Below, one piece after another: positions 1 to 36,900 of a DNA stretch of 36,900 bases. Every line of letters begins with the position of its first letter. The stretch's first letter is position 1. The position numbers and the translations under genes are program-made. This DNA is from Desulfuromonas sp. TF (lineage in GTDB: Bacteria > Desulfobacterota > Desulfuromonadia > Desulfuromonadales > ATBO01), in assembly GCF_000472285.1 (NCBI RefSeq), contig NZ_KI421417.1, positions 67,198 through 104,097 on the forward strand. The letters are read 5' to 3'. The notes below the pieces were generated by a model, which was not told the origin of the DNA, searched no databases, and was given only the letters and a program-made list of their open reading frames with translations.

Positions 1-840
1 CTCCACCACCACCCGGTCGCCCACCTGAAACGCCTCGGCATGGCAGTCCATATATTGGATGGGCACGTCCGCCAGCACGGCGGCCTGGTTGCCCTCGAGG
101 GCCTGCGGCGTAACCTCCAGATCATCCAGCAGCACGTCGGCCAAGCCCAGATCCGAATCCAGAGAGGTGATCTCGCCGAGGCGGCATCGGGGTTTCCACT
201 TGGACGCCCCTGCCGTCAGAATGTGATTGAGCAGCGCCTGGGCCGGGGTCTGCGACCAGATCGGCCGCAACTGACCGTCCCTGACCGCGTCATAAGCGGC
301 CCCGTCGCCGGTTTCCCCGGCAGGGCGGATGATCGGCGGGGTACCGCCGGCGTCGTCCTTGCTCAGCCGGGCCGTCTCGATGGTCCCTACCTCGCCTGAG
401 AGATTGTCCGCATAATCCGCGCACCAGGCCTGCGCCTCGGCCGTCTCCGGGCACTCGGCGGTGAGCAGCTCGATGCGCTTGAGATTGGCCGTCTTGCGCA
501 GCTTCATGGAGGCCTTGAGCGCCCTCAGATCGGACAGCAACTTCTCCGCGCCTCGCAGCGCAGAGGTCGCTTCCTCCACCTTCTGACCCGCAGCGAGAAT
601 ATCCTCTTCGCCTTCAGCCTGTTTCAGCGCATAGATCGCCGCGCTCAGCACCTCCTTGGCGGTGCCGACGGCGAGATACGCCTCGTTAATCTCATCATCG
701 ATCGTCGCCAGTCGCGCATCGATCGCGACGTTTTCCGCTTCCATCCCGGGGATCTCAGCCTGCGCCCGGGCCACGTCGTGGACCAGGTTGACCCGGTAGA
801 GGCCTTCCCCCAGGTTTTCGAGGATCTGCGCCTTTCCCAT
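1..840 (-). CDS. Tail-module protein with coiled-coil N-terminus (partial)
   Basis: An ATG at 840 opens a frame of 280 codons that runs off the left edge of the window. The first residues are MGKAQILENLGEGLYRV. Residues of roughly 25-130 are rich in Ala, Glu and Leu and look alpha-helical or coiled coil. The visible C-terminal part (FQVGDRVVVE) resembles a small beta-barrel of the kind found in phage hub or tail proteins. The start overlaps the stop of the upstream gene (TGATG), so the two are probably translationally coupled. I do not recognise the family. Its place downstream of the tape measure and a fibre-like gene suggests a distal-tail or host-contact component. Confidence 0.75.
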   Translation of the reverse strand, partial: MGKAQILENLGEGLYRVNLVHDVARAQAEIPGMEAENVAIDARLATIDDEINEAYLAVGTAKEVLSAAIYALKQAEGEEDILAAGQKVEEATSALRGAEKLLSDLRALKASMKLRKTANLKRIELLTAECPETAEAQAWCADYADNLSGEVGTIETARLSKDDAGGTPPIIRPAGETGDGAAYDAVRDGQLRPIWSQTPAQALLNHILTAGASKWKPRCRLGEITSLDSDLGLADVLLDDLEVTPQALEGNQAAVLADVPIQYMDCHAEAFQVGDRVVVE

Positions 841-1646
841 CAGATCGCCCCCTCGCTCACGGTCATGCTCGGCGCGCTGCCGACGATGTAGGTGATCAGG
901 TTGGCCGTGATCGAGAGGCCCGAAGCCGGGTCGACGGCGGTGTCCCCGGGCCTCAGCCAGAAGTCGACCACCGGCGTGCGCAGCTGCCTGGGCGAGCCGA
1001 GGCGGCGGTAGTTGATCCCGGCGACCTCGCGGGTCTGCGGAGGTCGCGTCGCCACGGCGCCGCTGGCAGCGGCGGAGTGGCCGACGAGGGTTATGCTCGC
1101 CTTCTTCGTGCCGACGTCCTGGTCGGGCAGGGCGTCCAACTCGACCTGCAGCAGCACCTCGAGCTGCTCCTGCCCGTCGGCGTATCTCAGGCCGGTGCGC
1201 AGCACCAGATCCCCGCTGCCCCGCTCGGCGATCGCATCGGCGATCTCGGCCGTGTAGGGAATGGTGCAGCTCAGGTATGTCTGCCCCTCAGCCCGTGCGC
1301 GGGCCTGAAAATTGAGGAGCGGCAGCTCGACATCCGGCGCGCCGGTCAGGGTCAGCCGGTAGATAATCTGGCCCGGCCGGACGTCCCAAAAATGGGTTAT
1401 GCCTGCCGATGCGGCCGCATCTTCCGTGGACACCTCGACCGCAGCCACATGCTGGACATGGAATGCCGATACGGTCCCGATAGCATCGGCGGTTGTCGCA
1501 TCGGTGTCGGCAGCAATATCCGGGACGTGGTGCGCCGTTAATATCGCACCGGCATCTTCGGTCGCTACGGATACCGAGGCTTTAGTCCGGGTATCTCCGC
1601 CGGTCGCACCAAATGCGGCAGACCCAAAAGCCGTTCCACCTATCAT
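840..1646 (-). CDS. Hypothetical tail-associated protein
   Basis: This 268-residue protein has no recognised family. The first 80 residues are low in complexity and contain two related segments (VSVATEDAGAI and VEVSTEDAAAS) separated by His/Asp/Ala-rich sequence. The rest looks beta-rich, as in virion proteins. The ATG follows a GGTAGGTG ribosome site by a few bases. It lies 7 nt after the 354-aa fibre-like gene and overlaps the next gene by 1 nt, so it is part of the tail operon. A role in the tail tip or fibre is inferred from position only. Confidence 0.65.
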   Translation of the reverse strand: MIGGTAFGSAAFGATGGDTRTKASVSVATEDAGAILTAHHVPDIAADTDATTADAIGTVSAFHVQHVAAVEVSTEDAAASAGITHFWDVRPGQIIYRLTLTGAPDVELPLLNFQARARAEGQTYLSCTIPYTAEIADAIAERGSGDLVLRTGLRYADGQEQLEVLLQVELDALPDQDVGTKKASITLVGHSAAASGAVATRPPQTREVAGINYRRLGSPRQLRTPVVDFWLRPGDTAVDPASGLSITANLITYIVGSAPSMTVSEGAI

Positions 1647-1653
1647 CGATCAC

Positions 1654-2718
1654 CTACCATTCGGGTATTTCCTCGACCACCAGGAAGGTGTTACCGCTGG
1701 TCACTATTTTAGCTTCCTCCGCACCGACCAAATCGGTAAATTTGACATAAAGGGCCACGTCTTGGCCCGTATCAAGATCTAGGTATGAGGTCGTTTCAAT
1801 GATCGGTGAGTTGGTGCCAGGTGCCGGCCACGGGAAAACGTTGCTTTGCTCTATTACGGTATCGACATGCAGCCGAGTATTCCACTCCCATCCGTTTACG
1901 TGACCAGAAAGAGCCTGGGCCAAACCTTGGAATGAAGCTCTGTACCTGCCTCCACGACGTATTGTGAGCCATCCGTCAGTCAGATTTGAAAGACCGGCTG
2001 TATCGAAAACCAGGGTTTTTAGCGGCACAAAGGTCGTTGCCCCGTTGACTAAAGTTGCGGGCCCTTCATTGTAGGATATCTTTGCCGCTTGAGGGACGCT
2101 TAGACCAGCTATCTTTTGCCAGTTCGTTCCGTCCCATTTGAGCAACGCCTTTTCTTTGGCCCACATGGCGCGGTATCTCTCGCCATCAATTAGCGACCCT
2201 CCGGCACCGGCATCGATCGTGACGATCTTCGTCAGTGCCGCCGACATCTCGATGCTGATCAGGTCACCTACGGACATTCCCGACGTGGGCAGATCGACCT
2301 CATAGTCCGCCGGAGACCCTGAATCGGAACAGACGTGGTGCCGACCTGCGGCATCGGATGTCAGAACGGACGCCGCCGTAATTGCAACAGGAGAGTTGTA
2401 GTCAACAGGCTTTGCCGACCGGGCGTGCAGGCCGACATATATTTCATGTGTTCCTGCCGCCAGGTCGATAGCTGATCCACCGTTGCTGCTAGCCGTTACG
2501 ATTGTACGGGCCAGCGTGTCAGGAGGTCCGGCAGTAAATGTGCCGAAGCCTGTTTCCCAGTCGCTGCCGTTTGCCGCCTCGATCACGTAGGGCACAATGT
2601 CCCCTGTGCTCAAGGCCGAGGCGAATGACCTGAATGCAGTTACGGCGCCGGCAAGGGTAAAAGCCCCTGTCCCTGTCGTGTTCGTGGTTTCCTTTACCCT
2701 GTCGACAAATTTGGACAT
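1654..2718 (-). CDS. Putative tail fibre / receptor-binding protein
   Basis: The protein has 354 residues. The N-terminal 100 residues (VKETTNTTGTGAFTLAG..., then ...GTFTAGPPDTLARTIV) match a recurrent domain of phage tail-tip and fibre proteins that presents short beta-repeats. The remainder is Gly/Thr/Ser-rich and beta-rich and could be a jelly-roll-like receptor-binding head; its DNA is visibly less GC-rich than its neighbours, as often seen in exchanged receptor-binding domains. The start overlaps the upstream stop by 1 nt (TGATG). The fibre role is inferred from domain character and its place after the tape measure. Confidence 0.65.
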   Translation of the reverse strand: MSKFVDRVKETTNTTGTGAFTLAGAVTAFRSFASALSTGDIVPYVIEAANGSDWETGFGTFTAGPPDTLARTIVTASSNGGSAIDLAAGTHEIYVGLHARSAKPVDYNSPVAITAASVLTSDAAGRHHVCSDSGSPADYEVDLPTSGMSVGDLISIEMSAALTKIVTIDAGAGGSLIDGERYRAMWAKEKALLKWDGTNWQKIAGLSVPQAAKISYNEGPATLVNGATTFVPLKTLVFDTAGLSNLTDGWLTIRRGGRYRASFQGLAQALSGHVNGWEWNTRLHVDTVIEQSNVFPWPAPGTNSPIIETTSYLDLDTGQDVALYVKFTDLVGAEEAKIVTSGNTFLVVEEIPEW

Positions 2719-3131
2719 CAGGCGTTGCCCTCCGTGATAACGGCGCTGACGATGTCGATCGGCCCACCGGTGAAGATCGTCACCGTATTGAGTTCCACGG
2801 GCTTGCCGCTGCCGGTTGCTCCACAGTTAAGGTCTGCGACTGCATTCCCGTCGCTGTCTTCAAACCGGAGAAAACCTGCCGTACCATCGGCATCGGCTCC
2901 ATCGTCCTGCGTGAAGTCGCTGAACGTCAAAACACCGGCTGTCACCGTCCCGCACGGATCGGAACACGTCACGGTTCCCAGCAACGTCTGCGTGCTTATC
3001 GCCCCACATGCTGCCGGCTTGGCCCCGGTGTAGAGCTTGGCGACTCCGGGTCCTGCACCGGCGTCGATATCGTCTGCGATCTGCTGGGCCCGGCTGCTGC
3101 GCAGGGCGGCGGCGAATGTCATTTCGGCCAT
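2718..3131 (-). CDS. Hypothetical tail protein
   Basis: The protein has 137 residues, starting at ATG 3131, which lies 5 nt after a GGAGG ribosome site; two upstream in-frame ATGs have poorer sites. It is rich in Ala, Gly, Thr and Asp with alternating hydrophobic residues, typical of beta-structured virion proteins, and contains five cysteines. No family is recognised. It sits between a small tail gene and the putative fibre and is probably structural. Confidence 0.65.
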   Translation of the reverse strand: MAEMTFAAALRSSRAQQIADDIDAGAGPGVAKLYTGAKPAACGAISTQTLLGTVTCSDPCGTVTAGVLTFSDFTQDDGADADGTAGFLRFEDSDGNAVADLNCGATGSGKPVELNTVTIFTGGPIDIVSAVITEGNA

Positions 3132-3146
3132 GGTGTCCTCCATAAT

Positions 3147-3173
3147 GTAGGGGCGCGGCACGCCGCGCCCGGT
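3147..3173. repeat. REP-like GC palindrome, copy A
   Basis: GTAGGGGCG followed by a GC palindrome (GGGCGCGGCA / CGCCGCGCCC) and GGT. The same framework, in the same orientation, occurs at 12876-12902, with paired base changes that keep the hairpin. It lies directly 3' of the gene ending at 3174 on the minus-strand mRNA. It has no T-run, so it is not a classical terminator. Confidence 0.7.
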
Positions 3174-3521
3174 CTATGCCAGTTTCTCCAGAACCAGAAA
3201 CGTGAATACGATATCGGCCCCCTGGGGGCGCAGGTCCCGCAGGCCTCCCACAAAGAGCCCCTCGGGGCACGAGAGGAGCAGCTGACTGTAGGTGCGCAGC
3301 AGGTAGGCTGCCGCCTCGTATATCTCCCGGCTCTGCCCCTTGGCCACGATGCGGAAGGTGCGGTCCGCCTCGCTGTAGCCCGAATCGAGCAGCACCGCAG
3401 CCCCGTCCAGGGTGGCCGAGCGGCTGCCGCGGCGGGTGAGGGCGCCGTAGTCCGAGAGAGACGTGCGGGAGAGAGTCACCATCCCCTGCAGATCGAAAAC
3501 CGGAGCGGCCAGATAGATCAT
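3174..3521 (-). CDS. Hypothetical tail protein following the tape measure
   Basis: The 115-residue protein starts at ATG 3521, overlapping the tape-measure stop as ATGA, so the two are translationally coupled. The sequence (MIYLAAPVFDLQGMVTLS...) is beta-rich and ends in an LVLEKLA-like segment. In siphophages the gene after the tape measure often encodes a distal-tail or tail-completion protein. That role is likely by position, but I do not recognise a named domain. Confidence 0.65.
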   Translation of the reverse strand: MIYLAAPVFDLQGMVTLSRTSLSDYGALTRRGSRSATLDGAAVLLDSGYSEADRTFRIVAKGQSREIYEAAAYLLRTYSQLLLSCPEGLFVGGLRDLRPQGADIVFTFLVLEKLA

Positions 3522-6241
3522 GCTCCACCTCCGGCCGCCAGCAGGTACGCCTCGCTCGACTCGTTGACCCACACCTGCAGATGCCCCACGATCTCCTGCA
3601 GCACCATCTCCAGGGCCGGGCTGATGCTCTCATCCAGGCTGACCTTGATTCCGGCGTCGCCGTTGCGGATCCTCTCTTCGGAAAGGCGCATCAGCTCCAG
3701 CCTCATCTCCAGTGTCTTCTTCTCCAGCTCGAACGCCTGCTCCCGGCGCTTGTTTTCGTCCTCGATCAGCCCCTCGATCAGCCACTTCTGGCCGGCGGTG
3801 TCGGCGTTGAGCAGATCGCCGGTCAGGCTGCCGAGCAGCGAGCCGGTCGACTCGATGGCGGCGTCGATGCTGGAGAAAAGCGTTTTGGTGATCTCCACGT
3901 CCGACGCCAGGGCGGCGATGTCGAAATCGGCGCGGAACTCCATCGCCTTGATCCGCTCGTTGCTGGCCAGGTCGAGGAGCTTGAGCTCGGCCTCCTTCGA
4001 CTTCTTGCCGGTCTCCTCCAGGGCGGCGCCCGCCCCTTGCGCCGCAGGCTCGATGCTCAGTAAACCCGCGGCCATCTTTTCGGCCATCTCCCGGGTATTG
4101 CCCATGGCGACCAGGGATTCCACCGTTTCGCGCCGCTGCTCGGCCAGGGACGTGGAGCTGAGAGTCACCGCGCCCTTGAGATTCCCCTGGTCGTCGATCA
4201 TCCCGGCCAGCTCGGTGCGGTAATCGTAGGAGCTCAGGGCGGCGGCCGCGACCTCGGCGGCGAAGTCGCGCTGGGCGGCCGCGCCGGACTGCCAGCTCTT
4301 GGTCGCCTCATCGAAGTGGATCCGCCCGTCCTCCACGGCGTCGCGCAGGTCCCGGGTGCTGGTGATGGTCTCCCCGGTCGCCTCGCTGATCGCCGCGTAC
4401 TTCTCGGCCAGGCGCTCGGCCGATGCCGCCGCGCGGTCGGCGGCGATCGCCGCATCGGTTTCGGCTTCCTGCCAGGCGATGACCTCCCCGCCCAGCTTGT
4501 AGAGCGCATATCCGGTCGCCGCAAACGCGGCCACCGGCGCGGCGACGGCGGCGGTGAACTCGACGGCCGTGGCCGTGGCGCCGAGAAGCGCCGCCGTCAG
4601 CCCTCCCGACCCGGCCAGCCCGGCCACCGTCTTGACGAGGCTGGCGCCGGCCAAAGCCTCCAGGCCAGTGCCCACTGCGCCGATTGAATCAGCCACGCCC
4701 CCCAGGGGCCCCATCAGGCCGTTGACCCCGGTGAGGAAGCCGGTCAGTCCGCCGGCGCTCGCCTTGGCCGAATCGTCCAGGCTGTTGAAATGCTCGATCC
4801 CCTCCATGATCAGGTTGAAGAAGGGCTTGAGCCCCTCGACCAGGCCGCGGCTGAAATCGATCAGGCTCTCCAGGGTGTCGGCCACCCCGGCGACGGCGGC
4901 GGCCAGCCCCTCCGGAGTGGAGAGGTCGACCCCCTCGAAGAGTCCGCCGAGAGAGTCGCCTAACTCGCCCAGAGATCCGGCCAGCCCCGAGAGGTCCACC
5001 TGCTCCAGCGCCGCCGGCAGGTTTTTGGCGATGTTTTCAAGGGCCGTTTCAGCCCGTTTAAAACCGGCTTCAACGACCTCGAAAAGCCCGTCGAATTCGC
5101 CGCTTGCGACGGCTCCGGAGAGGGACTGAAACACCTCCACCAGCGAGCCGACGAACCCGGCGTAATCGTCCTTGATCTTGTCGCCGACGGCGATCAGCGC
5201 CAGCTTGGTGTTGTTGGCCAGGCGCTGGTTGACCAGATCCATTTCCCCGGCCATTTTGTCGTAGGCGGCCGAGGTCGCTCCGGCTTTGTCCTCCATCTCG
5301 CCCAGGGTGGCGGCGAACTTGGCCGCCCCCTCGCCGGTGAGGATCAGAGCGCCGTTCAGCCCTTCCACGCTGCCGAAGAGCGCCGACATCTTGTCGATGT
5401 TGCCGCCCGTCTTCTGCCCCAGCTCGGCCATGAACCCGCCCAGCCCCTTGCTGGCCAGGGCGGTGGCGTTGAACTCGAGCCCCAGCGCCTTGGATGTCTC
5501 CGCGGCGTCCGCCGACGGCTTGAGGATGTTGGTCAGCGCCCCCTTGATGGCGGTCACCGCCTGGCTGGTGGGCAGGCCCGAGGCGGTGAGCGTGGCCACC
5601 GCCGCCAGCAGGTCGTCGAAGGAGACGCCGCTCGAGGCGGCGACGCCGGTCACCTGGGCCAGCGAGGCGGCCAGCTCCGGCAGGGTGGTCTGGCCGGCGC
5701 GCACCGTGGCGAAGAGGGCGTCGCTGTAGGCCTCGGCCTGGTCGACCGATTCGCCGTAGGCGTTGAGGGAGGAGGCCAGCAGCACGGTGGAGCTGTTCAG
5801 GTCCGCCTTTCCGGCGATGGCCAGACGCTCGCTGCGCTCCACCAGGTCGAGGCTGTCGGCGTAGTCCATCCCCGCGCTGATCGCCGAGTAGGTCGCCGCG
5901 TTGATATCCTCGATCGCGATGCGGGAGTCCCCCGCGTAATCGAGAATATCGGCGCGGAAGCGGTCCACCTTCTCCGGCGCCGCCTCGAAGAGCGTCGTGG
6001 TCTCGGCGAAAGCCCCGTTGAACTTGCCCGACTCGTTGACCGCCAGGGCCAGGCCGCCGCCGACCAGGGCGGCCAGGGCGGCGTCGAGCTTGAGCACGCT
6101 GGTGGCGATGTCGGCGAAGGGCTGGGTGGCGGTTTTGGCCCCGGAGGCGAGCGCCGACACCTTGTCGCCGACGCCGGAGAACACCGCGCCCGTCTGGTCG
6201 GAGGCCTTGATCAGCAGTTGCAGTGTGGCGTTAGCGTCCAT
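3518..6241 (-). CDS. Tail tape measure protein
   Basis: At 907 residues this is the longest gene in the window. It is mostly alpha-helical, with long Ala/Leu/Gly-rich stretches. Residues of about 60-330 resemble the TP901-type tape-measure core (ATYSAISAGMDYADSLDLV, then VTGVAASSGVSFDDLLAAVATL). A hydrophobic block lies at roughly 480-600, and a charged helical region makes up the C-terminus. Tape measure proteins set tail length and occupy the tube lumen until DNA ejection. It directly follows the G/GT chaperone gene, as in lambda, and its ATG lies before the GT stop. The length is consistent with a long tail. Confidence 0.93.
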   Translation of the reverse strand: MDANATLQLLIKASDQTGAVFSGVGDKVSALASGAKTATQPFADIATSVLKLDAALAALVGGGLALAVNESGKFNGAFAETTTLFEAAPEKVDRFRADILDYAGDSRIAIEDINAATYSAISAGMDYADSLDLVERSERLAIAGKADLNSSTVLLASSLNAYGESVDQAEAYSDALFATVRAGQTTLPELAASLAQVTGVAASSGVSFDDLLAAVATLTASGLPTSQAVTAIKGALTNILKPSADAAETSKALGLEFNATALASKGLGGFMAELGQKTGGNIDKMSALFGSVEGLNGALILTGEGAAKFAATLGEMEDKAGATSAAYDKMAGEMDLVNQRLANNTKLALIAVGDKIKDDYAGFVGSLVEVFQSLSGAVASGEFDGLFEVVEAGFKRAETALENIAKNLPAALEQVDLSGLAGSLGELGDSLGGLFEGVDLSTPEGLAAAVAGVADTLESLIDFSRGLVEGLKPFFNLIMEGIEHFNSLDDSAKASAGGLTGFLTGVNGLMGPLGGVADSIGAVGTGLEALAGASLVKTVAGLAGSGGLTAALLGATATAVEFTAAVAAPVAAFAATGYALYKLGGEVIAWQEAETDAAIAADRAAASAERLAEKYAAISEATGETITSTRDLRDAVEDGRIHFDEATKSWQSGAAAQRDFAAEVAAAALSSYDYRTELAGMIDDQGNLKGAVTLSSTSLAEQRRETVESLVAMGNTREMAEKMAAGLLSIEPAAQGAGAALEETGKKSKEAELKLLDLASNERIKAMEFRADFDIAALASDVEITKTLFSSIDAAIESTGSLLGSLTGDLLNADTAGQKWLIEGLIEDENKRREQAFELEKKTLEMRLELMRLSEERIRNGDAGIKVSLDESISPALEMVLQEIVGHLQVWVNESSEAYLLAAGGGA

Positions 6242-6838
6242 CGGAGGCGGATTCCTTCAGCTCGGTCAGAAAATAATCCCAGAGTTCCAGTTCGGTCTCG
6301 GAGAGGGCCTGCGGTAGCAGGTCGGGCAGCAGCTCGGGGAGCCGCCAGTGGTGCTTGTGGGCCAGGGCGAGGGCGGCTCTTACCCGGGGGTCGGCCCAGA
6401 GCCGCCGGGCTTTCCCGGCTGCCTGCCCAGCGCCGTCAGCTCGAGGATCTTCTGGGTCAGCAGGTAGAAGAGGGCGCCGTGGTTGCGCGCCAGAGTCAGG
6501 GCTCCGGCCCGTTCGAGCTTGGGCTCGACGGCCCCTTGCTCGAGGATCGCGAGGCGCCGGGCGAAGTCGGCCGGGGTGTCCTCGCCCATCCCCAGCAGCT
6601 CGCGGATCCCCGCGGCGATCTCCTCGCTGCCGGCGGCCAGCCCTTCGGCCACGGCCAGGGCCCGGCGGGCGTTTTCGGCCGCGGCGTTGGCCCGGGCCAG
6701 CTCCTCGCCCGCCAGGGCGCGCACCACGATTACGGCCTTGTCGCCTTCGGCGAAGAACGCGGCCAGGTCGGGGACCGGCACCGCCTCGGTGCGGTCGCCC
6801 CACTTGGCCGCGGTGAATTTCTTGGTGTCGAATGCCAT
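6231..6838 (-). CDS. Tail assembly chaperone GT (-1 frameshift fusion)
   Basis: The GT product is made when ribosomes slip back one base at GGGAAAG (plus positions 6410-6416) in the G frame. Reading then continues in the overlapping frame (A-R-R-L-W-A-D-P...) to the stop at 6231, giving about 202 residues instead of 152. The T-frame part has no good start of its own. G and GT proteins coat the tape measure during tail assembly in lambda-like phages, and the T part recruits tube subunits. The heptamer is the same one used by lambda G/T, and it is in the correct phase (G GGA AAG). The tape measure gene follows immediately. Confidence 0.85.
6380..6838 (-). CDS. Tail assembly chaperone G
   Basis: The protein has 152 residues from an ATG at 6838 with a GGAG site 9 nt upstream. 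It begins MAFDTKKFTAAKWGDR, and the body is helical (AEGDKAVIVVRALAGEELARANAAAE...). Beyond the slippery site only a short Gly/Pro-rich tail remains (PGGSGPTPG). Position (after tail tube and fibre-like genes, before the tape measure) and the overlapping -1 frame mark it as the short product of the lambda G/GT type. Confidence 0.87.
   Translation of the reverse strand: MAFDTKKFTAAKWGDRTEAVPVPDLAAFFAEGDKAVIVVRALAGEELARANAAAENARRALAVAEGLAAGSEEIAAGIRELLGMGEDTPADFARRLAILEQGAVEPKLERAGALTLARNHGALFYLLTQKILELTALGRQPGKPGGSGPTPG
6410..6416 (-). other. Programmed -1 frameshift slippery heptamer GGGAAAG
   Basis: On the minus strand the heptamer reads G GGA AAG in the zero frame, a canonical X XXY YYZ site. 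The zero-frame stop (TAA) lies about 28 nt downstream and the -1 frame stays open to 6231. GC-rich sequence follows directly and could form a stimulatory structure. Confidence 0.87.
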
Positions 6839-6866
6839 CGGTCGGATCTCCTTTAAATGTTTAATT

Positions 6867-7421
6867 TCAAGCCAAATCGGGCAGCTCGGCCAGCAGCTCG
6901 GGGACCATGAACGGCTTGTCGCCGTAGACGGAGAAGTCGAGCATCTCAGCGGCGAAATCCTCCACCCCGGCCTCCACCACGGCCATCCGGCGGTACTGCT
7001 CGGTGCGGATCTGTCTCCACCACGCTTCGCAGGCGAGGGCCTTGGCGCTGCCGGCCTTCACCAGCCGGTCGACCAGCAACAGCCCGTCGGAGTCGAGCTG
7101 TGCGAACAGGTAGTCTCTGGCGGCCTCGGAGATGGCGAGGATGTTCCGGGCCCGCTGCTGTTTCAGCTCCGCCGCGATCTCCTCCGCCGGTCTCGGCACG
7201 ACCTCCCGCGTCCAGGCTTCGCCCTGTGGGACGTAAACCCCGAGGGCGTGGGTCTGGCTGTCGTAGACCGGGGGGAGGTATTCGGCGATCTCGATCCCCT
7301 CTTCGGCCTTGAGCGCGGCGAATTGCGCGAGGCTCGGGTAAGCTTGGTGGCGGTAGGACTTGGGCAGGGGCTTCTCCGGGGGGAGGGGGAGGTTGTTTTC
7401 GGTGATTATGTAGTGGGTCAT
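6867..7421 (-). CDS. Putative tail fibre assembly-type protein
   Basis: The protein has 184 residues. Its ATG overlaps the stop of the upstream fibre-like gene (ATGA). The N-terminus is Pro-rich (ITENNLPLPPEKPLPK); then comes a region with VYDSQTHALGVYVPQGEAW and a helical middle (EEIAAELKQQRARNIL). Such small proteins encoded directly after a fibre are often fibre chaperones or fibre-linked accessory proteins. That role is inferred from position and composition; there is no certain family match. Confidence 0.6.
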   Translation of the reverse strand: MTHYIITENNLPLPPEKPLPKSYRHQAYPSLAQFAALKAEEGIEIAEYLPPVYDSQTHALGVYVPQGEAWTREVVPRPAEEIAAELKQQRARNILAISEAARDYLFAQLDSDGLLLVDRLVKAGSAKALACEAWWRQIRTEQYRRMAVVEAGVEDFAAEMLDFSVYGDKPFMVPELLAELPDLA

Positions 7422-8140
7422 AGGGTGACTCCTGCTTTTTGAGCGAGATAGGCTTCCATCGTACCGAGTTGCTCCGAGGCAAGCGCCTCAGTGATCGCCA
7501 AGCCATAAAGCTTCCCGCCCAGGTCATAGCCGGCACTATACCCAGAGAATTTCATTGACGTGAGAGAGGAAAGATCAAGGCTGGGCGAAGTAACAATTTT
7601 GGCCGCTACACCGATCACTGCATCATGGAAAGCTCCACGGGTGGCAGGCGACACGACGACCCGGTTTACATAGGCTGCGGGGGAACCGCCCGCACCACGA
7701 AATATCAATCCCGAGTCTCCCGCTTGACAGATAAAAAGCCATGGCTGCGCGGTTGTGTCCTCCCTGCTGGCGAGCATCCACAGAGAATCGGTGGTCTGTA
7801 TCGCTGCGAACATCGCGGCGGAACCTGATGCCGCCATAGACGATGCGAACAAGAAATCATCCACCCCATCAAATTCCAGATAGATCAGCCCCCCCGATAG
7901 CCTCAATATCGGCTTTTTGCTGCTGGTCTCCTGGCTGGCGTGATTCCCGTTGCCGCTCTTGTCCAACATCAGTCCGACCGGATCGCCCACCCCTGCGGGC
8001 GTCGTCCCTGCTGCGTCCTGAAAGAGCGTCGAGAGATCTGAGGGGTCGTACCATACGCCCTGCTCCCCGGAGGCAAACAATGACAGGGGTGTCCAGCTTC
8101 CGCTCACCCGCATCATCCCCTTCCGAGCCAGCCAGGTCAT
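7418..8140 (-). CDS. Putative tail fibre / lectin-like protein
   Basis: The protein has 240 residues starting at ATG 8140, coupled to the upstream gene by ATGA overlap. It contains the phage-fibre pattern WYDPSDLSTLFQDAAGTTPA...GDPVGLMLDKSGNGNHASQ, commonly found ahead of concanavalin-like lectin domains in tail proteins. It is followed by beta-strand-rich sequence (LEFDGVDDFLFASS). Its DNA has a less extreme GC bias than neighbouring genes. It probably forms a fibre or an adhesin domain. It is unusual for such a gene to lie between the tail tube and chaperone genes. Confidence 0.65.
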   Translation of the reverse strand: MTWLARKGMMRVSGSWTPLSLFASGEQGVWYDPSDLSTLFQDAAGTTPAGVGDPVGLMLDKSGNGNHASQETSSKKPILRLSGGLIYLEFDGVDDFLFASSMAASGSAAMFAAIQTTDSLWMLASREDTTAQPWLFICQAGDSGLIFRGAGGSPAAYVNRVVVSPATRGAFHDAVIGVAAKIVTSPSLDLSSLTSMKFSGYSAGYDLGGKLYGLAITEALASEQLGTMEAYLAQKAGVTL

Positions 8141-8865
8141 AACGCCTCCTGCGCATCGAGGTCGACTGTGGTCCCGTTGTCCCAAGTCGAAAGAACAAAC
8201 CGATTCCGCTTCGAAGCCGTCAGATCCGGAGCGACCACACCGGTCGGCCAGGTGATGGACAGGTCGGCGGCAGCTCCTACGGTGATCTGCAATGAGAGGG
8301 CGCTGTACACGTCCCCGACGGGCCAGTTACTCACGGCGATCGTGAACGCCTGCCCGGAGGTCAGGGCCGAGGCGTCGATGGTGAAGGCGTTGCCGAGAGC
8401 GTAGTTGAGCGTGCAGGTCCCGCCGTTCTCAGCCACAAGGTCCGTGCGCACGTCGCTCTGTCCCAAAATCCGGCCGCTCTGTTCGGCCACCGCGCCGATA
8501 TCCCCCGGGGTCTCCGGGATCGCCTCGAGGATGGCGACCAGGTCGGAGAGCGTGGCGAAGGGGTTCTCCGCCGTCGGCTCGGACGCCCCCTCGAGGGCCG
8601 CGACTAGATCGGCGGCGAGCACCGTCCCCTCGATGCAGGCGATATAGGGCCAGTCCGTCACCTCGCCGGCCGTGGCGCGCGGGCCGTAGATGCACAGAGT
8701 GTCCTGCACCAGGGCGTAGTCGCCGTCGCTGCCGAGGTCCGCCCCCGGCAGTCCGGTCGCAACCAGATGCCAGGCGGAGCCGACGCCGGCCGGGCCCGCC
8801 GGGCCCTGTGTGTTTTGCCGGATCACCTGCGCCGGGGTGCGATCGCGGATGATGCGGTCGCTCAT
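8137..8865 (-). CDS. Putative tail fibre protein with collagen-like linker
   Basis: The protein has 242 residues; the start at ATG 8865 overlaps the upstream stop as ATGA. The N-terminus (MSDRIIRDRTPAQVIRQN) is followed by a short collagen-like GPAGPAG linker and then a segment GSDGDYALVQDTLCIYGP typical of phage fibre and adhesin modules. The C-terminal 90 residues (about 155-242) look like a beta-sandwich ending in WDNGTTVDLDAQEAL. It is probably a structural fibre component. Confidence 0.62.
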   Translation of the reverse strand: MSDRIIRDRTPAQVIRQNTQGPAGPAGVGSAWHLVATGLPGADLGSDGDYALVQDTLCIYGPRATAGEVTDWPYIACIEGTVLAADLVAALEGASEPTAENPFATLSDLVAILEAIPETPGDIGAVAEQSGRILGQSDVRTDLVAENGGTCTLNYALGNAFTIDASALTSGQAFTIAVSNWPVGDVYSALSLQITVGAAADLSITWPTGVVAPDLTASKRNRFVLSTWDNGTTVDLDAQEAL

Positions 8866-9254
8866 GGCGTCACCACCTTGCTCACCGGCAGAGTGCCGGC
8901 GTACCACTGCTCGGGCGCCCCCAGGCTATCCGTCACTTTGACATCAAAATAGGCGCTAAGCTCCCCGCCGACCCGGGAGACGGCCCCGGCGACGATCGCG
9001 CTGGCGCCGGCGGCGGCGATCACCCCGCGGATGATGCCGTTGGGCAGATCCGAGCCGCTGAAATCGATATCCGCCAGCTTGGCGGAGGTTTCGTCCAGCG
9101 CCACCCGCACCTGCCCGGCCACCGCGTAGCCGGTGAGATCCATCGCCGTGCCGTCCGGGTTGCAGTGCTCGTCGTCGATCAGCAGCAGACGGCGCCCGGC
9201 ATAGACGGTGCGCCGCATGAGAATGGGCAGTTCGGTGTCGCGCAGATTGCTCAT
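8862..9254 (-). CDS. Putative fibre/baseplate-anchoring beta-sandwich protein
   Basis: The 130-residue protein has the layout of small beta-sandwich domains that anchor fibres or baseplate-upper proteins: VYAGRRLLLIDDEHCNPDGTA, then GYAVAGQVRVAL, and finally SAYFDVKVTDSLGAPEQWY. It is the first of four coupled genes (8862-6867) that look like a receptor-binding cassette. The similarity is by eye and the family is not certain. Confidence 0.55.
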   Translation of the reverse strand: MSNLRDTELPILMRRTVYAGRRLLLIDDEHCNPDGTAMDLTGYAVAGQVRVALDETSAKLADIDFSGSDLPNGIIRGVIAAAGASAIVAGAVSRVGGELSAYFDVKVTDSLGAPEQWYAGTLPVSKVVTP

Positions 9255-9277
9255 GATTCTCGCCCGATGAAGTTAGA

Positions 9278-9303
9278 CAGGGGCGCGGCGATCCGCGCCC
9301 CTG
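9278..9303. repeat. GC hairpin just 3' of the tail tube gene
   Basis: Perfect 11-bp arms CAGGGGCGCGG and CCGCGCCCCTG with a CGAT loop. In the minus-strand mRNA it begins 9 nt after the tail-tube stop codon. There is no T-run. Similar hairpins follow the capsid and decoration genes. Confidence 0.75.
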
Positions 9304-9312
9304 CCGGCCTGT

Positions 9313-10332
9313 TTACGCGAAGTACTCCACCGTCGCCTTGGTCGCGGCGATGCTCACCGAAGCCTGCTTCTGCCCGGCCACAGCGAAGGTGCGCGCCGTG
9401 GCCACCCTCCCCTGGGTAATCAGCGCCCCGGCCTTGTTCTTGTCGGGCAAAAACTTGAACGTGCGGATCTTGCCCTTGGCCCCGACCACCGCGTCGTCGA
9501 CGCCGGTGAGCAGTTTGGCGGTGAAGCCGGCCTGGCCGAGGCTGGTCGACTCGGTGTTGTCCGCCCCGCCGTAGTGCTCGGAGGTCGAGGTGCTGTAGGA
9601 TTCCTCGGCCGGGGTGAAGTCGGCCGAGCGGGAGACCTCGCCGAAGATCGGATCGGAGTAGCTCAGATAGACGCGCTTGGCGACGCTTCCGGTGTGGATC
9701 GCCGGCAGCACGCTGGCGAACTTGACGTGCGCCCGGGCGGTGGCGGCGTCGTCGGCCCAGTCGCCGCGGCCGGTGGCGTCGATCTCAGGGGTGGGGGAGA
9801 TGGCCCGCTCGGTGTACTCGCCCCCCTGGAAGATCTCGGCGGCGGCGATCGGGGCGGCGGCGGTGGTGGTCAGCCGCACCTGCCCCAGCTCGATGGAGCC
9901 GACGGGGATGAAGGGCGGGCCTCCGGCTGCGCCGCGGGTGGCGGAAAAGGCCGAGGAGAGGCTGTCGGTCCCCGCCACCTCGACGATGTCGCCGGCGTCG
10001 TCGAGGGTGATCGAGTTGATCTTGGCCACGTCGGTGGCCGGGCGGGTGACCGCCACGTCGGCGTCGGCGGCGACGGCGGTTTCCACGCCGGCCAGCCAGA
10101 CGGTGAAAGCCTTGACGTCGATCAGGTCGTTGCCTCCGCCGGCGGCGACGCTCAGCAGGTTGAGCCCGGTGACCACGCCGTTGGGGCGCACCACCGCTTC
10201 GGGATCTCCGCTGAAGATGTCCACGTCGGCCACGCCGAAGTGCTGCCGGTCGCCGGAATCCACCATCAGCACGTACCCCTGCGGGGTGCTGCCGTCCTCC
10301 ATGTACAACAGTCCGTTCTTTGCCTTGCTCAT
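9313..10332 (-). CDS. Major tail tube protein (siphovirus type)
   Basis: The protein has 339 residues with a good GGAG site 7 nt before ATG 10332. It is beta-rich and Ala/Gly/Thr-rich. It includes INSITLDDAGDIVEV and a C-terminus with TFKFLPDKNKAGALITQGRV typical of tube-forming subunits. It directly follows gp37, the position where Mu has its sheath gene L, but it is far shorter than a sheath. The next genes are tail chaperones and tape measure. It would polymerise into the tail lumen. The annotation rests on position, size and composition. Confidence 0.72.
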   Translation of the reverse strand: MSKAKNGLLYMEDGSTPQGYVLMVDSGDRQHFGVADVDIFSGDPEAVVRPNGVVTGLNLLSVAAGGGNDLIDVKAFTVWLAGVETAVAADADVAVTRPATDVAKINSITLDDAGDIVEVAGTDSLSSAFSATRGAAGGPPFIPVGSIELGQVRLTTTAAAPIAAAEIFQGGEYTERAISPTPEIDATGRGDWADDAATARAHVKFASVLPAIHTGSVAKRVYLSYSDPIFGEVSRSADFTPAEESYSTSTSEHYGGADNTESTSLGQAGFTAKLLTGVDDAVVGAKGKIRTFKFLPDKNKAGALITQGRVATARTFAVAGQKQASVSIAATKATVEYFA

Positions 10333-10357
10333 GATCAGTCTCCTTTATTGATGGGGC

Positions 10358-10777
10358 CTACGATTGATAATCGGTCTGGACCTCGAGGCCGTAGACCGTC
10401 AGCGATCCGCTGACGAACACCTGGGCGCAGGACTCGACGGAGAGCGGCTCGATCTCCAGTTCGAGGGTTTCATCCTCCAGCAGCGTCAGCAGCGACTTGA
10501 TGAGGTCGTAGGCGCCGCCGGTTTTCGTCCGGGCCTCCTTCTGCCCGCGCAGGTCCTTGGTGGCCGCCAGCACGGTGAAGCGCGGCTTGAAGGTCTTGGC
10601 GCCGTATTCGTCCAGAGAGGTTCCGAAGCCTGAGAACATGACGTACACCGCCGGGCACCTCGCCGGCAGGCTCTTGATCTCCTGCTCCAGCTGCCCGGCG
10701 TAGGACTCGACCGTTTTCAGGCCGGGAATCCCCTCGCGGATCGCGGCGATCAGTCCGTCCTCGATCTCGTCGAACAT
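10358..10777 (-). CDS. Mu gp37-like protein (DUF1834)
   Basis: The 139-residue protein starts at ATG 10777, sharing one base with the upstream stop (TGATG). MFDEIEDGLIAAIREGIPGLKTVESYAGQLEQ is characteristic of the Mu gp37 / DUF1834 family, thought to act as a tail terminator or head-tail joining component. It directly follows gp36, as in Mu. The C-terminal motif SGSLTVYGLEVQTDY fits the family. Confidence 0.85.
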   Translation of the reverse strand: MFDEIEDGLIAAIREGIPGLKTVESYAGQLEQEIKSLPARCPAVYVMFSGFGTSLDEYGAKTFKPRFTVLAATKDLRGQKEARTKTGGAYDLIKSLLTLLEDETLELEIEPLSVESCAQVFVSGSLTVYGLEVQTDYQS

Positions 10778-11202
10778 CACATCCCCCTCAGCTTGTCGCG
10801 GGTGAACTGGCGATCGGCGCCCGAGACGATGGCCGCGCCGGCGGAGGTGGTGGCCGCCGGGGCCGGGTCGACGCCCAGGCTCACCTGGCCCAGGGCGATC
10901 TTCTCCAGCAGGCGCACCGCGTTCTTGTGGGCGTCCTTGCGCGACTCGGGGATCTCGTCGACGGTGCGGCCGTAGAGGTAATAGATGGCCAGATCCGCCG
11001 CCAGCCCGGGGACGATGGAGGGGGCCGGGTCGAAGGGGACCTGGTAGCGCGCGCCGCACCAGGCGTCGATCTCCTGCGCCGCCCGGGCGATGGCCGCGTC
11101 GACCTTGTCCTGGTCGATCGTGCCTAGCCCGCCGTCGTCGGTGAGCTGGATGAGCGCCTCTTCGGGGATGCGCTCCAGGAGCGCGGCGAGGGTGGTGTAC
11201 AT
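10777..11202 (-). CDS. Mu gp36-like head-tail connector (DUF1320)
   Basis: The 141-residue protein (MYTTLAALLERIPEEALIQLTDD...) matches the DUF1320 / Mu gp36 family by its helical N-terminus, the AQEIDAWCGARYQVPF segment and the SGADRQFTRDKLRGM tail. These proteins connect head and tail. A GGAG site precedes ATG 11202 by 6-7 nt. It is the first gene after the second late-promoter cassette and so opens the tail operon. Confidence 0.88.
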   Translation of the reverse strand: MYTTLAALLERIPEEALIQLTDDGGLGTIDQDKVDAAIARAAQEIDAWCGARYQVPFDPAPSIVPGLAADLAIYYLYGRTVDEIPESRKDAHKNAVRLLEKIALGQVSLGVDPAPAATTSAGAAIVSGADRQFTRDKLRGM

Positions 11203-11211
11203 AAAAGACTC

Positions 11212-11225
11212 CGGGACGCGGGACG
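11212..11225. repeat. Heptamer repeat CGGGACG x2
   Basis: Two perfect copies of CGGGACG in the leader of gp36. The same family (CGTCCCG/CGTCCCT on the plus strand) occurs four times in a row at 27237-27264. Confidence 0.6.
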
Positions 11226-11258
11226 AGTAAAAAGACCGGGGAATTCCGGACTGGGGAC

Positions 11259-11300
11259 AGGATAGGGGATTGCGGGGGATTGGTTCAGGTGAAGGGCTTC
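11259..11300 (-). promoter_or_regulatory. Late promoter cassette (tail operon)
   Basis: On the minus strand a conserved block starts GAAGCCCTTCACCTGA, continues with ATCCCCCGCAATCCCC and ends in a -10-like TATCCT (plus 11259-11264). The block is nearly identical to the one at 22678-22719, with two substitutions over the 39 bases at 11262-11300. There is no recognisable -35, as expected for a promoter that needs a Mor/C activator. The GAAG-CC-CTTC dyad at the upstream end is a candidate activator half-site. It sits between an intrinsic terminator and the first tail-operon gene. Confidence 0.65.
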
Positions 11301-11340
11301 AAAAAGAAAAAGCCCCTTCCGGCGGGGACCGGAGGGGGCT
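11301..11340 (-). terminator. Rho-independent terminator ending the head operon
   Basis: On the minus strand a 12-bp stem with one G-T pair (plus AGCCCCTTCCGG and CCGGAGGGGGCT, 6-base loop) is followed by a run of T interrupted once. It lies downstream of the gene at 11393-11725 and directly upstream of the late promoter cassette. Confidence 0.87.
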
Positions 11341-11392
11341 GATCGAACATCCCATGGATAAACCAGGGCGCACTAAATGTCAATGCAAAATA

Positions 11393-11725
11393 TCAGGCCT
11401 GGGGTGCGGAGAGCTCCTGGCGGCGCTTCTCGATGGCCTCGAGGACGGTCTTGCGCTCCTCGCCCTCGGCCAGCTTGTCGAGATCCTCGAGGGTGGCTGC
11501 GACGACGACCAGCTTGATGCTCTCGGCGGCGTTGGGGCGAGGCGGGGCCTTTTCTTTCTCCTCGGTCTCGATCTCCTCGACCGTGAGCATCGGCTCGGCC
11601 TTCAGGCCGCGCAGCTGGTCGCGGGTGAACTTGTCCGCCGGGTAATCGGTCGGCGCTTTCGAATGAGCGATCCCGCAGCGGCGGAAGCCGTCCTTTTTTG
11701 CGGTGATGCGGATGAGTGTTGCCAT
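11393..11725 (-). CDS. Mu gp35-like / HI1506-family protein
   Basis: The 110-residue protein begins MATLIRITAKKDGFRRCGIAHS, matching the N-terminal domain of Mu-like gp35 / FluMu HI1506 proteins. ADKFTRDQLRGLKAEPMLTVEEI then leads into a charged helical tail. The ATG at 11725 has GGAGG 5 nt upstream; a TTG 12 nt earlier overlaps that site and is unlikely. It follows the capsid gene as in Mu. The function is not established; it may be a minor head or joining factor. Confidence 0.8.
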   Translation of the reverse strand: MATLIRITAKKDGFRRCGIAHSKAPTDYPADKFTRDQLRGLKAEPMLTVEEIETEEKEKAPPRPNAAESIKLVVVAATLEDLDKLAEGEERKTVLEAIEKRRQELSAPQA

Positions 11726-11738
11726 GCTTGCCTCCAAA

Positions 11739-11765
11739 GCAGGGGCGCGATTATCGCGCCCCTGC
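11739..11765. repeat. GC hairpin 3' of the capsid gene
   Basis: Perfect 12-bp arms GCAGGGGCGCGA and TCGCGCCCCTGC with a TTA loop. It starts 25 nt after the capsid stop codon in the minus-strand mRNA and has no T-run. Confidence 0.75.
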
Positions 11766-11790
11766 GTCAGGTTGATGGATCAGTCCGGAG

Positions 11791-12846
11791 TTACGCCTCG
11801 CCGGTCGAGCCGTAGGAGAGCTGCCAGAGGCCGTAGCCGCCGGCGGCGCGGGCTTCGGCGCCGAACTTGTATTTCTTGCGCATGAAGACGTCGTCCGCGT
11901 TCATGTCGGTCTGGGTAACGAAGACCGGCTTCTTGCGCTCCTGGTAGAAGAACGGCTTGATCGGGCGGCTGGTCACATGCAGCATCCACTGGGTGGTGCT
12001 GGTGATGCGGGGGTTGACCACCACCCTGGCCGTCCCCTGGTAGGGGTTGGGGGCGTTGTCGGCCAGCTTGTCCTTCTCGACGCACAGCCGGGCCATCGCC
12101 TCCAGGGCCGGGCCGACTTCCAGCACGTCGGGGACCAGGCCGAGGGGGCGCCCCTCGTCGTCCTTGAACGACATGATCGCCTCGCGACCTGCGCCGTAGC
12201 TGGCCTTAATGGCCGCAGTGGTCGCGTTGGAGAGCGCCTTCGTCCCCTTGTTGCTGACGCTGCTGGTGCCGCCGTCTCCGTCGCCGACAGGATGGTCGGT
12301 GTCATAGAAGTACTGGCCGTCGTAGCACAGGCCGGCGAAAGCGCCGTTTTTCAGGTCGGCGTCGATCTCGTCGGGGAGCTGCTTGGCGGAGAATCCCGCC
12401 TCCTGCGCCATGGGGGAGTAGATTCCCAGGGTGTCGTCCTCGATGTCGTTGCGATCGACCTCGACGGTCGCCTCCCAGTCGTCGTTCTCGACGGTGTACT
12501 TGTGAGCGGAGAGGGCCTTGATCACCTTGTCTCCGACCCACTTGCGCATTTTGGGAAAACGGCTCAGCCAGTTGTAGTTGTTCTGGCCCGATCCGGAGGG
12601 GACCAGCATGGTGGTCTGCTGCCAGATGCCGGTTGCGGCTTCAAAGGCCTTGTTGAAGGTGGTTTTGAGGTTGAGGAAGACGGCTTCCAGGTTGGCTTTG
12701 TTGACGATCATGCCGCCGATGGCGAGCATCGGCAGCGCATCGAGGGCGGTCCCCGCCGGTTCGGCCAGGGCCGCGAAGGGGAAGGCGATGCAGGCGGAGA
12801 GCAGCAACAGCGCCCAGATGCCCAGGGTGACAAAGGATCTTTTCAT
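11791..12846 (-). CDS. Major capsid protein, Mu gpT-like, with signal-like extension
   Basis: The protein has 351 residues. From residue 46 (MIVNKANLEAVFLNLKTTFNKAFE) it matches the Mu gpT major head subunit, with the family features YNWLSRFPKMRKWVGDKV and YDGQYFYDTDHPVGD. The 45 residues before that are not part of the usual gpT. They read MKRSFVTLGIWALLLLSAC followed by IAFPFAALAEPA, a signal-peptide-like segment with both a lipobox-like LSAC and an ALA-E type-I-like site. ATG 12846 has GGAGG about 10 nt upstream; the internal ATG at 12711 has no ribosome site. The extension is therefore probably translated, and could be removed by the prohead protease. Confidence 0.9.
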   Translation of the reverse strand: MKRSFVTLGIWALLLLSACIAFPFAALAEPAGTALDALPMLAIGGMIVNKANLEAVFLNLKTTFNKAFEAATGIWQQTTMLVPSGSGQNNYNWLSRFPKMRKWVGDKVIKALSAHKYTVENDDWEATVEVDRNDIEDDTLGIYSPMAQEAGFSAKQLPDEIDADLKNGAFAGLCYDGQYFYDTDHPVGDGDGGTSSVSNKGTKALSNATTAAIKASYGAGREAIMSFKDDEGRPLGLVPDVLEVGPALEAMARLCVEKDKLADNAPNPYQGTARVVVNPRITSTTQWMLHVTSRPIKPFFYQERKKPVFVTQTDMNADDVFMRKKYKFGAEARAAGGYGLWQLSYGSTGEA

Positions 12847-12875
12847 GACGTTTTTTCCTCCGTTAAAAGTGGGTT

Positions 12876-12902
12876 GTAGGGGCGAGGCATGCCTCGCCCG
12901 GT
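12876..12902. repeat. REP-like GC palindrome, copy B
   Basis: GTAGGGGCG followed by a palindrome (arms GGGCGAGGCA and TGCCTCGCCC at 12880-12899) and GGT. It matches 3147-3173 with compensating changes. It lies a few bases 3' of the decoration gene stop and about 30 nt before the capsid start. Confidence 0.72.
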
Positions 12903-12905
12903 TCA

Positions 12906-13787
12906 TTAACCGCCGACGGTCGACAGGGTCGCGCCGTCGTTGCCGGTAACGCGCCACACCAGAGCGCCAGCGACCTGGACCGCGGTGAGCACGATGGTCT
13001 CGCCGGCGTCGTCGAGGGTGATGGTGTTGTTGCCGGTCTCATTGACCGCCTCGGCGACGGTGATGACGCAGTCGCCGCCGTCGTCCACGTCGTGGCTGAT
13101 CGCCAGCTCGATGCCGGCGGCGCCGGGGATGGCCAGGGTGCGGGTCTCGCCGGCGGCGCCGGTGGTAATGGCGACGTTGCCGCTGCGGGTGACCGGGATG
13201 GCCCCGGCGTCGCCCGGGTCGGCGATCAGCACCGGCCGGGTGGCGAGCAGCTCGGCGATGGCCGCCTCGACGGTGGCCTGGGCGGTGAGCTCGCCGGCGT
13301 CGGCGAGGCTGATGGCGGTGGCCGCATGGGCCCCGGCCACGTCGGCGATGTGGGTGGCCACGTCGGTCTGCTGCAGGGCCGGGGTGATGTCGACCCAGCA
13401 GTCGTTGGCGCCGACCACCTCGGTGATCACGCCGCAGTAGATGTCCTGGTCGACGTCGCCGGCCAGGGCGACGGTCTGGTCGTCTTCCAGAAAGACGGCG
13501 TCGCCGACGTTCGCCTGGGTCAGGTTGCTGGCGCTGGCGAAGCGGAATTCTCCCCGGCGCCGGACGATGACCGACTTGGCGCCGTCGGCGCCGCCGGTGT
13601 TGTCGGCGCGCCCGTCGGCCACGCCCTGGAAGATGAGCCCGGCCGTGTCGCCCCCGGGCAGGGCATAGCCGGCGGCGTTCACCGCCACGAGGCTGCCCCC
13701 GTAGATGATGTCGTTGGTGATGACCAGCAGGGCGACCAGGATGCCGTCCCGTCGCTGGGTGTTCCGGTCTTGCGCGAGTACTGTCAT
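12906..13787 (-). CDS. Capsid decoration-like protein (DUF2190-type N-terminus)
   Basis: The protein has 293 residues. The N-terminal 110 or so (TNDIIYGGSLVAVNAAGYALPGG..., then VIVRRRGEFRFASASNLTQANVGDAVFLED) match the small beta-barrel capsid-stabilising proteins annotated DUF2190. It then has a helical linker (ATAISLADAGELTAQATVEAAIAELLA). A second beta-domain (about 200-293) carries NTITLDDAGETIVLTAVQ. Genes of this type lie next to the major capsid gene and encode abundant outer-surface proteins. The GGAG site is 8 nt from ATG 13787. The long C-terminal addition could be a surface-display domain. Confidence 0.75.
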   Translation of the reverse strand: MTVLAQDRNTQRRDGILVALLVITNDIIYGGSLVAVNAAGYALPGGDTAGLIFQGVADGRADNTGGADGAKSVIVRRRGEFRFASASNLTQANVGDAVFLEDDQTVALAGDVDQDIYCGVITEVVGANDCWVDITPALQQTDVATHIADVAGAHAATAISLADAGELTAQATVEAAIAELLATRPVLIADPGDAGAIPVTRSGNVAITTGAAGETRTLAIPGAAGIELAISHDVDDGGDCVITVAEAVNETGNNTITLDDAGETIVLTAVQVAGALVWRVTGNDGATLSTVGG

Positions 13788-13810
13788 GGGTCTTTCTCCT
13801 TGAAGGGGTT

Positions 13811-13845
13811 AGCTGCAAACTGAAAGCTGCAAGCTGATGGCTGCC
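13811..13845. repeat. Heptamer repeat, AGCTGNA family x5
   Basis: Five contiguous 7-mers AGCTGCA, AACTGAA, AGCTGCA, AGCTGAT and GGCTGCC fill the gap between the scaffold stop and the decoration gene leader. Confidence 0.6.
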
Positions 13846-13846
13846 T

Positions 13847-14341
13847 TTACCCGCCGTACTTCTTGAGGTCCTCTTCGCTATTGCCGAACATATCGGCGAT
13901 CTGCTTCTGCTCAGCGTTGAGGGCTACGCCGCCGCCCTCGGGGGTCCTTTTGCCAAGATCCGAAGGGTTGCCGATCACCGGGGCGGCCTCGACGAACTTC
14001 TTGAAGGCCTCGAGCCCGCCCTCCTGCCGGCACATGCCGACATAGTAATCCTTGGTGCCCGGGGTGACCTTGCCGGCCGCGACGGCGGCGGAGACTTCGG
14101 CGTTGATGGCGGTCTCCAGGTCGGCGGCCTCCTTCTCCTTGAGCTTCTGCTCGAAGTTGTTCGCCTTGCCCAGCGCCGCATCGTAATCGGCGCGAGGGAC
14201 GAACTTGTCGAGGCTGGGGGTTTCGGCCCGGTTAAGGGCCGTCTGCAGATCGCCCTGCATCTTGCCGATGGCGTTGAGCGCCTGCTCCAGGGTGGCGTCC
14301 TCGGGAAGCCCGAGCTTTGCCAGCAATTTTTTCCAATCCAT
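13847..14341 (-). CDS. Scaffold protein Z (internal start within the protease gene)
   Basis: Inside the protease gene a strong GAGGAGG site lies 5 nt before an in-frame ATG at 14341. This yields a 164-residue protein beginning MDWKKLLAKLGLPEDATLEQ. In Mu the scaffold Z is made from the 3' part of gene I in just this way. The product is helical and Glu/Lys/Ala-rich, with a short PEGGGVALNAEQKQIADMFG region near the end, as in many capsid scaffolds. Confidence 0.82.
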   Translation of the reverse strand: MDWKKLLAKLGLPEDATLEQALNAIGKMQGDLQTALNRAETPSLDKFVPRADYDAALGKANNFEQKLKEKEAADLETAINAEVSAAVAAGKVTPGTKDYYVGMCRQEGGLEAFKKFVEAAPVIGNPSDLGKRTPEGGGVALNAEQKQIADMFGNSEEDLKKYGG

Positions 14342-14887
14342 GGTTTCCTCCTCTGTGTTGCGTTGTTGACGATTAATGGCCGGCATGCGGAAGTTCGGCT
14401 TGTTGACGAGCCCGATGGAGCTGATCCCGCGAATGCGGCCGGTTTCTTTTTCAATGAGAATGGCGGGAGAGAGATAGCGGTATTCGCGGTTTTCCACGGA
14501 CGCCCTCCCTTTCGGAGTCCAGAGCATGCGCCCCCACACAGCACCCTCTCGCAGTTGCAGCTCCGGAATCCAGGCCGCGGCCGGGGCCTGCCCCCCCTGG
14601 GGAGCCTTGATCTCGGTGGCGTGCTCCCAGTCGACGGGGATGTCCCGGCCGTCGGCGGCGAGAAAGTCGAGAATCCCCTGCGGTTCGTTGTTGACGAAGG
14701 TGCGGCCGTCGCGGCCGGTCACCATTTGCCCGGCCGGGATCAGCTCCACCCACTCCGGGACGGAGCCGTCGGCGGGCAGCTCGAAATTGAGGGCGACGAT
14801 CTCGCACCCCTCGGGGAGCTCGATGGCGTTCAGCGCGGTTAGAAGAGCGCCGGAATTCCCGGAATCGTCACAAACTAGAATTTTCAT
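13847..14887 (-). CDS. Prohead protease/scaffold, Mu gpI-like
   Basis: This 346-residue protein starts at ATG 14887; a GTG 6 nt upstream is possible. The N-terminal half is a Mu I-type serine protease: His in DWEHATE (about residue 89) and Ser in GISSIGLVNKPN (about 156-157) are the likely catalytic residues. The C-terminal half is a charged helical scaffold (about 183-346) that is also made on its own from an internal start. It would cleave the scaffold and possibly capsid termini during head maturation. It lies between virion morphogenesis and decoration genes, as expected. Confidence 0.9.
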   Translation of the reverse strand: MKILVCDDSGNSGALLTALNAIELPEGCEIVALNFELPADGSVPEWVELIPAGQMVTGRDGRTFVNNEPQGILDFLAADGRDIPVDWEHATEIKAPQGGQAPAAAWIPELQLREGAVWGRMLWTPKGRASVENREYRYLSPAILIEKETGRIRGISSIGLVNKPNFRMPAINRQQRNTEEETMDWKKLLAKLGLPEDATLEQALNAIGKMQGDLQTALNRAETPSLDKFVPRADYDAALGKANNFEQKLKEKEAADLETAINAEVSAAVAAGKVTPGTKDYYVGMCRQEGGLEAFKKFVEAAPVIGNPSDLGKRTPEGGGVALNAEQKQIADMFGNSEEDLKKYGG

Positions 14888-15019
14888 GGTCACTGCCTTT
14901 CGAAAAATGCCCCAAAACCGTGTTTAAACCCTTTTTAAAATCGCTCCAGATCGACGCAGGTCGAAAATGGCGGGGTAGCTATGTTTCAAGCCGAGATCGC
15001 ACAGCAGGGGCGGAATCGA

Positions 15020-15535
15020 CTACCCGTCATTCAGGGCCATCTCCATGTGCTCGCGCAGCAGCTCCAGGATCTCCACCCGGTCGGCGTCGGTCACGCCGAG
15101 GAAGGGGCGCGCAGGGATGGCCACCTTGCGCCCCCGTCCGGCCTTGCCCCCGAGCTGGTGGATGGCCGCGTAGACCTTGCCCGTGCCGATCGACACCTGG
15201 TCGCTTCCCGGCCTGGAGTAGATCGAGCCGCGCAGCTCGCCGGAGCGGGTGAGGATCTGGCGGCTCGCGAGGTAGCGGCTGAAGGCGGCGGTCAGCGTGC
15301 CGTCCTGTTTCGTCTTCTTTTTCTTGAACCCGGAGCCCAGGCTGCTCGCCGCCAGCGGCTCCCACCTGGTCCCGTCCGGCGCCGTCTCCGTCTCGAAGCG
15401 CTCCTCGGTCGATCGCACCATCCGCTCGCCGATGGCCTTCATGACAGGGCTCAGGTTGCCGGTGGCGGCCTGGGCCCGCTGCAGGGCGGCGCGGACTTCG
15501 GTGTCGTCAATCTGGATGGAGAAGGCTTCAGCCAT
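15020..15535 (-). CDS. Virion morphogenesis protein, Mu gpG-like
   Basis: The 171-residue protein matches the phage virion morphogenesis / tail-completion family. It has an N-terminal helix (VRAALQRAQAATGNLSPVMKAIGERM), then RFETETAPDGTRWEPLA, then GSIYSRPGSDQVSIGTGKVYAAIHQLGGK, and the C-terminal PARPFLGVTDADR signature. It overlaps the F-like gene by 8 nt. A 132-nt gap separates it from the protease gene; I see no clear late-promoter cassette there. Confidence 0.9.
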   Translation of the reverse strand: MAEAFSIQIDDTEVRAALQRAQAATGNLSPVMKAIGERMVRSTEERFETETAPDGTRWEPLAASSLGSGFKKKKTKQDGTLTAAFSRYLASRQILTRSGELRGSIYSRPGSDQVSIGTGKVYAAIHQLGGKAGRGRKVAIPARPFLGVTDADRVEILELLREHMEMALNDG

Positions 15536-16295
15536 TGTCCGGCCCTTCCTCGATGCGCCGCTCCACCTCGGCGCGGATCGCCGCGGCCGACTCCTCCGGC
15601 AGCCGGGCCAGCGCCTTATCCAGCGCCTCGGCCTGGGCGCTCTTGCGCGCCTCGCCCACGTTGTAGTCCCACCCCTTGCCGATCCCTTCCGGGGCTCCGG
15701 TCGCCGGGTCGATCACGATCTCCGGCGCCTCGTCGGGGCCGCTCTTGCCCGCCCGGGCCAGGTCGCGCTTTCCGGCGGAGAAGACCTTGCACTTGCACCC
15801 CCAGGCGTTGGGCGGATAGTGGGTCTTCCACCAGGGGTGGTCGGCGGGCAGGATGATGCCGTTCCATCTCAGGTGCTCGCTGCGCGGCTCCAGGCTCGAG
15901 GTGCGGCGGTATTCCAAATAAGGGTAGAAGCGCAGCGTCTCCGGATCGGTCAGCTGATCCCAGCGCCCCGCCTGGTAGGTGGTGCGGATGTTGGTGGCGT
16001 AGATCACCTCGCTTCGCCAGTTGCGGCCGCCGTTGTAGCTCCAGCCATAGCGCTCGACGATCGCGTCGAAGTCCTTCTGAAATTCCTCCAGCGTCGTCCC
16101 CTGGCTGATCGCCTTGTCCACCGCGGCGCGAAAGTCGGCCAGCAGGTCGGCCTCCATCGCCCCGGCCACCATGAACCCGGCGGCGTGCTCCTCCTTCCAC
16201 AGGTCGTCCCACTTTGCGGTGGGGATGTCGACCTTGGCCCGGATCGCGTCGACGGCCGCGCCGAAAGGCTGATTGAAGATCCCTTTAATCGCCAT
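15528..16295 (-). CDS. Minor head protein, Mu gpF-like
   Basis: The 255-residue protein belongs to the Mu F / SPP1 gp7 head morphogenesis family. It has IYATNIRTTYQAGRWDQL and RWNGIILPADHPWWKTHYPPNAWGCKCKVFSAGKRDLA, the latter being the Cys-containing core motif of the family. It is shorter than Mu gp30, lacking a long C-terminal extension. ATG 16295 has GAGG 6 nt upstream and overlaps the portal gene by 11 nt. It helps assemble the portal vertex. Confidence 0.9.
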   Translation of the reverse strand: MAIKGIFNQPFGAAVDAIRAKVDIPTAKWDDLWKEEHAAGFMVAGAMEADLLADFRAAVDKAISQGTTLEEFQKDFDAIVERYGWSYNGGRNWRSEVIYATNIRTTYQAGRWDQLTDPETLRFYPYLEYRRTSSLEPRSEHLRWNGIILPADHPWWKTHYPPNAWGCKCKVFSAGKRDLARAGKSGPDEAPEIVIDPATGAPEGIGKGWDYNVGEARKSAQAEALDKALARLPEESAAAIRAEVERRIEEGPDNG

Positions 16296-17874
16296 CGAGC
16301 ACCTCGGCGCGCCCGGCCAGGTTGGCCAGGGCCATGGCCTGGGCCATCAGCGTGCCCATGTCGGCCAGGGGGATGTTTCCGGCCAGCTTCTCGATGCCGG
16401 CGCGGATCTCCTCGAGGCTCCCCGAGGTGCGCACCAGCTCGGCGATCGGCGCGATCATCGCGGCCATCGCCGGCAGCGATTCGCGCCCCAGCTTGTCGGC
16501 CAGGCGCTCGGCGGTGTCGGGTGTGGCCTGCTGCTCGGCGTTGAGCGCCAGGCTTCGCTGCGCTTCGCCCGGGCGAGCCCTATTGAGGTCGGGGGCTTGC
16601 CCCGGCACAGCTCCGCCAGGAGCGACGACGGGCGGGCCCAGCAGATCCTCCGGCTTGGCGTTCTTGTCCGGATCGGGCAGGCCGAACTTGTCTCGGATCA
16701 CGCTCTGCTCCACCCTTAAGCCCAAAGGGACCAACTTGGCCAGGGCGTCGGCCAGGGCCGCCGTGTCCTCGGCGTCCGGAGCCCGAAGCTGCAGGGTCGG
16801 GTAGGCCTCCTGCGGTCCGAAGTTCAGATCGACGAACGGCTTGATGAGGTCGCGCTGCAGGGTGTCCTCGAGCTGCTCGGCGTCGTCGTCGCGGATGTCG
16901 TCGCGCACCTCGGCCTGCAGCTTCTCGTCTCCCAGCTTGCCGGAGGTGCCCGAGGCGCTGGCGGTCTGCCCCAGGATCCCCTTGCTGATCTGGGCGTCGA
17001 GGTGGTCGGCCAGCACCTGAAAAACGGTCTCGCCCCCCGTCCCCTTGCGCTCGATCAGCTCGATCAGCATCGACTCGGGGAAGACGGCCGCGGCATCCGA
17101 GCCCAGGTTGGCCACCGCCATCTTGAGCACGTCGATATCCTCGGCCGAGGCGCCGGAGCGGTATTTGCCCAGGCGCAGCGGCATGCCGTAGATCTCGCAG
17201 AACGCCATCCAGTCCTTGACCGTGTATCCCTTGCACATGAAGGCCCAGGCCGCCAGACGGGCCAGGCCGCCGCGGATGGGAATCCCGCTCTTGATCTTCG
17301 GCACATGGACGATGAACCCGAAGGGGGCCAGGGGAGCGCCGTCAATGCCGTGCTCCAGGTCGCGCAGGCGCACCTCGCGGCGGGCGACCTGGTCGAACTG
17401 AAAGAAGTGCGGATCGCGCCATTCGTAGCGCCCCGGCCACCAGCGGCTGCCTGTGCGGTCCCAGATGATCTCCGCCACGGAAAACCCCTTGCCCAGGGCG
17501 TCGAGCAGGTCCTTGACCAGAAAGCGGAAGCCGCTGCGCTTGAGCAGGGAGCGCACCGCATCGGCGATCTCGATATCCCGGGGCTTATCCGACACCGCCT
17601 CGACCGACGCCGGCAGGCGGGCGACGGCCAGCTTGCGCTTGCCCAGCTCGCAGGCGTAGTGCAGATCCCGCTCCTCCATCTCCTCGGCCAGGGTCAGGTA
17701 GGCGTCATGATCCCCCTCGGTCGCCGAGCGCAGCAGGCCGGCCAGCTTGTACGGGGTGAGCCCGGAGGCGACGGTGTCGGTCCAGATGGTGCGCACTCCG
17801 GCGAGGGTCGGCGCGGCCTTCTCGCGGGTGAGGTCCTGAGTGCGGACGGGGCGGCCGTAGGCGTCGAGAAGCAT
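16285..17874 (-). CDS. Portal protein, Mu gp29-like (DUF935)
   Basis: The protein has 529 residues. Family features include an N-terminal DLTREKAAPTLAGVRTIW, then LDALGKGFSVAEIIWD, IYGMPLRLGKYRSGAS and LADHLDAQISKGILGQT. The last two are characteristic of DUF935 portal proteins. It forms the dodecameric DNA channel at the head vertex. The ATG shares a base with the terminase stop (TAATG). The C-terminal 90 residues are a helical, less conserved extension. Confidence 0.93.
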   Translation of the reverse strand: MLLDAYGRPVRTQDLTREKAAPTLAGVRTIWTDTVASGLTPYKLAGLLRSATEGDHDAYLTLAEEMEERDLHYACELGKRKLAVARLPASVEAVSDKPRDIEIADAVRSLLKRSGFRFLVKDLLDALGKGFSVAEIIWDRTGSRWWPGRYEWRDPHFFQFDQVARREVRLRDLEHGIDGAPLAPFGFIVHVPKIKSGIPIRGGLARLAAWAFMCKGYTVKDWMAFCEIYGMPLRLGKYRSGASAEDIDVLKMAVANLGSDAAAVFPESMLIELIERKGTGGETVFQVLADHLDAQISKGILGQTASASGTSGKLGDEKLQAEVRDDIRDDDAEQLEDTLQRDLIKPFVDLNFGPQEAYPTLQLRAPDAEDTAALADALAKLVPLGLRVEQSVIRDKFGLPDPDKNAKPEDLLGPPVVAPGGAVPGQAPDLNRARPGEAQRSLALNAEQQATPDTAERLADKLGRESLPAMAAMIAPIAELVRTSGSLEEIRAGIEKLAGNIPLADMGTLMAQAMALANLAGRAEVLDGD

Positions 17875-19526
17875 TACCAGAGTCCTTTCTTAACGCCGAA
17901 TCCGGCGGTGGTCTTGATCGGCCGCTCGGCCTGCTCGCGGCCGGCGCGGGGGACGGAGTGGTAGGCGTATTCGCAGACGTCCTGCTGGCTGGCGAACCAC
18001 ATCAGGGCCAGAGCGATCGCCGAGTCGCCGTGCCGCTTGAGCCCGGCGTCCTTCGTGTCTTGCACCTTGAGCTTGGGAAGCTTGATGATCCCGTCGATCC
18101 GCTCCAGGGCGCGCACGTCGTTGAGCACGTCGGCGTCGCTCGGCACATCGAGCATGCGATCGCGCCAGGCATCCTCGTAGCTCCCCATATTGTCGCGGTA
18201 CCAGGCATCGTTCAGCGTGACCTGCTGGATGACACCGTGCCCGAAACGGTCGGCGGTGTATTCGGCCAGGGTCTGGCCGTTGCCGGTGGCGTCCATGGCG
18301 CCGCAGCGGAAGCGCGGCAGGGCCTCGATCATCCTCCAGAGGATCTGCTCCTGCTGGCGGGTCGGCACGTTGTTCATCTCCAGCATGAAGGGAACCCGGC
18401 GCACCAGGTCCTGCCGGACCTCTCCGGGGGCGACGACGGCGAAGTCGGCGAAACGGGCATAGTCGCTGCCGAAAACGTGTTCCAGCTTCGGATCGAGCCC
18501 GTCGAGCAGCGGGTTGAGGTGCTGGCGGATCCAGTCCTCGGCCCAGCGCCTGCGGAACGTGTCGCCCTTGAGGACGAACTCCTTCTCCAGCGACAGGCGC
18601 AGGATCGGCCGGGGCTCGTGCATGCACTGCTCGACGTAGATGCTGGGGATCGCCACGCCGCTCCCCTCCCGGGGGATGGCGTCCAGCTCCTCTTTCATCG
18701 CGGCCGTGTTGGTGCCGTAGCTGCCGCGGATCTTCTTGTACCAGGCCTCCTTCCCCTCGGGGGTCGGGGTCCAGCCGCGCACCATGCACACCCGCTCGTA
18801 CAGCCCGTTGTTTACGGCGTCGTCGAAGGTGATGCGCATGATCTTGAAGGGCTGCAGGCCGGTCCGGCTGTCCTTGACCAGCTGGTTGAACGGGCTCTTG
18901 TCCGTGTTGTGCGTGCTGATGATGCGGATCTTGCCGCCCCAGATCAGCAGCGCCAGGGCCGAGTCGATGACCGCCTGGACGTTGCGGTGGAAGGCGGCCT
19001 CGTCGATATCGACGATCCCCTGCAGCCCGCGGATGTTTGCCGGGTTGCTCGACAGGGCGACGATCTGGAAGCCCGAGGCGAAGCGGATGCGATAGGCGGT
19101 GATCTCCTTGGTGGCCACTTCGTTGCCGACCTGGTCGAACTGCTGATCCCTGAAGAGAAAGACCTCGATGCCGTTCCAGTTCTCCGCCATGGCGCAGGCC
19201 ATGACCCGGGCGAAGTGGGCGCAGTAGCCGATGAACTCCAACCCCTTGTCCTTGGTGTCGCCGACGTAGTAGACATCGTCCCCGCCGGCCTCCTTGGCGC
19301 TGGAGGCGGTGATGGTGTCGTCCAGTGCGGTGGCGTAGGTGATCCCGGTCCGGCGCCCCTTCTCGGCGGCGCAGAGGTCTTCGGCATTGATCAGCTTGCA
19401 CCATTCGACCTGGTGCTTCATCAACACGCCTTCGCGCAGCGGGTTGTGATCGGCCGGCAGGCTGCGGACATCTTTGGGCAGCTCTTCGGGGCTGAGTATG
19501 CGGATGACGTCGCCGGGTTGATTCAT
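17874..19526 (-). CDS. Terminase large subunit, Mu gp28-like
   Basis: The protein has 550 residues. The ATPase half has a divergent Walker A (AEKGRRTG, about 54-61) and Walker B IVDIDEAAF (about 171-179). The nuclease half has acidic motifs in GSDYARFADF, GAMDATGNG and RHGDSAIAL, which fit an RNase H-like fold. It packages DNA by the headful mechanism in Mu-like phages and cuts in flanking host DNA. It overlaps the small subunit by ATGA and is followed by the portal gene. Confidence 0.95.
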   Translation of the reverse strand: MNQPGDVIRILSPEELPKDVRSLPADHNPLREGVLMKHQVEWCKLINAEDLCAAEKGRRTGITYATALDDTITASSAKEAGGDDVYYVGDTKDKGLEFIGYCAHFARVMACAMAENWNGIEVFLFRDQQFDQVGNEVATKEITAYRIRFASGFQIVALSSNPANIRGLQGIVDIDEAAFHRNVQAVIDSALALLIWGGKIRIISTHNTDKSPFNQLVKDSRTGLQPFKIMRITFDDAVNNGLYERVCMVRGWTPTPEGKEAWYKKIRGSYGTNTAAMKEELDAIPREGSGVAIPSIYVEQCMHEPRPILRLSLEKEFVLKGDTFRRRWAEDWIRQHLNPLLDGLDPKLEHVFGSDYARFADFAVVAPGEVRQDLVRRVPFMLEMNNVPTRQQEQILWRMIEALPRFRCGAMDATGNGQTLAEYTADRFGHGVIQQVTLNDAWYRDNMGSYEDAWRDRMLDVPSDADVLNDVRALERIDGIIKLPKLKVQDTKDAGLKRHGDSAIALALMWFASQQDVCEYAYHSVPRAGREQAERPIKTTAGFGVKKGLW

Positions 19527-20137
19527 CGGATTCCCAATACCTGCTCACGCCAGAACTGCGCGTCTTCCTTGGTGAGGCCGCGCTGGATCGCGGCATCCCC
19601 GACCTTCTCGGCGGCATCCTCCAGCGTCTGCTTGCGGATCTCCCGCTCACGCTCCACATTGAGATTCGCCGCCTTCTCCAGTCGCATGGTGGTCAAGGCC
19701 AGATCCTTGAGCATGCCGACCACGGCCGGGGCGGTCTCCTTGTCGATCGCATCTTCCTGCATGAACAGCGTCACGTCGAAGGAGAGGGTGCGCAGGATCT
19801 CGTTGATCAGGTTGCCCACCTGCCCCTGGGGGGCGGCGCCGAGCTTGTTGATCCAGCGGTCGGCGACCTCGCGGGACTGGCGCAGCCGCTCGCCCACGTC
19901 GCGCATCTGCAGGTCGTAGCGGTTGACGGCCGATTTGCTCACGGCCTCCGGACACGCCGGATCGAGCACCTCGGGATCTCCCGACTTGCGCAGCTCGGCC
20001 AGGGTGGCGTTGATCCGCTCCACGGCCTCGAGCTGGGTGATGCGCGGATTGTCCAGCATCTCCTGGAGCATCCGCCGCACGGGGGCGGGGAGCAGGTCGA
20101 TGCTCGACGGCTGGCGCTTCTTGCGCGGGCGGCCCAT
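19523..20137 (-). CDS. Terminase small subunit, Mu gp27-like (DUF3486)
   Basis: The 204-residue protein begins MGRPRKKRQPSSIDLLPAPVRRMLQEML, the typical DUF3486 start. It continues with an HTH-like segment (ITQLEAVERINATLAEL) and a helical body (AVNRYDLQMRDVGERLRQSREVA). Its ATG overlaps the stop of a 36-residue membrane peptide. It is thought to recognise phage DNA for packaging. Confidence 0.92.
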   Translation of the reverse strand: MGRPRKKRQPSSIDLLPAPVRRMLQEMLDNPRITQLEAVERINATLAELRKSGDPEVLDPACPEAVSKSAVNRYDLQMRDVGERLRQSREVADRWINKLGAAPQGQVGNLINEILRTLSFDVTLFMQEDAIDKETAPAVVGMLKDLALTTMRLEKAANLNVEREREIRKQTLEDAAEKVGDAAIQRGLTKEDAQFWREQVLGIR

Positions 20138-20247
20138 CAGCTGCCTCCCGTCAAAAACTCTGCGATCATCTCGGCGGTCGCGTCGAGAATCTTGTTGGCC
20201 AGAATCAGCGCGACCGGGAACAGGATGAGAAACAGCGGCAGTTTCAT
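20137..20247 (-). CDS. Small single-pass membrane peptide (36 aa)
   Basis: ATG 20247 has an AGGGGG site 6 nt upstream. The peptide is MKLPLFLILFPVALILANK followed by ILDATAEMIAEFLTGGS. The first 18 residues are a membrane helix. The stop overlaps the terminase small-subunit start. Both ends are tightly packed with neighbours, which supports translation. It could be a holin-like or antiholin-like peptide, since it lies in the block following the lysis genes; this is inference. Confidence 0.7.
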   Translation of the reverse strand: MKLPLFLILFPVALILANKILDATAEMIAEFLTGGS

Positions 20248-20250
20248 GGT

Positions 20251-20553
20251 TTACCCCCTCGGCCCGGGGCGCTTGACGCCGGGGACGGTTGCGCGGCCGG
20301 CGGCCACGTCGGCGCCGCGGCCGGTGAGGGTGGCCACCATGTAGCCGAGGGCGTCGCGCACGGTGATCAGCCCCTGCTCGGCGAGCCATGAGAGCTCGGT
20401 GCGGATGCGGTCGCGGCTCTCGGTGTGGCCGAAGAGTTCCAGCACCTGCTGCAGCACCGATTCGTTGTGGCTGTAGCCGGGATCCTCTGCCAGGGCCCTG
20501 AGGATCACCAGGCGGATATCGGCGGCGAGCAGTTCGGCGTAGTGGTGGCTCAT
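20251..20553 (-). CDS. Small winged-helix protein, Mu gp26-like position
   Basis: The 100-residue protein starts at ATG 20553, overlapping the upstream stop as ATGA. Residues 1-75 (AADIRLVILRALAEDPGYSHNES..., then RTELSWLAEQGLITVRD) look like a winged helix with a beta wing. Mu has a similarly sized gene (gp26) between gp25 and the small terminase. Its function is unknown; it may regulate late transcription or assist packaging. Confidence 0.75.
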   Translation of the reverse strand: MSHHYAELLAADIRLVILRALAEDPGYSHNESVLQQVLELFGHTESRDRIRTELSWLAEQGLITVRDALGYMVATLTGRGADVAAGRATVPGVKRPGPRG

Positions 20554-20975
20554 CTCTTTCCTCCCCCGTTGAGCAGGTGTTCGTTCATCAGGTCGACGGC
20601 CCGGGTCAGGCCCTTGAGCGCTCCGGTGATCTCGTGCAGGTCGGCGTGGACGTCCTCGATGCGCCGGGCCAGCTCCTTGTGGTCGGACTGGCTCGGCAGA
20701 TGCCGGATCTCCCCTTCCACCCGGGTGGCGCGCTCCTCGAGGTTGTCGGTGCGTTCCAGGTGCCTCTGGCAGGGGGCCCGCATGCTTTCGACGGCCTTGG
20801 CCAGGGCGGCCTTGGTCGCGCGCTCGGCGACTTCCCTCTCCATGGCAGCGAAGCGCTTGGAGGTGACCTTCTCCCGGTCTTTCCACCAGGAGTAAACTCC
20901 CAGGGCGACGAGACCGCCCACCTGGAGAATGTCGAACCAGAACCGCCAGGCGGTGTAATCGATCTCTGCGGCCAC
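20550..20975 (-). CDS. Membrane-anchored coiled-coil protein, Mu gp25-like (DUF2730)
   Basis: The 141-residue protein starts at GTG 20975 with a GGGAGGAG site upstream. It has one N-terminal membrane helix (FDILQVGGLVALGVYSWW) and a long coiled coil (EREVAERATKAALAKAVE..., RTDNLEERATRVEGEI, RRIEDVHADLHEI). This matches DUF2730 proteins that Mu-like phages encode between lysis and terminase genes. In some phages an i-spanin occupies this place, so an inner-membrane spanin role is possible, with the lipoprotein at 21240-21482 as partner. Confidence 0.82.
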   Translation of the reverse strand: MAAEIDYTAWRFWFDILQVGGLVALGVYSWWKDREKVTSKRFAAMEREVAERATKAALAKAVESMRAPCQRHLERTDNLEERATRVEGEIRHLPSQSDHKELARRIEDVHADLHEITGALKGLTRAVDLMNEHLLNGGGKR

Positions 20976-21188
20976 CTATCTCCTCCCTTGAATCCATTCA
21001 AATTTCCGCTGGCAGTCGATGCACCGGGTGCATCCCGGCACGGCCTTGCGGCGGGCCGCGGGGATCTCCTCCTCGCAGTCCTCACACTCGGTCAAGCTTT
21101 CGCCGACGGTTCGACGCCGGGAATGCGCCTCCAGGGCGTCGGCCTGCAGCTGTTCGTTGATGCCCTGGGCGCGGTCGATGTCGTCCAT
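20976..21188 (-). CDS. TraR/DksA-type zinc-finger protein
   Basis: The 70-residue protein has an N-terminal helix (DRAQGINEQLQADALEAHS) and a four-cysteine zinc finger CEDCEEEIPAARRKAVPG followed by CTRCIDCQ. This is the pattern of the short TraR/DksA phage and plasmid proteins, which bind the RNA polymerase secondary channel and can mimic ppGpp/DksA. Mu-like phages often carry one in this position. It may adjust host transcription late in infection. Confidence 0.88.
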   Translation of the reverse strand: MDDIDRAQGINEQLQADALEAHSRRRTVGESLTECEDCEEEIPAARRKAVPGCTRCIDCQRKFEWIQGRR

Positions 21189-21194
21189 AAAATC

Positions 21195-21222
21195 CGTGAT
21201 TCGTGACTGGTGATCAGTGATC
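21195..21222. repeat. Heptamer repeat, GATCACN family x4
   Basis: Four contiguous 7-mers on the plus strand: CGTGATT, CGTGACT, GGTGATC and AGTGATC. They fill the 51-nt gap ahead of the DksA-like start. The same family occurs three times at 28815-28835. Confidence 0.6.
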
Positions 21223-21239
21223 GGTTAAAGGCCGAGGGC

Positions 21240-21482
21240 CTACTTCGCCAGACCCGGAAACAGGACCTCTCGCAGCGCCTCTGCCACGGGGTCGTTCTGG
21301 CTCTTGACCACCTCGCCCCGGGCCCCGCAGGCCTCCAGAGTGGCGGCGTCGACGCCCTTGAACAGGCTGGAGTAGGTCGCCTCGCAGGTCTTGCCCTTGG
21401 GGTCGACGGTCTTGACGTTGGCGGTGGCGCAGCCGGCCAGAGATGTCAAACAAATCAGGGCAAACAGGATCAGCTTTCTCAT
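21240..21482 (-). CDS. Small lipoprotein in the lysis block (possible o-spanin)
   Basis: The 80-residue protein has a signal peptide MRKLILFALICLTSLAGC with a good lipobox (LAGC; Cys18). The mature part has two more cysteines (KTCEAT, LEACGA) and a short helix at the end. ATG 21482 overlaps the upstream stop as ATGA. A lipoprotein after endolysin and amidase-like genes could be an outer-membrane spanin subunit, but there is no clear Pro-rich region, so this is tentative. Confidence 0.8.
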   Translation of the reverse strand: MRKLILFALICLTSLAGCATANVKTVDPKGKTCEATYSSLFKGVDAATLEACGARGEVVKSQNDPVAEALREVLFPGLAK

Positions 21483-22018
21483 GCGATTTTCTCCTCGATG
21501 CGGGTGATGGACTGGCACAGCTCCATGAAGTCGCCGGGGTCGGCGGTGCGCTCGAACTCCCGGAAGCCGGCGGCTTCCCAGACCTCCTGGGCGAAGGTCG
21601 AGCAGACCTTGGCCCAGACGGGGATGGGGCGGCGGATGATCTGGGAGGCCCAGACGGTGACCAGGGAGAGCCAGCCGTACCAGCGGCGGATGCCCTTCTC
21701 GGTGCGGTACCGGGTGGCGGCCTTGTAGACGCCCTCCCGGGCGGCGCGGACCACATCGGGAGCGACGCCGTGGAAGATCATCTGCCCCTTGCGCCGCTCG
21801 AACCACTGGGAGGCGGGCATGGACTGATACCCCTCGCCCTCGACGAACTCGAAGACCCACAGCCCGCCGCCGCGGAACTCCCCCTTGGGCCCGGGCATCC
21901 ACACCAGCACGGCCACGTGGGAGACGGACTCGGCGGAGAAGATCCGCACGAAGCGGTTGCCCCTCACCAGGAGGACGTCGCCGGTGCGGGCCGTCATGCG
22001 CATGCTTTCGTAGGTCAT
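21479..22018 (-). CDS. Permuted NlpC/P60-like cysteine hydrolase
   Basis: The protein has 179 residues. TGDVLLVRG is followed by SHVAVLVW (His34) and WVFEFVEGEG (Glu57); CSTFAQEVWEAAGF (Cys139) comes late in the sequence. This order is that of permuted papain-like YiiX/NlpC-P60 enzymes. These cleave peptide or amide bonds, in cell walls or lipids. Being coupled (ATGA) to the endolysin suggests a cell-wall role at lysis or entry. A hydrophobic stretch at about 115-130 (WYGWLSLVTVWASQII) could touch membranes. Confidence 0.75.
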   Translation of the reverse strand: MTYESMRMTARTGDVLLVRGNRFVRIFSAESVSHVAVLVWMPGPKGEFRGGGLWVFEFVEGEGYQSMPASQWFERRKGQMIFHGVAPDVVRAAREGVYKAATRYRTEKGIRRWYGWLSLVTVWASQIIRRPIPVWAKVCSTFAQEVWEAAGFREFERTADPGDFMELCQSITRIEEKIA

Positions 22019-22596
22019 CGGACATCCTCCCGGCAGATTTTGACGATGTTGTTCCAGCGACGCTTCACGTCGTCGGGGCGCTTTTGCCCCCAGGCGGTCT
22101 GTTTAAGCTTGAAGGTCAGGATGGCTTCAGCATCGACCTGGCCGGGGTAGCTCTTGAAGTACGTTGCTGCCTTGCCGCCGAAGTCGAGGCGGTACTGGTT
22201 GTGGTAGTCGCACAGGTGCAGGAAGGCCTCCTCGTCGGCCAGATGGAGATCCTCGATCATCACCATCCGCTGCACGTGGTCGACGGCGGCAGCGATCTCG
22301 GCGGCGTCGAGGCGGTCGACGACGGCGGCCGCGCCCAACAACTTGGAATTCATCGCGTTCAACTCAGCGGGGCTGCAAGTCTGGTTCATCAAGGAGTCGG
22401 CCTCGATCATGGAGAAGCCGCACTCGATGAGCCCGGCGTAGGCGTGGCGGTTGTGGCGCAGGTCGAACTGGCACACGCCGTAGGAGTAGCCCGAGCGGCC
22501 AGGGCCGTCCGGGTCGGAGAAGTGGTAAGCCAGGCCGGGATGATTCCCCAGCTCGTTGGCGATCAAGATGCGGCGGAGAGTGTCGACTGCGTTCAT
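22015..22596 (-). CDS. Putative endolysin (lysozyme-fold peptidoglycan hydrolase)
   Basis: The 193-residue protein has IANELGNHPGLAYHF (Glu15 likely catalytic), then GRSGYSYGVCQFDLRHN, which resembles the active-site cleft of transglycosylase or muramidase-like phage enzymes, and a helical C-terminus. There is no signal peptide, so it would need a holin. It is the first gene after the late-promoter cassette at 22.7 kb, matching the position of Mu lys. Its ribosome site is weak (GGGTGG close to the ATG), and a very stable hairpin lies in its leader. Confidence 0.68.
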   Translation of the reverse strand: MNAVDTLRRILIANELGNHPGLAYHFSDPDGPGRSGYSYGVCQFDLRHNRHAYAGLIECGFSMIEADSLMNQTCSPAELNAMNSKLLGAAAVVDRLDAAEIAAAVDHVQRMVMIEDLHLADEEAFLHLCDYHNQYRLDFGGKAATYFKSYPGQVDAEAILTFKLKQTAWGQKRPDDVKRRWNNIVKICREDVR

Positions 22597-22621
22597 GGGC
22601 CACCCGTCAGGATTGGAGGCG

Positions 22622-22648
22622 GGGCGCCGGCATGGCGGGCCGGCGCCC
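22622..22648. repeat. Stable hairpin in the endolysin mRNA leader
   Basis: Perfect 10-bp arms GGGCGCCGGC and GCCGGCGCCC with a 7-base loop. It lies 25 nt upstream of the endolysin ATG and downstream of the predicted late start site. Confidence 0.75.
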
Positions 22649-22677
22649 TGAGAAAGGGAGAAGATGCGACGGGGACC

Positions 22678-22719
22678 AGCATAGGGGATTGCGGGGGATC
22701 GGATCAGGTGAAGGGCTTC
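22678..22719 (-). promoter_or_regulatory. Late promoter cassette (lysis/head operon)
   Basis: This is the partner of the block at 11259-11300. On the minus strand it reads GAAGCCCTTCACCTGA, then ATCCCCCGCAATCCCC, and ends in TATGCT (plus 22678-22683) as the -10 box. It has no clear -35. A terminator lies directly upstream and the endolysin gene about 80 nt downstream, which is where Mu has Plys, controlled by C. The Mor/C-family gene at 24244 is the obvious activator candidate. Confidence 0.68.
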
Positions 22720-22725
22720 ATAAAC

Positions 22726-22755
22726 AAAAAGCCCCCTTCCGGGGAGGAAGAGGGC
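22726..22755 (-). terminator. Rho-independent terminator upstream of the lysis promoter
   Basis: On the minus strand a 10-bp stem with one mismatch (plus GCCCCCTTCC and GGAAGAGGGC, 5-base loop) is followed by TTTTTGTTT. It would stop transcription coming from the XRE/ImmA insertion and the early region, and insulates the late promoter. Confidence 0.83.
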
Positions 22756-22847
22756 AGTCTTTACACGATTGTATTATCAACAAACGTGTGGGCTGTCAAA
22801 TATTCATTACCTGACCAGACAGGAGAAAGATGCGTTGGAAGGAAAGC

Positions 22848-22868
22848 GGGGGAGGGGTTACCTCCCCC
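22848..22868 (-). terminator. Hairpin after the 43-aa gene (possible weak terminator)
   Basis: An 8-bp GC stem GGGGGAGG / CCTCCCCC with a 5-base loop lies about 10 nt past the stop of the small gene at 22878. It is followed only by scattered T, so termination is uncertain. Confidence 0.45.
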
Positions 22869-22877
22869 GGAAAAGGA

Positions 22878-23009
22878 CTATTTTACCTTGATAGGCCAGG
22901 CTTTCAGTCCATACTCACTGGCATAGACACGCTTGCCATTACGAGTGATCCACGGCCGAAAAACGTATTCACCCTTTTTCTTTTGACCTTTATTTCTCAC
23001 ATAAACCAC
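22878..23009 (-). CDS. Small basic protein (about 43 aa)
   Basis: An open frame reads VVYVRNKGQKKKGEYVFRP followed by WITRNGKRVYASEYGLKAW and PIKVK before TAG at 22878. The sequence has the look of a compact beta protein with a Lys/Arg surface, and the codons are protein-like. The start is uncertain: GTG 23009 has GGAG 6 nt upstream, but the frame is open further upstream without an ATG. It lies between the ImmA gene and the late promoter, and may belong to the AT-richer insertion. Confidence 0.45.
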   Translation of the reverse strand: MVYVRNKGQKKKGEYVFRPWITRNGKRVYASEYGLKAWPIKVK

Positions 23010-23037
23010 CTGCCTCTCCGGAAACAGATTCTTCAGC

Positions 23038-23066
23038 TTGACATCCGGAGAGGCAATTGATAAACT
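23038..23066 (+). promoter_or_regulatory. Candidate plus-strand sigma70 promoter
   Basis: TTGACA at 23038-23043, a 17-base spacer, and TAAACT at 23061-23066. It points toward the plus-strand terminator 55 nt further on, with no gene between. Confidence 0.4.
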
Positions 23067-23072
23067 TCTTCT

Positions 23073-23154
23073 CCGAAACAGACGAGTTTCAAGCTGGCCG
23101 ACCTTACCATGTCGGAGGACCCCATTCCTTGTTGGCGCAACGAATGGGGTTTTT
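23073..23154 (+). ncRNA. Candidate ~80-nt small RNA
   Basis: A TTGACA-N17-TAAACT promoter is followed by about 80 nt ending in a strong intrinsic terminator. The terminator has CCCCATTC (23120-23127) pairing with GAATGGGG (23142-23149), an inner GTTG/CAAC stem, and then TTTTT. A second hairpin, CCGAC-N8-GTCGG, lies at 23098-23115. There is no plus-strand gene for which this would be the end. Both the promoter and terminator are seen by eye only; the RNA itself is inferred. Confidence 0.38.
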
Positions 23155-23736
23155 CTATATAGACAGCTTTAACGATTTCAATCTATATCTTACAAACGCC
23201 GGATTGACATTAAACTTATTGGCCAATCCTCTCTCACTGAGTCCTTCTTTTAACATTTGGACAACTAAGTCTTTTGGCATCAACAGCGCCCCTGCAAATC
23301 TCCATGCTTGCCATTCAGGATTTTGATAAAGAGGAAGTCCGCTCTCTTTCCTGTAAAGGTGTGCTCCTTTTTCTTGCTTAAAAATATGATATTTTTGGGC
23401 CTGCCTGAGAATAGGGACATGAAGAATACAATGTCCGGTTTCATGGGCTAAAGTTGACCGAAGGAATCGTTCACTATCGTCGTCTTCAGCCAGATCGGCT
23501 TGAATCACCATTTTTTGCTGCTCAGGGTCCGTATAACCATATATCTCCGGCGGCAACCTGCTGTAGTCAGGCTGGATGCCTGTCAAATCCTCAAGCCTGA
23601 CGTCAACGAAATGCTCGATATCGAAATTTTCCGAGCCTGTAAATACCTTGGGTTGAATCGCCTTTATGATCCCTCCCGCTATTTGCTCAATTTGAGCACC
23701 ACTCATTTTTAGAAAGACCGCTCTTGAGCTAGTCAT
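23155..23736 (-). CDS. ImmA/IrrE-type metallopeptidase
   Basis: The 193-residue protein has the zinc-protease motif HETGH (His98-His102) and a downstream EWQAWRFAGALLMP segment (Glu141 a likely third ligand), both diagnostic of ImmA/IrrE proteins. The C-terminal LSERGLANKFNVNPAFVRYRLKSL resembles the small HTH often found there. These enzymes cleave partner XRE regulators to relieve repression. The partner is the preceding gene; they overlap by 8 nt. The DNA is clearly more AT-rich than the surrounding phage genes, so this is probably an acquired module. Confidence 0.9.
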   Translation of the reverse strand: MTSSRAVFLKMSGAQIEQIAGGIIKAIQPKVFTGSENFDIEHFVDVRLEDLTGIQPDYSRLPPEIYGYTDPEQQKMVIQADLAEDDDSERFLRSTLAHETGHCILHVPILRQAQKYHIFKQEKGAHLYRKESGLPLYQNPEWQAWRFAGALLMPKDLVVQMLKEGLSERGLANKFNVNPAFVRYRLKSLKLSI

Positions 23737-24088
23737 CCTCGTCCCCTTTTTTCACTTTCATGGCATCCTCTATCATCTTAGTTACCTCCTTATCCGTTAA
23801 TCCTTCCGCAGCTCGAAGCAGAGCATAATTCAGTGTTGGGCGTTTGTTGAACATCTCCCGAGCCTCAGACTTGATGTCGATCTCTTCTTTAGCTGCAGTT
23901 ACCAGGGCTTGGTCTCGGACATTTAAGAACATTTCAATATTGCGAATAACCTTGGTGGCCGGTGGCCTTCGTCTTCCATGCTCCATGTCAGAAATCACAC
24001 TGATCGCCAAACCCGACACATCTGATACTTCCCGCAATTTTTTCCCAGCGGCTTTTCGAGCCTGCTTTAAACATTGCCCGAATGTCAT
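23729..24088 (-). CDS. XRE-family regulator paired with ImmA/IrrE
   Basis: The 119-residue protein has an N-terminal HTH (residues ~5-60: FGQCLKQARKAAGKKLREVS..., ISDMEHGRRRPPATKV) and a helical acidic C-terminus (DKEVTKMIEDAMKVKKGDEDD). It probably represses its own promoter through the palindrome at 24161-24181 and is inactivated by the metallopeptidase encoded downstream. It is distinct from the prophage repressor at 34.2 kb. Confidence 0.87.
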   Translation of the reverse strand: MTFGQCLKQARKAAGKKLREVSDVSGLAISVISDMEHGRRRPPATKVIRNIEMFLNVRDQALVTAAKEEIDIKSEAREMFNKRPTLNYALLRAAEGLTDKEVTKMIEDAMKVKKGDEDD

Positions 24089-24160
24089 TGTCTCTCCTCC
24101 GTTTTTTTTGAAGGGGTTTGCCCTTCTTTCACGACCTCCTAACGACCTCCTTGGGACAAA

Positions 24161-24236
24161 TTACACAAAATTCTTGTGTAAGATAATCTTTTGGTTCTTC
24201 TTTGTCAAGGCAATTTTACACAGAAAAAATGTAAAA
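24161..24236 (-). promoter_or_regulatory. Promoter and palindromic operators of the XRE/ImmA module
   Basis: On the minus strand TTGACA (plus 24203-24208), a 17-base spacer and TATCTT (24180-24185) form a good sigma70 promoter. A perfect palindrome, TTACACAA-N5-TTGTGTAA at 24161-24181, overlaps the -10 and start region. A degenerate copy with the same geometry (TTACACAG-N5-ATGTAAAA, 24216-24236) lies just upstream of the -35. Two operators flanking a promoter suggest autoregulation by the XRE protein. Confidence 0.75.
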
Positions 24237-24243
24237 ATTATTT

Positions 24244-24588
24244 TTACCCAAACAACCCCATCTGCCGCTTCCGGAACTCCTCGTCGCGCACCCGGGCAAG
24301 GATCGAATAGATCTGCCGCTCAGTGAGGCCGTACTCCTTGGCCAGCGCGAAGGAGTTGGAGCCGGTGAACTTGCGCCAGATCTCGTAATCGCGCTCGGTC
24401 AGCGCCAGGGCCAGCCCCTTGGGGATGTAGACCTGTTCGCCGCCGTAGGTCCGGCGCACCTGGTCGGCGGCCTTGAGGCCGATGGTGCGGGCCTGCTCCG
24501 GCTCGGCGCCGGCCTCGATCTGCCCCTCGGTGACCAGGCGGGCCAGGTCGAAGAGCACCTGGCTGCCTCTCTTCTCGCTCTCTTCCAT
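24244..24588 (-). CDS. Mor/C family late transcription activator
   Basis: The 114-residue protein has the Mor dimerisation motif GGEQVYIPKG (49-58) and a C-terminal HTH (FALAKEYGLTERQIYSILARV, about 80-100). In Mu, Mor activates the middle promoter and C the late promoters; only one family member is seen here. It would act at the conserved blocks at 22.7 and 11.3 kb. A GGAGG site lies 8 nt before ATG 24588, and the gene follows the 258-aa gene with 1 nt between. Confidence 0.92.
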   Translation of the reverse strand: MEESEKRGSQVLFDLARLVTEGQIEAGAEPEQARTIGLKAADQVRRTYGGEQVYIPKGLALALTERDYEIWRKFTGSNSFALAKEYGLTERQIYSILARVRDEEFRKRQMGLFG

Positions 24589-24589
24589 C

Positions 24590-25366
24590 TCAAATCCCTC
24601 CTTGAATCTTGCTGAAAAAGTCCTTGCCCTTCCGGCGGTCCTCGTCGCTGACCTGGTGCCCCACCTTTTCGCGCTCGGGTCTGCGGGGCAGGTGCGCGAG
24701 CACGGCGGATGGCTCGGGCCAGTCCTTGAGGGGCTGTTTTAACAGCTCGTTAAAAGCCGATGAAACGCGACCTTGATCGACCTCGGCGATGTTGCAGCGG
24801 GGCCGGATCATCGTCTCGAAAACCCCGGCGGTCAGCTCTATGCTGTCGGCTCCCGGAGGGGCGAGGCTGGGCAGGGAGACGAGGGCCTGCAGCCCGTGGC
24901 AGATCTCGACGCGCAGCCAGTCGTCGCCAGCCCAGGCGGAAAGAATCTCGATCGCCAGGCGGCGCTTGCCCTTGGGGAGCTGCCTGTCATCACCGGCCGG
25001 ATCCGCCGGTACCGGAAGGGGCGAGGCGGTGACCGACTCCAGGACCCTTTTCAAATAATTGTGATTTCCGAGCGGCTTGACCTGGCCGGCGTCGCGCTTG
25101 GCCCGCAGCGCCTCGACAGTCTCGGAGAGAGCGACACCCAGGGCGCGGAGATCCTTATCAAGATCCAGCACCTCGCGGGCGAGCTTGACGGCCCGATCGA
25201 AGGAGAGCGCCCGGCTCTTGCTCCGGAACAGCCCGAGGTAGGCGACCAGCGGCCGCGCGGCCGGCCCAGCCTGGGCGAGGATCACCATCAGCTCTCCGGC
25301 GGCCTCACCCTCGAGGGCTGCGTCCAGGGGGTATTTAGCGTGACAACAGGGGCAGGTGAGGTTCAT
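24590..25366 (-). CDS. Hypothetical phage protein with N-terminal zinc motif
   Basis: The 258-residue protein starts MNLTCPCCHAKYPLDAALEGE, a CxxC zinc-ribbon half-site also seen in related Mu-like phages at this position. It is followed by a helical region (residues ~25-100) and a C-terminus with VFETMIRPRCNIAEVDQGRVSSAFNELLKQP. There is no clear enzyme motif. It is transcribed with the Mor/C gene, so it belongs to the early-to-middle block. The function is unknown. Confidence 0.72.
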   Translation of the reverse strand: MNLTCPCCHAKYPLDAALEGEAAGELMVILAQAGPAARPLVAYLGLFRSKSRALSFDRAVKLAREVLDLDKDLRALGVALSETVEALRAKRDAGQVKPLGNHNYLKRVLESVTASPLPVPADPAGDDRQLPKGKRRLAIEILSAWAGDDWLRVEICHGLQALVSLPSLAPPGADSIELTAGVFETMIRPRCNIAEVDQGRVSSAFNELLKQPLKDWPEPSAVLAHLPRRPEREKVGHQVSDEDRRKGKDFFSKIQGGI

Positions 25367-25409
25367 GATTCTCGTTTGACATCCAAAATCAAGAGGTTAA
25401 AGTTTGAAA

Positions 25410-25652
25410 ATGGAATGGGACTTCATAAAAGAAATCATTGAATTAGCTGCTGCTATGGTCAACTGCTGTGTTGGTGCCATTGCTATATCTAGGTATATAA
25501 AAAAAGTGCATGGTGTTTCCTATCTCAAACAAAAAAAGTCTAAAAATATGACATCAGGTCATAACCTCATGACTCCAAGTCATATTCCCTCGTTTAAGTC
25601 AAAAAAAATCTCAAGTATTCACTTCTCATTACCAAGACTACAGTTCAGTTGA
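25410..25652 (+). CDS. Possible small membrane protein on the opposite strand
   Basis: The 80-residue frame (ATG 25410, or TTG 25404, which has AGAGG 7 nt upstream) reads MEWDFIKEIIELAAAMVNCC, then VGAIAISRYIKKVHG, then a Lys/Ser-rich tail. It has one hydrophobic helix followed by a basic region. It is AT-rich and opposite to all early genes, filling an otherwise empty 304-nt gap. It may be a cargo gene or a small toxin-like peptide. The last third overlaps paired dyads that look regulatory, so the frame may be fortuitous. Confidence 0.35.
   Translation: MEWDFIKEIIELAAAMVNCCVGAIAISRYIKKVHGVSYLKQKKSKNMTSGHNLMTPSHIPSFKSKKISSIHFSLPRLQFS
25548..25583. promoter_or_regulatory. Two dyads ATGAC-N5-GTCAT, 21 bp apart
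   Basis: ATGAC-N5-GTCAT occurs at 25548-25562 and again at 25569-25583. The centres are 21 bp apart, two helical turns, so two dimers could bind on one face of the DNA. It lies upstream of the 258-aa and Mor/C genes, where Mu has its middle promoter. Confidence 0.5.
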
Positions 25653-25670
25653 ATCTAAATTATCGATCAA

Positions 25671-26111
25671 TCACCCCTCCCCGCTCAAATCCCACCCCTC
25701 CCGCTCGGCCTGCTTGCGGAGGGCGGTGATGATCTTGTAAAGGTCCTCAGTCGGCACCCAGGCGAGCTTCGCCACCTTGCAGATCCGCTCGGACAGGGCG
25801 TCGGCATAGCTCCAGGACTTGCCGCCGACGGTGAGCAGGGCCTCGATCTTCTGCATCTGCCGGTCGCGGCTGGCACGGCCGTCCATGTTGTGCGGCCGCT
25901 TGCCGGCGCGGGGCGGGGTTTTCTTCTTCCACACCCCGGCGGCCATGGCCTTCTTCTCCAGGTCCTCGACCAGGTCGGCGGCCATGCGCTCGCTGAGCTG
26001 GGTGGAACTTTCCACGCCGTAGCGGCCGAGAATGTCCCGGTAGTCCTCGTCAGAGAGGCTGAGCTTTGATTTTGCGGTGTGGATCAGTTTGATCTGCTTT
26101 GCTGTCGCCAT
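25671..26111 (-). CDS. gemA: GemA family regulator (DUF1018)
   Basis: The 146-residue protein (MATAKQIKLIHTAKSKLSLSDEDYRDILGRYG..., then VESSTQLSERMAADLVEDLEK) is a clear GemA/DUF1018 member. The C-terminal half (WSYADALSERICKVAKLAWV) also matches the family. In Mu, gemA (gp16) modulates host gene expression. The start is ATG 26111, with AAGGGG upstream; an in-frame ATG 18 nt earlier has no site. Confidence 0.9.
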   Translation of the reverse strand: MATAKQIKLIHTAKSKLSLSDEDYRDILGRYGVESSTQLSERMAADLVEDLEKKAMAAGVWKKKTPPRAGKRPHNMDGRASRDRQMQKIEALLTVGGKSWSYADALSERICKVAKLAWVPTEDLYKIITALRKQAEREGWDLSGEG

Positions 26112-26215
26112 CGAATTTCCCCTTGACATTCCGGACGCTTGACCTGAAAATGCCGGCAGTGTTTATTGCACTAGACGCCTCTGGCCACCCCCCTCCGGCC
26201 GGGGGCGTCGCCTTT

Positions 26216-26359
26216 TCACGCCTCCGGTTTGTTGTCGACAACAAACTCCTTTCGCTCCTTGAACTCCTCCTTCTTCCCCCTGTTCCACTGCTGCACCGGG
26301 CGGAAAAACCCGCAGACCCGGCTCCAGACTTCGACCTTGGCATCACATTTCTCAGGCAC
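26216..26359 (-). CDS. Small NrdD C-terminus-like peptide (47 aa)
   Basis: A GTG start at 26359 with GGAGG 6 nt upstream encodes a 47-residue peptide beginning VPEKCDAKVEVWSRVCGFF, continuing RPVQQWNRGKKEEFKERKEF. The WSRVxGFxRPVxQWNxGK pattern is that of the C-terminal end of anaerobic ribonucleotide reductase NrdD, and of stand-alone small proteins in Mu-like phages. It lacks the complete reductase. It overlaps the 137-aa gene by 8 nt. Its function as a separate peptide is unknown. Confidence 0.75.
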   Translation of the reverse strand: MPEKCDAKVEVWSRVCGFFRPVQQWNRGKKEEFKERKEFVVDNKPEA

Positions 26360-26765
26360 CGATCACCTCCAGCAGCTCGATGGACTTGAAGGTCTTCTGA
26401 TAGTGGCGGCGGATCTCTGTGACATTGTTCCACCAGAAGGAAAAGTAGTGATATTTATGGTCCGGGTCCCAGTATTCGCCCAGCTCTTTGCGCTGGCGCT
26501 TGCTCATCTTATTCAGGGTCGCCCGGGTCTTCGGCTTGTGGGTGAACTTGAAGGCGGGGCGCAGATATCGCTGCTCGGGATGCTCGTTTTTAGAGCCGAT
26601 CCATTCCCCGCGCAGTTTGCCGTCGACGTAGGTCCCGATCCCCAGCCGGTTTTTGTCGATCAGCCCGCGGGCAAACGTCACCTCCCGCCCGTCAACCTTG
26701 AGCTTGGCGCGGCCGTAGGTCCCGCTCAGCGCCTTCTCCACCTTCTCCCAGTCTTCCTTCGTCAT
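26352..26765 (-). CDS. Hypothetical early protein (137 aa)
   Basis: ATG 26765 overlaps the upstream stop (ATGA). The protein is Lys/Arg/Trp-rich. Residues 20-70 look like a small beta-domain (AKLKVDGREVTFARGLIDKNRLGIGTYVDGK); the C-terminal half contains a basic stretch (TRATLNKMSKRQRKELGEYW) and aromatic residues (YHYFSFWWNNV). It may bind nucleic acid. I do not recognise the family. Confidence 0.72.
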   Translation of the reverse strand: MTKEDWEKVEKALSGTYGRAKLKVDGREVTFARGLIDKNRLGIGTYVDGKLRGEWIGSKNEHPEQRYLRPAFKFTHKPKTRATLNKMSKRQRKELGEYWDPDHKYHYFSFWWNNVTEIRRHYQKTFKSIELLEVIGA

Positions 26766-27016
26766 CGCCCCTGCCCTCCGGTCAGCCGGTATTCGTACAC
26801 TCTGCGGCCGTTGATCTGTCCGTGATAGCGCCGCTCGATGCAGAAGCCGTTGGCTCGCAGCTCGGCGATGTCGGTGTGCACGGCGCAGGAGTTGGTGCGG
26901 TCGCGGATGGAGAGGGTGGTGATCCAGCCGCCGCTGGCGATGGCGGAGAGGGTCTCCTGGAGCCGCTCGCTGTTGCTGAAGTTGGCGGCCCTGATCTTGC
27001 CGGTTGCTTTGTCCAT
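26762..27016 (-). CDS. Winged-helix DNA-binding protein (84 aa)
   Basis: ATG 27016 lies 6 nt after AAGGAG; an ATG 3 nt earlier is less well placed. The protein contains a helix-turn-helix with a wing: LQETLSAIASGGWITTLSIRDRTNSCAVHTDIAELRANGFCIERRYHGQ..., ending RRVYEYRLTGG. This fits a small phage winged helix that may act in early transcription. It shares bases with the stop of the RMF-like gene (ATGATG). Confidence 0.75.
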   Translation of the reverse strand: MDKATGKIRAANFSNSERLQETLSAIASGGWITTLSIRDRTNSCAVHTDIAELRANGFCIERRYHGQINGRRVYEYRLTGGQGR

Positions 27017-27237
27017 CATCTTCTCCTTGTCTCGGCGTAGCCCTCGGGCGAAGCCGGACTTTCGTCCTGCGATTGCCCCCGCCGCCAGTGATTGGCGGCG
27101 AAGGATGTTTGCGGATAGGGGCACTGAGCGCCGGGCGGCGCGGAAAGCCCCTCTTCATAAAATCGATCCTTGAGCCCGGCCCAGAACCGCATGCAGGCCG
27201 AGGCGCTCCCCTCGTATTTGTCGTTGATCCCTGCCAC
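27016..27237 (-). CDS. RMF/CrpP-like small protein
   Basis: A GTG start at 27237 encodes 73 residues. The core WAGLKDRFYEEGLSAPPGA followed by QCPYPQTSFAANHWRRGQ follows the pattern of the ribosome modulation factor family (CPY, then a W-x-x-G). If it is active it may affect ribosomes during infection. The stop overlaps the next gene's ATGATG, supporting translation. The start region is a GGGACG-type heptamer repeat, which could serve as the ribosome site. The family call is by eye. Confidence 0.6.
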   Translation of the reverse strand: MAGINDKYEGSASACMRFWAGLKDRFYEEGLSAPPGAQCPYPQTSFAANHWRRGQSQDESPASPEGYAETRRR

Positions 27238-27264
27238 GTCCCGCGTCCCTCGTCCCTCGTCCCT
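27237..27264. repeat. Heptamer repeat CGTCCCT/G x4
   Basis: Four contiguous copies CGTCCCG, CGTCCCT, CGTCCCT, CGTCCCT on the plus strand (AGGGACG on the mRNA). The repeat ends inside the GTG start of the RMF-like gene. Confidence 0.7.
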
Positions 27265-27273
27265 GGATTCAAA

Positions 27274-27307
27274 AAGTGCCGCCGGGCCAGGAGGTCGAAC
27301 CCGGCGG
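27274..27307 (-). terminator. Rho-independent terminator within the early block
   Basis: On the minus strand CCGCCGGG pairs with CCCGGCGG (plus 27279-27286 and 27300-27307) around a 13-base loop and is followed by CACTTTTTG. It would reduce transcription between the distal early genes (27421 and above) and the RMF-gemA block. Confidence 0.6.
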
Positions 27308-27382
27308 CCAGAAGCGGGGACCGTCCCCGCGGGAGTGGTTGAATCGGCTGCATCGTCAGGCCCGGAGCGCCGCCACCGGGCG

Positions 27383-27409
27383 ACCGGCCCCCGAATGAAA
27401 GGGGCCGGT
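27383..27409. repeat. GC hairpin 3' of the 52-aa gene
   Basis: Arms ACCGGCCCC and GGGGCCGGT with a 9-base loop, 11 nt past the stop at 27421. A shorter palindrome GCGGGGAC-C-GTCCCCGC lies at 27314-27330. Together with the terminator at 27274 these occupy most of a 183-nt gap that holds no gene. Confidence 0.6.
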
Positions 27410-27420
27410 TTCGCATCAGG

Positions 27421-27579
27421 TCAATCCATCCAGAGGACAATCGCGTCCTCGTCTTCCTCTGCCGTTACATCGACCTCCTCGATCGGCCGCAAACTCTGGC
27501 CGTCATCAATGGCCATTTCCTTGTCGCCATGAATGGCGATGATGTCCTGCAGTTGGGAGATCAGCTCGCTCGCCCTCAC
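27421..27579 (-). CDS. Small acidic protein (52 aa)
   Basis: A GTG start at 27579 has GAGG upstream and overlaps the previous stop (GTGA). The protein reads VRASELISQLQDIIAIHGDK then EMAIDDGQSLRPIEEVDVTA and ends acidic. The LISQLQDIIAIHGDKEMAID pattern is common in small phage proteins of unknown function. Confidence 0.7.
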   Translation of the reverse strand: MRASELISQLQDIIAIHGDKEMAIDDGQSLRPIEEVDVTAEEDEDAIVLWMD

Positions 27580-27764
27580 GCTTTCACCTCCTCGATTTTC
27601 GTGACGGTTCCCCAGGCGTTGCACCGCGGGCAGACCAGGCGGCTGATGGTGTAGGGCTGGCCGCTGGTGGAGGTCTTGACGACCTGCTTTCTTTCGACCT
27701 CGAAGGTGTCGACGGGGCAACCCGTGTCACAGCGGCCCGTGACCTTGAAATAAGGCGGTTTCAT
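27576..27764 (-). CDS. Small zinc-ribbon protein (62 aa)
   Basis: ATG 27764 overlaps the upstream stop (ATGA). Two cysteine pairs, GRCDTGCPVD and LVCPRCNAWG, could bind one zinc. Its function is unknown; it is part of the tightly packed early operon. Confidence 0.75.
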   Translation of the reverse strand: MKPPYFKVTGRCDTGCPVDTFEVERKQVVKTSTSGQPYTISRLVCPRCNAWGTVTKIEEVKA

Positions 27765-28153
27765 CCCCTCCCCTCCCCCGACTCGGGCAGCATGGGCAGG
27801 CCGTGAATCGCCCGCACCAGCTGCAGCCCGGAGACATGTCCTTCAGCCATGGCGCGGCAGATCTTATCTGGAGCGGCAGCGGACTTCTTGCGCCAGTGCT
27901 CGATCTGCGCATCTATCTTCGCCAAGTCGAGCAGGGGGACGGCCGCGACGGCGCGGAAAGTGTTGGCCCCGACGGTGACACCCATGGGAAGCGGCTGATC
28001 GGCGGAGCAGAACATGATGCACTCCTCCCCCATGGAGATGATTTGCCCCGCCGCCTCTCCTGGTGGCAAGGCGCTGGCGGTGGTGGCGGGTGCCGCCTGG
28101 ACAAACACGGCGGACAGGTCGATAGCATCGTTATCGTGTCGATTGCAGCTCAT
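27761..28153 (-). CDS. Hypothetical early protein (130 aa)
   Basis: ATG 28153 lies a few bases after GGGAGGGG. The sequence has an Ala/Pro-rich N-terminal part and a C-terminal helical part (LLDLAKIDAQIEHWRKKSAAAPDKICRAMAEGH). I see no recognisable domain. Confidence 0.65.
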   Translation of the reverse strand: MSCNRHDNDAIDLSAVFVQAAPATTASALPPGEAAGQIISMGEECIMFCSADQPLPMGVTVGANTFRAVAAVPLLDLAKIDAQIEHWRKKSAAAPDKICRAMAEGHVSGLQLVRAIHGLPMLPESGEGRG

Positions 28154-28164
28154 GATCCCCTCCC

Positions 28165-28785
28165 TCAAGCCGTCGAAACGTTCAGGTTGATGGTCTTCCA
28201 CTCCCCTCGCTCATCGCGCCGGGCGAAGGTGAGGCGGGGCTTGGTGCCGGCGATCTGGATGCTCTCGCCGATGATGCGCATGGCGCGGAGCCAGCGCTCA
28301 TCGTCGATGTTGTAGCGGCGCAGGCCGAGCACCTTGGTGGCGCTGATGTTCCCCTCCTTGTCGACCTCGAAGACGTGGTTGATCAGCGCCTTGAGCTGAT
28401 CCTTGGCCCCGTCGGTCCAGTCGTGGAGGCACTCGTCGATCAGCTCGCGGGCGGCGAGCAGCTGCTCGGTGAAGCGGATCTCCTCGGAGATGTCGAGGCG
28501 GATCCGCAGGTCCTGGGCGTAGGTAGTCAGGGTGATATTCCCCTTCTTCCCCCCGCGCTTGACGCCGTGCTGCTCGAAGGAGAGCTCGACAAAGGCGGCG
28601 ATGTCGCCCGTGATGCGGTCCTTGAAGTCGTGGATATGCTCCTCCAACTTTTCGGCCTGGGCGAAAAGTTCTTTGACCAGGCTGTCGCGCTGGATGTCGA
28701 TCGGGCGCACCTGGCTGATGGGGACCAGGTGCCCCTGGCCGTTGATCATGTACCCCTCGGGGGCGGTGTTTGAGTCGGTTTTCAT
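28165..28785 (-). CDS. DUF3164 family early protein
   Basis: The 206-residue protein (MKTDSNTAPEGYMINGQGHLVPISQVRP...) matches DUF3164, found in most Mu-like phages and in some others. Its middle is helical (FAQAEKLEEHIHDFKDRITGDIAAFVELSFEQHG), and the C-terminus contains SATKVLGLRRYNIDDERWLRAMRIIGESI. The start is ATG 28785, with GAGGAG 10 nt upstream. The role is unknown but probably linked to replication or early control. Confidence 0.87.
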   Translation of the reverse strand: MKTDSNTAPEGYMINGQGHLVPISQVRPIDIQRDSLVKELFAQAEKLEEHIHDFKDRITGDIAAFVELSFEQHGVKRGGKKGNITLTTYAQDLRIRLDISEEIRFTEQLLAARELIDECLHDWTDGAKDQLKALINHVFEVDKEGNISATKVLGLRRYNIDDERWLRAMRIIGESIQIAGTKPRLTFARRDERGEWKTINLNVSTA

Positions 28786-28814
28786 AACGGTTGAACTCCT
28801 CTTTAAAATGGTTT

Positions 28815-28835
28815 TCACGGATCACCGATCACGGG
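28815..28835. repeat. Heptamer repeat, TCACSGR x3
   Basis: Three contiguous 7-mers TCACGGA, TCACCGA and TCACGGG in the 53-nt gap before the DUF3164 gene. The family is that of 21195-21222. Confidence 0.6.
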
Positions 28836-28838
28836 TTT

Positions 28839-29027
28839 TCAGTGCAAAGTAACCAGCTTGAGCTTGCCGTCCTGGATGTGCAGGCCGTTGCCGGTGTGCA
28901 GCTCGATGGCCAGGCGGTCGTAAGCCTCGGGGTTGTGCACGTACTGCCCGAAGGGGATGCGCAGCAGCTCGCGGATCTGCAGGGCGAGGAAGGTATCGGC
29001 CAGGTGGTTCAGGATCTCGTCGGGCAT
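28839..29027 (-). CDS. Hypothetical early protein (62 aa)
   Basis: ATG 29027 has GGAG 7 nt upstream. The peptide MPDEILNHLADTFLALQIRE followed by LLRIPFGQYVHNPEAYDRLA is helical with a hydrophobic surface. The family is unknown. It lies 11 nt after the zinc-finger gene. Confidence 0.68.
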   Translation of the reverse strand: MPDEILNHLADTFLALQIRELLRIPFGQYVHNPEAYDRLAIELHTGNGLHIQDGKLKLVTLH

Positions 29028-29038
29028 GTCAAGTCTCC

Positions 29039-29668
29039 TCATTTGGCGAGGGCGCTGATCAGCGCCCGGGCTGACGGGTTGCCGAGGCCGGCAAGCCGAT
29101 CGAGCTGCGCCTCGAGTTTCTCGTAAGGCAGGACCGGCGCGGGGATCGCCGCCGATTTCTGGCGCGGCTTGGATCGCTTTCGGGCGACGGGCGGTTTGTG
29201 GAGTTTGGCCTCTTCGGCTTCCGGCGCCGGGCACTCACCCGGGACGGCAGGCAGCGCCGCCCCGCGCTCGACCCATTGGCCGTTGACGCAGGCCACCGGC
29301 GGGGCGGTGGCGCGCTGGGTGTTCTCCCAGGAGCGCAGCCGCATCCGGTGTTTCTTGCACAGCGGCAGGGTGGCGGTCAGCGTGTAGTAGGTGCCCTCAC
29401 AGCCCTTGACGGCGCAGGGTGCGGAGTGCTTGGCGACGGAGGCGATGCGGGCCTCCATTGTCGCGCGGGAGAGGACTTTTTTGGGCCCGCTCTTGTTCAC
29501 CTGAGGCCGGCCGGGGTTCTCGACGAGCCTGCCCGGCGCGATCCGCGAACGCCTCTCGCCGCACATGACGCAGCGCACGGTCTGCAGGGTGGTGCCGTCG
29601 GCGAGGGTTTCGACCAGCGCCTCGAGGGCGCCGGCGCCGGCTTGGCATTTGGGACAATGGATACTCAT
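29039..29668 (-). CDS. Zinc-binding early protein (209 aa)
   Basis: Starts at ATG 29668, 8 nt after GGAGG. An N-terminal zinc ribbon (HCPKCQ and VRCVMCGE) is followed by a second cysteine/histidine cluster (APCAVKGCEGTYYTLTATLPLCKKHRMRLRSW), an AP2/HTH-free linker and a basic Pro/Ala-rich tail (VARKRSKPRQKSAA). It probably binds nucleic acid. The family is unknown. Confidence 0.7.
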   Translation of the reverse strand: MSIHCPKCQAGAGALEALVETLADGTTLQTVRCVMCGERRSRIAPGRLVENPGRPQVNKSGPKKVLSRATMEARIASVAKHSAPCAVKGCEGTYYTLTATLPLCKKHRMRLRSWENTQRATAPPVACVNGQWVERGAALPAVPGECPAPEAEEAKLHKPPVARKRSKPRQKSAAIPAPVLPYEKLEAQLDRLAGLGNPSARALISALAK

Positions 29669-29673
29669 CGACG

Positions 29674-30006
29674 TCACCTCCGGTCGCATTTTTTGCAGGC
29701 CTTGAACATACGGACCCGCTGGGGGTTGGTGGCTGCGAAGGGCTTGCGCCGCCATTCGGCGCATTTGCCCAGGGGGATCTCCAGGCCGAGGCCGGGGCAG
29801 TCGACGAACTGCCCCCCGTAGACCTCTTCGACCTTGGCGAGGATGTTGGAGACGTCGCCCTGGTATTTGCCGCTGAGCACCTGGCTGATGGCGCCGGAGG
29901 AATACCCGAGCTCGGCGGCTACGCGGCTCTGTCCGCCCTGGCCGCGCTCGTCATTGAACTCGGCGACCTTCTTGCGCAGGAGAGTCAGTAGATCGGCCTG
30001 GGTCAT
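29674..30006 (-). CDS. HTH protein resembling the MuB N-terminal domain
   Basis: The 110-residue protein has an HTH (about 28-63: QSRVAAELGYSSGAISQVLSGKYQGDVSNILAKVEEVYG) that aligns well with the N-terminal HTH of MuB (LSTGTISSFINDKYNGDNERV). The C-terminus has two cysteine pairs (DCPGL.. and ACKKCDR). The MuB-like ATPase encoded at 30410 lacks that domain. ATG 30006 overlaps the upstream stop (ATGA). It may supply DNA-binding activity to the target-selection complex. Confidence 0.75.
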   Translation of the reverse strand: MTQADLLTLLRKKVAEFNDERGQGGQSRVAAELGYSSGAISQVLSGKYQGDVSNILAKVEEVYGGQFVDCPGLGLEIPLGKCAEWRRKPFAATNPQRVRMFKACKKCDRR

Positions 30007-30407
30007 CGCTCACCTCCGGCCCGTTGGAGCGGAGGGTTCTCCTGCTCTGTCTCTTCTTCTTTCTTTGCTTCTTTGTTTTTTTCTTTTTCTGTCTCTTTGC
30101 ACGGGCTGGCCAAAGACTGGCGGCAGCGGCCGCAGACGGTGGGGTATTCGGGGCCGGCGTCGATCACCAGGCGGTAGGTCTGAAAGTCTCCCGGGCGTCC
30201 GCCCCGATAGCGGCCGTCCTTGGCCACGTAGCCGTGGCGCTCGAGAGAGGCGACGAACTTGCGCACGTTGGCGTACTGGGCCTCTTCGACCGTGCGGCAG
30301 ATGTCCGGCAGGGTAAAACGGCGAATAATTCTGATTGAATTCCACATCTTGCGGCGGGTGGCTTTCGTCCTGCCTTTACGATGCTTCATTCCCTCCACAC
30401 CCGGCAT
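30003..30407 (-). CDS. Winged-helix early protein (134 aa)
   Basis: ATG 30407 lies 8 nt after GGGAGG and directly follows the MuB stop. Residues 20-85 form a winged helix (MWNSIRIIRRFTLPDICRTVEEAQYANVRKFVASLERHGYVAKD); then VCGRCRQSLASPC may bind zinc. The C-terminus is an exceptionally Lys/Glu-rich tail. It probably binds DNA; its function in transposition or transcription is unknown. Confidence 0.75.
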   Translation of the reverse strand: MPGVEGMKHRKGRTKATRRKMWNSIRIIRRFTLPDICRTVEEAQYANVRKFVASLERHGYVAKDGRYRGGRPGDFQTYRLVIDAGPEYPTVCGRCRQSLASPCKETEKEKNKEAKKEEETEQENPPLQRAGGER

Positions 30408-30409
30408 AC

Positions 30410-31159
30410 TTAAACCCTCCCGCTCTGAGCCATGCGGCCAGAGAATACGGGCTGATCGTAAAAGAGCTCGCGGCCGTCGCCCCACGCCTCGCGGGAGACC
30501 TCCTCGAGCCCGCTCGCCCTGCCCATGCGCTCGATCTTTGCCAGGCCGATGACCATGCGGCCGATGTTTCCCCGGGCCTCCTCGTGCAGGTGCTGGAGCA
30601 GGCAGTCGGCGATCTGCACCTCGCAGAGCTGGTCGGCGACGGTGCGGGCGTCGGCGAGGTCGACGCCGCGGAACTCGATCCACTGGGTGATGCGGCGCGC
30701 GAAACGGCCGTGCGCCTGGACGGTGCGGGCGATATCCTCCATGCCGCAGAGGATCACCGGGCAGCCGCTGATGTCGTAGATGTCGCGCAGCGCCTCGGCC
30801 ATCTCGAACTTCTTCGGCTTGTCGAAGAGGTGGTCGGCCTCGTCGACGAAGATGGGGCGGGGCTTGGCGCCGAGCTGCTCGACGATGAAGTCGACCATGT
30901 CGCTGCGGCGCAGCATGCGCTTGCCGCCGAGCTCCTCGCAGACCTTGCCGAGCATGCCGGTGACCGTCCAGCTGCTCATGGCCCGCACGTAGACGCCGTC
31001 CATCACGTTGACCACGTAGGCCAGGGAGGTGGATTTGCCCTCCCCCGGGCGCCCCCAGAGAAGCCCCATCCCCTCGGTGCCCATGGGTCGGTTGACGAGC
31101 TCGTCGACGGCGCCGAGAAAGCGCCGCATGTTCTTGGTCATTGCCATTTTGTGTCGCAT
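30410..31159 (-). CDS. MuB-like transposition ATPase lacking the N-terminal HTH
   Basis: The 249-residue AAA+ protein has Walker A GRPGEGKST (36-44) and Walker B PIFVDEAD (102-109), with sensor-like and C-terminal helical parts as in MuB. MuB binds target DNA and stimulates the transposase. At 249 residues it is shorter than Mu MuB because the N-terminal HTH is missing; a separate HTH protein is encoded two genes downstream. AAGGAGG lies 7 nt before ATG 31159. Confidence 0.92.
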   Translation of the reverse strand: MRHKMAMTKNMRRFLGAVDELVNRPMGTEGMGLLWGRPGEGKSTSLAYVVNVMDGVYVRAMSSWTVTGMLGKVCEELGGKRMLRRSDMVDFIVEQLGAKPRPIFVDEADHLFDKPKKFEMAEALRDIYDISGCPVILCGMEDIARTVQAHGRFARRITQWIEFRGVDLADARTVADQLCEVQIADCLLQHLHEEARGNIGRMVIGLAKIERMGRASGLEEVSREAWGDGRELFYDQPVFSGRMAQSGRV

Positions 31160-31209
31160 CGTTTATCCTCCTTTTCAATTCAATGGTTTGCCCCTTGCGG
31201 GGCGGACTC

Positions 31210-31234
31210 AGCCGCGTGCCAGCGCGGCTTTTTT
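31210..31234 (+). terminator. Plus-strand intrinsic terminator in the A-B gap
   Basis: AGCCGCG (31210-31216), a 6-base loop, CGCGGCT (31223-31229) and a run of T. This points against the early operon. A second hairpin GCCCC/GGGGC lies next to it at about 31190-31203. In the sense mRNA these are hairpins without a U-tract, upstream of the MuB gene. Confidence 0.6.
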
Positions 31235-31493
31235 AATTGGCAAATCTCGGCAGAAAGTGCCCGCGGAGCTTGCCGGTGTTCCGGTCGATGTGGCGGATGA
31301 TCCCAAAGACGTCATGGTTGAAATTGAAATCATCGGCCGTCAGCAAGGCCTTCAGATTCAGGGTGCACCCGTTGGCATGAACGGCTGTCAGATCCATCGC
31401 CAGGGCGGTTTGCCCTTCGACGGCCGCCCTCTCAACTATCTTGGCTATCAGCTCGCTGTCCTCACTTGTCACGTCGAAACTAACCATTCTCAT
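31233..31493 (-). CDS. Small conserved phage protein (86 aa, DUF6900-like)
   Basis: The protein (SELIAKIVERAAVEGQTALAMDLTAVHANGCTLNLKALLTADDFNFNHDVFGIIRHIDR) resembles short phage proteins annotated DUF6900. ATG 31493 overlaps the transposase stop (ATGA); an ATG 6 nt later is better placed for the GGAGG site. It is inserted between the A and B genes. The function is unknown. Confidence 0.7.
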   Translation of the reverse strand: MRMVSFDVTSEDSELIAKIVERAAVEGQTALAMDLTAVHANGCTLNLKALLTADDFNFNHDVFGIIRHIDRNTGKLRGHFLPRFAN

Positions 31494-33703
31494 TCACCTC
31501 CCTTCGCTCTGTTTTCCTTCTCTTCCTTCAGGCAAAATTCATCCTCCTTGAACAGCCCCACCCTTCTGCGGGTCGAGGTGAAGATGTCGTAATCGGCCTT
31601 CCATTTCAGCTCGTATTCGCTGGCCTCGCCCTTCTCCTCGCGATCGCAGATATCCAGGTACCGCTCCCAGGCGTTGGCAAAGGTGCGCTTCTTTTCGAGC
31701 CGGGCGATAATCTTGTCGCTGCGCAGGGCCAGCTCGGCCTCGATCTCGATGCACTCGGGCGCGGCCTGGATCTCGATCGGACCGCCGCGGCGCTCGAGCT
31801 CGATCTCCTCCATGCGCTGCTCGGCGGTGCGCTTGCGGTTCTGGTAGCGCTCCTCCCGGGCCTGCTCCACCTTGGAGACGGGGAAGAAGGCGCTCTTGTT
31901 GGCGTCGCGCCGGGCGATGACGATCAGGCGGCCCTCTTCGTCGCGCACGCTGACCCGGGCGGGATCGTGGATGTCGTAGCCGACCATGACCTGCATGCCG
32001 TGGTAGTGCTCGAGGGCGGGATCGGAGTAGACGTTTTTCCAGAGGCGCACCATGCCGCGGGTGCACTTGACCATCTCGTGGGGGCGGAAGAGGTGGGCGA
32101 TCTCCGCCTCGGTGAGCAGGTCGGGATTCCATCCGCGCGAAAGCCAGCCGGCCCAGGCCTCCAGCGGGCACATGTGGCGGCGCAACCCGGTGGCGGGATC
32201 GGTGATCCGGGGCAGGGCGCTGTGCGGGCGGCGGTTGTACGCATCGACGGCTTCGGCCTGGGCGAACTGCAGGAACTCGGGCCAGGGGATCAGCAGCTCG
32301 GATGTGAGCTCCCTTTCCTCTTTTTTGGCCTGGCGCACTTCTTTCTGCAGCTTCAGGTAGACGCGGCGCTGCACCAGGCTGTCCATGTCCTTGCCGGTGT
32401 AGGTCTCGAGCTTCTTCGCGGCGGGGATCCAGAGCGACTTGTTGAGGTTTTCCACCAGCCCGCGCCCCTGGGGGTTGCCGGGGCGGCCGCTCTCGAAGCG
32501 GATGCCGAGGCGGGGGAAGAGGCCGGCGACCTCGTCGATATTGACCTTGGCCATGTTGCCGGCGCCCTTGTCGGCGTAGACGAAGAGCGGCAGGCCGCCG
32601 ACGGGCTTTTCCGCGTCGACGGTGCAGGCGTGGCGGATGGCGTCGGCGACCGTCATGGAGCTTTCGGCCAGCCCCGCCGACCAGCCCACCACCACCTTGG
32701 TCACGCAGCAGATCACCGCGCAGACCTCGGGATGGAAGGGCCTGCCGTGGGCCGGGTGGGCCACGTAGGCCTTGAAGGAGTGGCCGTCGATCTGAACGAT
32801 ATCGAGGGGCTGGAATTCGCTGACGTCGCGCTGGCGGTACATGCGCTGGCCGCGCAGCTCGCTGCCGGATTTGCGGCCGCGCTGCACGTCGAGGCGGGAG
32901 TATTTTTGCAGGAAGCGGCGCACCTGCCCTTCGGTGGGGATCTCGGCGCCGGGGGCGGCGACCCTGGCCATGCGGCTGAGAGCGTCGGCGACGCTGATCT
33001 TTTGCGGCACCTGATACTGCATGAGGAAGGCCGGAGCCCAGGGGGGAAGGGTGTTTTTCTCCATCGCGGCCGGGGCCAGCACGGCGTAGTTGCCGCCGGA
33101 GGCCTTGTAATCGCTCCACCATCGCATGAGAGTGCGGCGAGAGAGGGCTCGCTTGCCGTCCTTGCCGCCGCTCTTGGCGTTGGCGACGGCGACCAGGGCC
33201 TGCAGATCCTCGGGCAGCTCGCCGGCGGCGCTTTTCTCGACCAGGGCGTCGACGGTTTTGGTGAGGCCGACGGTGCAGTCGCCGCGTTCGAGGAGGCGGA
33301 TGAAGGCGAGCCGGGCATCCATGCGGCGGGACTGCCACGATTTGAGGCTGCCCAGGTCGGGAACGTCGATGACGGCGGGGAGCCCGGCCTCTTCGCGCAC
33401 GGCGGGGAGCAGCTCGATATCGACGGTCTCCGCGGGCTTGTCCGCCGAAGCCTTGGGGGAGGCGGACAGGCCGCAGGCTTTTTCGGGGAGGGATTGTATC
33501 AGCTGGTCGGCGAGGTGCTCGCGGGTGGCCCGGGGCAGGGCGGAGACGGCATACTCGCGGCCTCCGCCGCGCCCTGGGCGCTTGCGGAAGGGCCAGTTTT
33601 CGCGGTCGGCCTTGGACCTGACGCGCCGCGCGGTCCCTGGCATTCCCGGAAGGCCGGCCAGTTCCTCAGCGGTGCAATGCGTTTTAGGGCCGTCGACCTG
33701 CAT
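31490..33703 (-). CDS. MuA-like DDE transposase
   Basis: The protein has 737 residues. The start at ATG 33703 follows GGAGG by 7 nt; an upstream ATG at 33724 is poorer. N-terminal MuA-type DNA-binding domains (THCTAEELAGLPGMPGTARRV...FRKRPGRGGGREY) are followed by the RNase H-like catalytic core. The likely catalytic residues are Asp306 (VQIDGHS), Asp378 (YADKGAG) and Glu418 (GLVENLN). A C-terminal domain ends in a highly charged tail for MuB/ClpX-type contacts. It cuts and joins the phage ends and drives replicative transposition. Confidence 0.95.
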   Translation of the reverse strand: MQVDGPKTHCTAEELAGLPGMPGTARRVRSKADRENWPFRKRPGRGGGREYAVSALPRATREHLADQLIQSLPEKACGLSASPKASADKPAETVDIELLPAVREEAGLPAVIDVPDLGSLKSWQSRRMDARLAFIRLLERGDCTVGLTKTVDALVEKSAAGELPEDLQALVAVANAKSGGKDGKRALSRRTLMRWWSDYKASGGNYAVLAPAAMEKNTLPPWAPAFLMQYQVPQKISVADALSRMARVAAPGAEIPTEGQVRRFLQKYSRLDVQRGRKSGSELRGQRMYRQRDVSEFQPLDIVQIDGHSFKAYVAHPAHGRPFHPEVCAVICCVTKVVVGWSAGLAESSMTVADAIRHACTVDAEKPVGGLPLFVYADKGAGNMAKVNIDEVAGLFPRLGIRFESGRPGNPQGRGLVENLNKSLWIPAAKKLETYTGKDMDSLVQRRVYLKLQKEVRQAKKEERELTSELLIPWPEFLQFAQAEAVDAYNRRPHSALPRITDPATGLRRHMCPLEAWAGWLSRGWNPDLLTEAEIAHLFRPHEMVKCTRGMVRLWKNVYSDPALEHYHGMQVMVGYDIHDPARVSVRDEEGRLIVIARRDANKSAFFPVSKVEQAREERYQNRKRTAEQRMEEIELERRGGPIEIQAAPECIEIEAELALRSDKIIARLEKKRTFANAWERYLDICDREEKGEASEYELKWKADYDIFTSTRRRVGLFKEDEFCLKEEKENRAKGGE

Positions 33704-33763
33704 CCCAATTCCTCCTGAACCCATAGCAAAAACAGTCAGTTAAAAGCGGTTTACTCTTGTCGG

Positions 33764-34024
33764 TCAGGCTGCTTTCTGATATCGTTCGGGCCAGATGGCC
33801 TCGGGCCGCATGCCGATCTTGGCCGCGATCGCCTTCTGCATCTTGGGATAGGGCTGATTGAACACGTCGCGCACCGCCTGGCGAGAGGTGCCGAGCTCCT
33901 TGGCCAGATCCGCCAGAGAGCTGCCGTGAATGCGCAGCTGGAACTTGATCCACTCGCGGCGCAGGGCGGGATCGCCGATGATCTTTTCGAGGGTTCCGTC
34001 CGGCTTTTCGCTATTTTTTTTCAT
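33764..34024 (-). CDS. Ner-like early regulator
   Basis: The 86-residue protein (start ATG 34024, AAGGA 6-7 nt upstream) matches the Ner/Nlp family: WIKFQLRIHGSSLADLAKELGTSRQAVRDVFNQPYPKMQKAIAAKIGMRPEAIWPERY. It is expected to shut down early and repressor promoters after infection. The frame stays open upstream, and a TTG at 34075 with a GGAGG site could give a longer form with a CPQC motif. It is the first gene of the early operon. Confidence 0.9.
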   Translation of the reverse strand: MKKNSEKPDGTLEKIIGDPALRREWIKFQLRIHGSSLADLAKELGTSRQAVRDVFNQPYPKMQKAIAAKIGMRPEAIWPERYQKAA

Positions 34025-34120
34025 CTTGATTCCTTGTGTTGTAAGAAAGCATTGAGGGCATCGAAAACTGGGCAACTTGCCTCCTCTTTTTTTGTCTTTG
34101 TTTTCTTTCCGTGGCAAGAA

Positions 34121-34149
34121 GCATAGTCCGTTAAAACGGACGTGTCAAA
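34121..34149 (-). promoter_or_regulatory. Early promoter Pe with operator in the spacer
   Basis: On the minus strand TTGACA (plus 34144-34149), a 17-base spacer and TATGCT (34121-34126) form a strong sigma70 promoter for ner and the A-B operon. The spacer contains an inverted repeat, GTCCGTT-N2-AACGGAC (34127-34142), placed exactly between the two boxes. A repressor bound there would block RNA polymerase. Confidence 0.85.
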
Positions 34150-34293
34150 CATAAAAACGCACGTCCGAGTTAAAAAATCCGTTTTTTGGGACAACCGTAC
34201 AAAATAGCGAACAAAAACAGGGCATTAGAAAACATGGACACGTCCGAGTTTACAAAAGCCAAGCGTCCGAGTTCGGAGAAGGAAGTCGGACGT
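34127..34293. promoter_or_regulatory. Operator cluster, motif (A/G)CGTCCGAGTT
   Basis: ACGTCCGAGTT occurs at 34162-34172 and 34240-34250, GCGTCCGAGTT at 34263-34273, and the reverse form AAGTCGGACGT at 34283-34293 (one mismatch). The palindrome at 34127-34142 shares the GTCCG core. Three of the sites are inside the start of the repressor gene. These are the likely binding sites for the repressor and/or Ner. Confidence 0.72.
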
Positions 34294-34716
34294 TTTCCCG
34301 AAAGGTTAAAGGAGGCACTGAAGGGCGAGCCTATTAGAGGATTTGCCGCCAGGGCAGGTATTTCATCATCGACACTTCATCAGTATTTGTCCGGGAAGAG
34401 CGAGCCGACCAGATTGCTGTTGATCGACATTGCGGACGCAGCCGGCGTCCACGTCGAATGGCTGGCCACGGGCGAGGGGCCGATGAAGAAGGGGGAAGAG
34501 CGGATCAACGAGGCCCAGCAAGAATATAAGGCGATCGATCCGAAGATCATGCGGGAGATCGTGGAGGGGGTGGAGGGCTATCTCACCGAGAACAAGGTGC
34601 AGATGCCGGCGAGCAAGAAGGCCGAGCTGCTGATCTATCTCTATGAGGTGTTTGCCAAGGAAGGCCAGGTCGACCGGGGCCAGGTGCTTCGCCTGGTCAA
34701 GATGATGGCGGCATAG
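34234..34716 (+). CDS. Prophage repressor (XRE-type, Mu c position)
   Basis: The 160-residue protein starts at ATG 34234. It has an HTH at about 28-75 (IRGFAARAGISSSTLHQYLSGKSEPTRLLLIDIADAAGVHVEWLATGEGPM) and a helical C-terminus (VEGYLTENKVQMPASKKAELLIYLYEVF) suited to oligomerisation. It diverges from ner and the early promoter, as the Mu c gene does. Only a weak ribosome site is seen. Operator-like motifs overlap the first 20 codons, suggesting autoregulation. Confidence 0.87.
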   Translation: MDTSEFTKAKRPSSEKEVGRFPERLKEALKGEPIRGFAARAGISSSTLHQYLSGKSEPTRLLLIDIADAAGVHVEWLATGEGPMKKGEERINEAQQEYKAIDPKIMREIVEGVEGYLTENKVQMPASKKAELLIYLYEVFAKEGQVDRGQVLRLVKMMAA

Positions 34717-34725
34717 GAGGGGATG

Positions 34726-35232
34726 ATGAACGTCGACAAAAAGAAAATATTCAGTTTGCTTTCAAGTGTTTCGCCCACGGTGCAGCGCTGCGGCGAATGC
34801 GGGGCCCAGGCGCGATCGCGTATATACTTTTACCTCCTGGTGGTCTCGCTGATCGCCACCATGCTGCCGCACCCTTTACTTAATATACTGAGTTCGCTCG
34901 CCGTGCTGATCTCCGTCGCGGCCTGGGCGATCGCCAGCGTGATGCGCCGCAGCCAGTGGCCGGTCGTGGCGCTCCTGGTCGCCGCCTCGATCACCTCCGG
35001 CTGCGCCGGCCCGATCTTCGACAAAACCGCCGTGCCCCTGGATCTACTGGGCGCCGGCGACCAGGTCAAGCTCGGCACCGTCGAAGGTGTCGGCGTCTTC
35101 GGCCTGGGCCTTGACCAAGTAACCGCGGAACACGCAATCGAAAAAGTCGGCATCAAAAAGCCGATTGCAATGCTGAATGTGAGGGGCTATGGTTTAATCA
35201 GCATGGCAAAGGTGCAGGTTTACGGGGAGTAA
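34726..35232 (+). CDS. Lysogenic cargo: membrane protein with TRL-like C-terminus
   Basis: This 168-residue protein starts at ATG 34726, 5 nt after AGGAGG (an ATG 3 nt earlier is also possible). It has a CGEC motif, two membrane segments (RIYFYLLVVSLIATMLPH and LLNILSSLAVLISVAAWAI) and then a second hydrophobic stretch ending in SGCAGP, a lipoprotein-like box in mid-protein. The C-terminal domain (TVEGVGVFGLGLDQVTAEHAIEKVGIKKPIAMLNVRGYGL) resembles TRL-like bacterial lipoproteins. Directly behind the repressor, it may be expressed in lysogens. Confidence 0.75.
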   Translation: MNVDKKKIFSLLSSVSPTVQRCGECGAQARSRIYFYLLVVSLIATMLPHPLLNILSSLAVLISVAAWAIASVMRRSQWPVVALLVAASITSGCAGPIFDKTAVPLDLLGAGDQVKLGTVEGVGVFGLGLDQVTAEHAIEKVGIKKPIAMLNVRGYGLISMAKVQVYGE

Positions 35233-35253
35233 ATTCAATAGAGGAGGCGGGGA

Positions 35254-35775
35254 ATGAAAAGATTGATTGTCTGTGTGCTGTTATTTGCAGTGGCATCACC
35301 CGTAAGTGCTGAGATTTACAAATGGAGAGACGCGGACGGTAAATTGCATTTCAGCGACAAGCCCGTGAATTCCGCGGCACAGGAGATGGCTGTCTTCGAC
35401 TCGGAAGGCGGGCAGAAAAAACCGGCTGACTCAGTTCAAAAGAAATCAACCAGCAGCGCCCAACCGGCGACCTCTCGAAAGACAACGGGAAAGCCGGTCA
35501 GCAGGATCACCGCCGCCGATTATAAAATCAACCCCAGTTTAAGCCAAGTGGGCCCTGAGATCATCATTTCCGGAAGAGTGGGAGATGGGCCAGAATGCGC
35601 CCGGCTTACCTTAAATTTTTTCTGCCGCACCGACAACGGCGGCATTGAGGAACTCACCACGGTGGTCGAGAACGTCGGCGGTTTCGGATCGAGGGTTTTT
35701 AAGACGAGCAAAACGCCATGGCCAGCGACCCGGGACAAATGGAATATATCCAACGTCTTCGCCACCTGCAACTAA
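35254..35775 (+). CDS. Lysogenic cargo: secreted DUF4124 protein
   Basis: The 173-residue protein has a signal peptide (MKRLIVCVLLFAVASPVSAE) and an N-terminal DUF4124 segment IYKWRDADGKLHFSDKPV. Then comes a Lys/Ser/Thr-rich linker and a C-terminal beta-domain with three cysteines (ECARL, FFCRT, ATCN). GGAGG lies upstream of ATG 35254. It is 21 nt after the membrane protein gene and ends before a strong terminator. DUF4124 proteins are periplasmic and of unknown function. Confidence 0.85.
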   Translation: MKRLIVCVLLFAVASPVSAEIYKWRDADGKLHFSDKPVNSAAQEMAVFDSEGGQKKPADSVQKKSTSSAQPATSRKTTGKPVSRITAADYKINPSLSQVGPEIIISGRVGDGPECARLTLNFFCRTDNGGIEELTTVVENVGGFGSRVFKTSKTPWPATRDKWNISNVFATCN

Positions 35776-35783
35776 ACCGGTCT

Positions 35784-35950
35784 AGTGCCAAATAAAACGC
35801 AAAAATGGCCGGGGTAATTCCCGGCCATCGTTTTCAGTGCCAAATCAGCCTGCCGCGCCGCCGCCGTTAAAAGCCGATTCAAAGCCGCATAAAATAAACG
35901 TTTCCCGCCGCCGCCCGCCCAATCCCATCTATTCCCGTCCAGTGCCAATA
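35784..35950. promoter_or_regulatory. Phage left-end transposase sites L3, L2, L1
   Basis: AGTGCCAAAT at 35784-35793 and 35836-35845, and AGTGCCAATA at 35941-35950, all in one orientation. The spacing (about 105 bp between the outer two, 52 bp between the inner two) is the same kind of long-short layout as the L1-L2-L3 sites of Mu, where HU bends the long spacer. Weak conservation of a preceding CGTYY is also visible. Apart from the terminator, nothing else is seen in this 273-nt gap. Confidence 0.65.
35801..35834 (+). terminator. Rho-independent terminator after the cargo operon
   Basis: A perfect 9-bp stem ATGGCCGGG (35805-35813) and CCCGGCCAT (35820-35828) with a 6-base loop, flanked by AAAAA on the left and CGTTTT on the right. 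It ends the repressor-cargo operon and could act in both directions, shielding the phage end. Confidence 0.85.
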
Positions 35951-36048
35951 GAGTCAGTGGTTAACACGACATCGTGGACAAAAGTTCTCTGACAATCGAA
36001 TAGCCACCACTGTCATCCTGTTGAACACCAAATATGTAGGAGGTGTTC

Positions 36049-36900
36049 ATGAAGGATGATATTCAGCAGGAGCGGATATTGGCGGTCCAGAGGCTCCGCA
36101 ATGGCGAGAAGCCGGAAGCGATCTGCACTTCTCTGGGGCGCTCGAAATCATGGCTGTACAAGTGGAATAAGCGCTTTGCCGTCGATGATAGTTCATGGAG
36201 TGAAAGCCTTTCCCGGCAACCACTTACGGTTGCTTCCAGGACACCGCAGGAGGTTGAGGAGATCGTAGAGATAATCCGACTCAACCTCTACAACAAGGAT
36301 CAGTTCTGTGGTGCCCAAGCCATTCTGTGGGAACTTGAAGACTTAGGCGTCAAACCTTTGCCTGCCGTACGAACCATTAACCGCATTCTCAGCCGAAAAG
36401 GACTGACCCATCGCAGAACCGGCAAATACGAGCCGAAAGGAACGCCTTATCCCACACTTCCGTCGTTGTTTCCCAACCAGACCCATCAGGTTGACCTGGT
36501 TGGCCCCTGCTATCTGAAAGGACCGCTGCGCTTCTATGGGCTCAATGCCATTGATCTATCCACCGCCCGCTGCGGCCTGCATCCATCAGCAACCAAAAGC
36601 GGACAGGATATCCTTGGGGGTTTCTGGGAGATCTGGAAACGGCTGGGAATCCCTGAGCGCATCCAGGTCGACAATGCCATGTATTTCTTTGGCAGCTTAA
36701 GGTACCCGCGTGGCATGGGACCTCTCATCAAGCTCTGTTTGCACGTGGGAGTCGAACCTTGGTTCATTCCATTATCCGAACCCTGGCGTAACGGCGTGAT
36801 CGAGAAGTTCAATCATCACTACCAGCAGAAGTTCCTCGCCAAAACCCTTATGACAACGGTGGAGGACCTCAAGAAGGAGACCCTAGCTTTCGAGCAGCGG
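36049..36900 (+). CDS. IS transposase, IS481-like DDE integrase fold (partial)
   Basis: ATG 36049 has AGGAGG 5 nt upstream. The 284 visible residues run off the window edge. An N-terminal HTH (RLRNGEKPEAICTSLGRSKSWLYKWNKRF) is followed by the rve catalytic core: Asp149 (HQVDLVGP), Asp208 (QVDNAMYF) and Glu252 (NGVIEKFNHHY). This is the layout of IS481-type elements. The IS left end lies between about 35960 and 36030 but I cannot define it without the right end. It is an independent element beside or within the phage end. Confidence 0.9.
   Translation, partial: MKDDIQQERILAVQRLRNGEKPEAICTSLGRSKSWLYKWNKRFAVDDSSWSESLSRQPLTVASRTPQEVEEIVEIIRLNLYNKDQFCGAQAILWELEDLGVKPLPAVRTINRILSRKGLTHRRTGKYEPKGTPYPTLPSLFPNQTHQVDLVGPCYLKGPLRFYGLNAIDLSTARCGLHPSATKSGQDILGGFWEIWKRLGIPERIQVDNAMYFFGSLRYPRGMGPLIKLCLHVGVEPWFIPLSEPWRNGVIEKFNHHYQQKFLAKTLMTTVEDLKKETLAFEQR

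Follow-up and report, generated by a model that had tools for sequence, protein, structure and literature searches.

Some Mu-like phages encode Mor and lack C, and finding out what replaces C in them calls for experiments (PMC4553209). The same question, how late genes are switched on, is raised by a 36,900-nt stretch of Desulfuromonas sp. TF DNA (contig NZ_KI421417.1, 67,198–104,097; hereafter the window), which harbours a dormant Mu-like prophage. Two blocks on its minus strand, block A near 11.26–11.34 kb and block B near 22.68–22.76 kb, are very probably Mor-activated late promoters of this transposable prophage. This reading is drawn from sequence, in which the blocks, their geometry, a single match to the Mor family, the kinship with the Mu promoter Pm, and the recurrence in other phages are directly observed.

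The two blocks form a gap-free direct repeat of 77 nt (11249–11325 versus 22668–22744) with an identity of 84%. Among all 52-nt segments of the window ending in TANNNT, A and B were identical at 47 of 52 bases and were the sole pair sharing at least 30. The initial annotation, which described two nearly identical same-strand blocks, each following an intrinsic terminator, ahead of the tail and the lysis/head operons, is confirmed. The 16-mer GAAGCCCTTCACCTGA and the 19-mer ATCCCCCGCAATCCCCTAT occur twice each in the window, with shuffle means of 0.41 and 0.01, respectively (up to three mismatches). Their perfect matches in the 4.40-Mb genome are the A and B copies only, so the blocks are confined to the phage and not spread through the host, as had been expected; seven further genomic places match the 16-mer with two mismatches, versus three for its reversed control, and one further place matches the 19-mer with three mismatches. 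The exact block pattern had no match in IMG/VR, and a 50-nt block query had none by blastn against 50,697 phage records. Block B DNA searched against 98 genomes (own included) returned its own two matches and 33 bases in one other genome, which correspond to the terminator part of the block and were set aside.

Table 1. Features of the two blocks, the activator gene, and the first genes behind the blocks.
Feature	Position	Strand	Remarks
Intrinsic terminator ahead of block B, stem-loop	22731–22755	−	Fold −19.5 kcal/mol, z −3.5
Terminator B, T-tract	22721–22730	−	About −60 to −50 of the promoter, by sequence
Dyad of block B, TGAAGC|CCTTCA, predicted Mor site	22709–22720	−	Centre 31 nt before the −10 box
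−10 box of block B, TATGCT	22678–22683	−	
Intrinsic terminator ahead of block A, stem-loop	11311–11340	−	Fold −22.7 kcal/mol, z −3.8
Terminator A, T-tract	11302–11310	−	Place as in block B
Dyad of block A, TGAAGC|CCTTCA, predicted Mor site	11290–11301	−	
−10 box of block A, TATCCT	11259–11264	−	Same as in Mu Pm
mor-like activator gene, 114 aa	24244–24588	−	Pfam Mor PF08765, E 1.8e-29
First gene after A, gp36-like head-tail adaptor, tail operon start	10777–11202	−	PHROG 195, E 1.6e-41; PF07030, E 1.8e-32
First gene after B, 193 aa, endolysin position	22015–22596	−	
10-bp GC-rich hairpin, lysis operon leader	22622–22648	−	

Both blocks follow a GC-rich stem-loop and a T-run, the hallmark of an intrinsic terminator (Table 1). 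The proposed TATNCT box lacking a −35 element is confirmed, since the best −35 hexamer at a distance of 16–18 nt matches at three of six positions in A and likewise in B; CCC precedes the −10 box in both, with no extended −10 motif, and a −35/−10 scan of positions 9000–26000 lists neither block. The C-rich flank that had been included in the binding sequence corresponds to the spacer between the dyad and the −10 box and gave no sign of being bound. Pyrimidine-rich spacers are common at the 16 compared sites (Fisher p 4e-16, with no control for intergenic composition or kinship). The two blocks were also taken to be the whole late regulon, which is not established: another candidate, the third, maps to minus-strand position 35748.

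The prediction of one activator was borne out by a genome-wide search, in which the product of the mor-like gene (Table 1) was the only match to PF08765, scoring 102.3 bits against a cut-off of 24.9. The protein also matches the late transcriptional activators of PHROG 532 (E 3.6e-33), and its sequence profile aligns over positions 8–112 of 114 with Mor in PDB 1rr7 (E 5.2e-13) and also matches C in 9l0x. No C gene was found in the phage; therefore, Mor probably acts directly on the late genes. Behind block A, the gp36-like gene is followed by tail genes, and behind block B, terminase, portal, and head genes follow the gene in the endolysin position, whose product had no meaningful match by E-value in PHROGs, Pfam, or NCBIfam.

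In Mu Pm, the Mor site has its centre at −43.5, and the proximal UP subsite extends from −57 to −52 (PMC4390567). In Pm the dyad centre lies 30 nt before TATCCT, in agreement with the published position, and in A and B it lies 31 nt before the −10 box (−43.5/−44.5), within 1 nt of Pm and as in L009, L052, SuMu, and Mannheimia 3927AP2. Pm shares with A and B a −10 box without a −35 element, an A/T-rich stretch directly upstream, and an activator of the Mor family (PMC4390567, PMC4287176), as well as a hairpin resembling a terminator, seen by eye in Pm, in or next to the promoter; by position, the T-tracts of A and B cover the place of the proximal UP subsite. The arms differ in that Pm has 5-bp repeats 6 bp apart, an arrangement absent from A and B, where the arms TGAAG-N2-CTTCA sit 2 bp closer to the centre; in AFS-2018a, the best sites form a 16-bp palindrome covering both arm forms. 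The binding sequence had been described as unlike that of Mu, a view contradicted by the dyad, which equals the TAAAGC|CGGTTA of Pm at 8 of 12 positions, by the Pm-type TATCCT in A, and by a Pm-only model that ranks A first and B third in the window.

The architecture proposed for Mor/C-activated promoters is recovered in its Mor (Pm) form. The C-activated promoters Plys, PI, PP, and Pmom (PMC4461284) resemble A and B in preceding lysis, head, and tail genes, in an activator site at the −35 region (predicted in A and B), and in an activator from the same family, but they look different. Among the top four to six listed Mor-box hits in Mu, none lies directly ahead of the endolysin gene, I, P, or com/mom. 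Pm drives the middle genes, including C, the second activator that the Mu late genes require, whereas A and B probably drive two late operons directly. The difference from Mu is one of wiring and not of the box, given that no C gene was found, and since the blocks resemble the Mor-driven switch of Mu, the late programme is probably under the direct control of a single activator.

Site models built from other phages only ranked both blocks third or better among some 147,400 placements. With four AFS-2018a sites, two SuMu sites, and Pm, A ranked first and B second (23.1 and 20.5, next 17.2); the sites of AFS-2018a and SuMu had been detected as repeats inside each genome, the latter being picked for their positions and not for statistics. 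Models with permuted columns, which served as the null, placed A and B together in the first two ranks in 0 of 500 trials and either of them there in 3 of 500. Without SuMu, A was first in a tie at 19.4 with the site at 35748 and B was third, and the AFS-2018a-only model put 35748 first, followed by B and A. Conversely, a model from the window and AFS-2018a sites ranked Pm, proven by others, first in Mu, and the window-only model ranked it second.

Bise and KP12 took no part in model building and were scanned with a model that includes the window sites. In Bise, three of the four best-scoring sites precede an annotated same-strand gene start by 12–32 nt, as do the two best in KP12. The fourth Bise site falls within the terminal part of an annotated 68-aa gene, and the three others have dyads that touch the preceding gene at its end or overlap it there. 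The Bise sequence had appeared earlier, on the other strand, in the list of repeated pairs of TANNNT segments. Leave-one-out recovery was poor when SuMu and Mannheimia 3927AP2, whose activators are very divergent, were omitted together: their sites ranked 1, 25, and 532 and 134, 675, and 743, respectively. Scans of JBD18, JBD25, phiSHP3, HS6, Kp4866-3, RcapMu, and martha gave nothing convincing. The model was also run on 28 further records, including 14 of the 28 loci L018–L045 (the other 14 omitted); sites were accepted in Bise, PhiKM, L009, L010, L052, and L018, together with a Pm-like site after mor in L029, of the Mannheimia sites just one was listed, in third place, and the remaining records yielded nothing convincing. 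The L009, L052, Mannheimia, and PhiKM sites had first been noticed by similarity or by eye.

A scan of 14 genomes for repeated segments with a dyad of at least 5/8 found one pair in the window (shuffles 0) and six in AFS-2018a (shuffle mean 0.8, maximum 2). SuMu, with two pairs, showed no excess over shuffles (mean 1.5, maximum 4), HS6 had one pair (shuffle mean 1.0), and the single pair in Kp4866-3 (shuffles 0) consisted of two sites judged to be chance. The other nine genomes gave no pair, and because Bise, PhiKM, and Mannheimia are among them, the scan misses sites.

The search for the block in related prophages, which the initial annotation had suggested, was successful. The same cassette of terminator, T-tract, and dyad centred 31 nt before TATCCT lies 3′ of mor in two related lineages, L009/L010 and L012/L018/L052, where it stands between mor and the endolysin gene; the endolysins of L009 and L052, both checked, belong to different families. 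Several searches covered further genomes and loci: the Mor protein matched 3 of 58 genomes (own included), a scan of genome contigs gave L052, which matches the L012 contig, and the distant L053, and a filter for TATNCT, dyad, and T-run hit 10 of 30 IMG/VR loci, of which only L009, L010, and L018 were accepted. The hits in L019, L026, L033, L034, L036, L037, and L045 were judged by eye to be chance. L009, the nearest relative, keeps promoter B, and a second late promoter sought near gp36 was not found there; the dyad-like hits at L009:19460 and L010:9815 lie at gene ends by eye, have a poor −10 box, TACGGT, and were rejected.

C-less AFS-2018a (Pasteurella), SuMu, Mannheimia 3927AP2, Bise, PhiKM, and KP12 have one annotated Mor-family gene each, as here, that of KP12 being annotated as a DNA-binding protein. 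Between two and four candidate promoters were seen in each, and at some of them the start codon coincides with the predicted +1; similar boxes precede genes for lysis, protease I, or the tail, or gp46-like genes. In a tree of 17 Mor/C proteins, 9 of the 14 inner branches stay open.

A dimer of the single Mor-family protein would bind TGAAG-CC-CTTCA, centred near −43.5/−44.5, in place of a −35 element and bring the host RNA polymerase to TATNCT, so that block B would drive the lysis and head genes and block A the tail genes, presumably late in development. The terminator just upstream may stop transcripts of early or accessory genes that reach it; the T-tract of this terminator, at the place of the A/T-rich contact of Pm for the polymerase alpha subunit, may serve a second time there. 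Palindromes of this kind are typical operators, and an HTH protein (23729–24088; HTH_3/HTH_31) is encoded between mor and block B; it, or some other early phage protein, might activate A and B instead of Mor. This is very improbable, as Pm, which is known to require Mor, carries a dyad of this kind too, and tblastn (1e-4) found no match to the HTH protein in the pieces of the box-carrying L009, L010, L018, and L052, where its M78 neighbour matched in L018 and L052 only.

The extent of the repeat allows two other accounts. The spacer, expected to be unbound, is still identical at 23 of 25 positions (dyad 12 of 12), and the similarity runs on upstream into the terminator, which might suit an antitermination signal, a recombination or packaging site, or a repressor operator standing before the operons by chance. 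Such an element is very unlikely: identity falls to 11 of the 20 bases directly after the −10 box, with a short GTCCCC common to both at a 1-nt shift, which fits a promoter rather than a transcribed element, the geometry is that of Pm within 1 nt, and a search of the corresponding place in L009 turned up no block A. That last absence, and a likeness far beyond need, would also agree with a recent duplication of a promoter block within the phage that left only one functional copy, but terminator, dyad, and −10 box are intact in both copies while the downstream flanks differ, and both precede operons, making this account very unlikely.

If the blocks are indeed Mor-activated promoters, the conserved Mor box ahead of late operons offers a candidate answer for C-less phages, namely that Mor itself is the late activator, and provides a motif with which to look for late promoters in some of these phages; the Mor site of Pm is then probably one member of a wider class. 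The boxes also hint at a mechanism that may guard lysis genes against read-through. The start region of T4 gene e is complementary to its ribosome site, and read-through RNA is poorly translated. At some lysis promoters of several C-less Mu-like phages, the start region likewise shows complementarity to the ribosome site of the lysis gene, with the strongest pairing in the AFS-2018a and PhiKM leaders; pairing of the −10/+1 region with this site could restrict good translation to RNA begun at the Mor promoter, a logic that would have been reached independently of T4. Block B can form such a helix, which is not significant. We tentatively suggest, as a possibility short of an even chance, that in C-less Mu-like phages the Mor boxes govern the late regulon directly, with leaders that render read-through RNA useless, that in the lineage of the window the terminator stops most read-through first, and that some genes of the gp46 type go a step further, their start codon falling at the predicted +1. 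The leader of the lysis operon behind block B carries a hairpin (Table 1), and folds of the L009 and L052 leaders show hairpins too.

The window carries a Mu-like transposable prophage, the minus strand of which codes for terminase, portal, protease, capsid, a gp36-like adaptor, and tape measure. PF08765 was matched just once in the 4.40-Mb genome, in agreement with the single activator proposed in the initial annotation. Block A (~11.26–11.34 kb, ahead of the tail operon) and block B (~22.68–22.76 kb, ahead of the lysis/head operon) share 84% identity across 77 nt of the minus strand, and each comprises, in order, a terminator, a T-tract, TGAAGCCCTTCACCTGA, a C-rich spacer, and TATNCT. The pairing of terminator and promoter noticed earlier was confirmed, with 47 of 52 bases alike in the stretch ending with the −10, both terminators folding (z of −3.8 in A and −3.5 in B), and TATNCT present in each. 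When the block was sought elsewhere in the host genome, perfect copies of both conserved pieces were detected at A and B only.

Both blocks contain the palindrome TGAAGCCCTTCA, with arms TGAAG and CTTCA, the centre of which is located 31 nt ahead of the first base of TATNCT. In the Mu middle promoter, Pm, which lacks a −35, the Mor dimer binds inverted repeats within a 16-bp element whose centre is at −43.5, and positions −57 to −52 form an A/T-rich element (PMC4390567, PMC4287176, available sections). In the Mu record, the dyad TAAAGC/CGGTTA is centred 30 nt ahead of TATCCT, which occupies −13 to −8 by our own count from a primer in the available sections of PMC4390567, reproducing −43.5. Because the two spacings are 31 and 30 nt, the window boxes lie within 1 nt of the position expected for a Mor site. 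The exact-symmetry arms are 2 bp further in than at Pm, and the −10 of block A agrees with that of Pm at 6/6 positions. The earlier reading of A and B as Mor-type late promoters was right in kind but wrong in holding that the binding site differs from that of Mu, since 8 of 12 dyad positions agree with Pm.

Judging from homology and geometry, one Mor dimer per box most likely recruits the host polymerase to a −10 that would be inactive alone. The position of the terminator suggests that it may shield the late operon from transcripts arriving from upstream, and that its T-tract could double as the A/T-rich upstream contact. On sequence grounds, this is most likely a variant on a known theme, in which the Mor box would serve late operons directly in a phage with one activator.

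The site model (dyad plus −10), which drew on AFS-2018a, two SuMu sites, and Mu Pm, ranked A first (23.1) and B second (20.5) in the window, followed by 17.2. With column-permuted models, A and B were both the top two in 0/500 cases, and either was in 3/500. The Pm-only model placed A first and B third; the window-only model placed Pm second in Mu, and window plus AFS-2018a placed it first. In leave-one-out ranking of eight phages, the sites ranked 1 and 2 in the window, 1 in each of the relatives L009 and L052, 1 to 4 in AFS-2018a, 1 for Mu Pm, 2 in PhiKM, 1, 25, and 532 in SuMu, and 134, 675, and 743 in Mannheimia. Bise was not part of the model, and KP12, a close relative of PhiKM, was obtained once the model was fixed. 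In Bise, three of the four top matches (7015, 29320, and 19259) lie 12 nt ahead of a gene start, and the fourth (36671) lies 330 nt ahead of an annotated Dam methylase; 19259 falls within the final stretch of an annotated 68-aa gene. At each of the other three sites, the dyad abuts or runs into the end of the gene before it. The top two KP12 matches are 32 nt ahead of the lysis operon and 12 nt ahead of a gp46-like gene. The model gave nothing convincing in JBD25, JBD18, phiSHP3, HS6, martha, RcapMu, and Kp4866-3, so not all members of the family carry the Mor box.

A third candidate, at 35748, ranked first to third with models from other phages: it tied with A for first, with B third, when SuMu was omitted, and came first, followed by B and A, among 147,434 placements with the AFS-2018a-only model. 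It is preceded by a terminator-like hairpin plus T-run (z −4.0). The −10 falls within the plus-strand ORF 35254–35775, whose stop codon is overlapped by the dyad, and the site is antisense to the end of this ORF, directed towards the repressor gene. No minus-strand ORF of at least 60 aa starts between it and the antisense ORF 34830–35156. The site may be due to chance, or may be a source of RNA antisense to the repressor-side genes.

Coordinates of features in the window and in compared records (L-numbers; L081 is Bise)
Feature	Position	Strand	Dyad, spacing, −10
MuA-type transposase	31490–33724		
Mor-family gene	24244–24588		
Candidate Mor-like site	35748, within 35743–35784	minus	TAGACC/GGTTTA, 30 nt, TATATT
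Complementary lysis promoter sites	L080:9647, L087:10083, L088:9609, L086:32285, L052:4775		
gp46-type sites with start codon at predicted +1	L087:30505, L088:29082, L086:17260, L093:4878, L081:29320		

The cassette recurs in relatives whose Mor shares 66–67% (L009 and L010, IMG/VR) or 45% (L018, IMG/VR; L012/L052, a Desulfuromonas sp. MAG contig) identity with that of the window. In all of them, a terminator, a T-tract, a dyad (GGAAAC/GCTTCA or TAAACC/GCTTTA), and TATCCT lie 3' of mor, again with 31-nt spacing. The first gene behind it encodes GH108 in L009 and Amidase_3 in L052, and the window gene in the endolysin position (22015–22596) has no meaningful match in PHROG, Pfam, or NCBIfam; the cassette has therefore been kept while the lysis gene was swapped. 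The 22015–22596 product is possibly a new endolysin type. A block ahead of gp36 was sought and not found in the L009 phage, so promoter A is not universal.

3927AP2, phiMhaMu2, and SuMu lack C and carry lys directly after mor, and experiments to find the equivalent of C have been called for (PMC4553209, available sections). Genomes were scanned for repeated dyad-plus-(−10) sites at two settings. At the stricter setting, the C-less Pasteurella phage AFS-2018a gave six pairs among four sites, and the 13 other genomes, the window included (dyad score 5/8), gave no pairs. The looser setting recovered the window pair (0 in ten Markov shuffles) and six pairs in AFS-2018a (shuffle mean 0.8); SuMu, with two pairs, showed no excess (shuffle mean 1.5). 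The AFS-2018a sites are of the TTTAAAGC/GCTTTAAA type with 30-nt spacing; they precede the amidase and protease genes as well as one tail and one gp46-like gene. GGAA-type boxes with 31-nt spacing precede lysis, protease, and gp46 genes in SuMu and Mannheimia 3927AP2, those of the latter identified by eye. Spacers between dyad and −10 are 50–92% pyrimidine on the non-template strand (16 sites; intergenic composition not controlled for). RcapMu carries a near-identical terminator block, CCGGACCTGTGTCCGGGGGTTTTGC, between the activator gene and the endolysin gene and again ahead of the protease gene (L090:13940–14018, 22171–22440), where the model listed no Mor box. In the open-licence literature searched, including the available sections of PMC4378225, PMC2628397, PMC8705779, PMC3447690, PMC4461284, and PMC9239132, nothing was found that describes Mor boxes at late operons.

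At the lysis promoters of several C-less Mu-like phages, the −10/+1 region of read-through RNA is complementary to the ribosome site of the first gene and can pair with it, an arm that RNA started at +1 would lack; given this complementarity, only promoter-started RNA should translate well. T4 gene e uses such a read-through guard (PMC3014915, available sections). Duplex energies were compared with 1000 shuffles of the 5' arm for eight lysis promoters and six others. Among the lysis leaders, p was 0.001 in AFS-2018a, SuMu, and Mannheimia, 0.003 in PhiKM, and 0.020 in L052, and was not below 0.05 in L009 (0.052), window B (0.178), and Mu Plys (0.816). Among the other six, the AFS-2018a tail promoter (0.001) and Pm (0.043) were significant, and four were not, including window A (0.955). 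The start codon of gp46-type genes lies exactly 12 nt past the first −10 base, at the predicted +1, in five phages (SuMu, Mannheimia, PhiKM, KP12, and Bise), which suggests leaderless late mRNA; in AFS-2018a the distance is 13 nt. At the gp46-type sites of PhiKM, KP12, and AFS-2018a, the −10 forms the loop of an inverted repeat.

An HTH protein and an M78 metallopeptidase, encoded between mor and block B (23155–24208), resemble an accessory unit, with a sigma-70-like promoter at 24208–24180 and terminators 3' of the unit. An M78 relative also lies 3' of mor in L018 and L052.
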